From Ruminococcaceae bacterium Marseille-P2935 (GTDB lineage Bacteria; Bacillota; Clostridia; Oscillospirales; Ruminococcaceae), in contig LT629952.1 in assembly GCA_900104565.1 (NCBI GenBank), positions 372,001 through 436,000 of the forward strand: a stretch of 64,000 nucleotides of DNA. The letters run 5' to 3'. Shown piece by piece: positions 1 through 64,000 of this stretch. The notes under the pieces are model-generated. The model ran no database searches. It was given only the letters and a program-made list of their open reading frames with translations, and had not been told where the DNA came from. The position numbers were made by a program, and so were the translations under genes. Each line of letters starts with the position of its first letter. The first letter of the stretch is position 1.

Positions 1-2
1 TA

Positions 3-404
3 AAACATGAGGGTGGTGTGCTGATTACTGTACGAGATTCAGACAAGCATGATATCATCCCGATAGCCGACAAACTTCAGCAACTGGGTTTTACTTTATA
101 TGCAACTGGTGGAACAGCGTTAAGGCTGAATAAAAACATGATTTCGACCAACGCAGTTCGGAAAATCAGTGAACCGGAACCCAATATCATGACCTTGATT
201 GAGAGCGGAAAGATTGATTATGTGATCTCAACCTCTAAAAAAGGCAGAATTCCACAATATGATAGTGTAAAAATCCGCCGCAAGGTGGTAGAACGTGCCA
301 TTCCATGTTTGACTTCCCTTGATACTGCCAAAGTGCTGACCGAGTGTCTGGCAATGGAAAAATCAATCTATGAAGTCGATTTAGTAGATATCACTAAGAT
401 ATAA
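3..404 (+). CDS. carB: Carbamoyl-phosphate synthase large subunit, C-terminal fragment (5' end outside window)
   Basis: The reading frame is open from the window edge, so this is the 3' end of a longer gene. The 130 or so residues match the MGS-like regulatory domain that ends CarB. It opens with the typical LITVRDSDKHD strand-helix start, followed by an ATGGTA turn, and carries the STSKKGRIPQYDSVKIRRKVVE stretch that binds allosteric effectors in this family. CarB makes carbamoyl phosphate from bicarbonate, ammonia and ATP for pyrimidine and arginine synthesis. An internal GTG at 18 could be mistaken for a start, but the frame continues upstream. Identification is by family recognition. Confidence 0.88.
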   Translation, partial: KHEGGVLITVRDSDKHDIIPIADKLQQLGFTLYATGGTALRLNKNMISTNAVRKISEPEPNIMTLIESGKIDYVISTSKKGRIPQYDSVKIRRKVVERAIPCLTSLDTAKVLTECLAMEKSIYEVDLVDITKI

Positions 405-492
405 CAGCATAGATTTGCTGTTGGTAGCTGAATAAGTATTTGCAATTTGTGTGACTCAAAAAACATAGTCGTGTTTAAAGTGCTTAAAAACC

Positions 493-537
493 TCAAGGGA
501 CGGGTTGCTTTTGGCAAGCTGTTCCTTGAAATTTTTT
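493..537 (+). terminator. Rho-independent terminator downstream of carB
   Basis: TCAAGGGAC and GTTCCTTGA form an outer stem, with an inner GGTTGC/GCAAGC helix containing one mismatch. A run of six T follows. It lies about 90 bases after the carB stop and would end that operon. Confidence 0.7.
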
Positions 538-561
538 ATCGATTAATCTTTAAGCGGATTT

Positions 562-878
562 TTGGCTCTTCGTGAGATTAGAACAGCAGATGACGAAATA
601 TTACGAAAAATCTGTCGCCCAGTTATCGTGTTTGATGATCGCTTAAGACAATTGCTGCAGGATATGGCCGAAAAATCATGTATGCCAATCAAGGGGGAGT
701 GCTGGCAGTCTGCCAAGTGGGTATTTTAAAGCGAGCTGTAGTGATTGATATAGGGGAGTGCCTTATCAAACTAATCAATCCTGTTATTGCCTTGCAGCCC
801 GATACACAGCTTACAAGAGAAGGTTGTAACCTTTCGAAGAACATATTGAAAAGTGTCGTTAAACATGGCGCTGATTAA
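562..878 (+). pseudogene. def: Decayed peptide deformylase gene
   Basis: From a TTG at 562 the frame reads ALREIRTADDEILRK...FDDRLRQLLQDMAEK, the N-terminus of a peptide deformylase. Near 675 the reading frame shifts by one base and the homology continues as MYANQGGVLAVCQVGILKRAVVIDIG and later INPVI. The family motif GxGLAAPQ has become GGVLAVCQ, the EGCLS motif has become EGCNLS, and the metal-binding HExxH region is absent. Peptide deformylase removes the formyl group from nascent proteins. With a frameshift, damaged active-site motifs and a missing C-terminus, this copy cannot be functional. A working def gene should exist elsewhere in the genome. Confidence 0.75.
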
Positions 879-993
879 GTTTGACAAAAAGCTCATCTTA
901 TGCACGACTCGCTTGGTTCGAATTCTTGAAGAAGTTTTTTTACACCAACCGGCACTGCCGGCGTTTTTTCTTGCACGAAAGCCAACAACAAAA

Positions 994-1026
994 CGAGAGT
1001 GCTTTGGATTTTCCAAAGCACTCTCG
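994..1026 (-). terminator. Terminator of the rpsF-ssb-rpsR operon
   Basis: A perfect 15-bp stem (CGAGAGTGCTTTGGA and its complement) closes a 3-base loop. Read on the minus strand it is followed by TTTTGTTGTTGG. It lies just downstream of the rpsR stop codon. Confidence 0.85.
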
Positions 1027-1038
1027 TTTATAAAAATA

Positions 1039-1284
1039 TTATTCGCTTACATACGGGAACAGTGCAAGATGACGAGCACGTTTAATTGCAATAGTCAGCT
1101 CGCGCTGATGATGTGCACAGGTACCGGTAACTCTGCGGGGAACAATTTTTGCCCGTTCGCTGAGGTATCTTCTCAGACGTGCAACATCTTTGTAATCGAT
1201 ATTATCAACACGGTCAACACAGAAGGCGCAAACTTTCTTTTTGCCTCTTCTGCCACGGTTATTATTTCTCTCTGGTCTTTCCAT
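1039..1284 (-). CDS. rpsR: 30S ribosomal protein S18
   Basis: The 81-residue protein matches S18 in length and sequence. It has a basic N-terminus, the [10 protein letters not shown] segment, then [48 protein letters not shown]-like helices typical of S18 (here LALFPYVSE at the end). It binds S6 and 16S rRNA in the platform of the small subunit. The start ATG has an AAGGAGG site about nine bases upstream. It is the last gene of the conserved rpsF-ssb-rpsR operon and is followed by a strong terminator. The two retained Cys residues of the CxxC-type motif suggest the zinc-containing form of S18. Confidence 0.97.
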
Positions 1285-1329
1285 GGTTCAAAACCTCCTT
1301 ACATATTATTTGAACTTGATGTTTTACCC

Positions 1330-1788
1330 TTAAAAGGGCAGATCGTCGTCGGTATCAATCTCTTGAAAATCGCCAATATCGCCACTAGCGTAAGATACGG
1401 AAGGGGCAGTAGGCGCTGCCGGAGCAGTGAAGCCGGATGCCGGCGCAGCGGATTCGGAAGCAGCTGAAGCATTTTTGCTTTCAACAAAGCTGACATTTTC
1501 GGCCAAAACTTCAACAGCAGTGCGCTTGTTGCCGTTTTTATCCTCATAGTTACGAGTTTGAATGGTGCCGTCAATTGCAATCATATTTCCCTTACGAAAA
1601 TATTTCGAGATAAACTCAGCAGTTTGGCGCCACGCAACAATGTTAATAAAATCGGTCTGACGTTCACCACCGCGGGAATAAGGCCGATTAATTGCAACCG
1701 AAAAAGAGACAACAGAAATACCATTAGGGGTTTGCCTCAGTTCAGGGTCAGCAGTTAATCTTCCAACAAGGATAGCTTTGTTTAACAT
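1330..1788 (-). CDS. ssb: Single-stranded DNA-binding protein
   Basis: 152 residues. The N-terminal 105 residues form the OB fold of bacterial SSB, beginning MLNKAILVGRLTADPELR with the following FSVAINRPY strand. The middle is low-complexity and rich in Ala, Ser and Pro. The C-terminus ends in the acidic tip DDDLPF, which recruits replication and repair partners. It coats ssDNA during replication, recombination and repair. It sits between rpsF and rpsR, the usual arrangement in Firmicutes, and is probably cotranscribed with them. Confidence 0.97.
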   Translation of the reverse strand: MLNKAILVGRLTADPELRQTPNGISVVSFSVAINRPYSRGGERQTDFINIVAWRQTAEFISKYFRKGNMIAIDGTIQTRNYEDKNGNKRTAVEVLAENVSFVESKNASAASESAAPASGFTAPAAPTAPSVSYASGDIGDFQEIDTDDDLPF

Positions 1789-1806
1789 AATAACACCACC
1801 CCTTGA

Positions 1807-2106
1807 TTATTCGCCTTTTTTCACGATCAGGCTTCTGAGAATTCCGTCTGTGATCTTGTAAACACGATCAAGCTCTGCAGGAAGTTCTGGTGAGCTTGTA
1901 AAATCGATGAGGAAATAGTAACCTTCAGTTTCATCGTTAATTTCGTAGGCCAATCTGCGTTTGCCCCATTCATCAACGTTGTTGATGGTACCATTGTTGT
2001 CATTGATCAAAGTTTTGAACTTTTCGATCATGGCAGCAATGCCTTCCTCACCCAACTTGGTGTTCAGCACCACTACAGTCTCATAATTGTTGGATAAATT
2101 CGCCAT
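1807..2106 (-). CDS. rpsF: 30S ribosomal protein S6
   Basis: 99 residues from the ATG at 2106 (MANLSNNYETVVVLNTKLGEEG). This start is chosen because AAGGAGG lies eight bases upstream, whereas the open frame extends another 11 codons with no ribosome site. The protein has the S6 features EWGKRRLAYEINDETEGYY and a final VYKITDGILRSLIVKK strand. S6 pairs with S18 on the 30S platform. It is the first gene of the rpsF-ssb-rpsR operon, whose promoter must lie in 2107-2255. Confidence 0.95.
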   Translation of the reverse strand: MANLSNNYETVVVLNTKLGEEGIAAMIEKFKTLINDNNGTINNVDEWGKRRLAYEINDETEGYYFLIDFTSSPELPAELDRVYKITDGILRSLIVKKGE

Positions 2107-2255
2107 TTTGTACACCTCCTTCTGGACATTAGACCCCATATTATTTCAACGGGGTAAGGATAGTTGCCGCAGACATACTGCAACTAGTAAATTATATCAG
2201 CTTGTACCTCACAAGTCAATATAAACAAAAAAGAAAGAATTATTTCTCACTTACG

Positions 2256-3125
2256 CTATAATGAAGCAGCTATATTTTTTAAATATTCTCTAAAGTCCGC
2301 CCCAACCTCTTTGTGCTGTAAACCAACTTCGACAATCGCTTGTAAAATTCCAAGCTTATTCCCCATATCATATCGGGTGCCAATAAAATCGACGCCCATC
2401 ATGCCTTCTGTTTTGCAAAGCTGCAGCATGGCATCGGTCAATTGAATTTCGCCGCCAGCGCCTGGTGTTGTATTTTCTAGAATGGAAAAGATTTTAGAGG
2501 GAAGAACACAGCGACCTAAAATAGAAAAGTTTGAAAACTCTTTTCCAGGAGCTGGTTTTTCAACCATATCGGTAACCTTATACAAATTATCTTTGACGGG
2601 GTCAATTTTTAAAGAACCATATTTGGAAATCATGTTGGCAGGAACTTCTTTCATTCCTACTACACCAAGGCCATGCTGATCATATACGTCAATCAGCTGT
2701 TTGCAAACAGGGTTTTCGCCAATAATTACATCGTCCCCATAAAGCACTGCAAAGGGTTCATTTCCTACAAATGCCTTGGCACAGTATACGGCGTGTCCAA
2801 GCCCTTTGGTTTCTTTTTGACGAACGTATTGAATATTAGCCAATTTTGAAATTGCCACCATTTCTTCATAAACGTCCTGTTTCCCGGCTTTAAGCAGGCG
2901 TTCTTCCAGTTCGGGTGCACGGTCAAAATGGTCTTCTACGGTAGTTTTACCACGGCTTGTAATAATTAAAATATCTTCGATTCCTGATTTTACAGCCTCT
3001 TCTACTATATATTGAATAGCTGGCTTGTCTACAATAGGGAGCATCTCTTTGGGCATCGATTTTGATGCAGGAAGCACCCTCGTTCCGAGACCAGCTGCTG
3101 GAATAACGGCTTTACGAATCTTCAT
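2256..3125 (-). CDS. galU: UTP-glucose-1-phosphate uridylyltransferase
   Basis: 289 residues. It makes UDP-glucose from UTP and glucose-1-phosphate for cell-surface glycans. The nucleotide-binding signature AAGLGTRVLPASKSMPKEMLP is near residues 8-28, with KPAIQYIVEEAV following. Other family motifs are YGDDVI near residue 130, a VEKP segment and a GGEIQLTDA segment near the C-terminus. The ATG at 3125 has GGAGG nine bases upstream; an in-frame TTG at 3134 overlaps that site and is rejected. The gene lies downstream of the RING-type protein gene on the same strand, with a gap of about 35 bases. Confidence 0.95.
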   Translation of the reverse strand: MKIRKAVIPAAGLGTRVLPASKSMPKEMLPIVDKPAIQYIVEEAVKSGIEDILIITSRGKTTVEDHFDRAPELEERLLKAGKQDVYEEMVAISKLANIQYVRQKETKGLGHAVYCAKAFVGNEPFAVLYGDDVIIGENPVCKQLIDVYDQHGLGVVGMKEVPANMISKYGSLKIDPVKDNLYKVTDMVEKPAPGKEFSNFSILGRCVLPSKIFSILENTTPGAGGEIQLTDAMLQLCKTEGMMGVDFIGTRYDMGNKLGILQAIVEVGLQHKEVGADFREYLKNIAASL

Positions 3126-3159
3126 AAGAAACAACCTCCAAAAACTTATCTTTTGTTAT

Positions 3160-4182
3160 TTAAAGTGCTGACAGAATAGTGGCTACAATTGCAATAGAAA
3201 CACCAAAGCTGATGGCAACCACAACAGCAACCGACCCTATGCAAAGGGCAATACTGGTACGGCCCTTTTTAGCTAATACAACAGTATATTGTCCATCTTC
3301 TAAAGATTCACCACGGTCAACAAAGCCTTGGCGAATCTTTTTAATAGTAGAAATACAAAAACGATAGTAAAAATAGTTGGCAAAAGCGGCCATAAATGCG
3401 CGGGTGACAAAGCCAATGATTTGACAAATTTGCAATGCAGTTGCAATACTGGCCATTTTAGGGGTTTCCAGCAGGGAGTAGATGTTCATAAAATCTTGCG
3501 GATTCGGCAGAACACCACTGGACAATATATCTTTAAAATAATAAAAAACCAGTAAAAAGGACGGAATCATGCATACGAGACTAATTGCCAGCAATAGAAT
3601 GCCAACCCAAGTCATCTTGCGGAAAAAGAAATAAATATAATTTAAAAAGAAAGACGACCAGTTAAAATTGACCCGACGGCCTGTTTTATTAAAAAACTGA
3701 AACCGGATTAAATAGTAAGGAGCACTTGGCCCAACAAACTGAGCCAAATCCTTTATTTTAATACCATCCAACTCTTCTTCGGGGTTTAAGCCTGCAAAGG
3801 GCACAGTATAAGGGTTGTAGATGGTTTGCCCCGACTGATAAGAAGTTGTATGGGGTTGTCCGGTTCCGGAAGAGCCTGGCTGCTGAGCAGATGATTGAGT
3901 TTGATTAGCTGGCCGATAGGCTTCAGGGTTTATATAAGGGTTGTTGTTGGTGGTTGAAGCCGGTTCACTTGCTGTTACTGCTGCAGCTGGAGTGGTGGAA
4001 GCGGATTGAGGCATCTTCCAAAGTTTGCCTTGTTCGTGCTGTCCAGAAAGCACACAGTCACCATGTTCAAGATAGCAGGCGCGGTGATGCGGCGCACCGC
4101 AAACAGGGCAAACAACAATATCATCATCGTCTGAAAATTTTTGATGACAGGCTGGGCATTCTACACCGGTGTATTTTCCCAA
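3160..4182 (-). CDS. RING-type zinc ribbon membrane protein with a DUF2628-like domain
   Basis: 340 residues in three parts. Residues 1-45 carry CPAC, CPVC, HHRAC and a later Cys, a treble-clef pattern of the prokaryotic RING finger type 1 group. Residues about 55-125 are a low-complexity Ser/Thr/Pro/Gln linker. The C-terminal 200 residues contain YYLIRFQFFNKTGRRVNFNWSSFFL, typical of DUF2628, followed by several hydrophobic segments ending in a long one at the C-terminus. The start appears to be TTG at 4182 with GGAGC about eight bases upstream. The protein is probably an inner-membrane protein with a cytoplasmic zinc head. Its function is not known. It precedes galU on the same strand. Confidence 0.75.
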   Translation of the reverse strand: MGKYTGVECPACHQKFSDDDDIVVCPVCGAPHHRACYLEHGDCVLSGQHEQGKLWKMPQSASTTPAAAVTASEPASTTNNNPYINPEAYRPANQTQSSAQQPGSSGTGQPHTTSYQSGQTIYNPYTVPFAGLNPEEELDGIKIKDLAQFVGPSAPYYLIRFQFFNKTGRRVNFNWSSFFLNYIYFFFRKMTWVGILLLAISLVCMIPSFLLVFYYFKDILSSGVLPNPQDFMNIYSLLETPKMASIATALQICQIIGFVTRAFMAAFANYFYYRFCISTIKKIRQGFVDRGESLEDGQYTVVLAKKGRTSIALCIGSVAVVVAISFGVSIAIVATILSAL

Positions 4183-4271
4183 ACTATGTCAGCTCCTTTA
4201 GCAGATTTTTTATTAAAAACCAAAAGTAGTTAGTATATGAAAACATTATATACTATTTGGGCATAAAAACC

Positions 4272-4334
4272 AAGAATAACCGGTTAAATTTACAATTTCG
4301 ACGTAAAACTATGAATAGATTACCGGTTATTCTT
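4272..4334. repeat. Long inverted repeat in the RING gene / prfB intergenic region
   Basis: AAGAATAACCGGT at 4272-4284 is exactly complementary to ACCGGTTATTCTT at 4322-4334, separated by 37 bases. There is no clear T-run on either side, so it is not a standard terminator. It sits between two divergent genes, upstream of both. Confidence 0.6.
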
Positions 4335-4441
4335 TACATTACTACGTAACTTAATTATAATAAAATTGTCTGTGAACTTATTTGGGCAGAGAATTACTGT
4401 GCGGATGTTCTGCCTGTTTTATTCCATTAACGTGCAGAGAA

Positions 4442-5572
4442 ATGGCGGAAAATATGCTTCAGTTTGAAGAAATGCGTTTAGAATTGCTGGAACTTCGCCC
4501 GCAAATTGATGACCTTGCGGAGGCAATTGGGTATGTTCAGTTAAAAGAAGAGCTTAACCAGCTGGAACAAAAGGCAGCAGACCCTAATTTTTGGGGGGAT
4601 CTGGCTGCTTCTCAAAAGGTATTACAGCAAACAGCACAGGTGAAATCCAAAATAGGAATGTTGGATCATTTGCGCAGTTCATATGAGGATACCATGGTTT
4701 TAATTGAACTGGCCAATGAGGCGGAGGAAGAATCTGAGGTTGAAGGGGTGCGTCTTGGCATTGACACCCTGAAAGAAGAGTTGGAAACTCAAAAACTAAC
4801 TACGCTGCTCTCTGGTGAATATGATGCTAAAAATGCAATATTAACCTTTCATGCGGGTGCAGGCGGTACCGAAGCACAGGATTGGGCACAAATGCTTTAC
4901 CGGATGTACACCCGTTGGGCAGAGCGGCACAAATTTAAAGTAAAAGTACTGGATTTTCTGGACGGTGATGAGGCAGGCATTAAAAGTGCATCCATATTAA
5001 TTGAGGGAATGAATGCCTACGGCTTTTTAAAGTCGGAAGCTGGTGTTCATAGACTGGTGCGTGTATCTCCGTTTGATTCATCCGGGCGGCGACATACCTC
5101 TTTTGCATCAATTGAAGTAATGCCGGAAATTGATGATGATGTTGAGATTGAAATTCGGGAAGAAGACCTTAAGGTAGATACTTACCGTTCTGGCGGCGCA
5201 GGCGGCCAGCATGTTAACAAAACCGAATCTGCCATTCGGATTACTCATATTCCAACCGGAGTTGTTGTAGCTTGCCAAAACGAAAGAAGCCAGCATCAAA
5301 ATCGTGAGGTTGCAATGAAAATGCTCCGTTCCAAGTTAGCGGAGATTAAAGAGCGTGAGCACCTGGAGCGTATAGAGGATATTAAAGGCGTGCAAAAAGA
5401 AATTGGTTGGGGTTCTCAAATTCGTTCTTATGTATTTATGCCATATACGATGGTAAAAGACCATCGTACCAACTTCGAAATGGGTAATATTACGTCTGTG
5501 ATGGACGGGGACCTGGACGGGTTCATCAATGCTTATTTAAAAGCATCCAGCAAAGGGGAGCTGTTACAATGA
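4442..5572 (+). CDS. prfB: Peptide chain release factor 2
   Basis: About 376 residues. RF2 ends translation at UAA and UGA. The SPF tripeptide that reads the stop codon is at about residues 209-211, and the catalytic GGQ of domain 3, in RSGGAGGQHVNKTESA, is at about 254-256. The N-terminal helical domain (LRPQIDDLAEAIGY) is intact. Many bacterial prfB genes have an in-frame UGA and a programmed +1 shift near codon 26. None is present here, so that autoregulation is absent. The start is uncertain: ATG 4442 or ATG 4454 (MLQFEEMRLELL, close to the usual RF2 N-terminus). The stop overlaps the next gene by four bases. Confidence 0.95.
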   Translation: MAENMLQFEEMRLELLELRPQIDDLAEAIGYVQLKEELNQLEQKAADPNFWGDLAASQKVLQQTAQVKSKIGMLDHLRSSYEDTMVLIELANEAEEESEVEGVRLGIDTLKEELETQKLTTLLSGEYDAKNAILTFHAGAGGTEAQDWAQMLYRMYTRWAERHKFKVKVLDFLDGDEAGIKSASILIEGMNAYGFLKSEAGVHRLVRVSPFDSSGRRHTSFASIEVMPEIDDDVEIEIREEDLKVDTYRSGGAGGQHVNKTESAIRITHIPTGVVVACQNERSQHQNREVAMKMLRSKLAEIKEREHLERIEDIKGVQKEIGWGSQIRSYVFMPYTMVKDHRTNFEMGNITSVMDGDLDGFINAYLKASSKGELLQ

Positions 5573-6690
5573 GGGTAGAGCTTTGCTGCCCCTGTATGTT
5601 TGGTCTGGAGAGTATTCTTGCGTTTGAGGTAAAAAAGATTGGCGGAGAAGACGTACGGGTCAGTGACGGAAAGGTAACTTTTTGTGGTGACCTTTCACTG
5701 GTAATAAAAGCAAATTTATGGCTAAGAACAGCTGAACGCGTTCAGTTGGTATTAGGCAGTTTTACAGCAAAAAGCTTTACCGAGCTGTTTGATCAAACAG
5801 TTGAATTGCCTTTTGAGCAGTTTATTGGAAAATCGGATGCATTTCCTGTGAAAGGCTGGGCGCTTAATTCTCAACTGCACAGTGTGCCAGATTGCCAGTC
5901 TATTATCAAAAAGGCGGCTGTAAAAAGGCTGGAAAAATGTTATGGAGTCAGCTGGTTCCAGGAGACAGGTGCACCGCGTCAAATTATGTTTTCCATTTTG
6001 AAGGATGAGGTCACTATTATGCTGGATACCTCAGGCCCGGGGCTGCATAAGCGCGGTTATCGCCAAAACTCTACAGAGGCACCGTTAAAAGAAACGTTGG
6101 CGGCAGGTATTGCTGATCTGGCAAGGGTAAAGGCAGATAGTTTTGTTTGTGACCCGTTCTGCGGGTCAGGAACCCTGCTGATTGAAGCGGCGTTGCGCGC
6201 ACTTAACATTGCACCGGGAATCCGGCGTCATTTTGCATGCGAAAAGTGGGGGGTTATACCAGAACAAGACTGGAAAACCGAACGCGAGGCAGCAATGGAT
6301 TTGATAGACCGTCAGGCAAAATTTTCGGCCGTCGGGTACGATATTGATGCGGATGCGGTTGAACTGACCAAGCAAAATGCAATGAAGGCCGGCGTAGGGG
6401 TAAGGATTAAAACAGCTCAGGCAGACATTAAACAGTTGAATCTTTCCGGAGAAAATGCCATATTGCTTTGCAATCCACCTTATGGCGAGCGCTTATTGGA
6501 TAAAAAACAGAGTATGGAGATTTACCGTACTATGGGAACTGTAATGCCGGTAGGATTGGGAAAGAGCTATTATATTATTACTCCGTGTGAAGAGTTTGAA
6601 CAGGCTTTTGGGCGCAAAGCAAATAAACGACGCAAACTATTTAATGGTGGAATCCGCTGCCAGCTGTATTCTTATTTTAATCTGAGATAA
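5569..6690 (+). CDS. rlmL: THUMP-domain rRNA guanine-N2 methyltransferase, RlmL/YpsC type
   Basis: 373 residues. The N-terminal 160 residues form a ferredoxin-like plus THUMP RNA-binding region. The C-terminal half is a class I SAM methyltransferase. It has DPFCGSGTLLIEAA near residue 190 for SAM binding, YDIDADAVELTKQNA for the acidic ribose contact, and the catalytic NPPYGERL near residue 305, typical of N2-guanine methyltransferases. Bacillus YpsC and E. coli RlmL modify 23S rRNA G2445; that substrate is inferred from the family. The ATG overlaps the prfB stop (ATGA), so the two are translationally coupled. Confidence 0.88.
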   Translation: MRVELCCPCMFGLESILAFEVKKIGGEDVRVSDGKVTFCGDLSLVIKANLWLRTAERVQLVLGSFTAKSFTELFDQTVELPFEQFIGKSDAFPVKGWALNSQLHSVPDCQSIIKKAAVKRLEKCYGVSWFQETGAPRQIMFSILKDEVTIMLDTSGPGLHKRGYRQNSTEAPLKETLAAGIADLARVKADSFVCDPFCGSGTLLIEAALRALNIAPGIRRHFACEKWGVIPEQDWKTEREAAMDLIDRQAKFSAVGYDIDADAVELTKQNAMKAGVGVRIKTAQADIKQLNLSGENAILLCNPPYGERLLDKKQSMEIYRTMGTVMPVGLGKSYYIITPCEEFEQAFGRKANKRRKLFNGGIRCQLYSYFNLR

Positions 6691-7185
6691 GAACCTGACC
6701 CGTTACCGTCATGAAACATGCCGAACCGGTTCCCAGAACCTTGTTGCTTTGCAAGAAGAACCTGACCCGTTACCGTCATGAAACATGCCGAACCGGTTCC
6801 CAGAACCTTGTTGCTTTGCAAGAAGAACCTGACCCGTTACCGTCATGAAACATGCCGAACCGGTTCCCAGAACCTTGTTGCTTTGCAAGAAGAACCTGAC
6901 CCGTTACCGTCATGAAACATGCCGAACCGGTTCCCAGAACCTTGTTGCTTTGCAAGAAGAACCTGACCCGTTACCGTCATGAAACATGCCGAACCGGTTC
7001 CCAGAACCTTGTTGCTTTGCAAGAAGAACCTGACCCGTTACCGTCATGAAACATGCCGAACCGGCTCCCAGAACCTTGTTGCTTTGCAAGAAGAACCTGA
7101 CCCGTTACCGTCATGAAATATGCCGAACCGGCTCCCAGAACCTTGTTGCTTTGCAAGAAGAACCTGACCCGTTGCTGTCACGGAA
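6691..7185. repeat. 67-bp tandem repeat array (seven units plus a partial eighth)
   Basis: Units begin GAACCTGACCCG at 6691, 6758, 6825, 6892, 6959, 7026 and 7093, with a diverging eighth at 7160. Units 1-5 look identical. Units 6 and 7 share GGCTCCC for GGTTCCC, and unit 7 also has ATATG for ACATG. Each unit holds small palindromes: GAACCGGTTC, GGTTC CCA GAACC and TTGC TTT GCAA. The array starts directly after the rlmL stop codon. Because 67 is not a multiple of three, it does not encode a protein repeat. There are no unique spacers, so it is not CRISPR. Confidence 0.97.
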
Positions 7186-7239
7186 CACAACAAACTGGGT
7201 TCTCATAGCCCTGTGGTACAGGATAAATGCCCCGGTGAA

Positions 7240-7264
7240 ATTACTCCTTCGGGGTGATTTTTAT
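7240..7264 (+). terminator. Rho-independent terminator after the repeat array
   Basis: ATTACTCC and GGGGTGAT pair (with two G-T wobbles) around a TTC loop, followed by a T-rich tail. It could end the prfB-rlmL transcript after the repeats. Confidence 0.6.
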
Positions 7265-8007
7265 AAAGGTTTAGTTATGAAAGACCAAACTTATTTTGTA
7301 GTTAATAAGAAGAAAAGGGGCGAGTAGCCGGAACTTGGTATATGTTTCAAGGCTTGTTCACATTTTACAAAAACTCCTGTGATACAATCAAAAATGAAAA
7401 GATGGGCGGTTGTACACTAACATAATGAACTCTTATTTGTTTTTGATTGGAATTATTTGCTGAAAGAATCAATTAGTTACGCATGGTGTTTATGGTATCA
7501 TTAGCTATAGAGCAATTATGAGACAATGGTTAGCCACTTATACAGCACTGCTGTTTCGCGATCAGGGTATCATAACTGCAAAGCAGATATGATATCAATT
7601 ATGGCCAACGGCTCACCGCCTACGCGGCAGCTGCCTTTTGACGGCCAATTATACCGTTTACTTTTCGTGTTCTTAGTATTATGTCAACAAACAGGACATC
7701 ATTTTGTATTGAGTCGGGCACTGTAAGGCAAATGTGCGCGCCCCTTGGGTATTATTTTGTGTAAGTGCAGAAAGCAAATTCATTTACACGTTGTGTTTAT
7801 ATATCATATTCTCACGCGAACCAATACCCAAGGAAACAACAACTTCAAAGGCGTATACGGACTGAAGTTTTCCATTGGGAAGTGTATGCAACTGAATGTC
7901 TTCAGCTTTCTTGTGCTTATTGTAATACAGTAGGATCAATACTCTTTTGATAGAAACCAGGTGCCAGGCAATGTTTGTTTTTTTAAACACAGTTGGAGGT
8001 TTGGCAG
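7265..8007. other. Gene-poor intergenic stretch
   Basis: About 740 bases in which no open frame has both a ribosome site and recognisable protein character. A GC-rich island near 7600-7650 stands out from the AT-rich surroundings and may be a relic. The last bases carry the ribosome site of the next gene. I see no RNA gene that I can name. Confidence 0.6.
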
Positions 8008-9564
8008 ATGAAACAATACCATAAAACCAGTTTAGCTATGCTTATGGCGGGAACCGCGGCTTTATTGCTGGCAGTTTTGATCATTCTGATTCAACTGTTG
8101 CCGGTATATCAACGTGGAGAAAAACTCACTCAAAACAGCTGGTATTTTGACAGTCAAAGTGACCGATCTGTGCTATTGGCGATGGGGCCATATGCAAATT
8201 TGTCGTCCTCTATTGGGCTTGTTCGTCAATTAACCCTATCAAATTGCAACGTTTTAGCTGTAAAGCTAAACACCGTTACAGATTCAGCAACCGCTATAAA
8301 ACAGGCTTTTTTTCGCTTACAGGATAAGACGGATGGGCAGGGGAAGATATTATATCTGGGACAAGGGTATGGAGGCAGTTTATCAGAAGTTGTAGAAGCT
8401 TCCAATGAAAAATTATCCGCCATAATTTTAGTGGCACCGCGTGTTGAAGAAATAGATCATCAGACAAAATTGAATATTCCACTGTTGATGCTTGGCAGCA
8501 CCAATGATGAAAAAACTTCGGCAGCTTCCATTACCGATTTATATAACAGCCTGACGGGTGAGGATATCCATTCGATAGGAGCAATGTTCAAAGCATCAAA
8601 AGAAAATATTAGCTTAGTGATGCAAACCAGTTTTGTGCATCAGGATCTGTTGTCCAGTTCGCAAATTACGGAGCAATTGTTTCATTGGGTTAATCAGTCT
8701 ACCAATTTTACACATGTGGATATATTGGAAAATAACACACAGAATACCGCTTTAATCCCGCAGGGAACCGAGAACCTATTGAAGTGGATGCGAGTAGTAT
8801 TATTAGCAGGCGTGGTTTTGATTTTATTGGGAGCGTATCGCTTGTTCATCATTCATACGATTGACCTAAGCTATACCATAACACCGGTGCGGATCAGCAA
8901 AAACTTTAACTTTATTGGCGTTAAATTTGGGGTTGTACTGGCAGCCATTCCAGTTTTATTATTATTCGGGTGGATTTTAAATTTCATTGCTCCATCTATT
9001 CCGGTAAACGATTTGGCTGCGGTTGGGATTGCCGCAGGGATTCCAGCTTGCATGTACTCGCTATACCTGGTTGGAAAAGCACCGGCCACTAACGGAAAAA
9101 TGCGGTTTATGAAATCACAATCTACCCTGTCAAAAAGCTTTTTGGCGGTTGGTATTTGGACCCTGTTTTTGCTGTGCGGTCTCTTTTATCGCTCTGCAGG
9201 TGCTTTTTATGTTGGTTTTTTACAGAATGGTGTAGCGTTTTCTTCGGTAACCTTTCTGCTTTGCCTATTTGGTTTTTATATTGTTCTGTATGAGATGAAC
9301 TTAATGGATGCAGGAAAGAAGTCGTTACCAATGAAGCTGATTTACCAATTACTTCGATTCTTGCCTGCTTTATTATGGTGTATAGTGATGCTGACGCTTA
9401 ATCACCCTTCCGATATTCGGCTTTTTGTACAAAACTTTGTTTTGCTAGGGGTATTAACACTGTTTGGAAGACTGATTCAGATAATTTCGGGTAAGGTATG
9501 GTTGGCGGCGCTGCTTATGTCTTTCAGTTTTATTTATTTTTACAGCCCAACAATTTTATTTTAG
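8008..9564 (+). CDS. Multi-pass membrane protein with an alpha/beta-hydrolase-like external domain
   Basis: 518 residues from the ATG at 8008, which has GGAGG eight bases upstream. One hydrophobic segment lies near residues 10-32. It is followed by about 220 residues resembling a degenerate alpha/beta hydrolase: strand-like VLLAMGPYANLSSSIG, then ILYLGQGYGGSLSEVVE where GxGxGG replaces the GxSxG nucleophile elbow, then LNIPLLMLGSTNDEK. From about residue 260 to the end there are about seven hydrophobic segments. The missing serine suggests a non-catalytic domain. I do not recognise a named family. It is followed by an Smr gene and a membrane metalloprotease-like gene on the same strand with short gaps. 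Confidence 0.7.
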   Translation: MKQYHKTSLAMLMAGTAALLLAVLIILIQLLPVYQRGEKLTQNSWYFDSQSDRSVLLAMGPYANLSSSIGLVRQLTLSNCNVLAVKLNTVTDSATAIKQAFFRLQDKTDGQGKILYLGQGYGGSLSEVVEASNEKLSAIILVAPRVEEIDHQTKLNIPLLMLGSTNDEKTSAASITDLYNSLTGEDIHSIGAMFKASKENISLVMQTSFVHQDLLSSSQITEQLFHWVNQSTNFTHVDILENNTQNTALIPQGTENLLKWMRVVLLAGVVLILLGAYRLFIIHTIDLSYTITPVRISKNFNFIGVKFGVVLAAIPVLLLFGWILNFIAPSIPVNDLAAVGIAAGIPACMYSLYLVGKAPATNGKMRFMKSQSTLSKSFLAVGIWTLFLLCGLFYRSAGAFYVGFLQNGVAFSSVTFLLCLFGFYIVLYEMNLMDAGKKSLPMKLIYQLLRFLPALLWCIVMLTLNHPSDIRLFVQNFVLLGVLTLFGRLIQIISGKVWLAALLMSFSFIYFYSPTILF

Positions 9565-9576
9565 GAGTGTTTCACG

Positions 9577-9918
9577 ATGGGATGCAAGGTAGTAAATTTG
9601 GAAGCTGGAATGCCTTCAGTGCAGACGGCGCATGTTTTACTGAACCAAGCTTTAATATCCGCCAGAGCAAATCGAATAAAAGCTATTAAATTTATTCATG
9701 GCTATGGTTCTTCGGGGCGTGGCGGTGCGATCAAACAGGATGTACACCGGACCTTGTTAGAGAAGAAACGGGCTGGAATAATAAAAGAATTTGTAAAAGG
9801 GGAAGATTTTGATCCGTTTCACTCTACTGCGCGTAAAGTATTGGAGCTTTGTCCAGAATTAAATCGGGATAGTGATTATAATCGGGGAAACGACGGGATT
9901 ACGATTGTAGTGTTTTAG
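9577..9918 (+). CDS. Smr domain protein
   Basis: 113 residues, almost entirely one Smr (small MutS-related) domain. The VNLEAGMPSVQTAHVLLNQAL helix is followed by the signature IKFIHGYGSSGRGGAIKQDVHRTL near residues 45-65 and a C-terminal strand GITIVVF. Smr domains bind or nick nucleic acids; free-standing ones in Firmicutes act in RNA or DNA cleavage. The exact role here is unknown. Its start lies 12 bases after the preceding stop. Confidence 0.85.
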   Translation: MGCKVVNLEAGMPSVQTAHVLLNQALISARANRIKAIKFIHGYGSSGRGGAIKQDVHRTLLEKKRAGIIKEFVKGEDFDPFHSTARKVLELCPELNRDSDYNRGNDGITIVVF

Positions 9919-9936
9919 CAAAGGGGCGTGTCCCAG

Positions 9937-11046
9937 GTGAAGAAATGGAAATTAAAACGTTGGCTATTTTTATTGCTGGTTCCTATCTCAATTTTATTTA
10001 CTTATCTCGCCAAGACCCATCCAGATGAAACAGAAAAAATATTTTCACGTGTAGTTTATCCAGCACTTTCTCAATTTATTTCAAAAATTACATCATTTAT
10101 CCCTTTTTCAATTGCCGAGGTATTTGTCATCCTTTCGGTGCTTGGTGCCATTGTAGGACTCATATTTTTTATTTTATTTTTGTTAAAAAATCGTAGCAGG
10201 TGGAAAGAAATAATAATACGGGCAACAGCTAGTTTGTTAGCGGTTGCTTCGGTCTTGTTTTTTTTCTTTACCATTAACTGTGCGTTAAATTACTATCGTT
10301 ACCCATTTACCTACTACAGCGGATTAGAAATTCGCCCTTCAACCCAGGATGAGCTGGTTGAGTTATGCAGAACTTTGATTCATCAGGCAAATAAACAGCA
10401 GAATTTAGTGATGCGAGATCAAAATGGCAGGATGATATTGTCTGGTTCAAGTATATATCAAACTGCCAAACTTGCTCAAAGTGCTTACCAAAAATTAGGG
10501 GAACAATATGAGGTGCTGGCAGGGGATTATGCTCCGCCAAAACCGGTTTTACTCTCAAAAGCAATGTCTTACTGCCATATTTCCGGTATTTATTTCCCAT
10601 TTACCTTTGAAGCGAATGTAAATGTTGATATACCAGATTATTTGATTCCTTCCACTATGTGTCATGAATTAACGCACTTGAGAGGTTTTATGCGGGAGGA
10701 CGAAGCTAATTTTCTTGGTTTTTTGGCCTGCCAAGAATCTGACAGCCCTGATTTTCAATACAGCGGTACTATGCTGGCATTGGTATATAGCATGAATGCT
10801 CTTTATGCGGTAAATCCTGATTTACATAATCAGCTAAGCAGAATGTATACGGCCGAAGTATTAAACGACTTTATTTATAATGCGGAATATTGGAAACAGT
10901 TTGAAGGGACAGTTTCCCGCGCTGCAACAGAAGTAAATGATACTTATTTAAAGGCGAACAGCCAGCAAGATGGAGTAGAAAGCTATGGCCGAATGGTTGA
11001 TTTGCTTCTCGCCTATTACCGCCAAGGAGGTTTTTTGGAGGCATAG
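9937..11046 (+). CDS. DUF3810 membrane protein with a zinc-protease HExxH motif
   Basis: About 369 residues. Hydrophobic segments near residues 12-30, 50-80 and 93-115 are followed by a soluble C-terminal region. That region has MCHELTHLRGFMREDEANF near residue 240, an HExxH metal site plus a downstream Glu, the pattern of gluzincin-like metallopeptidases. The organisation matches DUF3810. Substrate is unknown. The GTG at 9937 is preferred because AAGGGG lies ten bases upstream; a GTG at 9928 is only one base from that site. It follows the Smr gene by about 18 bases and may be cotranscribed with it. Confidence 0.8.
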   Translation: MKKWKLKRWLFLLLVPISILFTYLAKTHPDETEKIFSRVVYPALSQFISKITSFIPFSIAEVFVILSVLGAIVGLIFFILFLLKNRSRWKEIIIRATASLLAVASVLFFFFTINCALNYYRYPFTYYSGLEIRPSTQDELVELCRTLIHQANKQQNLVMRDQNGRMILSGSSIYQTAKLAQSAYQKLGEQYEVLAGDYAPPKPVLLSKAMSYCHISGIYFPFTFEANVNVDIPDYLIPSTMCHELTHLRGFMREDEANFLGFLACQESDSPDFQYSGTMLALVYSMNALYAVNPDLHNQLSRMYTAEVLNDFIYNAEYWKQFEGTVSRAATEVNDTYLKANSQQDGVESYGRMVDLLLAYYRQGGFLEA

Positions 11047-11175
11047 CTAGCAATTACCCTTACATGTTTACACATTTTTTGGTTAAAATCGACAAGATGT
11101 TGTGAAAATACACAATAGTAATCAACTATAAAAAAGACTATAATAGAATGGATAAAAAATAAGGGGAAATTGTGT

Positions 11176-12996
11176 TTGATTAGAGAAGATTTGAGAAATA
11201 TTGCAATTATTGCCCACGTCGACCATGGCAAAACCACACTGGTTGATGAAATGCTTAAGCAGGGCGGTGCATTTCGTGAAAACCAGGTAGTGGCGGATCG
11301 CGTTATGGATAATGGCGATTTGGAACGTGAGCGCGGAATTACAATTTTAGCCAAAAATACCTCCTGCTATTATGAAGGGGTCAAAATCAATATTATTGAT
11401 ACTCCGGGTCATGCTGACTTTGGCGGAGAGGTGGAACGAATTTTAAAAATGGTGAATGGTGTTGTGTTGCTGGTTGACGCAGCAGAAGGCACCATGCCAC
11501 AAACGCGGTTTGTACTGCAAAAATCGTTGGAGCTTGGCCACAAGGTTATTATTTGTGTGAACAAGATTGACCGTCCTGATGCACGTTTAGGCGAAGTTGA
11601 AGATGAAGTATTAGAGCTTCTGCTCGATTTGGATGCTACGGAAGAACAACTGGAAAGCCCGATTGTTTATTGTTCTGGCCGTGAAGGAATTGCTTCTCTT
11701 TCAGCTGACGAAAGAGGAACTGATTTAAAACCACTGTTTCAGACAATTTTAGATCATGTTCCTGCTCCGGAAGGTGATCCGGACGGGCCTCTGCAGATGT
11801 TGGTGTCTTCTATAGACTATAATGAATATGTGGGACGTATTGCAATTGGCCGGGTAGAACGCGGTACTGTAAGAGTGAATCAAGAGGTAACAGTATGCTC
11901 TTATACAGACTCTAAGCCTCAATACAGAGGGAAAATAGTAAGTCTGTATGAAATTGAGGGCCTGAAAAGAGTACCCTGTGAAACTGCTTCAGTAGGCGAT
12001 ATTGTTTGTTTTTCTGGCATAGAAAAAATTACGATAGGCGATACGATCTGTGACGTTTTAAATCCAGAGCCGCTTCCTTTTGTCAAGGTGGCAGCACCTA
12101 CCGTCGAGATGACCTTTTCGGTAAATGACAGCCCATTTGCAGGCAGGGATGGAAAGTTTGTTACCTCTCGCCATCTGCGTGAGCGGTTATTTAAAGAGTT
12201 ATTAAAAGATGTTTCCCTGCGTGTAGAAGAGACTGAAACCACCGAGGCGTTTAAAGTATCTGGCCGTGGTGAAATGCATCTTTCTATTTTAATTGAAACT
12301 ATGCGCCGTGAAGGCTATGAGTTTCAGGTGAGCACTCCCCGGGTGCTGTTCCAGGAAATTGATGGCGTACTGTGCGAGCCAATTGAAAAGCTGGTTATTG
12401 ACGTTCCAGAGGAATCCATGGGTTCTGTCATGGAAAAAATGGGCCAGCGCAAGGGTGAACTGGTGCATATGAACCCAGTTGGAAACCGTATGAAAATAGA
12501 ATTTCGTATCCCTTCCCGCGGCTTGTTTGGTTACCGAAGCGAGTTTTTAACAGACACACGGGGGGAGGGAATTCTAAGCGCCGTGTTCGATAGTTACCAG
12601 CCTTATAAGGGTGAAATTCCAAAGCGGCCAACCGGTTCATTGATTGCGTTTGAAAGCGGAGATTCCATTACCTATGGTTTGTACAATGCTCAGGAAAGAG
12701 GTACTTTGTTTATTGGTGCCGGTGTACCTGTGTATGAAGGTATGGTAGTAGGGCAATCCCCAAAAACAGATGACCTTGTTGTAAATGTCTGCAAGAAAAA
12801 GCAGCTTACCAACACCCGTGCATCCGGCTCAGATGACGCCTTGCGTTTGATTCCTCCTAAAATCATGAGTTTGGAGGAATCGCTGGAATTTATTACCGAT
12901 GACGAATTAATTGAGGTTACTCCCAAAAATATTCGTATTCGTAAAAAAATACTTTCTCATGCGCAGCGTATGAAACAGGCAGCGAAGAATAAGTAA
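11176..12996 (+). CDS. typA: Ribosome-associated GTPase TypA/BipA
   Basis: About 606 residues. TypA binds ribosomes and helps large-subunit assembly and stress growth. The G1 motif AHVDHGKTT is at about residues 11-19. The switch I segment ERERGITI, G3 DTPGHADFGGEV and G4 NKID follow in order. Downstream are EF-Tu-like, EF-G-like and TypA-specific C-terminal domains ending in a basic tail. The likely start is TTG at 11176 (MIREDLRNIAIIAHV), nine bases after AAGGGG; TTG 11170 is only three bases from it. The length matches the family. Confidence 0.97.
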   Translation: MIREDLRNIAIIAHVDHGKTTLVDEMLKQGGAFRENQVVADRVMDNGDLERERGITILAKNTSCYYEGVKINIIDTPGHADFGGEVERILKMVNGVVLLVDAAEGTMPQTRFVLQKSLELGHKVIICVNKIDRPDARLGEVEDEVLELLLDLDATEEQLESPIVYCSGREGIASLSADERGTDLKPLFQTILDHVPAPEGDPDGPLQMLVSSIDYNEYVGRIAIGRVERGTVRVNQEVTVCSYTDSKPQYRGKIVSLYEIEGLKRVPCETASVGDIVCFSGIEKITIGDTICDVLNPEPLPFVKVAAPTVEMTFSVNDSPFAGRDGKFVTSRHLRERLFKELLKDVSLRVEETETTEAFKVSGRGEMHLSILIETMRREGYEFQVSTPRVLFQEIDGVLCEPIEKLVIDVPEESMGSVMEKMGQRKGELVHMNPVGNRMKIEFRIPSRGLFGYRSEFLTDTRGEGILSAVFDSYQPYKGEIPKRPTGSLIAFESGDSITYGLYNAQERGTLFIGAGVPVYEGMVVGQSPKTDDLVVNVCKKKQLTNTRASGSDDALRLIPPKIMSLEESLEFITDDELIEVTPKNIRIRKKILSHAQRMKQAAKNK

Positions 12997-13000
12997 ATGA

Positions 13001-13039
13001 AAAGAAGTAATCGCAAAATATGTGATTACTTCTTTTGCT
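13001..13039 (+). terminator. Terminator after typA
   Basis: AAAGAAGTAATC at 13001-13012 pairs exactly with GATTACTTCTTT at 13024-13035, with an 11-base loop and T-rich tail. Confidence 0.8.
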
Positions 13040-13411
13040 ATATCACTTTATAGTTTAAATTTCATGGTAAAATCTAGAAAAACACTTCAGCAGGGCTGTA
13101 TTCTGTGAAAGACTGTTGTTGAAAAACTTTTAAGGTACTGAAAGTATGGAATGTTGCAGGATAAGAACAGAGGTGATTGCTTGGCTTCTTTTCTTTAGGT
13201 AAACCGCATAATTGGGGGATGTTATTGCCGGCTCAGTACACGGGGTATAACCTACACGTACAGCAACCCGTATTGGTTAAGTCTGTAATTTATAAAATCA
13301 AATTAATTTTATTATCATAATTGTTGTAATAGCATTTTTATGCTCTAATACTCCAGTTTACAGTACCATGTTAAAAGTTCGTAATAGCCGATTAAGAAGG
13401 AGAAGAACGGT
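13040..13411. other. Intergenic region, no supported gene
   Basis: About 370 AT-rich bases between typA and the next small gene. A 33-codon frame from 13219 preceded by GGGGG is too short and featureless to call. The last 15 bases carry the AAGGAG ribosome site of the next gene. Confidence 0.5.
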
Positions 13412-13591
13412 ATGAAAAGATACGAGTATGTACCCATAGAAAATACCAAAATGTTTGGTGCTAAGTTCGAAGGGTATCGTGAAATAATTAATGAATATGC
13501 GGAAAAAGGGTATCGTTATGTGGGATATATTCCCTCAGAGATAGCTGGAATTTTAATAAAATTTGATTTGGTTTTTGAAAAAGAAAAATAA
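13412..13591 (+). CDS. Small DUF4177-like protein
   Basis: 59 residues. AAGGAG lies nine bases upstream of the ATG. The sequence has the pattern of DUF4177: MKRYEYVPIEN at the start, then HREIINEYAEKGYRYVGYIPSE-like centre (here YREIINEYAEKGYRYVGYIP), and a final strand LVFEKEK. The fold is predicted to be a small alpha/beta protein; no function is established. It is a single-gene unit followed at once by a strong terminator. Confidence 0.8.
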   Translation: MKRYEYVPIENTKMFGAKFEGYREIINEYAEKGYRYVGYIPSEIAGILIKFDLVFEKEK

Positions 13592-13622
13592 AAAGGGCAG
13601 CGAATAATTGCTGCCCTTTTTA
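13591..13622. terminator. Bidirectional terminator between the DUF4177 gene and thiT
   Basis: AAAAGGGCAGC and GCTGCCCTTTT form an 11-bp stem with an 8-base loop. A-rich and T-rich flanks let it work in both directions for the two convergent genes. Confidence 0.85.
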
Positions 13623-13649
13623 TTTTTGTATGGGGTAATACAAGTGATA

Positions 13650-14231
13650 TTAGACTAAATGCGTTGCCTCAGGATTACCAATATTGGTCAGTAAAGAACC
13701 AATTACGCCAGCACCTATACAGGTGATAATTAGTTCCGGTCCCATGTAGGAACCATTATAACCCAACGAGTAAACTACAGCACCCATTCCTTCGGGAGCC
13801 CAGGCGCCCCAAAGCAGCACACCCGAGACAAAGTGGCAGATAAAACGGCCAAATACGACTACTGCGCTTCCGCAAATCAGTTCCAACGATTGTTTTTTGA
13901 GTTTCCCTTTAAACATTCCGCCTAGTCCAAGTATGGTATATGCCAAAATATAATCTAAAAAGATAGCGGCAATCAAGGTTCCCATGTCAATACCCCGTAA
14001 ACCGTTGATCCCCAAAATAAGCTGTAGTAAAGCATTGGCAAACCCGGTTGCTAGACCCCATTTTATACCGTGCCGATAACTGATTAAAATAATCGGTAGC
14101 ATGCTGCAAATCGTGATAGAACCTCCATTAGGCCAAAACTGGAAACTTAAAAAGGGAAGCGATAAAACAGCAGAGACAGCAAGCATTAAAGCACATTCCA
14201 CCAGTTTTCTTGTTCTTGTTACAGTTCTCAT
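13650..14231 (-). CDS. thiT: Thiamine ECF transporter substrate-binding subunit ThiT
   Basis: 193 residues with about six hydrophobic segments. ThiT is the S component that binds thiamine and works with the shared EcfAAT module. Family landmarks are the NGGSITICSMLPIILISYRHG segment, a following GFANALLQLILG stretch and a C-terminal half with WGAWAPEGMGAVVYSLGYNG, which lines the thiamine site in ThiT. The ATG at 14231 has GAGGAGG eight bases upstream; longer frames run into the riboswitch and are rejected. A TPP riboswitch with terminator precedes the gene, which agrees with the function. Confidence 0.92.
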   Translation of the reverse strand: MRTVTRTRKLVECALMLAVSAVLSLPFLSFQFWPNGGSITICSMLPIILISYRHGIKWGLATGFANALLQLILGINGLRGIDMGTLIAAIFLDYILAYTILGLGGMFKGKLKKQSLELICGSAVVVFGRFICHFVSGVLLWGAWAPEGMGAVVYSLGYNGSYMGPELIITCIGAGVIGSLLTNIGNPEATHLV

Positions 14232-14280
14232 AGTAGACCTCCTCAAAATTGTTAGACAATTAGGTATGGAGTAAGAAAAT

Positions 14281-14313
14281 AAAAAGCACGTAATCTTTGC
14301 CAGATTACGTGCT
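14281..14313 (-). terminator. thiT: TPP riboswitch expression-platform terminator
   Basis: AGCACGTAATCT and AGATTACGTGCT form a perfect 12-bp stem with a 5-base loop. On the minus strand a T-rich tail follows. It lies between the aptamer and the thiT start. Confidence 0.85.
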
Positions 14314-14321
14314 GCGAACAT

Positions 14322-14412
14322 TTCTGTTTTCCTACGCTGGCATTATCCAGATCAGGTTATGGGTTAGAAATTTTGGATTTCCTCTCAGCCGAGCCTACTC
14401 AGCACCCCCGTA
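14322..14412 (-). promoter_or_regulatory. TPP (THI-box) riboswitch
   Basis: Read on the minus strand the aptamer begins GGGGGTGCTGAGTAGGCT, continues CTGAGAGGAAATCC, and ends ACCTGATCTGGATAATGCCAGCG. These are the conserved THI-box segments. When thiamine pyrophosphate binds, the adjacent terminator should form and shut off thiT. Confidence 0.95.
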
Positions 14413-14705
14413 TCTACTTGTCCAGGCATAATCATACACAAAATATTATTGTTTGTCAACACCGTTCCGCCAAAAACTTGTTTTTTCTTCCTGGCATCGT
14501 TATACTGGTAAAGGTGGTTCCAGAGACGCTAATTTTTCAAATGAACCAAGCATATTCAAAAAATGTGAAACTCGTGTGTTTACAAGCCTTTTATAAAGGG
14601 ACCCTGGTCTCACTACGGTAAACCGTTCCTGTTATTTTTTGTTTCATATAGCAGGTTGTGTTTTTTATTATTATACTGTCCCAAAGCAGTAGAATGGAGC
14701 ATACA

Positions 14706-15365
14706 ATGAAAAAATTATTTATTTTTGATTTAGATGGAACTTTGGTAAATTCGATAGAGGATTTGGCAATTGCGTGTAATGTTGCGCTGCAGGAATACCA
14801 TTTTCCGGTTCATGATGTGGATTCGTATCGTTACTTTGTTGGGGATGGTGTACGGGAACTGATTCGGCGGGCATTACCCGAAAGCGAAAGAAATAAGGAA
14901 GAGATGATCGAAGCCGTTCTGAACAGTAATATGAAATATTACAGCAGTCATTATTTGATACATACAAAACCCTATGAGGGTATTATTGAAGTAATGCAGG
15001 CATTAAACAGGCAGAATATTTACTGTACAATTTTCTCAAACAAGCCAGATCTTATGGTGCAAAGAATATCTACTGAATTATTTGGCGGGTTATGCGCAGC
15101 GGCATATGGCCAGAGGGAGAACGTTCCCAAGAAACCGGATCCCAGCACAATATTTCAACTGATGCAGCAATTCAACTGTAGAAGGGAACAGGTCATGTAT
15201 GTCGGAGATTCGGGGGTTGATATGCAGACCGCAAAAAATGCCGGAGTGGATTCTATTGGAGCTTTATGGGGATTTCGTACAAAAGAAGAGCTGGAAGCGA
15301 ATGGAGCCCTTGCAATTGCAACAAAACCAGAAGATATTTTAAAAATTCTGAAAAAAATGCATTGA
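14706..15365 (+). CDS. gph: HAD-family phosphatase, phosphoglycolate phosphatase type
   Basis: 219 residues. HAD motif I FDLDGTLVNS is at about residues 6-15. Motif II is near ...FSNKPD, and motif III and IV are K in KKPDPST and GDSGVDMQTAKNAG. A helical cap lies between motifs I and II. The family removes phosphate from small metabolites such as 2-phosphoglycolate; the true substrate cannot be read from sequence. The ATG at 14706 has GGAG seven bases upstream. The gene stands alone between divergent thiT and the T-box leader. Confidence 0.85.
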   Translation: MKKLFIFDLDGTLVNSIEDLAIACNVALQEYHFPVHDVDSYRYFVGDGVRELIRRALPESERNKEEMIEAVLNSNMKYYSSHYLIHTKPYEGIIEVMQALNRQNIYCTIFSNKPDLMVQRISTELFGGLCAAAYGQRENVPKKPDPSTIFQLMQQFNCRREQVMYVGDSGVDMQTAKNAGVDSIGALWGFRTKEELEANGALAIATKPEDILKILKKMH

Positions 15366-15390
15366 CAAGGCATTTTATTTCGGTTAGAAT
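15362..15390 (+). promoter_or_regulatory. Sigma-A-type promoter of the isoleucine T-box operon
   Basis: TTGACA at 15362-15367 and TAGAAT at 15385-15390 are separated by 17 bases. It overlaps the end of the preceding HAD gene and precedes the T-box leader. Confidence 0.8.
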
Positions 15391-15672
15391 AATCACAACA
15401 TAGAAAAAGGCATTGATAGGGACGGCTTTTCCTATCCATTCACAGAGAGCCGGTGGTTGGTGTAAACCGGTAATGGTAAAAAAAGCACATCACCCTTGAG
15501 CTGAGGATTGAACCACCAATATGGTTAAGTAGGTTACTCCGTTTGATCTCGTTATCGATCAAGGATTTGTTGGAATCCGAGAAAGCGGCATTTTATTTAT
15601 AAAATGCAATTTGGGTGGTACCGCGGGTATTATAATAGCTCGTCCCTTTTTAGGGACAGAGCTTTTTTTATT
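15391..15672 (+). promoter_or_regulatory. T-box leader with apparent isoleucine (ATC) specifier
   Basis: The leader has the AGAGAG motif near 15443, a GGTTGGTG distal stem, the T-box TTGGGTGGTACCGCGGG at 15611-15627, and a terminator (AGCTCGTCCC / GGGACAGAGCT plus T-run) at 15637-15670. Aligned with the tyrS T-box in this same window, the triplet ten bases before the end of the shared TTGAGC / TTGGAGC segment is ATC at 15489-15491, where tyrS has TAC. Uncharged tRNA-Ile should therefore promote readthrough into the two downstream genes. The leader is certain. The codon assignment is by alignment only. Confidence 0.9.
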
Positions 15673-15693
15673 TACTAAAATAAGGAGGCGTCG

Positions 15694-16284
15694 ATGATGA
15701 GTACAAAAATAGCCGAAATTGCAGAAAGAATTCGCACACTGCGGGAGATTATGGAAATTACCGTAGAGGAAATGGCACAAATTACGGGTATGAGTGTTCA
15801 GGAATATCAGCAGCTAGAAAGTGGGGAATATGATTTTTCCTTTACCTTTTTGTTTCAATGTGCCGAACGTTTTGGCGTAGACATGATTGAACTACTCACC
15901 GGTGACCAACCCAAATTATCTTTTTATTCCATTGTTCGCAAAGGAAAAGGGCTTCCTATTACGCGCCGCAAAGGCTTTACCTACCAACACCTGGCGCCGA
16001 CTTTTAAAAATAAGCTGGCAGAGCCTTTTATGGTAACAGCACCCTACCGGGAAGAAGAGCAGGATCAGCCGATTCATCTTTCCTACCATGAGGGTCAAGA
16101 GTTTGACCTGGTGCTAAAAGGCAGGCTTAAAATAGTTTTTGAAAATCATGTAGAATATTTAAATGAAGGTGACGCTGTTTATTATGATTCCGGCCATGGC
16201 CATGGAATGATCGCCACCAATGGAGAAGACTGTGTGTTTTTAGCGGTGGTGCTGAAAGATCATGATGGGGAGGAGAAGAAATAA
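15694..16284 (+). CDS. XRE-family regulator with C-terminal cupin domain
   Basis: 196 residues. Residues about 8-65 form a helix-turn-helix of the XRE type (IRTLREIMEITVEEMAQITGMSVQEYQQLESG). Residues about 110-190 form a cupin_2 barrel (EGQEFDLVLKGRLKIVFENHVEYLNEGDAVYYDSGHGHGM). Such regulators usually control the adjacent metabolic gene in response to a small ligand. It is the first gene after the isoleucine T-box, and its stop codon overlaps the start of the acyl-CoA synthetase gene. AAGGAGG precedes the tandem ATG codons at 15694 and 15697; the second has the better spacing. Confidence 0.88.
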   Translation: MMSTKIAEIAERIRTLREIMEITVEEMAQITGMSVQEYQQLESGEYDFSFTFLFQCAERFGVDMIELLTGDQPKLSFYSIVRKGKGLPITRRKGFTYQHLAPTFKNKLAEPFMVTAPYREEEQDQPIHLSYHEGQEFDLVLKGRLKIVFENHVEYLNEGDAVYYDSGHGHGMIATNGEDCVFLAVVLKDHDGEEKK

Positions 16285-17936
16285 TGGGTATGGAAAGCTT
16301 TTTTCAGCGTTTTTGCGACGTCTCATTTGATGAGAATGGTGTGCTAAAAGACTTTAAAGTAAAGTTTGAAGAAAACTATAATTTTGCTTATGATGTTATG
16401 GACGAAATTGCCCGCCAAGAGCCGGACCGCCGGGCAATGATCTGGTGCAATGAAGAAGGAGAAGAAAAAATTTTTACTTTTGCTGATTTAAAACGTATGA
16501 GTGATAAAACAGCAAATATGCTGCGCAGCCATGGAGTTAAAAAAGGCGATATGGTTATGCTAGTGCTGAAGCGCCACTACGAATTTTGGTTTACCATTCT
16601 TGCACTACATAAATTAGGCGCTGTAGCGATTCCTGCTACCAATTTGCTCACAAAGAAAGATTTTGAATATCGCTTTGAAGCTGCCGATGTAAAAGCAATC
16701 GTCTGTACGGCTGATGGTGAAGTAGCCGACCACGTAGATGCAGCTTGTGAAGAATATAAAGGGTTGACTGCAAAGGTTATGGTACACGGCTGCCGTGAAG
16801 GCTGGATAGATTTTTCCAAGGAAGTAGCAGAGGCTTCTGAACAGCTGGATCGTGTCAGCACTAAGGCACTGGAGCCTATGCTTTTGTATTTTACCTCCGG
16901 TACTACAGGATACCCCAAAATGGTAATTCATGATCACACCTATTCTTTGGGGCATATTATTACTGCAAAATATTGGCATAACGTTGATCCAAACGGTATT
17001 CATCTTTCGGTTTCTGATACCGGATGGGGAAAAGCAGCTTGGGGAAAATTATATGGCCAGTGGATTGCAGCAACGACAGTATTTGTTTATGACTTTGACA
17101 AGTTTAATCCCAAAGATATGCTGCATATGATTGAAAAATATAGGATCACTACATTTTGTGCACCGCCTACTATTTACCGCTTCTTTATAAAAGAGGGGAT
17201 GGAAGGTTATGATCTTTCGTCCTTGAAATATGCGACTACAGCTGGGGAAGCGCTGAATGCAGAGGTTTATAACAGGTTTTTAGAATATACCGGACTAAAA
17301 CTCATGGAGGGATTTGGCCAAACCGAGACTACCCTTGTGCTTACTAATCTTGTTGGAACAACGCCGCATCCAGGTTCTATGGGCAAACCTTCTCCTATGT
17401 ACCATGTTGCAGTTGTTGATGAAGAAGGTGCTGAAGTACCCCCTGGTACGGTTGGCGAAATCTGTATTCGCACAACAGATGAAAAACAGGTTGGCCTGTT
17501 TATGGAATATTACCGGAATGAAGAGCGTACCAAAGAAGCATGGCACGATGGCCTTTACCATACGGGTGATACTGCCTGGGTAGATGAGGATGGATTTTTC
17601 TGGTATGTTGGCCGTACCGATGATGTAATCAAAGCTTCTGGTTACCGCATTGGACCATTTGAAATTGAAAGTGTTCTGATGGAGCACCCGGCTGTGCTGG
17701 AGTGTGCAGTTACCGGTGCACCTGATCCGATCCGTGGTACCGTTGTTAAGGCAACCATTATTTTAACGAAGAACTACCAGCCAAGTGATGAGTTGAAAAA
17801 AGAACTTCAAACATATGTAAAGGAACAAACAGCACCCTATAAATATCCACGTATTGTAGAATTTGTTACTGAACTTCCCAAGACCATCAGCGGAAAAATC
17901 CGCAGGGTGGAGATCCGTTCCAACGATAATAAATAA
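16284..17936 (+). CDS. AMP-forming acyl-CoA synthetase (acetyl/medium- or branched-chain type)
   Basis: 550 residues of the ANL adenylating family. The P-loop-like LYFTSGTTGYPKMV is near residue 200. A GFGQTETT-type A5 motif (here EGFGQTETTLV) is near residue 345. The hinge region DGLYHTGDTAWVDEDGFFWYVGRTDDVIKASGYRIGPFEIE follows, and the catalytic lysine is in PKTISGKIRR near the C-terminus. The enzyme activates a carboxylate to its CoA thioester. The isoleucine T-box upstream suggests that the acid belongs to isoleucine metabolism, for example 2-methylbutyrate. That substrate is inference. GGAGGAG precedes the start. Confidence 0.9.
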   Translation: MGMESFFQRFCDVSFDENGVLKDFKVKFEENYNFAYDVMDEIARQEPDRRAMIWCNEEGEEKIFTFADLKRMSDKTANMLRSHGVKKGDMVMLVLKRHYEFWFTILALHKLGAVAIPATNLLTKKDFEYRFEAADVKAIVCTADGEVADHVDAACEEYKGLTAKVMVHGCREGWIDFSKEVAEASEQLDRVSTKALEPMLLYFTSGTTGYPKMVIHDHTYSLGHIITAKYWHNVDPNGIHLSVSDTGWGKAAWGKLYGQWIAATTVFVYDFDKFNPKDMLHMIEKYRITTFCAPPTIYRFFIKEGMEGYDLSSLKYATTAGEALNAEVYNRFLEYTGLKLMEGFGQTETTLVLTNLVGTTPHPGSMGKPSPMYHVAVVDEEGAEVPPGTVGEICIRTTDEKQVGLFMEYYRNEERTKEAWHDGLYHTGDTAWVDEDGFFWYVGRTDDVIKASGYRIGPFEIESVLMEHPAVLECAVTGAPDPIRGTVVKATIILTKNYQPSDELKKELQTYVKEQTAPYKYPRIVEFVTELPKTISGKIRRVEIRSNDNK

Positions 17937-17980
17937 AGGAACGTCATAATAATTTTGCTAACAAGTTTCTCATATCTTCC

Positions 17981-18021
17981 AAAAAGGGAGGCCTCAGGTA
18001 AAAACCTAAGGCCTCCCTTTT
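17981..18021. terminator. Bidirectional terminator
   Basis: AAAAAGGGAGGCCT pairs with AGGCCTCCCTTTTT around a 14-base loop that itself has a small CAGGT/ACCTA stem. It ends the acyl-CoA synthetase operon. Confidence 0.85.
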
Positions 18022-18156
18022 TGTTTTCGGTGATAACTACTTTATGTTTTAGAAATGTATAGCGTTGATTAAAAAAGCTGTTACTTACCTTCTTTTTTAA
18101 TAGGTTCTTGACAATTGATGCAATTAACCCGAAATATATGAATATTGTAAAACAAA

Positions 18157-18948
18157 TTATTCCTCCTGCTCGCGAATAAAGGTGATATAATCCATGCAAA
18201 ACTCATCCTGTCCAGCCAGGACCTTTGCAATAGCCAAAGTAAGCTGCATGGAAGGACTTGTACAGTCTAAAATGGCACTGGTCAAGCCGGCGCTAATAGC
18301 TGCAGCAGCAAAACAGGAGTTGATATTTGCGCGCTTTGGCAATCCAAATGAAACATTGGAAAGACCACAGGTTGTATTAATTTCCGGGTAATGCTGTGCA
18401 ATATGCCGGATGGTTCCCAAAGCATTTAAAGCGCTTTGCGTATTGGTAGCCAGTGTTTCTACCAATACATCAATATAAATTTGCGGGTCAGGTACTCCGC
18501 TTTGCCGCAGCTTATGAATTAATAGATCAGTCTTGGTTATTCTATCTGCCAATGTTTCGGGAATTCCATCCTGGTCGATTGGCAAAGCTACAATGCCAGT
18601 ATGATATTTTAGAACAATGGGCAAAACGGATTCATAGCGGTCTTCAATCGTAACCGAATTAATAATAACCGGATGGTTTCCGCAGGCTTCTACAGCAGAC
18701 TGAATGACAGAAGGCGAGGGGGAGTCAACCATAATGCCGCATGTAGAGTGCTTCAGCACAAGCTCAAGCAGCCACAGCATTTTTTCCTCTTCCTCGGCCC
18801 CACAAATAGCAGTGTTCAAATCAAGGTAGTCGGCACCGGCATCCGTTTGCTGTTTTATTAACCGAATCACATACTCCTCATCACCGGCCTGAATCGCATC
18901 AAGCGTTTTGGGTATGGAACTATTAAGTTTTTCACCAATTATAATCAT
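18157..18948 (-). CDS. Methyltetrahydrofolate:corrinoid methyltransferase (pterin-binding, MetH-like domain)
   Basis: 263 residues folding as a TIM barrel of the pterin-binding family. It begins IIIGEKLNSSIPKT, the usual start of these domains. Landmarks are GADYLDLN near residue 38, IMVDSPSPSVI near 72, INSVTIED near 97 and GLSNVSFGLP near 196. The domain transfers the methyl group of methyl-THF to a corrinoid. The gene starts two bases after the stop of the homocysteine methyltransferase gene, so the two form an operon that together supplies parts of a split methionine synthase. The B12-binding domain is not in this window. Confidence 0.88.
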   Translation of the reverse strand: MIIIGEKLNSSIPKTLDAIQAGDEEYVIRLIKQQTDAGADYLDLNTAICGAEEEEKMLWLLELVLKHSTCGIMVDSPSPSVIQSAVEACGNHPVIINSVTIEDRYESVLPIVLKYHTGIVALPIDQDGIPETLADRITKTDLLIHKLRQSGVPDPQIYIDVLVETLATNTQSALNALGTIRHIAQHYPEINTTCGLSNVSFGLPKRANINSCFAAAAISAGLTSAILDCTSPSMQLTLAIAKVLAGQDEFCMDYITFIREQEE

Positions 18949-18950
18949 AA

Positions 18951-20708
18951 TTATTCCTGCCTTTCTCTTTTGCGTATCTCACGAATTAACTCCGAGACAA
19001 TAATGGTGCGTTTTAACGGAACCATTAAATAAAATCCATCACAATATGTTTGCAGCTTGTCCATAATGGAAAGGCTGTATTCCAAAGAAATTTGATTACA
19101 TTCTTCAGGAGTCTTTTCATAAAAACGCTGCATTATTTCGTCAGGTATTTCAATTCCCGATACCTCATTTGTTAAAAATAAAGCATTTTTATAGCTGGCT
19201 ACCGGCAAAATTCCTGCTAAAAGCGTACAATCCAATAATTTTCTTGCCGTAATTAAATTTTGCACTGCCTGTTCGCTAAAAATAGGCTGTGTCATTAAAA
19301 AGTTAGCTCCCAATTCTAGTTTCTTTTCAGCACGTTTTAGTTCTATGTCAAAATTAGGGCTATTAATATTTAATGCAGCGCCAATTGCCATAGGTACATT
19401 TGAAAAAACTTCTTGGTTAAGGCGCTTTAAATAAGAAATTAGAGTAAAGGAATTAAAAGTAAAAACACCGCCACTTTTCCCATGATCCGTCTGAATGACG
19501 GGATCACCTGTAATTACAAAGATATTTCTGATATCTTCAAAAGAAGCAGCTAGCAGACTGGCTTTTGTTGCAATATGGTTTCGATCCCGGCAGGCTAAAT
19601 GCGGTATTACGTCAATACCAATTTCACGCTTAATTTTTGCTGCTGTCATAATACTGTCTGCACGTGCGCGAGAGAGGGGGGAATCTGCTACTGTAATAAA
19701 ATCCGCACCGATTAATTTAAAATCCCGGGCAGCCTCCAATATAAAGCTACAGTCATTATTAATTGGGGAATCCAGTTCAACTGCTATTATTTTTTGATGA
19801 TTTGTTTTTTTCTGCTTAAATATAGTTTGTTCGGTTTTAGGTTGTGAGAAGGCAGACTTTACTACAGGTTTAACCGAAGTGAGATTGGGGGAATCTTTAA
19901 TTTTAGCAACTGATTTTCGTAAATGTTCTGGTGTAGTGCCACAGCAGCCGCCCAGGTATTCTATTCCAAGGGCCGCCATATCAGTTAACTTTTCTGCAAA
20001 ATAATCAGGATTATTTTGAAACACCATACGGCCACCAATTGAAGAAGGGTAACCGGAATTAGGCATAGCAATTCGTTTTTTATTGGTAATTGGAGCGGTT
20101 TTCATTAGAGAAAGCATATGGGTTGGTCCGCACAAGCAGTTTAATCCAATGGCTGTTACAGCTTTGTTAACAGAAGCTTGTGTAAATAAATCCCGATAAT
20201 GTTTTCCACGCTTGGTGAATCCGTCCTGAGAAACCGCAAAAGAAACCAGAACAGTACTGTCTGGGCAGCTAGCTTTGATATGGTACAGTGCGGCTTCTAT
20301 GGGGGAATAATCGGCTAATGTTTCAAATAAAAAGTTTTTTCCACCAAGGGTTAAAAAGCAATCTGCCAGTTCCAAGTATTCCTTGCCGGCCAGTTCATCA
20401 TCATCATTTATAAAACCTATATCACAAAATATTGGGGCATTAAAAGAAGAAGCTGCCTGTTCAGCTAGTTTATACCCAGCCTCAACCAACTGAAACCGTT
20501 TTTCTTTACTCTCATACTGCAGGTGGTTCACACCATAAGTATTTGTTTTTACCGCTTCGCACCCGGCCTGCAGGTATGCAGTGTGTATGGCAGTTACGCG
20601 ATCTGGGTACTGAATATTTGCAAGTTCGCAAGGGTGGTCATCTCCGTAAGTCTGATAATAATAGGTGCCAAAAGCACCATCCAGAATCATAGTTTTTTTT
20701 TGTTCCAA
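18951..20708 (-). CDS. Bifunctional homocysteine S-methyltransferase / methylenetetrahydrofolate reductase
   Basis: 585 residues in two domains. Residues 1-290 are the homocysteine-binding barrel: ILDGAFGTYYY at the start, then zinc-binding Cys in NCLCGP and GGCCGTTPEHLR. Residues about 310-585 are a MetF-like flavin barrel with VTVADSPLSRARADSI, HLACRDRN and TQPIF segments. Together they would reduce methylene-THF and use homocysteine as methyl acceptor for methionine synthesis. The start is TTG at 20708, with a GGGGGG tract just upstream. It is the first gene of a two-gene operon with the pterin-binding methyltransferase. Confidence 0.92.
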   Translation of the reverse strand: MEQKKTMILDGAFGTYYYQTYGDDHPCELANIQYPDRVTAIHTAYLQAGCEAVKTNTYGVNHLQYESKEKRFQLVEAGYKLAEQAASSFNAPIFCDIGFINDDDELAGKEYLELADCFLTLGGKNFLFETLADYSPIEAALYHIKASCPDSTVLVSFAVSQDGFTKRGKHYRDLFTQASVNKAVTAIGLNCLCGPTHMLSLMKTAPITNKKRIAMPNSGYPSSIGGRMVFQNNPDYFAEKLTDMAALGIEYLGGCCGTTPEHLRKSVAKIKDSPNLTSVKPVVKSAFSQPKTEQTIFKQKKTNHQKIIAVELDSPINNDCSFILEAARDFKLIGADFITVADSPLSRARADSIMTAAKIKREIGIDVIPHLACRDRNHIATKASLLAASFEDIRNIFVITGDPVIQTDHGKSGGVFTFNSFTLISYLKRLNQEVFSNVPMAIGAALNINSPNFDIELKRAEKKLELGANFLMTQPIFSEQAVQNLITARKLLDCTLLAGILPVASYKNALFLTNEVSGIEIPDEIMQRFYEKTPEECNQISLEYSLSIMDKLQTYCDGFYLMVPLKRTIIVSELIREIRKRERQE

Positions 20709-21066
20709 GTAGGTCCCCCCAAAAGTCTACATAGTTTTCCATTAGTTTAGCTGAAGCTAGAAATTTCATTTATTTCAATAGATGATTGCGCTATATCCGA
20801 ACACCTGGGGTGCAAAGGAGATAGGTTGAGCCCCTTAAAAATGAGAATGGCAAGCCGGCTGAAACCTGAAATAGCCTTCGATCTACAAGTTTGGCCCCAT
20901 AATATAATTGCAGGGAGCGCTTTGAAATGCAAGGCATTGCTGTCACTTTTGTGGTAATTATAGCATATTTTTTAAAATAAGTGGAAGCTAGGAATGAAAT
21001 TATTAAAAATAACACGTATTTGCTATTTTTTTCATATAGTAAAAGTAATAAAGAGGGGGCGTAAAA
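20709..21066. other. Leader region of the methionine operon, no recognised riboswitch
   Basis: About 360 bases between divergent genes. On the minus strand there is a long region with a possible GGGG...CCCC closing stem near 20812-20840. I looked for S-box, cobalamin and THF riboswitch signatures and found none. The plus side carries GAGGGGG about six bases before the yunB start. Confidence 0.5.
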
Positions 21067-21762
21067 ATGAAGAAACAACCCAAAGAAAAAAGAACCCTCA
21101 ATTTCAAAGGGCGTATTGCGGTAGTAGTTTTAGCGTTGCTTTGCGGATTGTTATTTTCAGATTGGAAGATTCGGCCAATCATTCATACGATGGCGGAATA
21201 CCAAGCTAAAATATATGCCACTCAGTTTATTAATGATGCAGTTTATGAAGAACTTGCCAGGGAGGATGTTGGTTACGGACAATTGGTAACGTTAACTCAA
21301 AATGACCAGAAGCAGGTTACGTCTATTCAAACCGATATGGTAAAAATCAACCATATTAAAACGAATGTTACCACCGCTGCTTTGCAGCATCTAACGAACA
21401 TGAGCATCACAGAGATTTCCATCCCAATTGGAACACTTTTGGGAGGGCAAATACTTTCAGGACGGGGCCCCAATGTTCCCTTTCGTATTATTCCTGCCGG
21501 TTACGCCCAATCAGAATTGGAAAACCAGTTTTTAAGCGCTGGAATTAATCAGACAGTGCATAAGATTATGCTGCATATCAGTATCAATATTACAGCAGTT
21601 TTACCTGGATACAGTATCTCAACCACAGTAAATACCAACTTTTGTATTGCAGAAACAGTCATTGTAGGAACAGTACCTGATGCTTATACCAAAATTCAAT
21701 TGAATGGCGAAGTAAACAATTTGCCGGGTTTGCTGGCAGGATATAGCACCGCGCAGGAGTAA
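21067..21762 (+). CDS. yunB: Sporulation protein YunB
   Basis: 231 residues. A basic N-terminus is followed by one hydrophobic segment at about residues 17-34 and a mostly extracytoplasmic domain. Family landmarks are FINDAVYEELAREDVGYGQLV, then TNMSITEISIPIGTLLGG, and IKMQMHISIN-like strands (here HKIMLHISINITAVLPGYS). YunB is needed for full sporulation in Bacillus; its biochemical role is unknown. GAGGGGGCGTAAAA precedes the ATG. It stands alone and is followed by ligA after 139 bases. Confidence 0.9.
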   Translation: MKKQPKEKRTLNFKGRIAVVVLALLCGLLFSDWKIRPIIHTMAEYQAKIYATQFINDAVYEELAREDVGYGQLVTLTQNDQKQVTSIQTDMVKINHIKTNVTTAALQHLTNMSITEISIPIGTLLGGQILSGRGPNVPFRIIPAGYAQSELENQFLSAGINQTVHKIMLHISINITAVLPGYSISTTVNTNFCIAETVIVGTVPDAYTKIQLNGEVNNLPGLLAGYSTAQE

Positions 21763-21820
21763 ACAAAAACTTACAAAAAACTTTTGAAAGTATGTAAACA
21801 ATAATGAAAATATGTTATAA

Positions 21821-23878
<2,058 letters not shown>

Positions 23879-23892
23879 AGGACGGTGTGATC

Positions 23893-24162
23893 ATGCAGAT
23901 CAATATTAGACATGTGGCTAAGCTTGCCAGACTGCAGTTTGATGACAGCCAGGTAGAAAAACTGGAAAAACAGATGCAGGATATTTTAGGTATGGTAGAG
24001 AATCTGCCCGAACTGGCGGATGGGAAAATTGGTGTAGATCAAAATAATCCGATGATTTTACGCCAGGATGAGATAAAACCCTCTCTGCGCCGGGACGACA
24101 TTCTGAAAAACGCGCCTAAAACCGAGGCTGGCTGTATTGTTGTGCCAAAGACGGTAGAATAA
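23893..24162 (+). CDS. gatC: Aspartyl/glutamyl-tRNA amidotransferase subunit C
   Basis: 89 residues. GatC stabilises the GatCAB complex that converts misacylated Glu-tRNA(Gln) or Asp-tRNA(Asn) to the amide form. The sequence has the family start INIRHVAKLARLQFDDSQVEKL and the later LRQDEIKPSLRRDDILKNAP segment. The ATG at 23893 is preferred over GTG 23887 because AAGGACGG then has normal spacing. It lies 14 bases after ligA and upstream of gatA and gatB. Confidence 0.93.
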   Translation: MQINIRHVAKLARLQFDDSQVEKLEKQMQDILGMVENLPELADGKIGVDQNNPMILRQDEIKPSLRRDDILKNAPKTEAGCIVVPKTVE

Positions 24163-24206
24163 AATGATTCGATTTTATCTGCGGGCAACCGCAATAGGAG
24201 GTTAAA

Positions 24207-25670
24207 ATGGAACTTTACGAAAGATCGGCGGCACAGCTTGGAAAAATGCTGCGGGCAAAGGAATGCAGCGCTGTAGAAATTGCACAAGCAATCAATGACC
24301 GCATCGTCGCAGTAGAAGACAAGGTAGAAGCTTATATTACGCTGGCAGGAGATCAGGCTTTGGAACAGGCAAGGGCTGTAGATGCAAAAATAGCAGCCGG
24401 AGAAAATTTGGCGCCTTTGGCGGGTATTCCAATTGGTATAAAGGATAATATCTGTACCAAAGGAGTACTGACTACATGCGCTTCTAAAATGCTTTACAAC
24501 TTTGAACCGCCATATAATGCAACTGTTGTGGACAAGCTGCTGAAACAAAATATTGTATGCACTGGCAAATTAAATATGGATGAGTTTGCAATGGGCTCCA
24601 CCTGTGAGAACTCTTACTTTAAAAAGACAAAAAACCCCCACGACCTTGACTATGTGCCGGGCGGTTCTTCCGGTGGCAGTGCAGCGGCAGTTGCCGCTGG
24701 CGAAGCGGTGCTGGCATTGGGGTCTGACACTGGCGGTTCCATTCGTGAACCTGCCAGCTACTGTGGTATTGTAGGTTTAAAACCAACCTATGGATCTGTA
24801 TCCCGGTATGGCTTGGTGGCATTCGCTTCATCGTTGGATCAGATTGGACCTATGGGGCGCACTGTTGAGGATGTTGCAATGCTTTACAGCGCAATTTGCG
24901 GCCACGACCCTATGGACGCAACTTCTGTTCATCGTGATTATCCCGATTTTGCTTCTGGCATGAAGGACGATCTGAAAGGAATTACCGTAGGTATTCCCAA
25001 AGAATATTATGGCCCCGGCGTAGATGAAGAGGTTAAAAAAGCGGTTATGGACGGTGCCAAAATGTTGGAGAGCTGCGGTGCGGTATTAAAAGAAATTTCG
25101 CTGCCCAGTACAGATTATGCATTGTCTGCCTATTACATTATTTCTTCTGCAGAAGCGTCTTCCAACTTAGCCCGCTATGATGGCGTAAAATACGGCTATC
25201 GTTGTGAGAATTTTGACAGTCTTACCGACATGTATGAGAAAACCCGCAGCGAGGGTTTTGGTGATGAGGTCAAACGCCGTATTATGCTCGGCACCTTCGT
25301 TTTAAGCTCTGGATATTTTGACGCTTACTATAAACGTGCAAAGTTGCTTCAAAAGCAAATTGCTGATGAATTTGCCCAAGCATTTAAGGGCTGTGATGTA
25401 ATTTTAACCCCCACGTCCCCCTCTACCGCATTTAAGCTGGGTGAGTGTACCGATGATCCGCTTAAAATGTATGCGGCAGACATTTGTACGGTTACAGTGA
25501 ATATTGCGGGTTTGCCGGCAATTTCCTTGCCATGCGGCAAGGGCGCTAATGGTTTGCCGATTGGCATGCAGTTAATTGGTTCTAAAATGTCTGAAGCAAC
25601 GCTGCTTAGCACAGCACACTGTTACGAAAAAGCTGTCGGCGGTTTTGGCCCTGTGCCAAAGCTGGTTTAG
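24207..25670 (+). CDS. gatA: Aspartyl/glutamyl-tRNA amidotransferase subunit A
   Basis: 487 residues of the amidase-signature family. The catalytic Ser-cisSer-Lys triad is carried by KDNI near residue 78 and the glycine/serine-rich GGSSGGSAAAVAAGEAV and GSDTGGSIREPAS segments near 150-180. GatA releases ammonia from glutamine and passes it to GatB. ATAGGAGG precedes the ATG. It lies in the gatCAB operon between gatC and gatB. The length and motifs are complete. Confidence 0.97.
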   Translation: MELYERSAAQLGKMLRAKECSAVEIAQAINDRIVAVEDKVEAYITLAGDQALEQARAVDAKIAAGENLAPLAGIPIGIKDNICTKGVLTTCASKMLYNFEPPYNATVVDKLLKQNIVCTGKLNMDEFAMGSTCENSYFKKTKNPHDLDYVPGGSSGGSAAAVAAGEAVLALGSDTGGSIREPASYCGIVGLKPTYGSVSRYGLVAFASSLDQIGPMGRTVEDVAMLYSAICGHDPMDATSVHRDYPDFASGMKDDLKGITVGIPKEYYGPGVDEEVKKAVMDGAKMLESCGAVLKEISLPSTDYALSAYYIISSAEASSNLARYDGVKYGYRCENFDSLTDMYEKTRSEGFGDEVKRRIMLGTFVLSSGYFDAYYKRAKLLQKQIADEFAQAFKGCDVILTPTSPSTAFKLGECTDDPLKMYAADICTVTVNIAGLPAISLPCGKGANGLPIGMQLIGSKMSEATLLSTAHCYEKAVGGFGPVPKLV

Positions 25671-25685
25671 CAGGGAGGGAAAAAC

Positions 25686-27128
25686 ATGGAATACGAAGTT
25701 GTAGTCGGGTTGGAAGTTCACGCAGAGCTTTCCACCAAAACAAAAATATATTGTTCCTGCAAAAACTCTTTTGGGTCGGAGGTTAATTCAAACTGCTGCC
25801 CGGTATGTACCGGCATGCCTGGCACCTTACCCACTTTAAACGAAAAGGTAGTGGAGTATGCGGTACGCATGGGCCATGCGTTAAATTGTAGCATCAACCG
25901 CATTTGCAAGCAGGACCGCAAAAACTACTTTTACCCCGATCTTCCTAAGGCATATCAGATCTCTCAGTTTGATATTCCTTTGTGCGAGCATGGTTATCTG
26001 GATGTTATTTTAGATGAGCAGGGAAATACCAAACGCATTGGAGTTACCCGCATCCACATCGAAGAAGATGCTGGAAAGCTGATTCATGAAGACCGTTTTT
26101 CTGGTTCGTTGGTTGACTTAAATCGTTGCGGCGTGCCATTAATCGAAATTGTTTCGGAACCGGATATGCGAAGTTCGGCGGAAGCAAAAGCGTACCTGGA
26201 TACCATCCGTTCTATTTTGCAGTATCTTGATATTTCAGACTGCAAAATGCAGGAGGGCTCCATTCGTTGCGATGTTAACGTATCAGTACATCCGAAAGGA
26301 TCTGATAAGTTTGGTACCCGCTGTGAAATGAAAAACGTCAACTCCTTCAGTGCCGCAGTGCGTGCCATTGACTATGAGGCAAACCGTCAGATCGAATTAC
26401 TGGAAGCCGGCGGTACCGTTCAGCAGGAAACCCGCCGCTGGGATGATATGCGCGGGCAGAGCTATGTAATGCGCAGTAAGGAAGACGCCCAGGATTACCG
26501 GTATTTCCCAGAACCTGACCTGCTTACCATTGTATTGGAAGAAGAATATGTTAAGCAGTTGAAAAACTCTATTCCCGAGCTGCCCAATGCAAAGATAAAA
26601 CGGTATATGACCGATTATGCTCTTCCACATTTTGACGCGAACCTGTTGGCGGAAAATTTGGATAAGGCCGAATTGTTTGAAGAAGCCGTTCACATTGGCG
26701 GCTGCCAGCCTAAAAATCTATCGAACTGGATTTTGGGAGATATTTCCCGAATTTTAAATGAGAAAAACATTCAGCTGCAAGACACAAAATTAACCGCCCA
26801 AAAACTTACCGATATGGTGAAGTTAATCGAGAAGGGTACCATTTCAAACACTTCGGGCAAAACAGTGATTGAAGTTATCATGTTTGAAGATAAGAGTCCC
26901 GAAAAGGTTGTAAAAGAGAAAAATCTTGCACAAATCAGCGATACATCCGCGTTGGATGCAATTGTACAAGAGGTGCTGGCAAATAATCCAAAGCCTATTG
27001 AAGATTATAAAAAGGGTAAAACCAATGTTTTGGGCTTTTTGGTTGGCCAGTGCATGAAAGCATCAAAGGGCCAAGGTAATCCGGCCATTTTAAAAGAGCT
27101 GATAGAACGCTTCATACAGGAAGCATAG
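25686..27128 (+). CDS. gatB: Aspartyl/glutamyl-tRNA amidotransferase subunit B
   Basis: 480 residues. GatB binds the misacylated tRNA, phosphorylates the amino acid and accepts ammonia from GatA. It opens with YEVVVGLEVHAELSTKTKIYCSC and has the zinc-associated CPVCTGMPGTLP region. The kinase-site segments DRKNYFYPDLPKAYQISQ and RCGVPLIEIVSEPD follow. The C-terminal YqeY-like tRNA-binding region completes the protein. GGGAGG precedes the ATG. It is the last gene of the operon and is followed by a strong terminator. Confidence 0.97.
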   Translation: MEYEVVVGLEVHAELSTKTKIYCSCKNSFGSEVNSNCCPVCTGMPGTLPTLNEKVVEYAVRMGHALNCSINRICKQDRKNYFYPDLPKAYQISQFDIPLCEHGYLDVILDEQGNTKRIGVTRIHIEEDAGKLIHEDRFSGSLVDLNRCGVPLIEIVSEPDMRSSAEAKAYLDTIRSILQYLDISDCKMQEGSIRCDVNVSVHPKGSDKFGTRCEMKNVNSFSAAVRAIDYEANRQIELLEAGGTVQQETRRWDDMRGQSYVMRSKEDAQDYRYFPEPDLLTIVLEEEYVKQLKNSIPELPNAKIKRYMTDYALPHFDANLLAENLDKAELFEEAVHIGGCQPKNLSNWILGDISRILNEKNIQLQDTKLTAQKLTDMVKLIEKGTISNTSGKTVIEVIMFEDKSPEKVVKEKNLAQISDTSALDAIVQEVLANNPKPIEDYKKGKTNVLGFLVGQCMKASKGQGNPAILKELIERFIQEA

Positions 27129-27129
27129 C

Positions 27130-27175
27130 AAAAAACAAGTGTCCTTTGCTAATTAGCAAAGGACACTTGTTTTCG
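27130..27175 (+). terminator. Terminator after gatB
   Basis: AAAACAAGTGTCCTTTGCT pairs with AGCAAAGGACACTTGTTTT around a short AAT loop, with T-rich flank. Confidence 0.9.
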
Positions 27176-27366
27176 TATATGAAAGGGAATAGGGTACAGC
27201 TAAACTTTTTGGAGCAAAGCAGCCCCTTATTCTGTTGAAAGCGCTGTAACACTGCCTGCTTTTTTCTTTGGGCGATGCTGTAAGTATTGTTTGCAGCATC
27301 GCCCAAATCTTTAGAATAAATTCTACAGCTTATACTTGGTGATAACCAAAGGAGTTAGCAAACAGC
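27176..27366. other. Intergenic region with a strong hairpin
   Basis: TTTGGGCGATGCTG (27267-27280) and CAGCATCGCCCAAA (27294-27307) form a perfect 14-bp stem with a 13-base loop. It is likely a terminator or processing site. No gene is visible in this stretch. Confidence 0.6.
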
Positions 27367-27513
27367 ATGAGCGAATCAAATGTTAAATCAAATTTTCATG
27401 AGGAAAGTGAGCAGAACATACTGACTCACACTGTAAGTAATGCGACTAAAAAAATATTCGTGCAGTTTATAAAGCAGGTGACCATTTGCCCTTTTAGGGA
27501 TGAATGCTTTTGA
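27367..27513 (+). CDS. Possible 48-residue protein of unknown function
   Basis: An ATG at 27367 opens a 48-codon frame (MSESNVKSNFHEESEQ...). It contains a hydrophilic N-terminal half and a C-terminal stretch KKIFVQFIKQVTICPFRDECF with two Cys residues. GGAG lies about 12 bases upstream, which is rather far. I recognise no family. It may be a real small gene or chance. Between it and spoIIIAA there is a further 350-base stretch with no supported gene. Confidence 0.3.
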   Translation: MSESNVKSNFHEESEQNILTHTVSNATKKIFVQFIKQVTICPFRDECF

Positions 27514-27864
27514 TGAAAGGCTTGCCAGCAAATCCGAAGAAGATTCGCATATTTAAAAAATTATACAAAAAAAAGAACAGGCCGGAGCAACCCGGTCTAT
27601 TTTGTTTTCTAAATCAGATAGGAAGGTCCAGTACCCATAGTTATAGATGCATTTCCACTTTATTTTTTTCTGCTATAACAGAAAAAACGTATTATGATGT
27701 TACCTTAAATGGGTGTGAATACCCATGAGTAAAAATTATCGCTGCAATTCTTGTGTTTCTTGCAGATGCTTTGATACATAAAGTTTTTGTGCAAGCCGTT
27801 CTAAAAAAATAGGACAGGTCATATTTATTACAACGAGGAAAATCAAAATTCAGGAGGCTGAAAA

Positions 27865-28938
27865 ATGGTGGTTCAGGACAGTGGCCGCTATGATCAAGCG
27901 GCATCTTACGTAAAAGGTGTACCGGGACAAGTTTTGCGGTATTTGTTATCTGCACAAAAATGTGAGGTTCAGGAGATTCGTTTATGGGTAGGCAAACCAC
28001 CTGCAGTATACCTGCGCAACCAGATATATTTTGTGGATAAGCAGTCCTGTTTAAGCACAAAACCAGTATTGGATGAGGCAATAATTGCACCTGTTGATTT
28101 ACTGGAAACATTTCGTAGCCTTTGTGGATATTCTGTACATACCCATCAGCAGGAAATTAGCAGCGGCTTTATTTCCATACCAGGCGGACACAGGGCTGGC
28201 ATTATTGGCACTGCAGTTTATGATAGCCAGGGGAAACTAACCAATATTCGAGACATTACTTCTATTAATATACGAGTTGCCCGAGAGATACAGGGGGCTG
28301 CTGCACCACTGATTCATCAGGTTCTTAAGCAAGGCCTGAGCAGTTTATTAATTGCAGGAGCACCAGGTACCGGAAAAACCACCCTTCTGCGTGATTTGGC
28401 CCGGCAATTATCCTCCGGAGAGTCAGGAGGCAAGCGATACAAGGTTGCAGTGATTGATGAACGTTCTGAGATTGGTGCGGTTTGTGCTGGAGTGGTTCAG
28501 AATGATTTAGGAGATTGCTGTGATGTTTTGAATGGCTATTCCAAAGGAGATGGAATACAGATCGCAGTACGAACACTTTCTCCAGACATTATTATTTGTG
28601 ATGAGTTGGGTGGCAGGGAAGAGATAGCTGCCATGATACAGGGCCTGAATGCTGGAGTACATGTGATAACAACTATCCACGCGTCCAGCGTTTCCGAAGT
28701 TTACCGCAAGCCCCAGGGAAAGCAGCTGATTGAAACCGGAGCATTCCAGTCAATTGTTGTGCTGAACAATCAAGGACGAATTGGAAACATTGGTGAAATA
28801 CATACCATAGGGGAACACAATGATAAGGTTATGCGGAATTATACTGATCTCGACCTGCTGTTTACTGGCAGGAATGAATATGTCTTGGAAGCTAACCAGT
28901 CGGGTGCACGAGTTGGAAGCAGCGCTGACAATGCTTAG
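27865..28938 (+). CDS. spoIIIAA: Stage III sporulation AAA ATPase SpoIIIAA
   Basis: 357 residues, about 45 longer than the usual protein. It is a secretion-type ATPase of the mother-cell to forespore channel. The N-terminal EIRLWVGKPPAVYL is typical, Walker A GAPGTGKTT is near residue 165, and Walker B with IIICDELGGREE and the TTIHA segment follow. AGGAGG is seven bases before the ATG. The frame runs 119 bases past the spoIIIAB start, so the last 40 residues (beginning about HNDKVMRNY) are probably an accidental extension after loss of the original stop. It leads the eight-gene spoIIIA operon. Confidence 0.95.
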   Translation: MVVQDSGRYDQAASYVKGVPGQVLRYLLSAQKCEVQEIRLWVGKPPAVYLRNQIYFVDKQSCLSTKPVLDEAIIAPVDLLETFRSLCGYSVHTHQQEISSGFISIPGGHRAGIIGTAVYDSQGKLTNIRDITSINIRVAREIQGAAAPLIHQVLKQGLSSLLIAGAPGTGKTTLLRDLARQLSSGESGGKRYKVAVIDERSEIGAVCAGVVQNDLGDCCDVLNGYSKGDGIQIAVRTLSPDIIICDELGGREEIAAMIQGLNAGVHVITTIHASSVSEVYRKPQGKQLIETGAFQSIVVLNNQGRIGNIGEIHTIGEHNDKVMRNYTDLDLLFTGRNEYVLEANQSGARVGSSADNA

Positions 28939-29326
28939 TTATTTGGAGAACGAACTGCGGTATACTATGGCGCCGGTGCAGGTGTTGCTGGAGCATATTG
29001 CGGCTTATGAAGAGCTGCAGTGCTTGCCATTTTTGCAAGAATGTGTCATGAGCTTGCGCAGAGGAGCACCGTTTCGACAAAGCTGGGAGCAGTCGATTAT
29101 GCAGGTGAAATTAGCACTGGAAGATACGGACCGTACACAGCTGTGCACCTTAGGGCAGGTGATTGGAATGGCCGACTTGGAAAGCCAGCTGCATAGTATT
29201 TCAAACTGTAGAATTCTTTTGCAGAACCGTCTGGAAACGGCTCGTGATAATAAAGCGAAGCTTGGAAAACTATATCAGACAATAGGTGCGTTGGGGGCTG
29301 CAATTGTATTTATTGTATTGCTGTAG
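28820..29326 (+). CDS. spoIIIAB: Stage III sporulation protein SpoIIIAB
   Basis: 168 residues. The N-terminus has a short hydrophobic stretch (LCGIILISTCCLLAG), followed by the helical SpoIIIAB domain with ALTMLSYLENELRYTMAPV and LCTLGQVIGMADLESQL. A C-terminal hydrophobic segment ends the protein. The architecture resembles type II secretion GspF-like proteins, as known for this family. AGGGGA lies five to six bases before the ATG. The first 119 bases overlap the end of spoIIIAA in another frame. Confidence 0.93.
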   Translation: MIRLCGIILISTCCLLAGMNMSWKLTSRVHELEAALTMLSYLENELRYTMAPVQVLLEHIAAYEELQCLPFLQECVMSLRRGAPFRQSWEQSIMQVKLALEDTDRTQLCTLGQVIGMADLESQLHSISNCRILLQNRLETARDNKAKLGKLYQTIGALGAAIVFIVLL

Positions 29327-29343
29327 ACGGGGAGGAAAAAAGG

Positions 29344-29538
29344 ATGGATGTAGACTTAATCTTTCGAATTGCTGCCATTGGCATTATTGTATCGGTACTC
29401 TACCAGGTGCTGCTGCGCTCAGGACGGGAAGAACAGGCGATGATGACCTCACTTGCAGGCCTGATTGTCGTTTTAATGATTATTATCAACGAAATTAGCG
29501 GTTTGTTTGAAACCATTAAAGGAATATTTGGGCTATAA
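29344..29538 (+). CDS. spoIIIAC: Stage III sporulation protein SpoIIIAC
   Basis: 64 residues with two hydrophobic segments (LIFRIAAIGIIVSVLYQVLL and MTSLAGLIVVLMIIINEI) joined by a short polar loop with GREEQAM. Size and pattern match SpoIIIAC. GGGGAGG precedes the ATG. It is followed two bases later by spoIIIAD. Confidence 0.93.
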   Translation: MDVDLIFRIAAIGIIVSVLYQVLLRSGREEQAMMTSLAGLIVVLMIIINEISGLFETIKGIFGL

Positions 29539-29540
29539 CT

Positions 29541-29930
29541 ATGGATATGGTACAAATTGTAGGTGCCGGGGTAGTAGCAGCTATTCTTTCGGTGGTGATC
29601 AAACAGTACAAGCCTGAATACTCCATGATGATTTCATTGGCGGCAGGGGTGCTTATTATAGCCGTAATAGCTTTGAATGCAGCCCCAATTTTTGAACAAA
29701 TCGGAACCATTCTTTCCTCTACTGATATGCCCTCGGAATATATTGAGATTTTGTTAAAATCATTGGGAATATGCTATCTTACACAAATTGCCTGTGACAC
29801 CTGCAAAGATGCAGGGGAATCGGCCATTGCAACCAAAATAGAAATCGCGGGGAAAATAGGAATTCTGATGATTAGTCTTCCGCTGTTTCAGCAGGTACTC
29901 ACAATTGTGATGACGCTGTTAAATACATAG
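29541..29930 (+). CDS. spoIIIAD: Stage III sporulation protein SpoIIIAD
   Basis: 129 residues with four hydrophobic segments. The first half resembles SpoIIIAC (VGAGVVAAILSVVIKQYKPEYSMMISLAAGVLI), and the second contains YIEILLKSLGICYLTQIACDTCKDAGES, typical of SpoIIIAD. It is a membrane part of the feeding-tube channel between mother cell and forespore. It follows spoIIIAC by two bases. Confidence 0.94.
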   Translation: MDMVQIVGAGVVAAILSVVIKQYKPEYSMMISLAAGVLIIAVIALNAAPIFEQIGTILSSTDMPSEYIEILLKSLGICYLTQIACDTCKDAGESAIATKIEIAGKIGILMISLPLFQQVLTIVMTLLNT

Positions 29931-29941
29931 AGGAAAAGCAG

Positions 29942-31087
29942 ATGAAAAAGATTGTAAAAATACTGGCACTTTTACTGCTGATTGCCCTATTTAATTCCGT
30001 AACAGCATATGGAAAAGAAAATGGCTTTGATTTTTCGCTGGAAGAACAATTGGATATTATTGGCGCAGACCAACTGGAAGATAAAGTAAGTGATGAAGCA
30101 AACGAAATTTTGCAGCAGATGGATCTGCAGCACATTGATATTGGAAAGCTTTTATCATTAACACCAGGACAATTTTTAGAGGTAATAAAAGGACTTTTCT
30201 TAAAAGAACTGTATAAGCCAGTTCGTACTTTGTGCACCATTGCTGCAGTCATTTTATTATGTGCACTGCTGAATGGTTTGCAGGATTCTTTTCAAAACAC
30301 GGGAATTAACTCCGTTTGCTCTATGGTCGGGGTAGTCTGTATTGTAACTGCTATTTCTAACCCGATTATAGAGTGTATACGTCAAGTATCGCAGTCCATA
30401 CAAGTTTCCGGTGACTTCATGATCAGTTTTATTCCATTATTTTCAGGGATTGTTACAGCAAGCGGTCAGCCTGTGACAGCAACTACCTACAGCATGTTCC
30501 TCTTTGGGGCATGTCAGGCTGTTTCCAGGGTGGTGACGACGGTTCTGGTGCCGCTGCTGATTATTTATTTCGTCTTTTGCTTAGTCGGGTCCATCCTGTC
30601 AAACTTGGATATTCAGGCAGCTGCCTCAACAGTGAAAGCAGTGGTAACCTGGTCACTTACTTTTTTAGTTACATTATTTGTAGGCCTATTGTCCATACAA
30701 ACCATGGTTTCGGCAGGTGCGGATTCCGCAACGCTGAAGGCTTCAAAATTTTTGATGGGAAGTTTTATACCAGTTATAGGCAATGCCCTGTCAGATGCAT
30801 TTACTGCTGCACAAGGGTGTTTAAAGCTTTTAAAAACTGCCGTAGGCGGCTATGGAATATTGGTTGCCCTGTTCACTTTTTTACCAATCTTTTTCCAGGT
30901 TGTCATATGGAATTTAACTTGTAAAATATGCTCTGTATTGGCAGATATGATGCGCTGCAAAGAAGTTGGCGGGGTATTGAAGGCTGCATCATTTACTTTA
31001 AACATTCTGCTTTCTGTTGTCGTATGTTTTGCGCTGTTGCTGATTGTAACGACCACAATTATTTTAACGGTTGGGATGGGATATTGA
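29942..31087 (+). CDS. spoIIIAE: Stage III sporulation protein SpoIIIAE
   Basis: 381 residues. A signal-like hydrophobic N-terminus (IVKILALLLLIALFNSVTAYG) is followed by a charged region of about 80 residues and then seven or so hydrophobic segments. Typical stretches are SGDFMISFIPLFSGIVTASGQPVTATTYSMFLF and WSLTFLVTLFVGLLSIQTMVSAGADSATLKASKFLMGSFIPVIG. It is the polytopic transporter-like subunit of the channel. Its TGA overlaps the ATG of spoIIIAF. Confidence 0.95.
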   Translation: MKKIVKILALLLLIALFNSVTAYGKENGFDFSLEEQLDIIGADQLEDKVSDEANEILQQMDLQHIDIGKLLSLTPGQFLEVIKGLFLKELYKPVRTLCTIAAVILLCALLNGLQDSFQNTGINSVCSMVGVVCIVTAISNPIIECIRQVSQSIQVSGDFMISFIPLFSGIVTASGQPVTATTYSMFLFGACQAVSRVVTTVLVPLLIIYFVFCLVGSILSNLDIQAAASTVKAVVTWSLTFLVTLFVGLLSIQTMVSAGADSATLKASKFLMGSFIPVIGNALSDAFTAAQGCLKLLKTAVGGYGILVALFTFLPIFFQVVIWNLTCKICSVLADMMRCKEVGGVLKAASFTLNILLSVVVCFALLLIVTTTIILTVGMGY

Positions 31088-31590
31088 TGGACGGTTTAAA
31101 AAGCTGGGCATTGGCTGTTTGTGCAGCCGCGGTGGCTGGTGGCTTGGTACAGTTGCTGGCCCCAAACCCCAGTAGTGGGAGAATATTAAAAGTGGTAGTC
31201 AGCATCTTTTTTTTGTGTGTCCTCATTTCCCCGCTTCTTGGGGGAGTATCGTTAGATATGGATTTTTCCGTTTTAGATTATCAGCCGGAACAAACCCAGG
31301 AAATTGCACAGCGTCTGGAAGACTCAATGGACAGTATGGTGATAAACAATGCAACGGAACAATTAAAGCAGGCAATCACCAGTTGTCTTTCGGCTTATCA
31401 GGTAGAAAACGGAAAAATTACAATAATCGTTAATACAAACGAAAATGGCAGCATATCTATTAATGAGATTGAGATTATCCTGCCAAAACAGTATGAATCA
31501 CAGCATCAAGAGCTCGTATTGGCATTGCAAAACGAGCTTGGTTTAACGCCGAAGATTCAGTATGACAGTGAGGATGAAATCAATGGGTAG
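31087..31590 (+). CDS. spoIIIAF: Stage III sporulation protein SpoIIIAF
   Basis: 167 residues from the ATG at 31087 that overlaps the spoIIIAE stop. Two hydrophobic segments lie at about residues 6-24 and 33-53 (ILKVVVSIFFLCVLISPLLGG). A soluble ring-building domain follows, with IVNTNENGSISINEIEIILP. It matches SpoIIIAF in size and layout. The stop overlaps the start of spoIIIAG. Confidence 0.92.
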   Translation: MDGLKSWALAVCAAAVAGGLVQLLAPNPSSGRILKVVVSIFFLCVLISPLLGGVSLDMDFSVLDYQPEQTQEIAQRLEDSMDSMVINNATEQLKQAITSCLSAYQVENGKITIIVNTNENGSISINEIEIILPKQYESQHQELVLALQNELGLTPKIQYDSEDEING

Positions 31591-32167
31591 CTATGTATTG
31601 GGATTTTGGAAAAAATTAAAGGGAATGTTTCAAGGAGATAAAAAGGTAACTGCCATTGTGGTTTTAGGTGTAATTGGAATTGTGCTGATTGCATCCTCCA
31701 GTTTTTTTTCCAAAAATGAAAAAAACAAACAGCAGCAGACGAGTGAAACTGGTGCAAATCTTAGCAATGACGAATATGCCGCTGCAGTAGAAAAGAAGCT
31801 GACAGAAATTCTTGGCAGTATAGAAGGAGTTGGTGATGTAAAGGTAATGGTAACGGTGGAATCTTCGGCGGAATATGTTTATGCCAAAGAAGAGAAAACC
31901 ACCACTGACTCAACAAAGGATTATGATGGGGAAACAGCTAAAAAATTCCAGGAGAAAAACAGTACGGATCAAACTTATCTCTTGGTGGATTCCCCCACCG
32001 GAAAAAGGCAAGCGCTTCTGGTTTCGGTGGTGGAGCCTAAGATACAGGGTGTTATTGTTGCCTGCCAGGGTGCAGATAACAAAATTGTAGAGGAAAAGGT
32101 AGTTCGTGCGGTCACAACCGCTTTTCATATTAATTCAAATCGTGTCTGCATTGCCAGATTGGCATAA
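31583..32167 (+). CDS. spoIIIAG: Stage III sporulation protein SpoIIIAG
   Basis: 194 residues from ATG 31583 (MGSYVLGFWKK), with GAGG nine bases upstream. One membrane segment at about residues 27-45 is followed by the ring-forming domain. That domain has YAAAVEKKLTEILGSIEGVGDVKVMVTVESS, then ...GKRQALLVSVVEPKIQGVIVACQGADN and a C-terminal VVRAVTTAFHINSNRVCIARL. SpoIIIAG forms a large ring in the intermembrane space. The start overlaps spoIIIAF. Confidence 0.95.
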   Translation: MGSYVLGFWKKLKGMFQGDKKVTAIVVLGVIGIVLIASSSFFSKNEKNKQQQTSETGANLSNDEYAAAVEKKLTEILGSIEGVGDVKVMVTVESSAEYVYAKEEKTTTDSTKDYDGETAKKFQEKNSTDQTYLLVDSPTGKRQALLVSVVEPKIQGVIVACQGADNKIVEEKVVRAVTTAFHINSNRVCIARLA

Positions 32168-32190
32168 TAGAATTCAAGGAGGAAATTTTG

Positions 32191-32733
32191 ATGAAGATGA
32201 ACATGATAATTGGAAAAAAACAAATCATTCTGGCGGCGCTGGTTTTGGCTCTGGGCGCAGCTGTTTATCTGAACTGGACGTTCAGCAACAATGGCGGCGA
32301 CTTAAAGCTTACCGGAGCGGCAGAGGGCGATAAAAATTACGGAGATTCTCAATTTGTAAGTGAGCTGAAAGATGAAGAAGACGGTGAAAGCTATTTTGCC
32401 GAGGCTAAACTTTCTCGCCAACGTTCCCGCGATGAAGCGGTAGAGACATTAGCGGAGATGCTGCAGGACGCCAATCTTGACACTGCCACCAAAGCTGAAC
32501 TGGCTTTAAAAGCAACCGAGCTTGCCAAATCTATTGAAACAGAAGGCAAAATAGAAAACCTCATTAAAGCAAAAGGGTTCCAGGACTGCATGGTTTATTA
32601 CGATACCGAAAAAGTTGATGTTATTGTAAAATCTGAAGGCCTTTTGCTCAACGAAGTTGCTCAGATGAAAGATATTATTTTAGAAGAAACCAGCATTCCG
32701 GCAGAAAATATTAAAATAATTGAAACGAAATAG
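32191..32733 (+). CDS. spoIIIAH: Stage III sporulation protein SpoIIIAH
   Basis: 180 residues from ATG 32191, with AAGGAGG eight bases upstream. One membrane segment (QIILAALVLALGAAVYLNW) is followed by a charged linker and the YscJ/FliF-like domain. That domain has YFAEAKLSRQRSRDEAVETL and IENLIKAKGFQDCMVYYDTEKVDVIVKSEGL. It is the mother-cell protein that pairs with forespore SpoIIQ across the septum. It is the last gene of the operon. Confidence 0.95.
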   Translation: MKMNMIIGKKQIILAALVLALGAAVYLNWTFSNNGGDLKLTGAAEGDKNYGDSQFVSELKDEEDGESYFAEAKLSRQRSRDEAVETLAEMLQDANLDTATKAELALKATELAKSIETEGKIENLIKAKGFQDCMVYYDTEKVDVIVKSEGLLLNEVAQMKDIILEETSIPAENIKIIETK

Positions 32734-32748
32734 TTGTGAGCCGTTGTT

Positions 32749-32788
32749 TTTATGGTATAATAACTCATAGCAGTGATTATACCATAAA
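32749..32788 (+). terminator. Inverted repeat after spoIIIAH
   Basis: TTTATGGTATAAT (32749-32761) and ATTATACCATAAA (32776-32788) are exact complements with a 14-base loop. It is AT-rich with no T-run. It may end the spoIIIA transcript or bind a regulator. Confidence 0.45.
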
Positions 32789-32835
32789 CACATAGTGAAA
32801 ATGGAATAATGGGCCGGCGCTGTGTGTCGGGCCAT

Positions 32836-32874
32836 AAAAAGTACTATAACTGCTTTACGGTTATATACTTTTAT
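32836..32874 (+). other. Second hairpin before the Asp23 gene
   Basis: AAAAGTA and TATAAC pair in order with GTTATA and TACTTTT around a short centre, with one bulged base, followed by a T-rich tract. It is a likely terminator for the spoIIIA operon. Positions 32734-33031 hold no gene. Confidence 0.45.
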
Positions 32875-33031
32875 GCGTAGGAAAAACTGCATCTAGTTTT
32901 TTAATACGTATTATGCCATAATATAAATATGTGTGTGGCGTAGTGAACATAGAACATTTGCCCAAATCACTTTATTTCGCTTATGCAGTAACCGGCGGAA
33001 TAAATTTGAGGGCAGAAGGAGGCTCAAAGCT

Positions 33032-33397
33032 ATGGATAATATTGAAACCAGGCAGCCTGGCGGTAGTTTGAGAATTTCACAGGATGTTATTGCAACAATT
33101 GCTGGTTCTGTGGTTACAGAGATTCCCGGGGTTGCCTCATTAGCGTCAGGCAATGTGAACTTAAAGGGTTTGCTAAAAAAGCAGTCTTTTAAACCCATTA
33201 CAATTGAAATTAGCGATGATGTAGCCACGATTGAGGTTCATGTCAATCTAAAATCAGGGGCTAAAATTCCGGAGGTTGCCAGTGCTATGCAGCAAGCAAT
33301 TAAAGAGGCCGTTCAAAACATGACCGGAATTGCTGTTGCAAGAGTAAATGTAACCATTGCCGGAATTGTTTTTGACCAAGCACAGCCTGAACTTTAA
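33032..33397 (+). CDS. Asp23/Gls24 family envelope stress protein
   Basis: 121 residues from ATG 33032, with AAGGAGG seven or so bases upstream. The family pattern is complete: LRISQDVIATIAGSVVTEIPGVASL near the start, VATIEVHVNLKSGAKIPEVASAMQQAIKEAVQNMTGI in the middle, and VNVTIAGIVF at the end. Asp23-like proteins lie at the membrane or in the cytoplasm and take part in envelope homeostasis. The position just before nusB is common in Firmicutes. Confidence 0.94.
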   Translation: MDNIETRQPGGSLRISQDVIATIAGSVVTEIPGVASLASGNVNLKGLLKKQSFKPITIEISDDVATIEVHVNLKSGAKIPEVASAMQQAIKEAVQNMTGIAVARVNVTIAGIVFDQAQPEL

Positions 33398-33401
33398 AAT
33401 T

Positions 33402-33430
33402 AGCCCTCCTGATTTTTAGGAGGGCTGTTT
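33402..33430 (+). terminator. Terminator after the Asp23 gene
   Basis: AGCCCTCCT pairs with AGGAGGGCT around a 7-base loop, followed by GTTTTGCT. Confidence 0.85.
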
Positions 33431-33479
33431 TGCTATGCTAAATGAATATAACAAAAAATATGCACGGAGCATAAAACTC

Positions 33480-33600
33480 CAATATGCATACCGGGACGGT
33501 GCCTGCCTTCCCCTGCAGTGGGCAGGCAAGGCCCCAGGAGGGGCAGACAAAATACAGAATTTCTGCAAAGTTTTGTATTTCCTTATTATGCGTTTTGGTT
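33480..33600. other. Possible structured non-coding segment before nusB
   Basis: Three neighbouring inverted repeats occur in about 110 bases: GCCTGCC...GGCAGGC, GCCCC AGGA GGGGC, and AAATACA...TGTATTT. The first two are GC-rich against an AT-rich background. No open frame has a ribosome site. It could be a leader element or small RNA. No known family is recognised. Confidence 0.4.
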
Positions 33601-33659
33601 CATAAAGTTTTTGCACCTTAAAATTTTAAGATGGAAAGATACACAGGTGGGATGTAAAA

Positions 33660-34079
33660 ATGAAAAGAAGAGAAGCAAGAGAGCAAGCGTTTGTACTGGT
33701 GTTTGAACGTAGTTTTAAAGAAGAAACTTTAGACAGTATTATCGAGGAAGCGGTTGAAGGTAGAAACCTGGAAATAGACAGCTTTGCCAGGGGATTGGCA
33801 TCCTGTGTGTATGAACACATTATTCAGCTAGATGCAGTAATTGAGCAATATTCGCATAAATGGAATGTAAACCGACTATCTCGGGTTGTCCTTTCGATTC
33901 TGCGGCTGGCGGTTTGCGAAATTTTATATTTTGAAGAAATTCCTGCAAGTGTTTCCATCAATGAGGCGGTAGAGCTGGCAAAAAAATATGCCGATGAGGA
34001 AGCTGGCTCGTATGTAAATGGTTTTCTGGGCGGTTTTGTTCGAGACCAAGAGCAGGCATCTGCCCCTGCAAAGGAATAA
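33660..34079 (+). CDS. nusB: Transcription antitermination factor NusB
   Basis: 139 residues, all helical. The family start KRREAREQAFVLVFERSF is present. LDAVIEQYSHKWNVNRLSRVVLSILRLAVCEILYFEEIPASVSINEAVELAKKYADEEAGSYVNGFLGG follows in short order, the diagnostic C-terminal half of NusB. It binds boxA RNA with S10 during rRNA antitermination. It leads a long run of closely spaced genes that continues to recN. Confidence 0.95.
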   Translation: MKRREAREQAFVLVFERSFKEETLDSIIEEAVEGRNLEIDSFARGLASCVYEHIIQLDAVIEQYSHKWNVNRLSRVVLSILRLAVCEILYFEEIPASVSINEAVELAKKYADEEAGSYVNGFLGGFVRDQEQASAPAKE

Positions 34080-34081
34080 CA

Positions 34082-35032
34082 ATGATGAGGGCATTTCTTG
34101 GAATTGATACCAGCAACTATACAACTTCAGCGGCTCTTTATTTGGCAGCAGAAAATTTGGTTATACAGAAGAAACAGTTGTTACCCGTACGGGATGGAAG
34201 CATAGGGCTCCGACAGGGTGACGCTGTTTTTCATCATGTCCAGCAGCTTGGAAATTTAATCTCCAGCTTGCGCAGAGAATGCGGCGCTCCAATTGCTGCA
34301 GTTGGGGTGTCAGTAAAACCACGAAACATAGAAGGTTCTTATATGCCTTGTTTTTTGGTAGGAAAAATGGCGGCACAAACAATTGGTGCTGCGCTGCAGG
34401 TACCGGTATTGGAATTTTCCCATCAGGACGGTCATATAATGGCAGCTTTGTACGGGGCGGAAGTGATGCAGTGGGCAAACAAAGAGTTTATTGGGTTTCA
34501 TTTTTCTGGGGGTACCTCGGAATGCTTATGGGTACGTCACGGGATAGAGAAGCCGTTTGATATTAGGTTAGAAGCGACCTCCCTAGATTTAAAGGCAGGA
34601 CAAGCTATTGACCGTATTGGAGTAAGGATGGGGCTGCCATTTCCAGCTGGGCGCTATATTGAGAATTTTGCTTTGCAGAGCAGCCGCACCTTTAAAATCA
34701 GGCCTGCTTTTAAGGGGGAAAACTGCTGTTTTTCGGGATTGGAAAATCAGTGTACAGCTATGTTGGAACGCGGTGAGTCTAAGGAAGATACTGCCAAATT
34801 CTGTTTAGATTATATTGGTGCAGTGGTAGATAAAATGACATCAGACGCTTTAAAACGCCATCCTGGTGCCAATGTTTTATATGCGGGCGGTGTCATGAGT
34901 AATTCATTACTTCGTAAAAAGCTTAAACAGCAGTACAACGGGTATTTTGCACCGCCGGAATTTTCTGCAGACAATGCAGCTGGCGTTGCTATTTTAGCAG
35001 CGAGTCAGAGCAGGGAAAAATGGAGGATATAG
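34082..35032 (+). CDS. TsaD/Kae1-like ASKHA-fold paralogue
   Basis: 316 residues. The N-terminus FLGIDTSNYTTSAALY is the ASKHA phosphate loop seen in TsaD. The metal-binding HxxxH of the family is present as EFSHQDGHIMAAL near residues 114-118. A second nucleotide motif FSGGTSECLW near 165 and a C-terminal LYAGGVMSNSLLRKKL complete the fold. True TsaD makes the t6A base of tRNA with TsaB and TsaE. This clostridial paralogue beside xseA is shorter and diverged, and its role is not established. It starts two bases after nusB and overlaps the region before xseA. Confidence 0.78.
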   Translation: MMRAFLGIDTSNYTTSAALYLAAENLVIQKKQLLPVRDGSIGLRQGDAVFHHVQQLGNLISSLRRECGAPIAAVGVSVKPRNIEGSYMPCFLVGKMAAQTIGAALQVPVLEFSHQDGHIMAALYGAEVMQWANKEFIGFHFSGGTSECLWVRHGIEKPFDIRLEATSLDLKAGQAIDRIGVRMGLPFPAGRYIENFALQSSRTFKIRPAFKGENCCFSGLENQCTAMLERGESKEDTAKFCLDYIGAVVDKMTSDALKRHPGANVLYAGGVMSNSLLRKKLKQQYNGYFAPPEFSADNAAGVAILAASQSREKWRI

Positions 35033-35034
35033 CT

Positions 35035-36249
35035 ATGCAGTTTCAGGTACTTACGATTTCCCAGCTTAACCGGTATATTAAATCAGTATTTGATTCAGAT
35101 GAAAAACTTGCTCTGCTTTTTATAGAGGGGGAAATCTCTAATTTTGCCCATCACTATAAGACAGGGCATTATTATTTTACTTTAAAAGACGACTCTGCTT
35201 CCATAAAGGCGGTTATGTTTAAAAGTTATGCGCAGGAACTGCCTTTTGAACCACAAAACGGTATGCGCGTTTTGGTAAAGTGCAATGTATCGGTTTACGA
35301 GAGAGACGGCATCTACCAGCTATATGTTTACGATATGCAGCCCAGCGGGAAGGGAGCTTATCAAGTAGCGTTAGAACAGCTTAAGGCACGCCTTTCCAAG
35401 GAAGGACTTTTTGATTTGGCACATAAAAAGCCGATCCCACCTCTGCCTCAAACGATAGGTGTGATTACCTCGGAATCTGGAGCCGCCTTTCAGGATATCA
35501 AAAATGTTTTAACCCGCCGTTACCCACTTATTAAAATTATATTTTGCCCAGCAATCGTACAAGGGGAAAAAGCAGCTCCTTCATTAACTGCTGCCGTTCA
35601 ATTTTTAAACAAAAACGGACTTTGCGATCTTATTATTATTGGACGCGGTGGTGGTTCAGCTGAGGATTTGTGGGCTTTTAACGATGAAAAATTAGCGCGC
35701 GCAATCTTTACTTCTGTAATTCCTGTCATTTCTGCGGTAGGACACGAAGTAGATTACACCATTTGTGATTTTGTGGCCGACCTGCGGGCTCCTACTCCTT
35801 CTGCAGCGGCTGAATTAGCGGTACCTGATCAGCGTGAACTATTGGGTAGGGTGCAGGAAATGCAAAACAACCTATCTTTGAAGTTGAAACAGAAAATTTA
35901 TCAGCAAAATGAGCGTTTAAATTTACTGGAATCGGTAAAATCTTTCTATAGTCCATGGAAGCTCATGAAAGAAAATGGACAAAAGCTTGATTTTTTGATA
36001 AAATCATTAAAGGATATATGCGCACAAAGCAACCTTTGCAGGGCGGAACGGATTGATCATGCTGTGCAAATACTTGATACCTTAAATCCCGCCGGTATTT
36101 TAAGGCGGGGGTATTCAATTACTATGAAAGAGAAACAAATTGTTGAATCGGTGCGGGCATTAAGCCCTGGAGATAAAATACAGACAAAATTGGCAGATGG
36201 TATGATAAGTTCTGTGGTTGAAGAAGTGAAACAGGGAGGGGCCGTATGA
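35035..36249 (+). CDS. xseA: Exodeoxyribonuclease VII large subunit
   Basis: 404 residues from ATG 35035, with GGAGG about eight bases upstream. The N-terminal OB fold has LTISQLNRYIKSVFDSDEKLALLFIEGEISNF. The catalytic core has PIPPLPQTIGVITSESGAAFQDIKNVL, then IIIGRGGGSAEDLWAFNDEKLARAI and SAVGHEVDYTICDFVADLRAPTPSAAAE. A coiled-coil region follows. ExoVII degrades single-stranded DNA in repair. The start overlaps the TsaD-like gene slightly upstream, and its stop overlaps xseB. Confidence 0.96.
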   Translation: MQFQVLTISQLNRYIKSVFDSDEKLALLFIEGEISNFAHHYKTGHYYFTLKDDSASIKAVMFKSYAQELPFEPQNGMRVLVKCNVSVYERDGIYQLYVYDMQPSGKGAYQVALEQLKARLSKEGLFDLAHKKPIPPLPQTIGVITSESGAAFQDIKNVLTRRYPLIKIIFCPAIVQGEKAAPSLTAAVQFLNKNGLCDLIIIGRGGGSAEDLWAFNDEKLARAIFTSVIPVISAVGHEVDYTICDFVADLRAPTPSAAAELAVPDQRELLGRVQEMQNNLSLKLKQKIYQQNERLNLLESVKSFYSPWKLMKENGQKLDFLIKSLKDICAQSNLCRAERIDHAVQILDTLNPAGILRRGYSITMKEKQIVESVRALSPGDKIQTKLADGMISSVVEEVKQGGAV

Positions 36250-36467
36250 AAACAGAAGCTATGACCTTTGAAGAGGCGATGCAGCGTCTGGAGGAAATTG
36301 TTGATCAAATGCAGCGTTCTGATGCCACCCTTGAAGAGTCACTGCAGCTTTATACAGAAGGAACAAAATTAGCTAAATACTGTAAAGACAGGCTAAAAAA
36401 AGCCCAGCTCACCATTGAAAAACTAACACCAGATGCTATGTTAGAGGATGAAAAAGATGGGGAATGA
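36246..36467 (+). CDS. xseB: Exodeoxyribonuclease VII small subunit
   Basis: 73 residues. It has the single-domain XseB pattern MTFEEAMQRLEEIVDQMQRSDATLEESLQLYTEGTKLAKYC, with an acidic C-terminus. It associates with the XseA coiled-coil. The ATG overlaps the xseA stop (ATGA), and the gene end overlaps ispA by 11 bases. Confidence 0.95.
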   Translation: MKTEAMTFEEAMQRLEEIVDQMQRSDATLEESLQLYTEGTKLAKYCKDRLKKAQLTIEKLTPDAMLEDEKDGE

Positions 36468-37341
36468 CTTTAAAAAGGAATTGAATCGTTATACAACATT
36501 TATAGAAAACCACCTGCCGGAATATCTGCCTAAAAAATCCCCGCTCTATCACCAGGTTGTGGACGCTATGGAATATAGCTTAATGGCCGGAGGTAAGCGC
36601 ATCCGGGCTGTTTTGGTGCTCCATTTTGCAGAATTGTTTGGTTTAAGCAGCGAAGTTGTTATGCCGTTGGCTGCAGCAATTGAGATGATTCATGCTTATT
36701 CTCTGATACATGATGACCTTCCTTGTATGGATAATGACAATATGCGCAGGGGAAAACCTTCTTGTCATATAGCTTTTGGAGAAGATACGGCACTTTTGGC
36801 AGGTGACGGTTTGCTTACTTTGGCATTTGAAACTGCCGTTAAAACTCAAATTCCGACCAACCGTTTGGTTGCCGTTGTTAAAGAGCTGTCTGACAAAGCT
36901 GGTGTAAACGGAATGATTGGAGGTCAGGTAATTGATCTTGCCTGCGAAGAAAAACAGGTTGATTTAGATACCTTAACAACTATGAACCTCATGAAAACTG
37001 GTGCATTGATTCGGGTGAGCGCAAGGATTGGCTGTATTGCAGCTGGAGCTAAGAATGAGTATGTTGAGGCTGCAGATAATTACGCAAGAAATATTGGATT
37101 GGCATTTCAAATTATTGATGATATTTTGGATGTAACCAGTACTGCAGAAGTGCTGGGAAAACCGATTGGAAGCGATGCAGAAAATCATAAAACCACTTAT
37201 GTTTCACTGCTGGGCCTGGAAAATGCAAAAATGAAAGCAATGCATTATGTTAAGCTTGCTCATGAAGCTGCCAGCCAGTTGCAGAGTGATGACCAATTTT
37301 TGATAAGTCTGGCTGATTATTTAATGGAACGCAACTATTAA
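36457..37341 (+). CDS. ispA: Farnesyl/geranyl diphosphate synthase (polyprenyl synthetase)
   Basis: 294 residues from ATG 36457 (MGNDFKKELNRY), with AGAGG nine bases upstream. The GGKRIRAVL substrate motif is near residue 45. The first aspartate-rich motif DDLPCMDND is near residue 84, and the second DDILD is near residue 223. A GGQVIDLA segment also fits. It condenses IPP with allylic diphosphates to make C15 isoprenoids for undecaprenol and quinones. It is close to dxs, which supplies the pathway. Confidence 0.95.
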   Translation: MGNDFKKELNRYTTFIENHLPEYLPKKSPLYHQVVDAMEYSLMAGGKRIRAVLVLHFAELFGLSSEVVMPLAAAIEMIHAYSLIHDDLPCMDNDNMRRGKPSCHIAFGEDTALLAGDGLLTLAFETAVKTQIPTNRLVAVVKELSDKAGVNGMIGGQVIDLACEEKQVDLDTLTTMNLMKTGALIRVSARIGCIAAGAKNEYVEAADNYARNIGLAFQIIDDILDVTSTAEVLGKPIGSDAENHKTTYVSLLGLENAKMKAMHYVKLAHEAASQLQSDDQFLISLADYLMERNY

Positions 37342-37357
37342 GTGGAATGGTGAATTT

Positions 37358-37894
37358 ATGGAATGGCTTAAAATATTAACGAGTAATTATCTGCTCAATG
37401 TGGCGTTTGTTGCCTGGTGGGCTGCGCAGGTATTAAAAACCTTATTTTCCTTTTTATTAACTAACCGGTTTAATATTGAACGGTTATTTGGGGCAGGTGG
37501 AATGCCCAGCTCCCATTCTGCGCTGGTTTGTTCTCTTGCCGTTGGAATGGCCCGCAAAATGGGTTTTTCTTCCCCGGAATTTGCTATTACCGTGGTTTTA
37601 GCTGCAATTGTAATGTATGACGCCATGGGAGTGCGCCGAGCAGCAGGTGAGCAGGCTAAGGTAATTAATAAAATGCTGTTTACACTGCCAAATCTAAGCG
37701 AAGAGGACGATGGCGAGGAACCACAGGATGAGAAACCGATTGGAAACGAGCCAAAAGAAAACGAACCAAACAGCATATTCCCAAATCAATTTGCCAATAA
37801 GGCATTAAAAGAATTTTTGGGACATACTCCTTTGGAGGTGCTGGGGGGTGCGCTTTTAGGAATATTAATAGCAATGTTAATGCCAATTCGTTAG
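37358..37894 (+). CDS. DUF212 (YuiD-type) membrane phosphatase-like protein
   Basis: 178 residues. Membrane segments near residues 10-38, 75-90 and the C-terminus surround a GAGGMPSSHSALVCSLAVGMARKMGF motif, which resembles the histidine motif of PAP2/haloperoxidase enzymes. YDAMGVRRAAGEQAKVINKM follows, the DUF212 signature. A charged Glu/Asn/Pro-rich stretch of about 45 residues follows before GHTPLEVLGGALLG. The function may concern lipid phosphates such as isoprenoid diphosphates, given ispA and dxs on each side. That is inference. Confidence 0.88.
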   Translation: MEWLKILTSNYLLNVAFVAWWAAQVLKTLFSFLLTNRFNIERLFGAGGMPSSHSALVCSLAVGMARKMGFSSPEFAITVVLAAIVMYDAMGVRRAAGEQAKVINKMLFTLPNLSEEDDGEEPQDEKPIGNEPKENEPNSIFPNQFANKALKEFLGHTPLEVLGGALLGILIAMLMPIR

Positions 37895-37921
37895 GCATTG
37901 TGTAAAGGAGAATGGCTTAAC

Positions 37922-39799
37922 ATGCCTTTTGAGGAACTTTTAAAGGGGATTCAACTGCCAACTGATATTAAATCCCTTTCCTATAGTCAACTAGATCAAT
38001 TAAGCGGTGAAATTCGTAATTTTTTAATTGAATCAGTATCAAAAACTGGCGGTCACCTTGCTTCGAATTTAGGAACGGTTGAACTCACTTTGGCGATACA
38101 TAAAATGTTTGATGTACCGCAGGATCAGCTTGTTTGGGATGTTGGTCATCAAAGCTATACCCATAAGATTTTAACTGGGAGGAAAGATAATTTTCATACT
38201 CTCAGGCAGGAAGGCGGAATTTCTGGTTTTCCGCGTAGCAGTGAAAGTGAATATGATGCTTTTTTAGCAGGGCATTCCAGCACTTCCATTTCTGCAGCTC
38301 TTGGTTTGGCAAAAGCGAAGTCATTGGCGGGGGATCCCCATTATGTTATTGCAGTAATTGGAGATGGGGCTTTAACCAGCGGTCTGGCTTATGAGGGTAT
38401 TAACAATGCCGGACGCAGCGGAGAGCGGCTCATTATTATTTTAAATGATAACGCTATGTCCATTTCAAAAAATGTTGGAGCATTAGCCCGGTATTTAAGC
38501 AACATTCGTTCTGCACCTGCTTATTTTTCGGCTAAAAAAAGAGTCGAAAAAATATTGGATCATACGCCTATTGTTGGTAAGCCAATTAAAAAAATTGTTG
38601 TTAAAATAAAAAGAGTTATGCGCATTGCTTTGTATCATACCACATTTTTTGAGGATTTTGGTTTTGATTACCTTGGCCCAGTGGATGGACACAATATTGA
38701 AAGTTTATGTGATGTGCTGGAACAAGCAAAGCAATATAATAAGCCTGTTATGGTGCACGTAGATACAACCAAAGGAAAAGGCTATAAGTATGCAGAAGAG
38801 AACCCGGGAGCTTACCATGGAATATCAAAATTTGATATTACCACCGGTGATCCAGACATTGCATCAACCGACAGCTTTTCTACTATTTTTGGTAAGCATT
38901 TAACTAGGCTTGCCCGTGAAAATCCTAAAATATGCGCAATTACTGCAGCAATGAAATATGGAACCGGCCTGCAATATTTTTCTTCCGAGTTTAAATCACA
39001 AAACCGTTTTTTTGATGTTGGTATTGCAGAATCCCATGCGGTTACTTTTTCTGCCGGTTTAGCAGCAGGAGGAATGGTACCGGTTTTTGCGGTATATTCA
39101 ACCTTTTTGCAGCGCAGTTATGACCAAATTATTCACGACGCCTCGATTGATCAGCGGCATATCATTCTGGCTATTGACCGCGCAGGAATTGTTGGGGACG
39201 ACGGTGAAACCCATCAAGGGCTGTTTGATGCCGCTTATCTTTCCACTGTTCCTAATATTACCGTTTATTCCCCGGCAACATACCGGGAACTGGAGTGGGA
39301 TTTAGAGCACTGTATTTCAGAAGAAAGTGGAGTCTGTGCTGTGCGTTATCCCCGCGGCACACAACCAGAACTGGCAGTAGGGTATGAAATTACCTCATTT
39401 TCATCTTATTTGCATATTCCAGCAGCTGATTCCAACCTACTGTGGATCACCTACGGCAGGGAATATAAGCAGGTAAGCGATGCTGCAGAGATTTTAAAGG
39501 AACACGGTGTTTTAAGCGGAATTATAAAACTGAATCAGATTACCCCAATACCCCAACAGGTCTGGAGCGAAGCTATGAGGTATTCCAGGATAATCATTGC
39601 AGAAGAAGGAATTTTATCTGGTGGAATTGGCGAGCACCTCTGTGCAGGTTTACTAAGTCGTGGATACAAGGGCAAAGTAAAAGTTTGTGCAGTGGATAAT
39701 CAATTTGTATCGCAGGCATCCATAGCATCCTCCCTGCATCGGGTAAAATTAGACGCAGAATCATTGGTACAAATAGCATTACAGGAGAGGGATTCGTGA
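37922..39799 (+). CDS. dxs: 1-deoxy-D-xylulose-5-phosphate synthase
   Basis: 625 residues. Dxs joins pyruvate and glyceraldehyde-3-phosphate using thiamine diphosphate, the first step of the MEP isoprenoid pathway. Motifs are GGHLASNLGTVELTLAIH near residue 40, DVGHQSYTHKILTGR, the ThDP/Mg site GDGALTSGLAYEGINNAG near residue 155, and DRAGIVGDDGETHQGLFD near residue 420. The ATG at 37922 has AAAGGAG upstream. The C-terminal transketolase domain is complete. The stop overlaps the tlyA start. Confidence 0.96.
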   Translation: MPFEELLKGIQLPTDIKSLSYSQLDQLSGEIRNFLIESVSKTGGHLASNLGTVELTLAIHKMFDVPQDQLVWDVGHQSYTHKILTGRKDNFHTLRQEGGISGFPRSSESEYDAFLAGHSSTSISAALGLAKAKSLAGDPHYVIAVIGDGALTSGLAYEGINNAGRSGERLIIILNDNAMSISKNVGALARYLSNIRSAPAYFSAKKRVEKILDHTPIVGKPIKKIVVKIKRVMRIALYHTTFFEDFGFDYLGPVDGHNIESLCDVLEQAKQYNKPVMVHVDTTKGKGYKYAEENPGAYHGISKFDITTGDPDIASTDSFSTIFGKHLTRLARENPKICAITAAMKYGTGLQYFSSEFKSQNRFFDVGIAESHAVTFSAGLAAGGMVPVFAVYSTFLQRSYDQIIHDASIDQRHIILAIDRAGIVGDDGETHQGLFDAAYLSTVPNITVYSPATYRELEWDLEHCISEESGVCAVRYPRGTQPELAVGYEITSFSSYLHIPAADSNLLWITYGREYKQVSDAAEILKEHGVLSGIIKLNQITPIPQQVWSEAMRYSRIIIAEEGILSGGIGEHLCAGLLSRGYKGKVKVCAVDNQFVSQASIASSLHRVKLDAESLVQIALQERDS

Positions 39800-40593
39800 A
39801 GGAACGTTTAGATATTGTCATGGTAGAAAAAAGCTTAGCGCCCAGCAGGGAAAAGGCTAAGGCTCTTATCATGGCTGGGCAGGTTTATGTAAACCAGCAA
39901 AAGACTGATAAAGCCGGCACCCCTGTGTCAGATACTGACCAGATTGAGGTGCGTGGTGACACATTGCGTTATGTCAGCCGCGGAGGATTAAAGTTAGAAA
40001 AAGCATTGTCGGTTTTTCCCCTAGTGCTGCAAGGTGCTGTCTGTATGGATATCGGTGCTTCTACCGGGGGTTTTACTGATTGTATGCTGCAAAATGGCGC
40101 CCGTAAGGTCTATGCTGTGGATGTAGGTTATGGTCAGCTTGCCTGGAATTTGCGCAATGATTCTAGGGTGGTAAACATGGAACGAACCAATATTCGTCAT
40201 GTTACCCGGGAACAGATATTAGAACCAATCGATTTTATCAGCATTGACGTTTCTTTTATCTCTTTAACCCTGGTTTTACCAGTTGCACTGGAATTACTTT
40301 GTGAAAACGGCATGGTTGTTTGTTTGGTCAAGCCTCAATTTGAGGCAGGTAAAGGAAAAGTAGGGAAAAAAGGGGTAGTACGTGAACCCGAAATTCATTT
40401 AGAGGTAGTTCAAAAAGTAGTCGATTTTGCTCGGCATCATGGATTTTGTCCTAAAGGGCTTAGTTTTTCACCCATTAAGGGGCCAGAGGGTAATATTGAA
40501 TATCTGCTGCTTTTGAAAAAATGCCAGGAGCCTTGCCTTGTAACCGACGATGAAATCAGCCAAATCGTTGCCGCCTCCCATAAACAGTTGTAA
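39796..40593 (+). CDS. tlyA: TlyA-family rRNA methyltransferase
   Basis: 265 residues. Residues 1-60 are an S4 RNA-binding domain (RLDIVMVEKSLAPSREKAKALIMAGQVYVN). The rest is an FtsJ-like SAM methyltransferase: YVSRGGLKLEKAL, then CMDIGASTGGFTDCMLQNGA for SAM binding and a following AVDVGYGQLAW. A C-terminal LVKPQFEAGKGKVGKKGVVR segment is typical. TlyA proteins 2'-O-methylate 16S and 23S rRNA. The start is a GTG that overlaps dxs by four bases. It precedes nadK, argR and recN in an order common in Firmicutes. Confidence 0.92.
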   Translation: MKERLDIVMVEKSLAPSREKAKALIMAGQVYVNQQKTDKAGTPVSDTDQIEVRGDTLRYVSRGGLKLEKALSVFPLVLQGAVCMDIGASTGGFTDCMLQNGARKVYAVDVGYGQLAWNLRNDSRVVNMERTNIRHVTREQILEPIDFISIDVSFISLTLVLPVALELLCENGMVVCLVKPQFEAGKGKVGKKGVVREPEIHLEVVQKVVDFARHHGFCPKGLSFSPIKGPEGNIEYLLLLKKCQEPCLVTDDEISQIVAASHKQL

Positions 40594-40608
40594 AGCGGGG
40601 TGCAGGAA

Positions 40609-41466
40609 TTGAACCTGTTGATTATTCCTAACATGGACAAAAAAGACGTTTATCATTGTACGGTGCGTTTAATCTCAATCATAGACCGGCTGGGGGCTGT
40701 ACCCCTTATGGATCTTGCATTTCAAGAAATTTTCCCGCTTTCTCCCATTCAATTTGACAGTTTAGAGCATCACCAAAAAAAGTGCGATGCAATTATTGCA
40801 GTGGGTGGGGATGGAACAATTATTCATTGCGCGCGTTATGCACTTGCTGCCAATAAACCCCTTTTAGGGATTAATGCGGGAAGGCTTGGTTTTTTGGCAC
40901 AGTTGGAAGCGTCAGAGATGGAAGAATTTTTGCCTTGTTTATTGCAGAAGCAGTTTTCAATTGACCGCCGGATGCTGTTGGAAACGGTATATCACGCACA
41001 GAATGAAAGCAAAACTTTTTATGCTTTAAATGATGCGGTTCTTTCTAAAGGGGAACGTGCCAAAATTGTGGATATTAATGTTTACTGCAACGAAAAGTTT
41101 ATGGATTCTTATCGGGCGGATGGAATTATTTTTTCCACCCCCACCGGTTCTACAGCATATTCACTTTCTGCAGGCGGCCCGATTATAGATCCACAGGTGC
41201 AAAGTATTTTAATGACGCTCATCTGTCCCCATACCTTGTTTGCCAGACCAGTTTTGTTCCATTCAGATAAAGTGCTGCGGGTTGAGGGAAAGTATATTAA
41301 CAATTCCAATTTACTATACCTGACGGTAGATGGGCAGGACCCTATTAAAATTTCAGACGGAGAATCGGTTGAAATAAAAATATCTCAAAAACAAATTCAA
41401 TTGGTTTCCTTTGACAATAGAGATTTTTATGAAATTTTAAGTAAAAAAATTATCACAAGGAGGTAG
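40609..41466 (+). CDS. nadK: NAD kinase
   Basis: About 285 residues. It phosphorylates NAD to NADP. The catalytic GGDGT motif in IIAVGGDGTIIHCAR is near residue 65, followed by GINAGRLGFLA. The second conserved region DGIIFSTPTGSTAYSLSAGGPI and the LTVDGQ region complete it. The start is uncertain: TTG 40609 (MNLLIIPNMDKK, eight bases after GCGGGG) is preferred over GTG 40600. It lies 15 bases after tlyA. Confidence 0.94.
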   Translation: MNLLIIPNMDKKDVYHCTVRLISIIDRLGAVPLMDLAFQEIFPLSPIQFDSLEHHQKKCDAIIAVGGDGTIIHCARYALAANKPLLGINAGRLGFLAQLEASEMEEFLPCLLQKQFSIDRRMLLETVYHAQNESKTFYALNDAVLSKGERAKIVDINVYCNEKFMDSYRADGIIFSTPTGSTAYSLSAGGPIIDPQVQSILMTLICPHTLFARPVLFHSDKVLRVEGKYINNSNLLYLTVDGQDPIKISDGESVEIKISQKQIQLVSFDNRDFYEILSKKIITRR

Positions 41467-41471
41467 TTCCC

Positions 41472-41927
41472 ATGAAGTCAAAACGCCACGCTAAAATTTT
41501 GGAATTAATAGCAGATTATCCAATTGATACGCAGGAGGAACTGCTGAAAAAACTGAATGAGAGCGGTTTTTATGTAACCCAGGCGACGGTTTCCCGGGAT
41601 ATAAAAGAGCTCAGGCTGATTAAATCCCAGTCAAGCAACGGAGGCTATTATTACACCACTGGTGCCAAGGAAATGAAATCGGATATTTCCTACAAGTTTA
41701 ATTCCATCTTTTTTGAATCGGTAAATGGTATAGACTATGCTTCAAACTTTGTAGTAATAAAATGCTATACCGGTATGGCAAATGCCGTCTGTGCAGCGAT
41801 GGATGCGATTCATTGGAAAGGCGTAGTGGGGACCCTGGCGGGCGATGATACAATTTTTGTGTTAATGCGGGATGAGCAGGGAGCGGCAGAGCTTTGCAGC
41901 CAGTTTAAAAAACTAATGAATCGTTAA
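41472..41927 (+). CDS. argR: Arginine repressor ArgR
   Basis: 151 residues. The N-terminal winged helix has KSKRHAKILELIADYPIDTQEELLKKL and VTQATVSRDIKELRLIK. The C-terminal oligomerisation and arginine-binding domain has the GMANAVCAAMDAIHWKGVVGTLAGDDTIFVLMRDE segment. It controls arginine metabolism in response to arginine. AAGGAGG overlaps the end of nadK, and the gap is five bases. Confidence 0.95.
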   Translation: MKSKRHAKILELIADYPIDTQEELLKKLNESGFYVTQATVSRDIKELRLIKSQSSNGGYYYTTGAKEMKSDISYKFNSIFFESVNGIDYASNFVVIKCYTGMANAVCAAMDAIHWKGVVGTLAGDDTIFVLMRDEQGAAELCSQFKKLMNR

Positions 41928-41947
41928 ACAGTAAAGAGGGCTTTGAC

Positions 41948-43618
41948 ATGATTAGTCAGCTTTTTATTCAGAATGTTGCGGTTATTCAAAAGGCGACAAT
42001 TGATTTTACAGCAGGGTTTAATGTTTTCACCGGAGAAACCGGTGCAGGTAAAACCATTTTGATACAGGCAATTAATGCTGTTTTAGGGGAGCGCACTTCA
42101 AAAGATATTGTACGTACAGGGGAAGAAAAAGCAGTGGTTTCCGCACTTTTTACCGCAGTGCGCCCTGAAATACAAAGTTTGTTGGAATCCTTGGGTTACG
42201 AGCCCAGCGAAGACAATTCTATTCTAATTTCCCGGGAAATTTCTGCCGATTCCGGCTCCAGCTGCCGGGTCAACGGCCGCCCGGCAACTGTTTCAATTTT
42301 GAAGCAGATTGCTGGTGGGATGATTAACATTCATGGCCAGCACGACAATCAGCAGCTTTTATCTCCGGAAAAACATCTGCAATTTATCGATAATTATGGG
42401 GATACTACAATTGAGTTGGAGTATTACCGGCAGATTTACCGCCAGATCTGTGAAACGCAGGAAAAATTAAGCCAACTGAATTTGGATGAACAGCAAAAGG
42501 CTCAGCAGATTGATCTGCTAAGCTATCAGATTAATGAAATTGACGCTGCCCACCTGCAAATTGGGGAAGAAGAAGAGCTGACTGCACAACGGAAGATCAT
42601 TAAGAATTCCGAAAAAATTCAGGAGGCGGTTGGTTTTTCCAAAGAACTGCTTCATGGTACAGACGAATCGGAAGGAATATTATCACTTTACGGTGATCTG
42701 CTTTCTTCAATGGACACAGCAGGGGAATATGTTGCTGAAATGCAGGGTGTTACACAAAGGCTACACAGCCTTTATTACGACTTGGAAGAATGCGGAGAAG
42801 AAATTTCCTCATATTTGGATGATTTTGAATATGATCCTAGGCGATTGGATGAAATAGAAGACCGGCTGGAAACAATTCATCGGCTAAAACGAAAATATGG
42901 CTCCTCGGAAGAAGCTATATTACAGTTTTGTGAGCAAGCCCGAAGCCAGCTGGAGCAAATCAACCTTTCTGACCAGCTTATTAGCCAGCTGCAGAATCAA
43001 TTGGCTCAGCTAACTGCTGAAGGAAAACAGGCAGCCAAAGCGTTAAGTATTCTGCGTGAAAAGAAGGCTGGGGACTTTATTAAGAAGGTGGAAGAAGAAC
43101 TTGTTTACCTGGATATGCCGTCTGTAAAATTAGCGCTTGCCCATTCAGTAAAAGAAATGGGAGCAAACGGAATGGACGAAATGGAATTTTTAATTTCTGC
43201 TAATCCAGGAGAGCCTCCAAAATCTATGGCCAAAATTGCATCCGGCGGCGAGCTTTCGCGTATTATGCTGGCGATTAAAAATGTGCTTGCTAATAAGGAT
43301 GCTATTGACACCCTGATTTTTGATGAAGTAGATGCTGGAGTAAGCGGCAGAGCAGCACAAAAAATTGGCGCCAAGTTACAACAGGTAGCAAAAAATCGTC
43401 AGGTGATCTGCGTGACACATTTGGCTCAAGTGGCAGCTTTTGCTGCGAATCATTTAAAAATTTATAAGACTGTAAAGGACGGCAGAACCTTCACTGCGGT
43501 TGAAGTCTTAGACAGAAATGGCCGTAAAGAAGAACTGGCACGAATTATTGGCGGAGAGCTGATTACCGAAACAGCTTTACAAAATGCGGACGAACTGTTA
43601 AAATTTTCGGGCAACTAA
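41948..43618 (+). CDS. recN: DNA repair protein RecN
   Basis: 556 residues of the SMC-like family. Walker A GETGAGKTI is near residues 29-37. The IHGQHDNQQLL segment is near residue 127. Two coiled-coil arms span about residues 155-360. The ABC signature ASGGELSRIMLAIK and Walker B FDEVDAGVSGRAAQKI are near 430-475, followed by the ITHLPQVA-like switch (here VTHLAQVAAFA). It acts in double-strand break repair. It ends the long gene run from nusB. Confidence 0.96.
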   Translation: MISQLFIQNVAVIQKATIDFTAGFNVFTGETGAGKTILIQAINAVLGERTSKDIVRTGEEKAVVSALFTAVRPEIQSLLESLGYEPSEDNSILISREISADSGSSCRVNGRPATVSILKQIAGGMINIHGQHDNQQLLSPEKHLQFIDNYGDTTIELEYYRQIYRQICETQEKLSQLNLDEQQKAQQIDLLSYQINEIDAAHLQIGEEEELTAQRKIIKNSEKIQEAVGFSKELLHGTDESEGILSLYGDLLSSMDTAGEYVAEMQGVTQRLHSLYYDLEECGEEISSYLDDFEYDPRRLDEIEDRLETIHRLKRKYGSSEEAILQFCEQARSQLEQINLSDQLISQLQNQLAQLTAEGKQAAKALSILREKKAGDFIKKVEEELVYLDMPSVKLALAHSVKEMGANGMDEMEFLISANPGEPPKSMAKIASGGELSRIMLAIKNVLANKDAIDTLIFDEVDAGVSGRAAQKIGAKLQQVAKNRQVICVTHLAQVAAFAANHLKIYKTVKDGRTFTAVEVLDRNGRKEELARIIGGELITETALQNADELLKFSGN

Positions 43619-43622
43619 AGGG

Positions 43623-43651
43623 TTGACAAAAAAATTGAGATATACTATACT
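43623..43651 (+). promoter_or_regulatory. tyrS: Promoter of tyrS
   Basis: TTGACA at 43623-43628 and TATACT at 43646-43651 with a 17-base spacer, immediately after recN. Confidence 0.85.
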
Positions 43652-43934
43652 GTGACCAATGGCTATGATAAGAACAAGTACCTGATGTTTGAAACTACAG
43701 AGAGTCTGCGGTTGGTGTGAGCAGATAGTGAAAAACATGAGCGAATACATCTTGGAGCCGCCTTTTCGAAGAATGGTAAGACCATTTGGTAGGGAAGAGT
43801 CGGGTGCGCCCGTTACCGCGTAAGGGTAATCGCTTCTGCCGTTACCCGTTAAGGCAGTGCTAGTGATGGCATTGTAAATAAGAGGTGGTACCGCGTTCAT
43901 TCGCCCTCTGTCTGGAAACAGGCAGAGGGTTTTT
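43652..43934 (+). promoter_or_regulatory. tyrS: T-box leader of tyrS (tyrosine TAC specifier)
   Basis: The leader has AGAGAG near 43699, a GGTTGGTG distal stem and a GAATAC segment with TAC at 43746-43748 as specifier. The T-box AGAGGTGGTACCGCG is at 43881-43895. A terminator (CCCTCTGTCTG / CAGGCAGAGGG plus T-run) is at 43904-43934. Uncharged tRNA-Tyr should favour antitermination into tyrS. Confidence 0.95.
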
Positions 43935-44032
43935 GTATGCTCCTTTAGCCTGTAACCCTGCTTGTTACGTGAATACCTTGTAGTTTTGAGGAACACGGCA
44001 ATTGAATCATTATTATTTTGGAGGAATGGAGA

Positions 44033-45256
44033 ATGACAGTATTTGAAGAACTCTCACGCCGTGGGTTAATTGCCCAGATGACCCACCCTGAAGAAATTGA
44101 AAAGCATTTAAATGACAAAAAGGTGACCTTTTATATTGGTTTTGATGCAACCGCAGACAGTCTGCACGTAGGGCATTTTTTACAGTTGATGGTCATTCGA
44201 AGAATGCAGCAGGCCGGTCATATGCCAATTATTCTGTTGGGTACCGGCACTACTATGGTTGGTGACCCTACCGGAAAAACCGATATGCGTAAAATGCTTA
44301 CTGTTGATGAAATCAACTATAATGCTGACCGTTTTAAAGAACAAATGGGGAAAATTATCGATCTTAGTGAGGGCAAGGCAATTGTTGCGCGTAACGGCGA
44401 TTGGCTGCTCAAAATGAATTATATTGAAATGCTGCGGGATGTTGGGGTGCATTTTTCGGTTAACCGTATGCTTGCTGCAGAGTGTTTTAAATCGCGTTTA
44501 GAGCGCGGACTTTCTTTTATTGAATTTAACTACATGATCATGCAGAGCTACGACTTTTTGCACTTAAACCGCACCTACGGCTGCACCATGGAACTGGGCG
44601 GTGATGACCAATGGTCGAATATCATTGGTGGTGTTGACCTGGTGCGCCGGGTGGACAGCAAGGATGTATATGGTATGACTTTTACCTTGCTTACCACCAA
44701 AGAAGGTAAAAAAATGGGTAAAACCGAAAAAGGTGCCCTTTGGCTGGATCCAAATAAAACTTCTCCTTATGAGTTCTTCCAGTATTGGAGAAATGTCAGT
44801 GATGACGATGTAATTAACTGCCTAAAATTGTTAACATTTGTGCCAATTGAGGAAATTGAAGCAATGGAGAAATGGCAGGGCAGTGAATTAAATAAAGCGA
44901 AAGAAATTCTTGCTTTTGAAGTTACCAAATTAGTACACGGGGAATCAGAGGCACAAAAGGCTCTGGACGCTTCCAAAGCGTTGTTTGCAGGCGGCGCTCA
45001 TGACAACAATATGCCCACTACAGTATTATCGGAACAAAACTTTGCTGATGATGTTATTGGAATTTTAGATCTTCTTGTTGTTAGCAAATTGGCTCCATCC
45101 AAAGGTGAAGGACGTCGTTTGGTACAGCAGGGCGGTATTTCAGTAAATGATGAAAAGGTAACTGACTTTAACAGCACTATTACTAAAGCTGTGTTTGAGT
45201 CTGGTCCGGTTATTCTGAAAAAGGGTAAAAAGGTGTTTCACAAGGTTACCTTATAA
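44033..45256 (+). CDS. tyrS: Tyrosyl-tRNA synthetase
   Basis: 407 residues from ATG 44033, with GGAGG seven bases upstream. Class I motifs are HVGH ([12 protein letters not shown], residues about 44-47) and KMGKT ([14 protein letters not shown], near 230). The tyrosine-binding FDATADS and GGDDQWSNI segments are present. A C-terminal S4-like domain has [18 protein letters not shown]. The upstream tyrosine T-box agrees with the identity. Confidence 0.97.
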
Positions 45257-45288
45257 TGATGTAAGCTTTTTGAAGTGTTTAGGAAAAT

Positions 45289-45322
45289 AAAGGGTGAGTA
45301 GCATTTGTTACTTACCCTTTCC
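45289..45322 (+). terminator. Terminator after tyrS
   Basis: AAAGGGTGAGTA pairs with TACTTACCCTTT (one G-T pair) around an 8-base loop, followed by a pyrimidine-rich tail. Confidence 0.75.
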
Positions 45323-45510
45323 TTATTTGGTATTTCAGGGTGTATATTTCCTTTGTATTGGTTATAAACAATTAAAATAGATGTATGATTCGAATTCATT
45401 GGATTGGTTATCGCTCCAATATTTTCCCTATGTAAAAGTATACCCTACTCCGCCCGGTAAGTATTAAAAAACTTAGCTTAATTTGATTTTGAGTGAAAAG
45501 GGGACATCCT

Positions 45511-46212
45511 GATGAAAATAGCCGTTATTTATGGGCAATCCCATAAAGGGATTACATATACGCTGGCACATACTGTACTACAATATTTAATGACTGCCCA
45601 AGATGAATTGAAAGAGTTCTTTCTGCCAACTGACGGCCCTGCTTTTGCCATGGATGCAACCGCTGTTTTTTTAAGGTGAAGAATACTGTCCCGCAGCGGA
45701 GCAGGAGCCCATAGCCAAGGTTATAGAGTGGGCAGATGTCGTTCTATTGGGTAGCCCTAATTATGTGATGGAAATGAGCAAAAGTATGAAAATTTGATGG
45801 ATCACCTTGCTTATCGTTTGGTTACGCATCGTCCTCATGCTTCTATGTTCCATAAAGTTGGAGTTGCTCTAAGCAGTTCAGCAGGCGCACCTTCCACTGA
45901 TGTGGTTAAATCCTTGGCAAAATAGTTTAAATGGATGTGTTGCTTAAAAGTATATCTTTTTCTATTTACATCAAATGCTATGAACATGGAAAGTTTGTCG
46001 GTAAAAAACAAGCTAAATTGGCCCGGCAAGCCCAAAAAGTTGCGCAATCTGTCGAGAAACGACGAAAGCATCCTCATGCTAGTTTGCGTAGTAAGGTACA
46101 GTTTTTTATTTTTCGAAAGATGCAGTCCTCGTCGCATGCTGCATGGAACCCTATAGACCGCGATTGGTGGGAAAGCCAAGGGTGGACGAGAGATACCCGG
46201 CCATGGGAATAA
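45511..46212 (+). pseudogene. Broken NADPH-dependent FMN reductase / flavodoxin-like gene
   Basis: An ATG at 45511 opens MKIAVIYGQSHKGITYTLAHT, a flavodoxin-like phosphate loop. The homology then jumps frames. Near 45665 it changes to GEEYCPAAEQEPIAKVIEWADVVLLGSPNYVMEM. Near 45795 it changes to MDHLAYRLVTHRPHASMFHKVGVALSSSAGA, which stops at 45924. A last frame from 45931 carries AWNPIDRDWWESQGWTRDTRPWE, a typical clostridial C-terminus. At least three lesions separate these parts. The intact enzyme would be a flavoprotein reductase; this copy is dead. Confidence 0.8.
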
Positions 46213-46368
46213 AATTCTTTAGATGCTTTATGAATTTAAACTGCGCAGTTGTTTGAACTGCTGAAGTGGTTTTTGAAACAGGTAAAATAAGCGAATCCTG
46301 CGATCTTCACTCAACACAGAACGTTTTCCATAGGCAGTGGTTTTATTTTGGCTCAGGTTGTAATAATG

Positions 46369-46398
46369 AAAGGGCACGGTATTTACCGTGCCCTTTTT
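46369..46398. terminator. Bidirectional terminator before the lysine operon end
   Basis: AAAGGGCACGGTA pairs exactly with TACCGTGCCCTTT around a two-base loop, with T-rich flank on the plus strand. It lies just past the last gene of the minus-strand lysine operon and after the dead reductase gene. Confidence 0.8.
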
Positions 46399-46410
46399 GC
46401 AATATAGATT

Positions 46411-46887
46411 TTATGAGTCACATGCTACCCCAAAAGTTTCTTCTAATGAAGCAATTGCTTCATTAATATGATGGTTGCCCACCAATAAGGAAATATCAAC
46501 CTCAGAAGTAGTAATTAAATTTAATTCTGCACCGACTTTGGCAATAGCAGCAATAGCAGAAGCTGCAACTCCGTGCATCTGAGGCATTTCTTCGCCATAC
46601 AATTGAATTTTACAATTACCACTGCTCACCATTGGTTTAATAGAAGGATATTTATCTCGAAAACCATTGGAAAGTTCCAACACCTGAATCAGGTCAGTTG
46701 AAAAGACTGTAAAGGAAAGGGTAATCGTACTTCCCTGGGGCGCAGTTTGCGAAATCATGTCAATATTAATACCAGCGTTGGCAAATTCAGTAAAAATTGC
46801 CGCAGTCAGAGTGCTATCTGCGGGGGTATTATGAAAGGTGATAAGAGCAACGTCCTCGGTTAAGCGAATTTGGGTTACGCCATTCAC
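46411..46887 (-). CDS. ACT-domain regulatory protein (aspartokinase-like C-terminal domains)
   Basis: 158 residues made of two ACT domains and no kinase domain. The first has DVALITFHNTPADSTLTAAIFTEFANAGINIDMISQTAP. The second has HGVAASAIAAIAKVGAELNLITTSEVDISLLVGNHHINEAIASLEETF. The sequence resembles the regulatory end of aspartokinase, where lysine or threonine binds. It is the last gene of the operon asd-dapA-dapB, so it probably senses an amino acid and regulates an aspartokinase or related partner. That role is inferred. It is separated from dapB by about 120 bases. Confidence 0.8.
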   Translation of the reverse strand: MNGVTQIRLTEDVALITFHNTPADSTLTAAIFTEFANAGINIDMISQTAPQGSTITLSFTVFSTDLIQVLELSNGFRDKYPSIKPMVSSGNCKIQLYGEEMPQMHGVAASAIAAIAKVGAELNLITTSEVDISLLVGNHHINEAIASLEETFGVACDS

Positions 46888-47006
46888 AAAACATCCTCCT
46901 CATTATAATAATTGAAACCGCCTTGTGACAAATTTAATATGACACGACCATACGGCTGGCAGTAAAAAAGCTTTATACAAATAGTTTGTGTATTATAGTA
47001 AATACT

Positions 47007-47759
47007 TTATACCAAATCTCCCATGTTGTAAAGCCCAGGTTTTTGTTTAGCTAAAAATAGCGCAGCATTGATTGAGCCAGTGGCAAATACATTTTTAGAC
47101 ATTGCTGTATGTGTTAACGTGATGATTTCATCATTTCCGGCAAAGATTACCTCATGCTCCCCAACAATTGTACCACCGCGTACCGCATGAATGCCAATCT
47201 CATTTTTATCCCGCTTGCGGCGGACGCTGTGACGGTCATATACATACCGTGGTTCAGTTGGCAGTATATTAGAGATATTATCTGCAATCATTAAAGCTGT
47301 TCCACTGGGGGCATCAATTTTTTGATTATGATGCTTTTCAATAATTTCAATATCAAAATCTTTGCTCAGAACAGCGGTGGCTTTTTTGGCAAGCTCAACC
47401 AGAAGATTTACTCCCAGAGACATATTGGCAGAAAAGAAGACAGGGATCTTTTTTGATGCTGCAGAAATTTCTTCTATCTGTTCTGGGGTAAGGCCGGTTG
47501 TTGCAATCACTGCGGGTGTTTTGGTGCGTTGAGCATATTCCAGCAGGGCAGAAAGCATAGCTGGGTGGGAAAAATCAATGATAACATCTGCTTTTAAATC
47601 TTCACACTGTCTGGGATTTGTAAAAACCGGAAATGCATTTAATACCGGCTGGTTGACATCAAAGCCAGCAATTACGGTACAGTCATTTCGCTCCTCAATA
47701 CAAGAAGCGATTACTCTGCCCATTTTTCCACCGCAGCCGGAGAGAACAATTTTTATCAT
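47007..47759 (-). CDS. dapB: 4-hydroxy-tetrahydrodipicolinate reductase
   Basis: 250 residues. It reduces the dihydrodipicolinate intermediate with NAD(P)H in lysine and diaminopimelate synthesis. The nucleotide site IVLSGCGGKMGRVI is at residues 4-17. ATTGLTPEQ is near residue 88. The active-site EKHHNQKIDAPSGTAL is near 140-155. A VRGGTIVGEHEVIFAG segment near 190-205 completes the family pattern. It lies in the lysine operon 100 bases after dapA. Confidence 0.95.
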   Translation of the reverse strand: MIKIVLSGCGGKMGRVIASCIEERNDCTVIAGFDVNQPVLNAFPVFTNPRQCEDLKADVIIDFSHPAMLSALLEYAQRTKTPAVIATTGLTPEQIEEISAASKKIPVFFSANMSLGVNLLVELAKKATAVLSKDFDIEIIEKHHNQKIDAPSGTALMIADNISNILPTEPRYVYDRHSVRRKRDKNEIGIHAVRGGTIVGEHEVIFAGNDEIITLTHTAMSKNVFATGSINAALFLAKQKPGLYNMGDLV

Positions 47760-47861
47760 CGCTTATACTTCCTTCATCCAAATTGATTCAATCAAACGTT
47801 AGTCATTTCCAGCAAAACAGAATCTCCACCGGAAAGTAAATAGTAAATTGCTGATTTGATT

Positions 47862-48752
47862 TTATTGAAGCAGGGAATGCTTTTGCATTGCTTTTTTCAA
47901 AATCTCCCGATTAGATTCTACCATTTCCACCAGCGGCAAACGGCAAGGTCCGCACTCAAAGCCCATCAGGTTTAGTGCCTCTTTTACTGGTGTGGGATTT
48001 ACTTCAACAAACAGGGAATTGATCAAATTCAGCAGTTTTAACTGCAAAGCGGTACTTTCTTTTACTTTACCGTCAAAATACAGCTGGCAGATATTATGGG
48101 TTTCCTGCGGCATAATATTTGCCAATACCGAAATTACCCCTTTACCGCCCAAAGATAGAATAGGAACGATTTGGTCATCATTTCCGGAATAAATGCTCAG
48201 TTCATCCCCGCAGAGAGAAGCTGTTTTTGCAATGGCCGAAATATCTCCGCATGCTTCTTTGGTTGCTACAATATTAGGATGTTTGGCAAGCTCTACATAG
48301 GTTTCGGGCTTAATGGACATTCCGGTACGGCTGGGAACATTATAAAGAACAATAGGCAGGTCGGTTGCATCTGCAATAGCGTTAAAATGCCGGATTAAAC
48401 CCAATGGGCTGGTTTTATTGTAATATGGGGTTACGTGCAGCAGCCCGTCAGCACCAGCCTGCTTTGCTTCTTTAGAAAGCCAAATAGCATAGGCAGTATC
48501 GTTACTTCCTGCACCGGCAATAACAGGAACGCGTCCCGCAACCTTTTCCACTGCAAAGCGAATTGTTTCCACATGCTCTTCATCGGTAAAGGTGGAAGTT
48601 TCCCCAGTAGTACCGCAGATTATAATACAGTCGGTGCCACCCTTAATCTGAAACTCTAAAAGATTAGCGAGCCGGTCATAATTAATGGAGTAATCAGCAT
48701 TCATAGGGGTTGCAATTGCAACTCCAGAACCGGTAAAAATGGTCTTTTTCAT
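47862..48752 (-). CDS. dapA: 4-hydroxy-tetrahydrodipicolinate synthase
   Basis: 296 residues from ATG 48752, with AAGGAG upstream; an in-frame start at 48779 lies before that site. It condenses pyruvate with aspartate semialdehyde. The barrel has IICGTTGETSTFTDEEH near residue 43, YYNKTSPLGL and IVLYNVPSRTGMSI near 105-145, and the Schiff-base lysine in IVATKEACGD near residue 162. The gene lies in the lysine operon between asd and dapB. Confidence 0.96.
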   Translation of the reverse strand: MKKTIFTGSGVAIATPMNADYSINYDRLANLLEFQIKGGTDCIIICGTTGETSTFTDEEHVETIRFAVEKVAGRVPVIAGAGSNDTAYAIWLSKEAKQAGADGLLHVTPYYNKTSPLGLIRHFNAIADATDLPIVLYNVPSRTGMSIKPETYVELAKHPNIVATKEACGDISAIAKTASLCGDELSIYSGNDDQIVPILSLGGKGVISVLANIMPQETHNICQLYFDGKVKESTALQLKLLNLINSLFVEVNPTPVKEALNLMGFECGPCRLPLVEMVESNREILKKAMQKHSLLQ

Positions 48753-48784
48753 AGTAAGTATACTCCTTCTTTCAATCAAATGGA

Positions 48785-49864
48785 TTAGTCCAGGTAGCCT
48801 TTTGCTGCAAGTAATTCAGCAAGTAGAACGGCACCACCAGCAGCGCCGCGCAGTGTGTTGTGAGACAGGCAAACAAATTTATAGTCATACTGGCTGTCTT
48901 CACGCAGCCGTCCAATCGAGACTGCCATTCCTTGCTCCAGATTGCGGTCCAAATTAGCCTGGGGACGGTTATCTTCGGTAAAATAGTGTAAGAACTGTTT
49001 GGGTGCAGAGGGAAGGTTCAATTTTTGGGGCTCACCCGCAAAGGTTTTCCAACGGGTTAAAATTTCTTCTTTGGTCGGTTTGTTTTCAAAAGATACAAAC
49101 ACTGCTGCGGTGTGTCCATCTGATACAGGTACACGCAGGCATTGGGTGGTAATAGCAGGGGAGCTAACCGGAACAATTTTGCCGTCTTGAATAGATCCCC
49201 ATATTTTCAGCGGTTCCTGCTCACTTTTTTCTTCCTCACCGCCAATGTAGGGTATTACATTATCAATCATTTCTGGCCAGGTTTCAAAGGTCTTTCCGGC
49301 ACCTGAAATAGCCTGGTAGGTGCAGGCAAGCACCTTAGTTACTCCAAAATCCATTAATGGGTGCAGTGCAGGCACATAGCTTTGTAGCGAACAGTTTGAT
49401 TTTACCGCAATGAACCCACGCTTAGTACCGAAACGTTTTCTTTGAAAATCGATTATTTCAGCATGGCCAGCATTGATCTCCGGTACAATCATAGGCACAT
49501 CCGGCGTGCTGCGATGTGCCGAATTGTTTGAAATGACCGGGCATTCTGCTTTTGCATAAGCTTCTTCCAAAGCGCGAATTTCTTCTTTTTTCATGTCCAC
49601 AGCGCAGAATACAAAATCCACTGCTTTTGCAATTTTTTGAATATCAGCGGTAGCGTCTAAAACAACCATATTTTTTACAGCTTCCGGCATAGAGGTTTTC
49701 ATAGCCCATCGGTTACCAACAGCCTCTTCGTAAGTTTTGCCGGCAGAACGGGAAGAAGCGGCCAATGTGGTGAGACGAAACCATGGATGGTTTTCTAACA
49801 GAGAAATAAAACGTTGACCTACCATCCCGGTAGCACCGACAACCCCGACGTTGTACTGTTTCAT
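48785..49864 (-). CDS. asd: Aspartate-semialdehyde dehydrogenase (archaeal/fungal-type subfamily)
   Basis: 359 residues. It makes aspartate semialdehyde from aspartyl phosphate. The NADP loop VGVVGATGMVGQRFI is at residues 4-18. The catalytic Cys is in KSNCSLQSY near residue 153. The length and the ENHPWFRLTTLAASSRSAGKTYEEA segment fit the longer archaeal/fungal-like subfamily common in Clostridia. AAAGGAG lies about eight bases upstream. It is the first gene of the operon, directly controlled by the upstream lysine riboswitch. Confidence 0.94.
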   Translation of the reverse strand: MKQYNVGVVGATGMVGQRFISLLENHPWFRLTTLAASSRSAGKTYEEAVGNRWAMKTSMPEAVKNMVVLDATADIQKIAKAVDFVFCAVDMKKEEIRALEEAYAKAECPVISNNSAHRSTPDVPMIVPEINAGHAEIIDFQRKRFGTKRGFIAVKSNCSLQSYVPALHPLMDFGVTKVLACTYQAISGAGKTFETWPEMIDNVIPYIGGEEEKSEQEPLKIWGSIQDGKIVPVSSPAITTQCLRVPVSDGHTAAVFVSFENKPTKEEILTRWKTFAGEPQKLNLPSAPKQFLHYFTEDNRPQANLDRNLEQGMAVSIGRLREDSQYDYKFVCLSHNTLRGAAGGAVLLAELLAAKGYLD

Positions 49865-49907
49865 AGTGAATTACTCCTTTAAATTTAAATTCAGACTAAA
49901 ATATAAT

Positions 49908-49929
49908 AAAAAAACCGGTTGAAAACCGG
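49908..49929 (-). terminator. asd: Lysine riboswitch attenuator terminator
   Basis: On the minus strand CCGGTT and AACCGG pair around a 3-base loop and are followed by seven T. It lies between the L-box aptamer and asd. The upstream hairpin at 49965-49990 could be the alternative structure. Confidence 0.85.
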
Positions 49930-50011
49930 CATCTTATGCAATATAATAAAGATATAGACATACACTGTGCAAACAGTGCTTTTTTTATGTCGATAGCTCT
50001 TCATCATAATC

Positions 50012-50156
50012 ATGATGACAGTCGCCGGCTTATTCAGCCAAGCGACCAGGCAAGCAGCTGCCGTACTGCTCCCTTCGGCGACGTTACCTTTCAGCGCGGC
50101 TCAAGCGATCCTGGGCGATCTTGCCGGCGCATACTCATTAAAGACGCACCTCTATC
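50012..50156 (-). promoter_or_regulatory. Lysine riboswitch (L-box)
   Basis: Read on the minus strand it starts AGAGGTGCGTC, continues with AGTA, GCCGGCAAGATCG, AAAGGTAACGTCGCCGAAGG and GGCTGAATAAGCC, and ends GCCGGCGACTGTCATC. These are the conserved L-box segments in order. Lysine binding should favour the attenuator and repress asd-dapA-dapB-ACT. Confidence 0.95.
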
Positions 50157-50178
50157 TGTACAATATTCATTTAAATAT

Positions 50179-50207
50179 ATATTATCATTCGTCAAAAAGT
50201 ATGTCAA
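50179..50207 (-). promoter_or_regulatory. Promoter of the lysine operon
   Basis: On the minus strand TTGACA (50207-50202) and TAATAT (50184-50179) are 17 bases apart, about 20 bases upstream of the riboswitch aptamer. Confidence 0.8.
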
Positions 50208-50256
50208 TTCTTTTTATTATACCAAATAAAGTTTATGAATATAGGGGAATTTAACC

Positions 50257-52432
<2,176 letters not shown>

Positions 52433-52514
52433 ATACAAATTACAATTTCTTCTTGCAACTATTACCATTACAAGGTATAATGAATCTTGTCTATTATTTA
52501 TGGAGGTGCATTTT

Positions 52515-52856
52515 ATGATGCCAATCGTTAGAAGCTTTTTAGAGACTGGCGCCACTCAGCAGGCAAGTACAAGTAGCATGTTGATGTCCTTTTTATCCAT
52601 GATCTTAATTATCGTTGCCTTGTATTTTATTATGCTTCGACCTCAGAAGAAGAAGGAAAAAGCTGTTCAGGAAATGCGCAACAACCTGCAGGTTGGCGAT
52701 GAAATTGTTACTATCGGCGGTGTTGTTGGTATTGTTGTAAGTGTAAAGGATGATACTGTTGTGATTGAAACCGGGTCTGACCGTTCCAAAATTCGGTTTC
52801 AGCGTTGGGCAATTCAGCAAAATAACACAGAACATACCCAGGAAGTTGCAGAATAG
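52515..52856 (+). CDS. yajC: Preprotein translocase accessory protein YajC
   Basis: 113 residues from ATG 52515, with GGAGG seven bases upstream. One membrane helix (MSFLSMILIIVALYFIMLRPQKKKEKA) is followed by the conserved LQVGDEIVTIGGVVGIVVSVKDDTVVIETG domain. YajC associates with SecDF. The position after queA-tgt is the usual one. A promoter-like AT-rich stretch precedes it. Confidence 0.94.
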   Translation: MMPIVRSFLETGATQQASTSSMLMSFLSMILIIVALYFIMLRPQKKKEKAVQEMRNNLQVGDEIVTIGGVVGIVVSVKDDTVVIETGSDRSKIRFQRWAIQQNNTEHTQEVAE

Positions 52857-52914
52857 TAATATTTTTAGGCCTATCCTAATATCCTTATAATAGGGTAAAG
52901 TAGGAGGGGTAAGT

Positions 52915-53325
52915 ATGAGAAATAATAGTAGTAAAGCCGAGCCGTCAGGAGTTGGCAGGTATTTAAAACCGATTGGTTTTTCTGTTTTAGTGGGTGCGGT
53001 TGTTTGTACCTTGGCCTTGCTGCTCTGTTCCTTTATTTTTACGATCCGCGATATCCCTCAATCATTAGTAAGCCCAATCTCTACCGTTTGTGCAGCAGCT
53101 GGTGCTTTTGCAGCCGGTCTTTGCTGCGCCAAGCTTATTAGAGAAAGAGGCCTTGCTTTCGGCCTTGTTTGTGGCGTATTTCTATTTTTGCTTACTTTAT
53201 TTTGTGGGTGGCTTATTGTCGGAGGAGAAATTGGCATCTTGGCACTAATAAAACTAGTTGTTATTTTAATTGCAGCTGCTATTGGCGGAGTTGCAGGCGT
53301 AAATGGGAAGCGGCGTCACAAATAA
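52915..53325 (+). CDS. TIGR04086-type four-helix membrane protein
   Basis: 136 residues with four hydrophobic segments, near residues 20-42, 55-75, 80-102 and 107-128. The pattern GAFAAGLCCAKLIRERGLAFGLVCG and the position just before scfA fit the TIGR04086 family found in SCIFF-containing Clostridia. No function is known. AGGAGGGG precedes the ATG. A weak hairpin follows near 53366-53403. Confidence 0.82.
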   Translation: MRNNSSKAEPSGVGRYLKPIGFSVLVGAVVCTLALLLCSFIFTIRDIPQSLVSPISTVCAAAGAFAAGLCCAKLIRERGLAFGLVCGVFLFLLTLFCGWLIVGGEIGILALIKLVVILIAAAIGGVAGVNGKRRHK

Positions 53326-53459
53326 GCTTGAATTATAGCGGCTTTTATAGTATAATAACAGCGAAATGGTTGTGCGCTTATTTCTAAGTTCACAACCCAT
53401 TTACTATTCAATGCTTGTATTATGGTATAATATTAATTCTAATTGAGGAGAGACATAAA

Positions 53460-53603
53460 ATGAAACATGTAAAAACGTTGAATAAAGCTAATTTGAAGGA
53501 AAGTGCTGTAAAAGGCGGTTGCGGTGAATGCCAGGCCAGCTGCCAGTCCGCTTGCAAAACTTCTTGCACAGTAGCAAATCAGAAATGTGAGCACACAAAA
53601 TAA
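53460..53603 (+). CDS. scfA: SCIFF ranthipeptide precursor
   Basis: 47 residues with six Cys in the last 30, the six-cysteines-in-forty-five-residues peptide conserved across Clostridia. The leader MKHVKTLNKANLKESA is followed by GGCGECQASCQSACKTSC and a final Cys near the C-terminus. The partner radical-SAM enzyme makes thioether bonds from these Cys. GAGGAG lies about ten bases upstream. An extended -10 TGGTATAAT is at 53423-53431. Biological role is unknown. Confidence 0.96.
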   Translation: MKHVKTLNKANLKESAVKGGCGECQASCQSACKTSCTVANQKCEHTK

Positions 53604-53613
53604 GAAGTGACTT

Positions 53614-53645
53614 GAAAGGGACAAATTGCTTGTCCCTTTCATTTT
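53614..53645 (+). terminator. Terminator after scfA
   Basis: GAAAGGGACAA and TTGTCCCTTTC pair exactly around a 5-base loop. Partial readthrough could let scfA be made in excess over scfB. Confidence 0.8.
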
Positions 53646-53854
53646 GTGCGGAGATATTCATATAAGCGGTCGCTATGTTCGGCAATGGCCAATACTATAT
53701 GGCGGCAATGCCCTTATAACCACAGCTTCTTATGCGTTCTTCCTGTTGGAACATCCTTCGACTGCCGGACGTCTGTTGTAAGCTTTGTGTGACAAAGGGG
53801 CTATTAAAATATGATGTGCCGACGCGGAGCGACCGGCAGAATGGAGCATTTTTG

Positions 53855-55216
53855 ATGATACATAAGTATAAACAAAATGGATATAACATTGTTTTAGATA
53901 TACATAGTGGCGCTGTTCACGTCGTAGATGATGTGTTTTATGACTTGTTGGATGAGGTACAGCCACCTTTTACAGCTGACTGCCCGCAAACGGTATTGGA
54001 CAAGCTTGAAAGCAAATATAATAAAAAAGATATTCTGGATGCATATAGTGAAGTATTGAATTTGTTTGAAAAAGGTCAGTTGTTTTCTGTTGATGACTAT
54101 GAAAAATTCAGCAATATGATGGTGGCATCCCCGCTGAAAGCAATGTGCCTTCATATTGCCCACGATTGTAATCTTCGCTGCAAGTATTGCTTTGCCTCCA
54201 CCGGTGATTATGCCGAGGGAAAGCGTTCTATTATGTCAGCCGAAACCGGGAAAAAAGCAATTGATTATTTAATCAAGTATTCTTACGGCCGGCATAACCT
54301 AGAGGTTGATTTTTTTGGTGGAGAACCGTTGATGAATTTTGATGCGGTAAAAGAAATTGTTCTGTATGCGCGTTCCTTAGAAAAAGAGCACAATAAAAAT
54401 TTCCGTTTTACCATTACTACAAATGGTGTATTACTGGATGATGCTAAAATGGAATTCATTAACCGTGAAATGTCTAACATTGTATTGTCGATTGATGGCC
54501 GCAAAGAGGTAAATGACCGCCTGCGGGTACGTGTTGATGGCAGCGGAAGCTATGATTCTATTTTGCCTAAATTCAAAAAAATGGTAGATATGCGGGGACA
54601 CGACCAATATTATGTTCGTGGCACATTTACAAAATATAATAAAGATTTTGCGGAGGACGTTCTTCATTTGAACAGTTTAGGTTTTGACCAAATTTCTGTT
54701 GAGCCTGTTGTGAGCGATCCTTCTGTACCGTATGCTCTGACTGAGGAAGACCTACCCGAAGTATTTGCAGAATATGACCGCTTAGCTCAAATTATGATAG
54801 AACGGCGTAAATCCGGTACCGGATTCAACTTTTTCCATTTTATGATTGATCTAGATCAAGGTCCATGTGCCATTAAACGGTTGCGCGGCTGCGGTTGCGG
54901 AAATGAATATTGCGCGATTACGCCGGATGGGGATGTTTACCCCTGCCACCAATTTGTTGGCCACGAGGATTGGAAAATGGGCAATGTTTATGATCAGTCC
55001 CTTGATGCAAAGATGAAAGACCGTTTTGCAAGTGCCACTGTTTATGGAAAAGAAGACTGCAAAAACTGCTGGGCAAAATTTTATTGCAGTGGTGGCTGCA
55101 ACGCCAACAGCATGCAATATTGCGGAGATATTTTAAAACCTTTCAAGCTTTCCTGCGAGCTGGAAAAGAAACGGATAGAGTGTGCTATAATGATAAAGGC
55201 CGCTTTAGCGGAATAA
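53855..55216 (+). CDS. scfB: SCIFF maturase, radical SAM/SPASM protein
   Basis: 453 residues from ATG 53855, with GGAG eight bases upstream. An N-terminal PqqD-like recognition region (residues 1-85) is followed by the radical-SAM cluster CNLRCKYC near residue 100 and a TIM barrel with FFGGEPLMNFD. A SPASM/twitch domain carries CGCGNEYCAITPDGDVYPCHQF and CKNCWAKFYCSGGCNANS for two further Fe-S clusters. It makes Cys thioethers in the ScfA peptide. It lies 250 bases after scfA. Confidence 0.96.
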   Translation: MIHKYKQNGYNIVLDIHSGAVHVVDDVFYDLLDEVQPPFTADCPQTVLDKLESKYNKKDILDAYSEVLNLFEKGQLFSVDDYEKFSNMMVASPLKAMCLHIAHDCNLRCKYCFASTGDYAEGKRSIMSAETGKKAIDYLIKYSYGRHNLEVDFFGGEPLMNFDAVKEIVLYARSLEKEHNKNFRFTITTNGVLLDDAKMEFINREMSNIVLSIDGRKEVNDRLRVRVDGSGSYDSILPKFKKMVDMRGHDQYYVRGTFTKYNKDFAEDVLHLNSLGFDQISVEPVVSDPSVPYALTEEDLPEVFAEYDRLAQIMIERRKSGTGFNFFHFMIDLDQGPCAIKRLRGCGCGNEYCAITPDGDVYPCHQFVGHEDWKMGNVYDQSLDAKMKDRFASATVYGKEDCKNCWAKFYCSGGCNANSMQYCGDILKPFKLSCELEKKRIECAIMIKAALAE

Positions 55217-55218
55217 TA

Positions 55219-55255
55219 GAAAGAAGAGCGTTTGGCGCTCTTCTTTCTTGTTTTT
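55219..55255 (+). terminator. Terminator after scfB
   Basis: GAAAGAAGAGCG and CGCTCTTCTTTC form a 12-bp stem with a 5-base loop and a T-run. Confidence 0.9.
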
Positions 55256-55433
55256 TGGCGGAAATTGTGCTATCTTTTATTTAATGTTCCCTGGAAAACA
55301 AAAATAGTCAATTGTAAATTTATGGAAAAGTCTAGCAAGTAATTATATAATTTTTCACACAACGGAATACAATGGGTGTTTTACGTTATTTACCAGCAGA
55401 CATTTGCTATTTTATGAAGAGAGAAGAGTCGTA

Positions 55434-56234
55434 ATGATTAAAGTTGGATTTATTGGTTCAGGTAATATGGCCACTGCTATTATGGAGGGAATGCTGCATA
55501 CAAAGCTGCTTTCCGAAAAGGATTTGGCAGTATATGACATCAGTGAGGAAAAGCGTAATACATTTCGCGGCAGAGGAATACAGGCGTTTGATTCGGTACC
55601 AGAAACGGTAGAATGCTGTGAATATATTTTTCTTTCGGTAAAACCACAGGTAATACCGTCTGTCTTGGAGCAAATGAAAGAATGCAGCAGGGAAGGGAAG
55701 ACCTTTGTATCGATAGCAGCTGGTATTTCGGGTAAGTATGTGCAGTCCATTTTAGGAGAAAACACTAATTTAATTTTGGTTATGCCCAACACCCCTTTAT
55801 TAATTGGGTATGGCGCCACCGCAATGAGCAGAATGGAACCAACTCCAATCGAAAATTTTGAATTTGTAAAAAATATCTTTGCGTGCGCCGGAACAGTTTG
55901 CGAAATAAAGCCCAATCAAATGAATGAAGTGATTCCAATCAATGGAAGCAGCCCTGCGTTTATCTACCGGTTTGCCAAATTGTTTGTTGATCAGGCAGTA
56001 GAAATGGGTTTTGAAGCCAAAGATGCAAACAACCTGTTTTGTGCTTCGTTAATCGGTTCTGCCCATATGATGATGGAATCGGGAAAAAGCCACCAGGAAC
56101 TGATTGATATGGTGACTTCTCCTGGCGGTACAACCAAAAAAGGCTTGGAGGCTATGGATAGGGAAGGGTTTGACCAAGCTGTACGCTGTGCAATTGAGGA
56201 GTGTATTCAGCGTGCATATGAAATTGGCCGATAA
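55434..56234 (+). CDS. proC: Pyrroline-5-carboxylate reductase
   Basis: 266 residues. It makes the last step of proline synthesis. The NADPH site MIKVGFIGSGNMATAIMEGM is at the N-terminus. IFLSVKPQVIPSVLEQM is near residue 64 and VMPNTPLLIGYGATAM near 115. The C-terminal dimer domain has INGSSPAFIYRFAKLFVDQAVEMGF and TSPGGTTKKGLEAM near 225-240. ATG 55434 is the natural start; a longer frame from 55404 is unsupported. Confidence 0.96.
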   Translation: MIKVGFIGSGNMATAIMEGMLHTKLLSEKDLAVYDISEEKRNTFRGRGIQAFDSVPETVECCEYIFLSVKPQVIPSVLEQMKECSREGKTFVSIAAGISGKYVQSILGENTNLILVMPNTPLLIGYGATAMSRMEPTPIENFEFVKNIFACAGTVCEIKPNQMNEVIPINGSSPAFIYRFAKLFVDQAVEMGFEAKDANNLFCASLIGSAHMMMESGKSHQELIDMVTSPGGTTKKGLEAMDREGFDQAVRCAIEECIQRAYEIGR

Positions 56235-56299
56235 AAAAGCATAATATGGTTCTTTTCCGCATAAGGTTTATAGAAGATCAAATGCGGAGGATGGTAAAA

Positions 56300-56950
56300 A
56301 TGAGCAGGACAAACTATCGGCGGAGCCTGGGTGGAGGACTAAGGTATCACATTTTTTCCCTTGCCCAGTTTTCAAAACAAAACTTGGGACTCCTTGGTTT
56401 TTTGCTTTTATTTTTATGTGGATTTGGCGGTGGTGTATGGGTTGTCTTATCAAAATCCAGTACAGCTGTCAACCTGCTGAATGGGTTAATGGAACAATTT
56501 GTACAGGTGCGCCAGACACAGACAATCTTTTCCAATGTCCTGTCCTCTGTCAGCAGCATGCTGCTGTATTTGGTAATACTGTATATCTGTGGTTATTGTG
56601 CAATATCTCAGCCCATCATATTGTTACTACCTTTGTTTAAGGGTCTGGGGCATGGTGTGACCATTGCATATTTGTATGCAGCATATAAACTAAATGGTGT
56701 GGCTTATGCTGCTGTATTTATATTACCAGAAGCAGTATTGACCGCTATTATTATTGCTTTAGCATGTAAAGATTCTTTAAGGCTATCCTTGGCATTTTTC
56801 CGCAGAGCGTTTCCAAAGGATGGTGGGGAAGAAGTAATTAAGTTAAAAGAGCATACTCTACGATATATACTTCTGCTTTTATTTACAGTTCTCACTTCTG
56901 TTTTACAAGGAATTTTATATTTCTTCTTTTCCAACCGAATCAGCTTATAA
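56300..56950 (+). CDS. spoIIM: Stage II sporulation protein SpoIIM
   Basis: 216 residues from ATG 56300, with GGAGG nine bases upstream. Five hydrophobic segments match the SpoIIM layout. After a basic N-terminus there is GLLGFLLLFLCGFGGGVWVVL, then VNLLNGLMEQFVQVRQ, and ILLLPLFKGLGHGVTIAYLYA. SpoIIM joins SpoIID and SpoIIP in the engulfment complex that remodels septal peptidoglycan. In Bacillus spoIIM also lies near a xer gene. Confidence 0.93.
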   Translation: MSRTNYRRSLGGGLRYHIFSLAQFSKQNLGLLGFLLLFLCGFGGGVWVVLSKSSTAVNLLNGLMEQFVQVRQTQTIFSNVLSSVSSMLLYLVILYICGYCAISQPIILLLPLFKGLGHGVTIAYLYAAYKLNGVAYAAVFILPEAVLTAIIIALACKDSLRLSLAFFRRAFPKDGGEEVIKLKEHTLRYILLLLFTVLTSVLQGILYFFFSNRISL

Positions 56951-56951
56951 A

Positions 56952-57004
56952 AATAGCAGGGCAGACAAAGGGGGAATTCCCCTGTCATATCTGCTCTGTT
57001 ATTT
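56952..57004. terminator. Terminator between convergent spoIIM and xer
   Basis: A long imperfect hairpin closes with AATAGCAGGGCAGA and TCTGCTCTGTTATT; the centre contains GGGGGAATTCCCC. T-rich tracts occur on both sides. Confidence 0.75.
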
Positions 57005-57054
57005 TACTATTTTATGCAACCAACTAAACACTTCACTCAGTTACCCAGACTACG

Positions 57055-58059
57055 CTATTTGATTGATTTATTATGATGTTTTGATGATAATTTTACCTTA
57101 GAAAGCGGCGAAGCGTCTGCTGCTTTTTCCAGTTGCTTATTTGATATATGAGTGTAAATTTCGGTTGTTGAAAGGTTGGCATGACCGAGAATTTCTTTCA
57201 GCACGCGAATATCCACATTGCCGTGTTGATACATCAATGTTGCTGCAGTATGCCGCAGTTTGTGCGGCGAATAACCTTTATCATTCAAATCGGCGTTTTT
57301 TAAAGCTTGTTCTACAATTTGTTCCACTCGTCTCCCGCTTAAGCGAGTGCCTCTGGAAGATAAAAACAGTGCTAGGCGATTTGCGTCGCCTTTTGGTTGC
57401 GGACGTACCTTCAAATAGCTCTCAATTGCCTGTACACATGCTTCATTCAAATATATAATGCGCTCTTTGTTGCCTTTCCCCAAAAGTTTTAAAGTGTTAT
57501 CTCGAATATCATTTAAATTAATTCCAACAAGTTCCGAAAGCCGCATACCACAGTTTAAAAAAAGTGTTAGAATGCATTGATCCCGTTCCGGATATGGGGA
57601 GTCTACATGAGTTAATAGCTCTAATGATTCTTCTAAAGTAAGGTATTTGGGAACCGTTTTTCGAATTGTTGGGACTTCAAGGTCTTTTACTGGGTTTTCA
57701 TTTAAATATTGTGTTCTTGTTGTAAGATATTTAAAAAGTGAACGAATACTAGAAACCTTACGGGAACGTGTAGCGGCACCATTGGAGCGATCTGTTAGTA
57801 TATAATTTAAATAAGAATAAACATCAGATGTAGTAACCTTAGAAAGATGTTCCGGATTAAAGTCAGTAATATCCAACTGAGAGAAATCATCCATAACAGC
57901 GGTTGATTGTTTGGCTTTTATGTAACGTAAAAATAAGCGCAGGTCAACATGATATGCTTCAACAGTCCGTACTGAACGGCCTTTGATCGTAAGCATATAA
58001 AATAAAAAATCTTTTAAAAAAATGGGACAATCACTAAAACTATTAGAGTTAGATGTCAT
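57055..58059 (-). CDS. xer: Xer-family tyrosine recombinase
   Basis: 334 residues from ATG 58059, with GGGG seven bases upstream; an in-frame TTG at 58065 is also possible. The N-terminal SAM-like domain (residues about 14-110) is followed by the catalytic domain. Catalytic residues are Arg in CGMRLSELVG (about 173), Lys in LLGKGNKER, His and Arg in SPHKLRHTA (about 266 and 269), His in LGHANLSTT (about 293) and Tyr in EIYTHI (about 302). Xer proteins resolve chromosome dimers at dif. A dif-like site lies 14 bp upstream of the start codon, as in XerS/difSL and XerH/difH single-recombinase systems. It is single copy, outside the repeated element. Confidence 0.92.
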   Translation of the reverse strand: MTSNSNSFSDCPIFLKDFLFYMLTIKGRSVRTVEAYHVDLRLFLRYIKAKQSTAVMDDFSQLDITDFNPEHLSKVTTSDVYSYLNYILTDRSNGAATRSRKVSSIRSLFKYLTTRTQYLNENPVKDLEVPTIRKTVPKYLTLEESLELLTHVDSPYPERDQCILTLFLNCGMRLSELVGINLNDIRDNTLKLLGKGNKERIIYLNEACVQAIESYLKVRPQPKGDANRLALFLSSRGTRLSGRRVEQIVEQALKNADLNDKGYSPHKLRHTAATLMYQHGNVDIRVLKEILGHANLSTTEIYTHISNKQLEKAADASPLSKVKLSSKHHNKSIK

Positions 58060-58073
58060 TTTCAATCCCCTAT

Positions 58074-58101
58074 ATTTCGCTAAATTTTTATTTAGCGAAA
58101 T
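58074..58101. other. Perfect 11-6-11 dif-like site (left junction, attL)
   Basis: ATTTCGCTAAA at 58074-58084 and TTTAGCGAAAT at 58091-58101 are exact complements separated by the 6 bases TTTTTA. This is the classic size for a Xer site. The right arm is the first 11 bases of the repeated element, so the site is a junction: the left arm and probably the centre are chromosomal. It stays a complete site after insertion. It lies between the rep stop codon (58106) and the xer ribosome site (58067-58070). Confidence 0.9.
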
Positions 58102-58105
58102 TGTA

Positions 58106-58966
58106 CTACATACTTTCCATGACTTCCCTAAGCTTCAACTGTTCAAACGTTAATGGTATAAACGTATCCTCAGGGTCTCCGAAGTCATTCAAATCACTAC
58201 AACATTCATTGTACCACGGTTCTAAATAATTGCCAACCGTAAACGCTTCATTCAAATAAGCCATACTACAAAAATCATCCTGATACTGCGGATTAAATTC
58301 CATGGGTACATCATCCATATCAAACACCAATTCAGGCCGTCTAAGCCCCTTAGAAGCCATTAGGACACGTTTACCCTTACCCATAGACACCAAATCCTTA
58401 GTGACGTATTTAGCTATGTAAGAAGCGCATTTTTCATGGTTACGAATCATAGAACAGTTAAACCAGCCACATTTACTAGAATAATACTGCCAATCCACAT
58501 AACCTTTTGTATTGGGAACTTCAAAAAGCTGATCTCCTTCACGCTTCATCACAAATTCAGAAACAATTAAATCCTCTGGACGAATCCCACGAACTAAACC
58601 ATGAAAATGAATAGCCTTATCCTTGTGGTACTCGGGAACAATCAAATACCTAAAATCTGGTGAATAACGAACTTTGTAATTATTAAAAACCTTTGTTATT
58701 CTGTTTCTACAAACATCAAAATTGTAACGATCAATCTTTTGGCCATCAAAGGTAAATGTACAAAAATAATCAAACTGGTTGCACAAGGCTAAATCTCGAA
58801 TAGTCCGGCGAGTACGTGCCAAATTATTCAAATATTTTTCATCCTGCTCTAAAGAATCCAATATTTTTTTAGTATTCTCCCCTGCCCTACCGCGGTCACC
58901 TTTGAAATAAATATGCTTGTAAGCAACCTCTTTCATAGGATATTCATAGATTCTGTAATACGACAT
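58106..58966 (-). CDS. HUH replication initiator (gene II/G2P-like Rep), copy 1
   Basis: 286 residues. Motif I is FDYFCTFTFD at about residues 65-74. Motif II is the HUH pair KAIHFHGLV with His 120 and His 122. Motif III is YIAKY at about 183-187, where one Tyr would attack DNA. This order fits rolling-circle initiators of the inovirus gene II / ORF2-G2P group. It should nick a phage-type origin, probably at the hairpins just upstream (59194-59230). It ends five bases from the dif-like site and points toward xer. About 270 bases of leader precede it. Confidence 0.88.
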   Translation of the reverse strand: MSYYRIYEYPMKEVAYKHIYFKGDRGRAGENTKKILDSLEQDEKYLNNLARTRRTIRDLALCNQFDYFCTFTFDGQKIDRYNFDVCRNRITKVFNNYKVRYSPDFRYLIVPEYHKDKAIHFHGLVRGIRPEDLIVSEFVMKREGDQLFEVPNTKGYVDWQYYSSKCGWFNCSMIRNHEKCASYIAKYVTKDLVSMGKGKRVLMASKGLRRPELVFDMDDVPMEFNPQYQDDFCSMAYLNEAFTVGNYLEPWYNECCSDLNDFGDPEDTFIPLTFEQLKLREVMESM

Positions 58967-59193
58967 GTAATGTCACATCCTCTACTTTTGGTATCAGGAA
59001 GACGTTAGTCAGATCGCTAATGAGTGAATTATGATATGTTGTCTAGTATAGGGAAACCTGATCGTAACTTTTGGTAGATGAATTACCTGCTAAATAAAGG
59101 TGGTCAGGCGAAAAAAGTGCAAAAATATTACAGCCACAGAAAATACAACGATTTTCCAAGTAACTGTAACAAGGGCAATATGGAATTGTTTAT

Positions 59194-59230
59194 GCCCATT
59201 CGGGCGCTAGATACCGTGCCCAGCACGGTA
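59194..59230 (-). other. Paired hairpins upstream of rep, candidate nicking origin
   Basis: GCCC ATTC GGGC at 59194-59205 is followed by TACCGTGC CCA GCACGGTA at 59212-59230. Such tandem hairpins close to an HUH rep gene are typical of rolling-circle origins. The nick site is not determined. The same bases recur at 62100-62136. Confidence 0.5.
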
Positions 59231-59233
59231 AGC

Positions 59234-59311
59234 TCATAAAATCAAATAAGCGCAAGCAATCAGAAACAGGAAAACAAAGGTAACAGAAAAACTAATCCAA
59301 AACAATTTCAT
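59234..59311 (-). CDS. 25-residue membrane peptide of the element, copy 1
   Basis: An ATG at 59311 with GGGAGGATAGT just upstream opens MKLFWISFSVTFVFLFLIAC and ends after AYLIL. After two residues it is one continuous hydrophobic segment. It is preserved unchanged in copy 2. It could be a tiny coat-like, holin-like or regulatory membrane peptide; it is shorter than known inovirus coat proteins. The strong ribosome site supports translation. Confidence 0.6.
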   Translation of the reverse strand: MKLFWISFSVTFVFLFLIACAYLIL

Positions 59312-59328
59312 ACTATCCTCCCGATCGG

Positions 59329-59450
59329 CGGGGGGCGGGGGCAAGCATGCTTGCTACCCTCGCCCCCCCCCCTCCTCTATCCTGCTACCAAAACCCCCCA
59401 AAACCTCTCAGAGCGCTTCAATACATAAAAAGCATAACCTTAGCAAAAAT
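59329..59450. other. GC-rich foldback region that differs between copies
   Basis: GCAAGCATGCTTGC (59341-59354) is a perfect palindrome. G-rich bases before it and C-rich bases after it extend the fold. This non-coding stretch between the 86-residue gene and the membrane-peptide gene holds all 11 single-base differences I found between copies 1 and 2. Confidence 0.7.
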
Positions 59451-59509
59451 CAAGTAAAAACGCATTACAAAGGATTTAAAAGGCCTTACAAGAAAAATAA
59501 ATAGAGTTT

Positions 59510-59770
59510 TCATATTTTGGAAGGAATAATTTCCGATAAATAAGAACGATTAGAGCCAAGAGGCTGAAAATAAACTAACTCATAAACAGAATCAATCACT
59601 AAATCAGGAAGCTTAATATTTGTAAAAACCTGAGCAGTACGATAACCAGTAAATCTTGAGGTATTCTCCTGATCAACAGAAACAACATGAAGCTTAGTAC
59701 CCTTAATAGAACGACCACTTTCTGTATCAACGAAATCAACCAGCTGCACACCTTTTAAAATTACCTTCAC
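59510..59770 (-). CDS. 86-residue small protein, possible ssDNA-binding protein, copy 1
   Basis: GTG 59770 is chosen because AGTGAGG lies nine bases upstream; it gives MKVILKGVQLVDFVDTESG. A longer frame from 59800 has no ribosome site. The protein is rich in beta-strand-like segments (GTKLHVVSVDQ, TAQVFTNIKLPDLV, VYELVYFQPLG). Its size and strand-rich pattern recall the 87-residue gene V ssDNA-binding protein of Ff phages, but there is no clear sequence match. A binding role is inference from size, context and an HUH rep in the same operon direction. Confidence 0.7.
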   Translation of the reverse strand: MKVILKGVQLVDFVDTESGRSIKGTKLHVVSVDQENTSRFTGYRTAQVFTNIKLPDLVIDSVYELVYFQPLGSNRSYLSEIIPSKI

Positions 59771-59811
59771 AATAAAAAACCTCACTTTACTTATTAGCAA
59801 TATTTCCTTAC

Positions 59812-59852
59812 AGACCGGACCCGGCTGCTAAAGCTTTGCCGGGTTCCGGTCT
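59812..59852. other. Strong hairpin between the 90- and 86-residue genes
   Basis: AGACCGGA and CCCGGC pair with GCCGGG and TCCGGTCT around a 12-base loop with one bulge. No T-run follows on the minus strand, so it is not a standard terminator. A packaging signal, processing site or second-strand origin are possible. Confidence 0.65.
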
Positions 59853-59865
59853 TCCCTTCTAACAA

Positions 59866-60138
59866 TTAAACATCTATACTATGATGAAAAATCCTTACCG
59901 GATTAGGCAATGTAGAACAGGAAGACAACAACCGAGGGAACGACTCAGAAAAAACATCACAAACACAAGTATCATCAAAACTACAATAAGCAATTAAACA
60001 ACAAGCTAAAAACTCATCACGAAGCGAAGCAATACGCTCTAAAAGATCGGGCTCTAATTCACAAAGAGAATCAAACGCACAAACAGCAAAACCAAAACGA
60101 TTAATAAAATCCTCAGACACCGAAACTTCAATCTTCAT
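59866..60138 (-). CDS. 90-residue protein of unknown function, copy 1
   Basis: ATG 60138 gives MKIEVSVSEDFINRFGFAVC with GGGGGA about ten bases upstream; an in-frame ATG at 60156 lacks a site. The protein is acidic in the middle (CELEPDLLERIASLRDEFLAC) and carries eight Cys. I recognise no family. It overlaps the preceding 48-residue gene by 11 bases and is the second gene of the element's minus-strand operon. Confidence 0.65.
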   Translation of the reverse strand: MKIEVSVSEDFINRFGFAVCAFDSLCELEPDLLERIASLRDEFLACCLIAYCSFDDTCVCDVFSESFPRLLSSCSTLPNPVRIFHHSIDV

Positions 60139-60274
60139 AAAGCACCAATCCCCCATTACTCAAAAAATGAAAAAGCAACGCTTCTTTAACGTGGTTATGT
60201 TTAAAAGTCTCGCAAACATCCAACAGCCATAAAAGATCAGAAAAAGTTAATTCCATATTCTTACTAATTTCCAT
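60128..60274 (-). CDS. 48-residue protein, first gene of the minus-strand operon, copy 1
   Basis: ATG 60274 (MEISKNMELTFSDLLWLLDV) is about six bases after AAAGGGGTGG and about 20 bases after the predicted start of transcription. The protein is small and helical with a charged N-terminus. Function is unknown. Its stop overlaps the start of the 90-residue gene, so they are coupled. Confidence 0.6.
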   Translation of the reverse strand: MEISKNMELTFSDLLWLLDVCETFKHNHVKEALLFHFLSNGGLVLYED

Positions 60275-60300
60275 ACAACCACCCCTTTCTGTTTGAATAA

Positions 60301-60329
60301 ATTGTACTTTATAAGAACATATTAATCAA
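60301..60329 (-). promoter_or_regulatory. Promoter of the element's minus-strand operon, copy 1
   Basis: On the minus strand TTGATT (60329-60324) and TACAAT (60306-60301) are 17 bases apart. The spacer contains ATGTTCTTATA, a half-site similar to the adjacent operator. Confidence 0.7.
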
Positions 60330-60343
60330 AGACGAAATAAAGC

Positions 60344-60370
60344 TATAATGTTCTTTTAGAGAACATTATA
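60344..60370. promoter_or_regulatory. Palindromic operator between divergent promoters, copy 1
   Basis: TATAATGTTCT and AGAACATTATA are exact complements with a 5-base spacer. They lie between the -35 boxes of the two divergent promoters. The neighbouring XRE protein is the likely ligand. Confidence 0.75.
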
Positions 60371-60392
60371 CCCGTATAAACTCTTTATTACT

Positions 60393-60421
60393 TTGATTAT
60401 CTTAAAATTAAATGTTATTCT
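60393..60421 (+). promoter_or_regulatory. Promoter of the repressor operon, copy 1
   Basis: TTGATT at 60393-60398 and TATTCT at 60416-60421 with a 17-base spacer, about 24 bases before the XRE start codon. Confidence 0.65.
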
Positions 60422-60444
60422 AAAGGACAAAGGGGAGATAAAAC

Positions 60445-60648
60445 ATGGAACTAAAAGAAATATTAAAAGAAGAAAGAAGAAAACATGGTTATACACAACA
60501 ACAAATTGCCGATAAACTATGTATAGCTAGAGGATCATATACAAAGTATGAAACAGGAGACAACACCCCAACTCTAGAAAACCTTATAAAACTAGCAGAA
60601 CTATATAAAGTCTCTTTAGATTACCTTGCAGGGAGATACAAAGAATGA
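60445..60648 (+). CDS. XRE-family repressor, copy 1
   Basis: 67 residues forming one helix-turn-helix domain: LKEILKEERRKHGYTQQQIADKLCIARGSYTKYETGDNTPTLENLIKLAELYKVSLDYLAGR. AAAGGGGAG precedes the ATG. It is transcribed divergently from the replication operon, with an inverted repeat between, as for phage repressors such as RstR of CTXphi. It probably silences the rep operon. The next gene overlaps its stop. Confidence 0.9.
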   Translation: MELKEILKEERRKHGYTQQQIADKLCIARGSYTKYETGDNTPTLENLIKLAELYKVSLDYLAGRYKE

Positions 60649-60869
60649 AGATAGAAAGAACATGTGAAACATGCCAACTAGGGTTTGACCCATTCTGTGA
60701 ACCTCAAAAAGATAGCAACAACATATGCATTAATTGGGAACCAGAAATAAAGTTATTTGAAGAAATGGTAAACATGCTACCTGAAAAAGAAAGAAATAAA
60801 TTTCTAATGTCAGGTCAAAACATGGAATGGCTATACAAAAGAATTGAGGAAATAACCGAAGACAAATAA
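60645..60869 (+). CDS. Cys-rich 74-residue protein in the repressor operon, copy 1
   Basis: The ATG overlaps the stop of the XRE gene (ATGA). Four Cys in CETCQLGFDPFCEP and a later NNICINWEP look like a small zinc-binding fold. A helical C-terminus follows (EMVNMLPEKERNKFLMSGQNMEWLYKRIEEI). I recognise no family. It may assist or oppose the repressor, or form a second regulatory unit with it. Confidence 0.75.
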   Translation: MKIERTCETCQLGFDPFCEPQKDSNNICINWEPEIKLFEEMVNMLPEKERNKFLMSGQNMEWLYKRIEEITEDK

Positions 60870-60875
60870 CCGTCC

Positions 60876-60906
60876 ACTTTCGCTAAATAACCGTTGTAGC
60901 GAAAGT
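60876..60906. other. First dif-like repeat of the element (attP1-like), copy 1
   Basis: ACTTTCGCTA and TAGCGAAAGT are exact complements with an 11-base spacer. The arms share TTTCGCTAAAT with the chromosomal dif-like site. It lies seven bases after the 74-residue gene. Confidence 0.75.
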
Positions 60907-60917
60907 TGAGAAAACAA

Positions 60918-60952
60918 AAAGCCGTGATACGCACCCAGCATATCACGGCTTT
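60918..60952 (+). terminator. Hairpin between the two dif-like repeats, copy 1
   Basis: AAAGCCGTGATA and TATCACGGCTTT form a perfect 12-bp stem with an 11-base loop, followed by ACTTTGTTTTTT. It can end the repressor transcript and also bring the two att repeats together when single-stranded. Confidence 0.85.
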
Positions 60953-60979
60953 ACTTTGTTTTTTCAATTTTAAAATGAA

Positions 60980-61007
60980 TCGCTAAACCTGTACCATTTA
61001 GCGAAAT
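60980..61007. other. Internal junction, second dif-like repeat (attP2-like)
   Basis: TCGCTAAA at 60980-60987 and TTTAGCGA at 60997-61004 are complementary but are separated by nine bases instead of six. The right arm TTTAGCGAAAT is perfect, while the left arm is displaced. This is the junction between copies 1 and 2. Confidence 0.8.
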
Positions 61008-61011
61008 TGTA

Positions 61012-61872
61012 CTACATACTTTCCATGACTTCCCTAAGCTTCAACTGTTCAAACGTTAATGGTATAAACGTATCCTCAGGGTCTCCGAAGTCATTCAAAT
61101 CACTACAACATTCATTGTACCACGGTTCTAAATAATTGCCAACCGTAAACGCTTCATTCAAATAAGCCATACTACAAAAATCATCCTGATACTGCGGATT
61201 AAATTCCATGGGTACATCATCCATATCAAACACCAATTCAGGCCGTCTAAGCCCCTTAGAAGCCATTAGGACACGTTTACCCTTACCCATAGACACCAAA
61301 TCCTTAGTGACGTATTTAGCTATGTAAGAAGCGCATTTTTCATGGTTACGAATCATAGAACAGTTAAACCAGCCACATTTACTAGAATAATACTGCCAAT
61401 CCACATAACCTTTTGTATTGGGAACTTCAAAAAGCTGATCTCCTTCACGCTTCATCACAAATTCAGAAACAATTAAATCCTCTGGACGAATCCCACGAAC
61501 TAAACCATGAAAATGAATAGCCTTATCCTTGTGGTACTCGGGAACAATCAAATACCTAAAATCTGGTGAATAACGAACTTTGTAATTATTAAAAACCTTT
61601 GTTATTCTGTTTCTACAAACATCAAAATTGTAACGATCAATCTTTTGGCCATCAAAGGTAAATGTACAAAAATAATCAAACTGGTTGCACAAGGCTAAAT
61701 CTCGAATAGTCCGGCGAGTACGTGCCAAATTATTCAAATATTTTTCATCCTGCTCTAAAGAATCCAATATTTTTTTAGTATTCTCCCCTGCCCTACCGCG
61801 GTCACCTTTGAAATAAATATGCTTGTAAGCAACCTCTTTCATAGGATATTCATAGATTCTGTAATACGACAT
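61012..61872 (-). CDS. HUH replication initiator, copy 2
   Basis: The 286-residue protein is identical to the copy-1 Rep, with the same FCTFTF, HFH and YIAKY motifs. Its stop is five bases from the internal junction site. Downstream on this strand lies the attP1/attP2 region of copy 1 instead of xer. Confidence 0.88.
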   Translation of the reverse strand: MSYYRIYEYPMKEVAYKHIYFKGDRGRAGENTKKILDSLEQDEKYLNNLARTRRTIRDLALCNQFDYFCTFTFDGQKIDRYNFDVCRNRITKVFNNYKVRYSPDFRYLIVPEYHKDKAIHFHGLVRGIRPEDLIVSEFVMKREGDQLFEVPNTKGYVDWQYYSSKCGWFNCSMIRNHEKCASYIAKYVTKDLVSMGKGKRVLMASKGLRRPELVFDMDDVPMEFNPQYQDDFCSMAYLNEAFTVGNYLEPWYNECCSDLNDFGDPEDTFIPLTFEQLKLREVMESM

Positions 61873-62139
61873 GTAATGTCACATCCTCTACTTTTGGTAT
61901 CAGGAAGACGTTAGTCAGATCGCTAATGAGTGAATTATGATATGTTGTCTAGTATAGGGAAACCTGATCGTAACTTTTGGTAGATGAATTACCTGCTAAA
62001 TAAAGGTGGTCAGGCGAAAAAAGTGCAAAAATATTACAGCCACAGAAAATACAACGATTTTCCAAGTAACTGTAACAAGGGCAATATGGAATTGTTTATG
62101 CCCATTCGGGCGCTAGATACCGTGCCCAGCACGGTAAGC

Positions 62140-62217
62140 TCATAAAATCAAATAAGCGCAAGCAATCAGAAACAGGAAAACAAAGGTAACAGAAAAACTA
62201 ATCCAAAACAATTTCAT
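62140..62217 (-). CDS. 25-residue membrane peptide, copy 2
   Basis: Same sequence and ribosome site as the copy-1 peptide, although the bases just upstream differ between copies. Confidence 0.6.
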   Translation of the reverse strand: MKLFWISFSVTFVFLFLIACAYLIL

Positions 62218-62415
62218 ACTATCCTCCCGATCGGCGGGGTGCGGGTGCAAGCATGCTTGCTACCCTCGCCCCCGCCTCTCCTCTATCCTGCTACCAAACC
62301 CCTCAAAATCCTCTCAGAGCGTTTCAATACATAAAAAGCATAACTTTAGCAAAATTCAAGTAAAAACGCATTACAAAGGATTTAAAAGGCCTTACAAGAA
62401 AAATAAATAGAGTTT

Positions 62416-62676
62416 TCATATTTTGGAAGGAATAATTTCCGATAAATAAGAACGATTAGAGCCAAGAGGCTGAAAATAAACTAACTCATAAACAGAATCA
62501 ATCACTAAATCAGGAAGCTTAATATTTGTAAAAACCTGAGCAGTACGATAACCAGTAAATCTTGAGGTATTCTCCTGATCAACAGAAACAACATGAAGCT
62601 TAGTACCCTTAATAGAACGACCACTTTCTGTATCAACGAAATCAACCAGCTGCACACCTTTTAAAATTACCTTCAC
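62416..62676 (-). CDS. 86-residue possible ssDNA-binding protein, copy 2
   Basis: Identical to the copy-1 protein, GTG start with AGTGAGG upstream. Role inferred as described there. Confidence 0.7.
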   Translation of the reverse strand: MKVILKGVQLVDFVDTESGRSIKGTKLHVVSVDQENTSRFTGYRTAQVFTNIKLPDLVIDSVYELVYFQPLGSNRSYLSEIIPSKI

Positions 62677-62771
62677 AATAAAAAACCTCACTTTACTTAT
62701 TAGCAATATTTCCTTACAGACCGGACCCGGCTGCTAAAGCTTTGCCGGGTTCCGGTCTTCCCTTCTAACAA

Positions 62772-63044
62772 TTAAACATCTATACTATGATGAAAAATCC
62801 TTACCGGATTAGGCAATGTAGAACAGGAAGACAACAACCGAGGGAACGACTCAGAAAAAACATCACAAACACAAGTATCATCAAAACTACAATAAGCAAT
62901 TAAACAACAAGCTAAAAACTCATCACGAAGCGAAGCAATACGCTCTAAAAGATCGGGCTCTAATTCACAAAGAGAATCAAACGCACAAACAGCAAAACCA
63001 AAACGATTAATAAAATCCTCAGACACCGAAACTTCAATCTTCAT
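62772..63044 (-). CDS. 90-residue protein of unknown function, copy 2
   Basis: Identical to the copy-1 protein, overlapping the 48-residue gene by 11 bases. Confidence 0.65.
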   Translation of the reverse strand: MKIEVSVSEDFINRFGFAVCAFDSLCELEPDLLERIASLRDEFLACCLIAYCSFDDTCVCDVFSESFPRLLSSCSTLPNPVRIFHHSIDV

Positions 63045-63180
63045 AAAGCACCAATCCCCCATTACTCAAAAAATGAAAAAGCAACGCTTCTTTAACGTGG
63101 TTATGTTTAAAAGTCTCGCAAACATCCAACAGCCATAAAAGATCAGAAAAAGTTAATTCCATATTCTTACTAATTTCCAT
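63034..63180 (-). CDS. 48-residue protein, copy 2
   Basis: Identical to the copy-1 protein, first in the minus-strand operon. Confidence 0.6.
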   Translation of the reverse strand: MEISKNMELTFSDLLWLLDVCETFKHNHVKEALLFHFLSNGGLVLYED

Positions 63181-63249
63181 ACAACCACCCCTTTCTGTTT
63201 GAATAAATTGTACTTTATAAGAACATATTAATCAAAGACGAAATAAAGC

Positions 63250-63276
63250 TATAATGTTCTTTTAGAGAACATTATA
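63250..63276. promoter_or_regulatory. Palindromic operator, copy 2
   Basis: Same 11-5-11 inverted repeat as in copy 1, between the same divergent promoters. Confidence 0.75.
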
Positions 63277-63350
63277 CCCGTATAAACTCTTTATTACTTT
63301 GATTATCTTAAAATTAAATGTTATTCTAAAGGACAAAGGGGAGATAAAAC

Positions 63351-63554
63351 ATGGAACTAAAAGAAATATTAAAAGAAGAAAGAAGAAAACATGGTTATAC
63401 ACAACAACAAATTGCCGATAAACTATGTATAGCTAGAGGATCATATACAAAGTATGAAACAGGAGACAACACCCCAACTCTAGAAAACCTTATAAAACTA
63501 GCAGAACTATATAAAGTCTCTTTAGATTACCTTGCAGGGAGATACAAAGAATGA
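63351..63554 (+). CDS. XRE-family repressor, copy 2
   Basis: Identical 67-residue helix-turn-helix protein. Two repressor genes in the array would raise repressor dosage and could give immunity to further copies. Confidence 0.9.
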   Translation: MELKEILKEERRKHGYTQQQIADKLCIARGSYTKYETGDNTPTLENLIKLAELYKVSLDYLAGRYKE

Positions 63555-63775
63555 AGATAGAAAGAACATGTGAAACATGCCAACTAGGGTTTGACCCATT
63601 CTGTGAACCTCAAAAAGATAGCAACAACATATGCATTAATTGGGAACCAGAAATAAAGTTATTTGAAGAAATGGTAAACATGCTACCTGAAAAAGAAAGA
63701 AATAAATTTCTAATGTCAGGTCAAAACATGGAATGGCTATACAAAAGAATTGAGGAAATAACCGAAGACAAATAA
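63551..63775 (+). CDS. Cys-rich 74-residue protein, copy 2
   Basis: Identical to the copy-1 protein, coupled to the XRE gene by ATGA. Confidence 0.75.
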   Translation: MKIERTCETCQLGFDPFCEPQKDSNNICINWEPEIKLFEEMVNMLPEKERNKFLMSGQNMEWLYKRIEEITEDK

Positions 63776-63781
63776 CCGTCC

Positions 63782-63913
63782 ACTTTCGCTAAATAACCGT
63801 TGTAGCGAAAGTTGAGAAAACAAAAAGCCGTGATACGCACCCAGCATATCACGGCTTTACTTTGTTTTTTCAATTTTAAAATGAATCGCTAAACCTGTAC
63901 CATTTAGCGAAAT
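63782..63913. other. att region between copies 2 and 3
   Basis: Contains the first dif-like repeat (63782-63812), the 12-bp hairpin (63824-63858) and the second, 9-base-spaced repeat (63886-63913), as at the end of copy 1. Confidence 0.8.
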
Positions 63914-64000
63914 TGTACTACATACTTTCCATGACTTCCCTAAGCTTCAACTGTTCAAACGTTAATGGTATAAACGTATCCTCAGGGTCTCCGAAGTCAT
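63903..64000. mobile_element. Start of a third element copy, cut by window end
   Basis: The bases from TTTAGCGAAAT to the window end repeat the beginning of copies 1 and 2. They include the last codons of a third rep gene on the minus strand (from 63918). The array therefore continues beyond the window. Confidence 0.93.

What the first reader, a model, noticed from the sequence alone, without database searches (positions are those of the whole stretch)
58074..64000. Tandem array of a 2.9-kb ssDNA-type element inserted in a dif-like site of a Clostridia chromosome
Two complete 2,906-bp direct repeats and the start of a third begin exactly at the right arm of a perfect 11-6-11 Xer site. Each unit has an HUH Rep, a divergently transcribed XRE repressor, small unknown proteins and no integrase. 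Elements that borrow host Xer recombinases (IMEXs) are best known from Vibrio and Xanthomonas filamentous phages. A Firmicutes element of this size with tandem copies is unusual and may be undescribed. What is seen: the repeats, att arms and gene motifs. What is inferred: integration by Xer and replication as ssDNA.
Basis: partly seen in the sequence, partly recalled or inferred. Interest (0 to 1): 0.96.

Follow-up and report, generated by a model that had tools for sequence, protein, structure and literature searches.

The report
Coat-less filamentous-phage satellite in Clostridia chromosome
A Clostridia bacterium carries three back-to-back copies of a tiny DNA element, a stripped-down relative of filamentous phages, inserted where the cell separates its daughter chromosomes; it seems to use the same folded-single-strand trick as the cholera phage, but in a very different bacterium with a simpler recombination system.

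Summary
Three complete 2,906-bp tandem copies (two and a start inside the window) abut a perfect 11-6-11 Xer site. That site is very probably the chromosome's dif: it is single-copy, lies beside the only Xer-type recombinase gene found in the genome, and GC skew changes sign across it. A symmetric, xer-linked dif recurs in the bacterial family. The element's Rep nests among Reps of Zot-encoding inoviruses (59% identity to the nearest). An 85-aa protein, a candidate origin and an RstR-like repressor also have inovirus counterparts. No Zot, coat or adhesin gene was recognised. Inovirus prophages occupy the xer-linked dif in related genomes. Several inovirus relatives have the same fold; others lack it. 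Best reading: an RS1-like satellite, or coat-less mini-inovirus, that integrates as ssDNA into dif through one host Xer and uses tandem copies to leave by rolling-circle replication. Integration at dif and inovirus ancestry are well supported; the ssDNA route is strongly suggested; packaging by a helper is inferred, no helper was found, and copy number needs long reads.

The parts
57055..58065 (-). host xer gene (Xer-type tyrosine recombinase, 336 aa), beside its dif
   Evidence: PF00589 7e-39; TIGR02224 229 bits, below the 335-bit cut-off. The 5 other full tyrosine recombinase genes found in the genome carry integrase N-terminal domains; one further hit is an 84-aa fragment below cut-off
58074..58101 (.). 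chromosomal dif, perfect 11-6-11 palindrome ATTTCGCTAAA TTTTTA TTTAGCGAAAT, regenerated at the xer-proximal end of the array
   Evidence: GC skew sign change across it
58090..60995 (.). element copy 1 (2,906 bp)
60996..63901 (.). element copy 2
63902..64000 (.). start of element copy 3 (complete in the genome, to C7:438807 = window position 66807)
58106..58966 (-). rep, HUH rolling-circle initiator of inovirus type (HFHG; Y183 and Y187 invariant in 4 aligned Reps)
   Evidence: PF23343 4.7e-12, phrog_3419 3.7e-15; motif; tree clade with inovirus Reps 99/97
61012..61872 (-). rep, copy 2
   Evidence: identical ORF
59041..59047 (-). candidate double-strand origin core ACTAGAC, 81 nt upstream of rep, inside a conserved stretch at about 59019-59054
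   Evidence: ACT[AT]G[AT]C in the last 110 nt before rep in 7 of 7 clade members compared; 2 of 360 background windows; motif chosen after seeing these sequences
59330..59375 (.). GC-rich inverted repeat upstream of rep (possible origin or packaging hairpin, unproven)
   Evidence: the 481-nt region as a whole folds only slightly better than shuffles (z -1.6)
59510..59767 (-). 85-aa protein (GTG start chosen by eye) with an inovirus counterpart; weak likeness to RstB-like proteins
   Evidence: 43% over 77 aa, 58.9 bits, to a 90-aa ORF in the G011 inovirus prophage; weak RstB-like profile match
59866..60156 (-). 96-aa ORF, unknown
   Evidence: no convincing family match
60128..60274 (-). 48-aa ORF, unknown
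   Evidence: no convincing family match
60445..60648 (+). RstR-like HTH repressor
   Evidence: NF041951 phage_RstR 3.6e-20, 72.2 bits (cut-off 80); HTH_3
60645..60869 (+). 74-aa Cys-containing ORF overlapping the repressor stop (ATGA)
   Evidence: no convincing relatives in families or IMG/VR
60877..60906 (.). dif-like site B (11-8-11)
60918..60952 (.). hairpin in the spacer between sites B and A (terminator-like)
60977..61008 (.). dif-like site A (11-9-11), the unit junction whose right arm is the exchange arm
60876..61008 (-). folded attP: sites A and B pair into a forked hairpin with an unpaired centre
   Evidence: z -8.8, 0 of 200 shuffles; arm A pairs with B with mean probability 0.79, with its own other half 0.08
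63783..63914 (-). same folded attP at the copy 2/3 junction

Best explanation
The unit is a coat-less filamentous-phage derivative, working like the RS1 satellite of CTXphi. SHOWN by sequence: it carries rep, a probable origin, an 85-aa protein with an inovirus counterpart, an RstR-like repressor and a double dif-like attachment site. It has no recombinase and no recognised Zot, coat or adhesin gene. It sits at the chromosome's dif beside the only Xer-type gene found, assembled as three tandem copies. INFERRED mechanism: (1) the circular (+) ssDNA made by Rep folds so that sites A and B anneal, giving a dif-like duplex with an unpaired centre; (2) the host's single Xer exchanges one strand pair at the arm A/centre border with dif, and replication completes the insertion, leaving an intact dif on the xer side and inert sites on the far side; (3) the intact dif accepts further copies, so arrays grow; (4) the repressor keeps rep silent; (5) on induction Rep nicks at one copy's origin and ends at the next, so tandem copies release ssDNA circles without excision; (6) the circles may be packaged by a helper inovirus. 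Step 6 is the least certain.
For: Rep clade: the other 8 of 9 rows come from inovirus loci, support 99/97. Zot there: annotated in the Dulem records, Pfam Zot for L079 and L080; for L078 and L100 through the L078 ORF, which hits the same ORFs as those two in L081, L084 and L087. Inovirus prophages at the xer-linked dif, both ends seen: G208, G011, G088; inovirus genes beside xer and dif, ends not both traced: G005, G179; G190 beside xer with TTTAGTGAAAT repeats. The 85-aa protein matches a 90-aa ORF of the G011 prophage. Origin motif 7 of 7, background 2 of 360. Folded attP: 13 element records inspected; 10 fork by MFE, 1 is split, 2 do not. The 11 shuffled each have 0 of 100 shuffles as stable, z -5.9 to -10.3. 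In 7 dissected, inner arms differ in sequence (e.g. TAGCGA, GTTTAGTG, TTTTCGTGAAGC..., GTTTTTCGCAT) yet pair. First centre base matches the target dif in 5 of 5 elements with a known target. GC skew +0.096 before, -0.091 after the array. Parallels: PMC3089051, PMC4246890 (passages).
Against: No helper inovirus found in this genome: two Zot queries gave nothing (the second rang in 7 of the 10 genomes searched), and Pfam Zot gave only weak hits, one borderline in a 753-aa frame. Three small ORFs (96, 48 and 74 aa) have no recognised relatives, so a divergent coat gene cannot be excluded. Only 1 centre base matches dif here; T is the usual first base, so the four T/T matches weigh little. G222 prefers two local hairpins by MFE, the two pairings being about equally probable (0.49 and 0.50). 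The G208 and Dulem 66 inoviruses lack the double site where I looked, and the G011 prophage shows a single degenerate far site. Several records are near-identical (Dulem 67, 69, 70; Dulem 73, 74), so independent cases are fewer than 13; attP of G005, G179, G190, L078 and others was not folded. A host dif predicted for bajarodino virus 53 was not found in 391 genomes. By DNA only the own genus (1 genome held) was searched. AlphaFold of the 85-aa protein was uninformative (pLDDT 49.5).
Confidence: 0.74

Rival explanations
1. An integrative rolling-circle plasmid that took its replication and attachment module from an inovirus but is never packaged; it spreads by other means or only vertically.
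For: No helper found in the host genome; no recognised coat or Zot gene; Reps of this wider family also occur in small staphylococcal plasmids at about 30% identity.
Against: Rep nests among inovirus Reps; the one plasmid-record row is a Zot-encoding inovirus locus. Staphylococcal plasmid Reps were not put in the tree but are more distant (about 30% against 44-59%). Repressor, origin motif and attP layout have inovirus counterparts.
Confidence: 0.22
2. A degenerate inovirus prophage: the decaying remains of a full phage, with no present mobility.
For: G188 shows such a remnant: a 1.5-kb element at dif with a partial Zot.
Against: Copies are identical outside one 116-bp stretch, the six ORFs are open in copies 1 and 2, and the tandem junctions are precise att sites; no partial Zot or coat gene was recognised.
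Confidence: 0.06
3. Assembly artefact: one copy, or a free episome, expanded into three copies by the assembler.
For: Exact 2.9-kb repeats are hard for short reads; the copy-1 differences look like phasing errors.
Against: Unique flanks on both sides join the array at proper att junctions, and one contig of 1.73 Mb spans it. Neighbouring inoviruses side by side occur in relatives (two different Zot genes in G190 and in G088).
Confidence: 0.1
4. The dif-like site belongs to an old mobile element that carries the adjacent recombinase, not to the chromosome's dimer-resolution system.
For: The recombinase scores below the XerC and XerD equivalog cut-offs; none of 41 genomes has a match over the XerC cut-off.
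Against: Site single-copy in 81 of 83 positive genomes, GC skew sign change across it, orthologue in 38 of 61 genomes (own included) with a dif-like palindrome upstream in 21 of 30 loci inspected, and no other Xer-type gene found in this genome.
Confidence: 0.04

Closest known systems
RS1 satellite of CTXphi (Vibrio cholerae)
   Same: Similar size (RS1 about 2.7 kb, recalled) and gene plan as recalled: Rep, RstR-type repressor, a further small protein, no coat or Zot genes; dif integration; tandem copies matter for release (PMC4246890, passages).
   Different: Host with one Xer and a symmetric dif; no recognised rstC; helper unknown. RS1 itself was not aligned here.
CTXphi attP(+) integration
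   Same: Two inverted dif-like sites near the repressor forming a forked ssDNA hairpin with an unpaired centre; dif regenerated (PMC3089051, PMC4246890, passages).
   Different: Arms are near-palindromic; spacer 70 nt here and 7 nt in G244 versus about 90; one recombinase instead of XerC plus XerD; weaker centre homology.
TLCphi satellite
   Same: Coat-less replication module at dif using Xer (PMC4246890, passages).
   Different: dsDNA attP with a degenerate XerD arm and excision by Xer; here a double folded site.
Gut Inoviridae such as Dulem viruses 67, 69, 70, 73, 74
   Same: Rep 44% identical over its length, an opposite-strand gene after rep (an HTH in Dulem 69), same folded attP after rep in the 5 records compared.
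   Different: 5.2-6.0 kb with ZOT annotated.
XerS/difSL, XerH/difH, XerL single-recombinase systems
   Same: One recombinase; xer linked to dif in XerS and here (PMC5357621, PMC9765430, passages).
   Different: Here dif is a perfect 11-6-11 palindrome; difSL has an 11-bp centre and imperfect arms.
LME-1 of Legionella
   Same: IMEX of a single-recombinase system (PMC9765430, passages).
   Different: Different host and recombinase; its gene content was not compared here.

Membership tests
IMEX (integrative mobile element exploiting Xer) | Inserted at the chromosomal dif | tested here: met
IMEX (integrative mobile element exploiting Xer) | No recombinase of its own | tested here: met
IMEX (integrative mobile element exploiting Xer) | Integration catalysed by host Xer | not testable with these tools
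   needs a xer deletion or an in vitro reaction
IMEX (integrative mobile element exploiting Xer) | dif regenerated after insertion | tested here: met
   perfect 11-6-11 site at 58074-58101 next to the array
Inovirus satellite (RS1/TLC type) | Replication protein of inovirus lineage | tested here: met
   clade support 99/97 with inovirus Reps
Inovirus satellite (RS1/TLC type) | No morphogenesis or coat genes | tested here: met
   no Zot, coat or adhesin match among the unit's ORFs; three small ORFs unassigned
Inovirus satellite (RS1/TLC type) | Packaged by a helper filamentous phage | tested here: inconclusive
   no helper Zot found in this genome; an external helper is possible
CTXphi-type folded attP(+) | Two inverted dif-like sites whose ssDNA pairs into a forked hairpin with an unpaired centre | tested here: met
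   predicted fold
CTXphi-type folded attP(+) | Bases next to the exchange arm homologous to dif | tested here: inconclusive
   1 base here; 1-4 bases in the 5 elements with known target
CTXphi-type folded attP(+) | ssDNA, not dsDNA, is the substrate | not testable with these tools
   needs biochemistry
Inoviridae (full phage) | Zot-type ATPase and coat proteins | tested here: not met
   no match in the unit
XerC/XerD two-recombinase system | Two Xer paralogues | tested here: not met
   one Xer-type gene found in G000; 4 of 25 same-family genomes have two or more matches
XerS/difSL | 11-bp centre, imperfect arms; XerS equivalog score | tested here: not met
   6-bp centre, perfect arms; NF003462 146.6 bits versus cut-off 267

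The most novel reading that the evidence does not exclude
Filamentous phages and their coat-less satellites in Clostridia integrate as folded single-stranded DNA into a single-Xer, perfectly symmetric, xer-linked dif. If so, the CTXphi trick is not a Vibrio or enterobacterial peculiarity but a wider inovirus strategy whose folded site is kept while its sequence changes, and this unit is an RS1-like satellite outside Proteobacteria (I found none reported), in a single-recombinase dif system that my searches did not find described for this group.
Probability: 0.6. Interest if true: 0.87.

Novelty: new variant of a known kind. Interest (0 to 1): 0.8.

Why it matters
It would move the best-understood case of a virus inserting single-stranded DNA into a chromosome out of Vibrio and into Clostridia, with relatives among phages sequenced from animal faeces. 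It would show the route working with one recombinase on a symmetric site, where the XerC/XerD division of labour cannot apply. It gives a simple rule, two inverted dif arms next to an inovirus rep, for finding coat-less satellites that gene-based phage finders may miss. It also supplies a candidate single-Xer dif for this bacterial family, which can be tested directly.

Tried and rejected
Rfam RNAs: none at gathering thresholds in 55-64 kb. A second element of the same kind in the own genome: the Rep paralogue at C7:812410 lies in a small element with its own integrase, not at dif. Relatives of the 85-aa and 74-aa proteins in IMG/VR: none confirmed; a relative of the 85-aa protein turned up only in the G011 prophage. 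Structure of the 85-aa protein: poor model, not used. A profile of RstB-like proteins matched it weakly (hmmsearch E 0.0014 for 100 sequences; hhalign probability 33%), so ssDNA binding is only suggested. The genome-contig scan with a Rep alignment gave five distant loci. Prediction that bajarodino virus 53's arms match a host dif: 0 of 391 class genomes, a failed test. VGJphi-type single attP was considered for this unit and set aside because a second inverted site is present; it may apply to the G208 and G011 prophages. Two palindromes (L040, L041) that meet the 10-of-11 count upstream of xer were left out as not dif-like. Papers seen as passages only: PMC3089051, PMC5357621, PMC8138268, PMC9765430, PMC4246890, PMC8530359, PMC11630473; all others as search listings. 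RS1's size and gene plan and rstC are recalled, not from calls.


Full report
OBSERVATION. The window holds two complete 2,906-bp copies and 99 bp of a third, starting at a perfect 11-6-11 palindrome at 58074-58101. In the source genome (2.67 Mb, 7 contigs) the third copy is complete; the array spans C7:430090-438807 and ends in unique sequence. Left end, two unit junctions and right end share the 13 bp ATTTAGCGAAATT. Left of it, the first end has the host's TTTTT centre and the others the element's CCTGTACC; right of it, the last end has host flank. This is the anatomy of site-specific recombination at dif. Copies 2 and 3 differ at one position. Copy 1 differs from copy 2 at 11, all within 59334-59449; in 10 of 11 the copy-1 base repeats the preceding base of copy 2, which I read as phasing error beyond a GC-rich hairpin. 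Copy number therefore needs long reads.

THE SITE IS VERY PROBABLY THE CHROMOSOME'S dif. GC skew of 20-kb stretches along the contig is positive in all 6 sampled left of the array (last +0.096 at 410-430 kb) and negative in all 14 sampled right of it (first -0.091 at 439-459 kb). The pattern ATTTCGCTAAA-N6-TTTAGCGAAAT occurs in 83 of 297 family genomes, once in 81 and twice in 2 (G137, G206), never in the reversed control. The gene at 57055-58065 is a Xer-type recombinase. PF00589 finds five further full tyrosine recombinase genes in the genome, all with integrase-type N-terminal domains, and an 84-aa fragment below cut-off, so one Xer-type gene was found. A XerC profile at E 1e-40 finds one match in 16, two or more in 4 and none in 5 of the 25 same-family genomes searched (own included); none of 41 genomes passes its curated cut-off. 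An orthologue at E 1e-90 is in 38 of 61 genomes. Of the 30 loci inspected (30 of the 38), 21 have a dif-like 11-6-11 palindrome with at least 10 of 11 matching pairs within 300 bp upstream of the aligned xer start, 2 have other palindromes that I did not judge dif-like, 1 has a perfect one downstream and 6 have none. Arms change between genera while staying symmetric, for example ATTTCGCTAAA, ATTAGACAAAA, ATTGCACCAAA, ACTGCGCGAAA, ATTATACAAAA, AGTTCGCTAAA. This looks like a single-recombinase Xer/dif system with a symmetric dif. The review PMC5357621 (passages) names XerS, XerH and archaeal XerA as single systems and has no occurrence of 'clostridi'; PMC9765430 (passages) adds XerL of Legionella.

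THE ELEMENT IS OF FILAMENTOUS-PHAGE STOCK. Rep matches PF23343 and PHROG rolling-circle families. In a tree of 28 Reps it lies in a nine-row clade (99/97); the other eight rows come from inovirus loci: Dulem viruses 69, 70, 73 and 74, G137, G208, an IMG/VR contig (L078), and a locus in a Subdoligranulum plasmid record (L100). Zot is annotated in the Dulem records, found by Pfam in G137 and G208, and in L078 and L100 identified through the L078 ORF, which hits the same ORFs in L081, L084 and L087 as those two. Nearest identities are 59% (G137) and 57% (G208). The repressor scores 72.2 bits against the RstR family (cut-off 80). The motif ACT[AT]G[AT]C lies within 110 nt upstream of rep in 7 of 7 clade members compared, against 2 of 360 background windows from the host chromosome; the motif was chosen after seeing these sequences. 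It is a candidate origin. The 85-aa protein (59510-59767) has a 43% match over 77 aa (58.9 bits; E 4e-15 in a 16-kb target) in a 90-aa ORF of the G011 inovirus prophage and a weak match to an RstB-like profile. No Zot, coat or adhesin gene was recognised in the unit.

PROPHAGES AT THE SAME PLACE. In G208 a 6.2-kb inovirus (repressor, two large proteins with signal-like starts by eye, Zot, Rep) sits between xer and a regenerated perfect dif. G011 has one of about 10.7 kb, G088 one of about 7.0 kb and part of a second. G005 and G179 have inovirus genes beside xer and dif, not traced to both ends; G190 has two Zot genes beside xer with TTTAGTGAAAT repeats at 7168 and 13798 of L081. In G137 the inovirus occupies a dif-like site of a second contig (182 kb), while the chromosomal dif beside xer appears unoccupied. 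These came from Rep, xer or site searches, so they are not a census.

FOLDED ATTACHMENT SITE. Besides the junction site A (60977-61008) the unit has an inverted dif-like site B (60877-60906), with a hairpin in the spacer. As single-stranded DNA the region folds with z -8.8 (0 of 200 shuffles). Arm A pairs with site B with mean probability 0.79 and with its own other half 0.08. The structure is an outer stem made of the exchange arm, an unpaired centre, an inner stem and an upper hairpin. It matches the description of CTXphi attP(+): two inverted dif-like sites about 90 bp apart that pair into a forked hairpin (PMC3089051 and PMC4246890, passages). The pattern ATTTCGCTAAA-N7-12-TTTAGCG finds 6 of 297 family genomes and no control match: this one, inoviruses in G088 and G137, G222 with inovirus-like small ORFs by eye but no Zot hit, a remnant in G188, and a 3.5-kb element without Zot hit at dif in G244, whose sites A and B are only 7 nt apart. 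In all I looked at 13 element records: 10 fork by MFE, G222 prefers two local hairpins, and G208 and Dulem 66 show no double site. Eleven were tested by shuffling (not G208 and Dulem 66): 0 of 100 shuffles as stable in each, z -5.9 to -10.3. Dulem 67, 69 and 70, and Dulem 73 and 74, are near-identical, so independent cases are fewer. The G011 prophage has only a degenerate far site, and the attP of G005, G179, G190, L078 and others was not folded. In the 7 dissected, the inner arms differ in sequence yet pair, and bajarodino virus 53 differs at 6 of 11 outer-arm bases as well and still pairs. That pattern is expected if pairing, not sequence, is kept. The first base after the exchange arm matches the target dif in 5 of 5 elements with a known target (1, 3, 4, 2 and 1 bases shared); four are T/T, T being the usual first base, and one is G/G at the second contig's dif in G137. 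Against: a host dif predicted from bajarodino virus 53 was not found in 391 genomes.

HOW IT MOST LIKELY WORKS. ssDNA made by Rep folds at A and B, the host Xer joins it to dif by one strand exchange, and replication finishes the insertion. Dif is restored on the xer side, so further copies can enter there. The restored site and the altered centres at the junctions fit irreversible insertion. In CTXphi, phage production then depends on tandem copies of prophage or RS1 (PMC4246890, passages). Tandem copies here would equally allow Rep to start at one origin and end at the next. Packaging would need a helper. None was detected in this genome: two Zot queries were negative, the second ringing in 7 of the 10 genomes searched; Pfam Zot gave one borderline hit in a 753-aa frame and one weak one, and that model also rings in 8 of 14 control genomes, 4 over cut-off.

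PLACE AMONG KNOWN THINGS. It works like RS1/CTXphi and meets the sequence-testable IMEX features. Satellite status is met for gene content and undecided for packaging. My literature searches (CC-licensed PubMed Central papers only, judged from titles and abstract openings; one search listed 10 of 60,613, 15 of 17) showed no paper on inoviruses or satellites at dif in Firmicutes. PMC8530359 (passages) reports gut inoviruses with predicted Firmicutes hosts; the passages shown do not mention dif. I rate it a new variant of a known kind.

Noticed in passing
L095 (G265:C161) 48-2060: Rep and a 190-aa catalytic-domain-only tyrosine recombinase near four dif-like sites (about 1717, 1900, 1967, 2024), reminiscent of an array of Xer sites.
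   Followed up: partly
L083 (G128:C14:226000-242000) 5700-10802: A tandem 2,544-bp repeat (identical over 5700-8258 at that shift) with a Rep and a 208-aa catalytic-only tyrosine recombinase; a P-loop ATPase-like ORF downstream was not matched by the Zot queries.
   Followed up: partly
L089 (G313:C22) 7320-9250: About 1.9 kb between xer and a near-perfect dif holding a Rep and a 178-aa catalytic-only tyrosine recombinase: another mini-element at dif of a different type.
   Followed up: partly
L178 (G244:C56:56000-70000) 5093-8603: A 3.5-kb element without Zot hit at the xer-linked dif; its putative Rep (by eye) matches no family; its A and B sites are 7 nt apart and their arms pair.
   Followed up: partly
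L182, L183, L184 (G137): A 182-kb contig carries its own dif-like site (centre GAAAAG) occupied by an inovirus that may be tandem (inferred from contig breaks), while the chromosomal dif (centre TACATA) appears unoccupied.
   Followed up: partly
L100 (OY725836.1, Subdoligranulum variabile plasmid record) 7998-13298: Inovirus-like locus without annotation in this collection (Rep 41% to ours; Zot-type ORF 62% to that of IMG/VR inovirus L078) in a 154-kb plasmid record; no dif-like arm within 2 mismatches in the stretch read.
   Followed up: partly
L085 (G000:C7:800000-819000) 10879-14376: Second Rep of the same wide family in the own genome, in a small element with HTH, excisionase-like (by eye) and arm-type integrase genes.
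   Followed up: partly
G044:C1:1545375-1547240: Two adjacent Xer-type genes on opposite strands in a same-order genome, possibly a transition between one- and two-recombinase systems.
   Followed up: no
window 59334-59449: Substitution cluster between copy 1 and copies 2/3; 10 of 11 changes repeat the preceding base, probably sequencing phasing error.
   Followed up: yes
L191 (G011:C20:1-16000) 3510-14223: Inovirus prophage at dif carrying a relative of the unit's 85-aa protein; the match to the neighbouring xer was reported with one TAG inside.
   Followed up: partly
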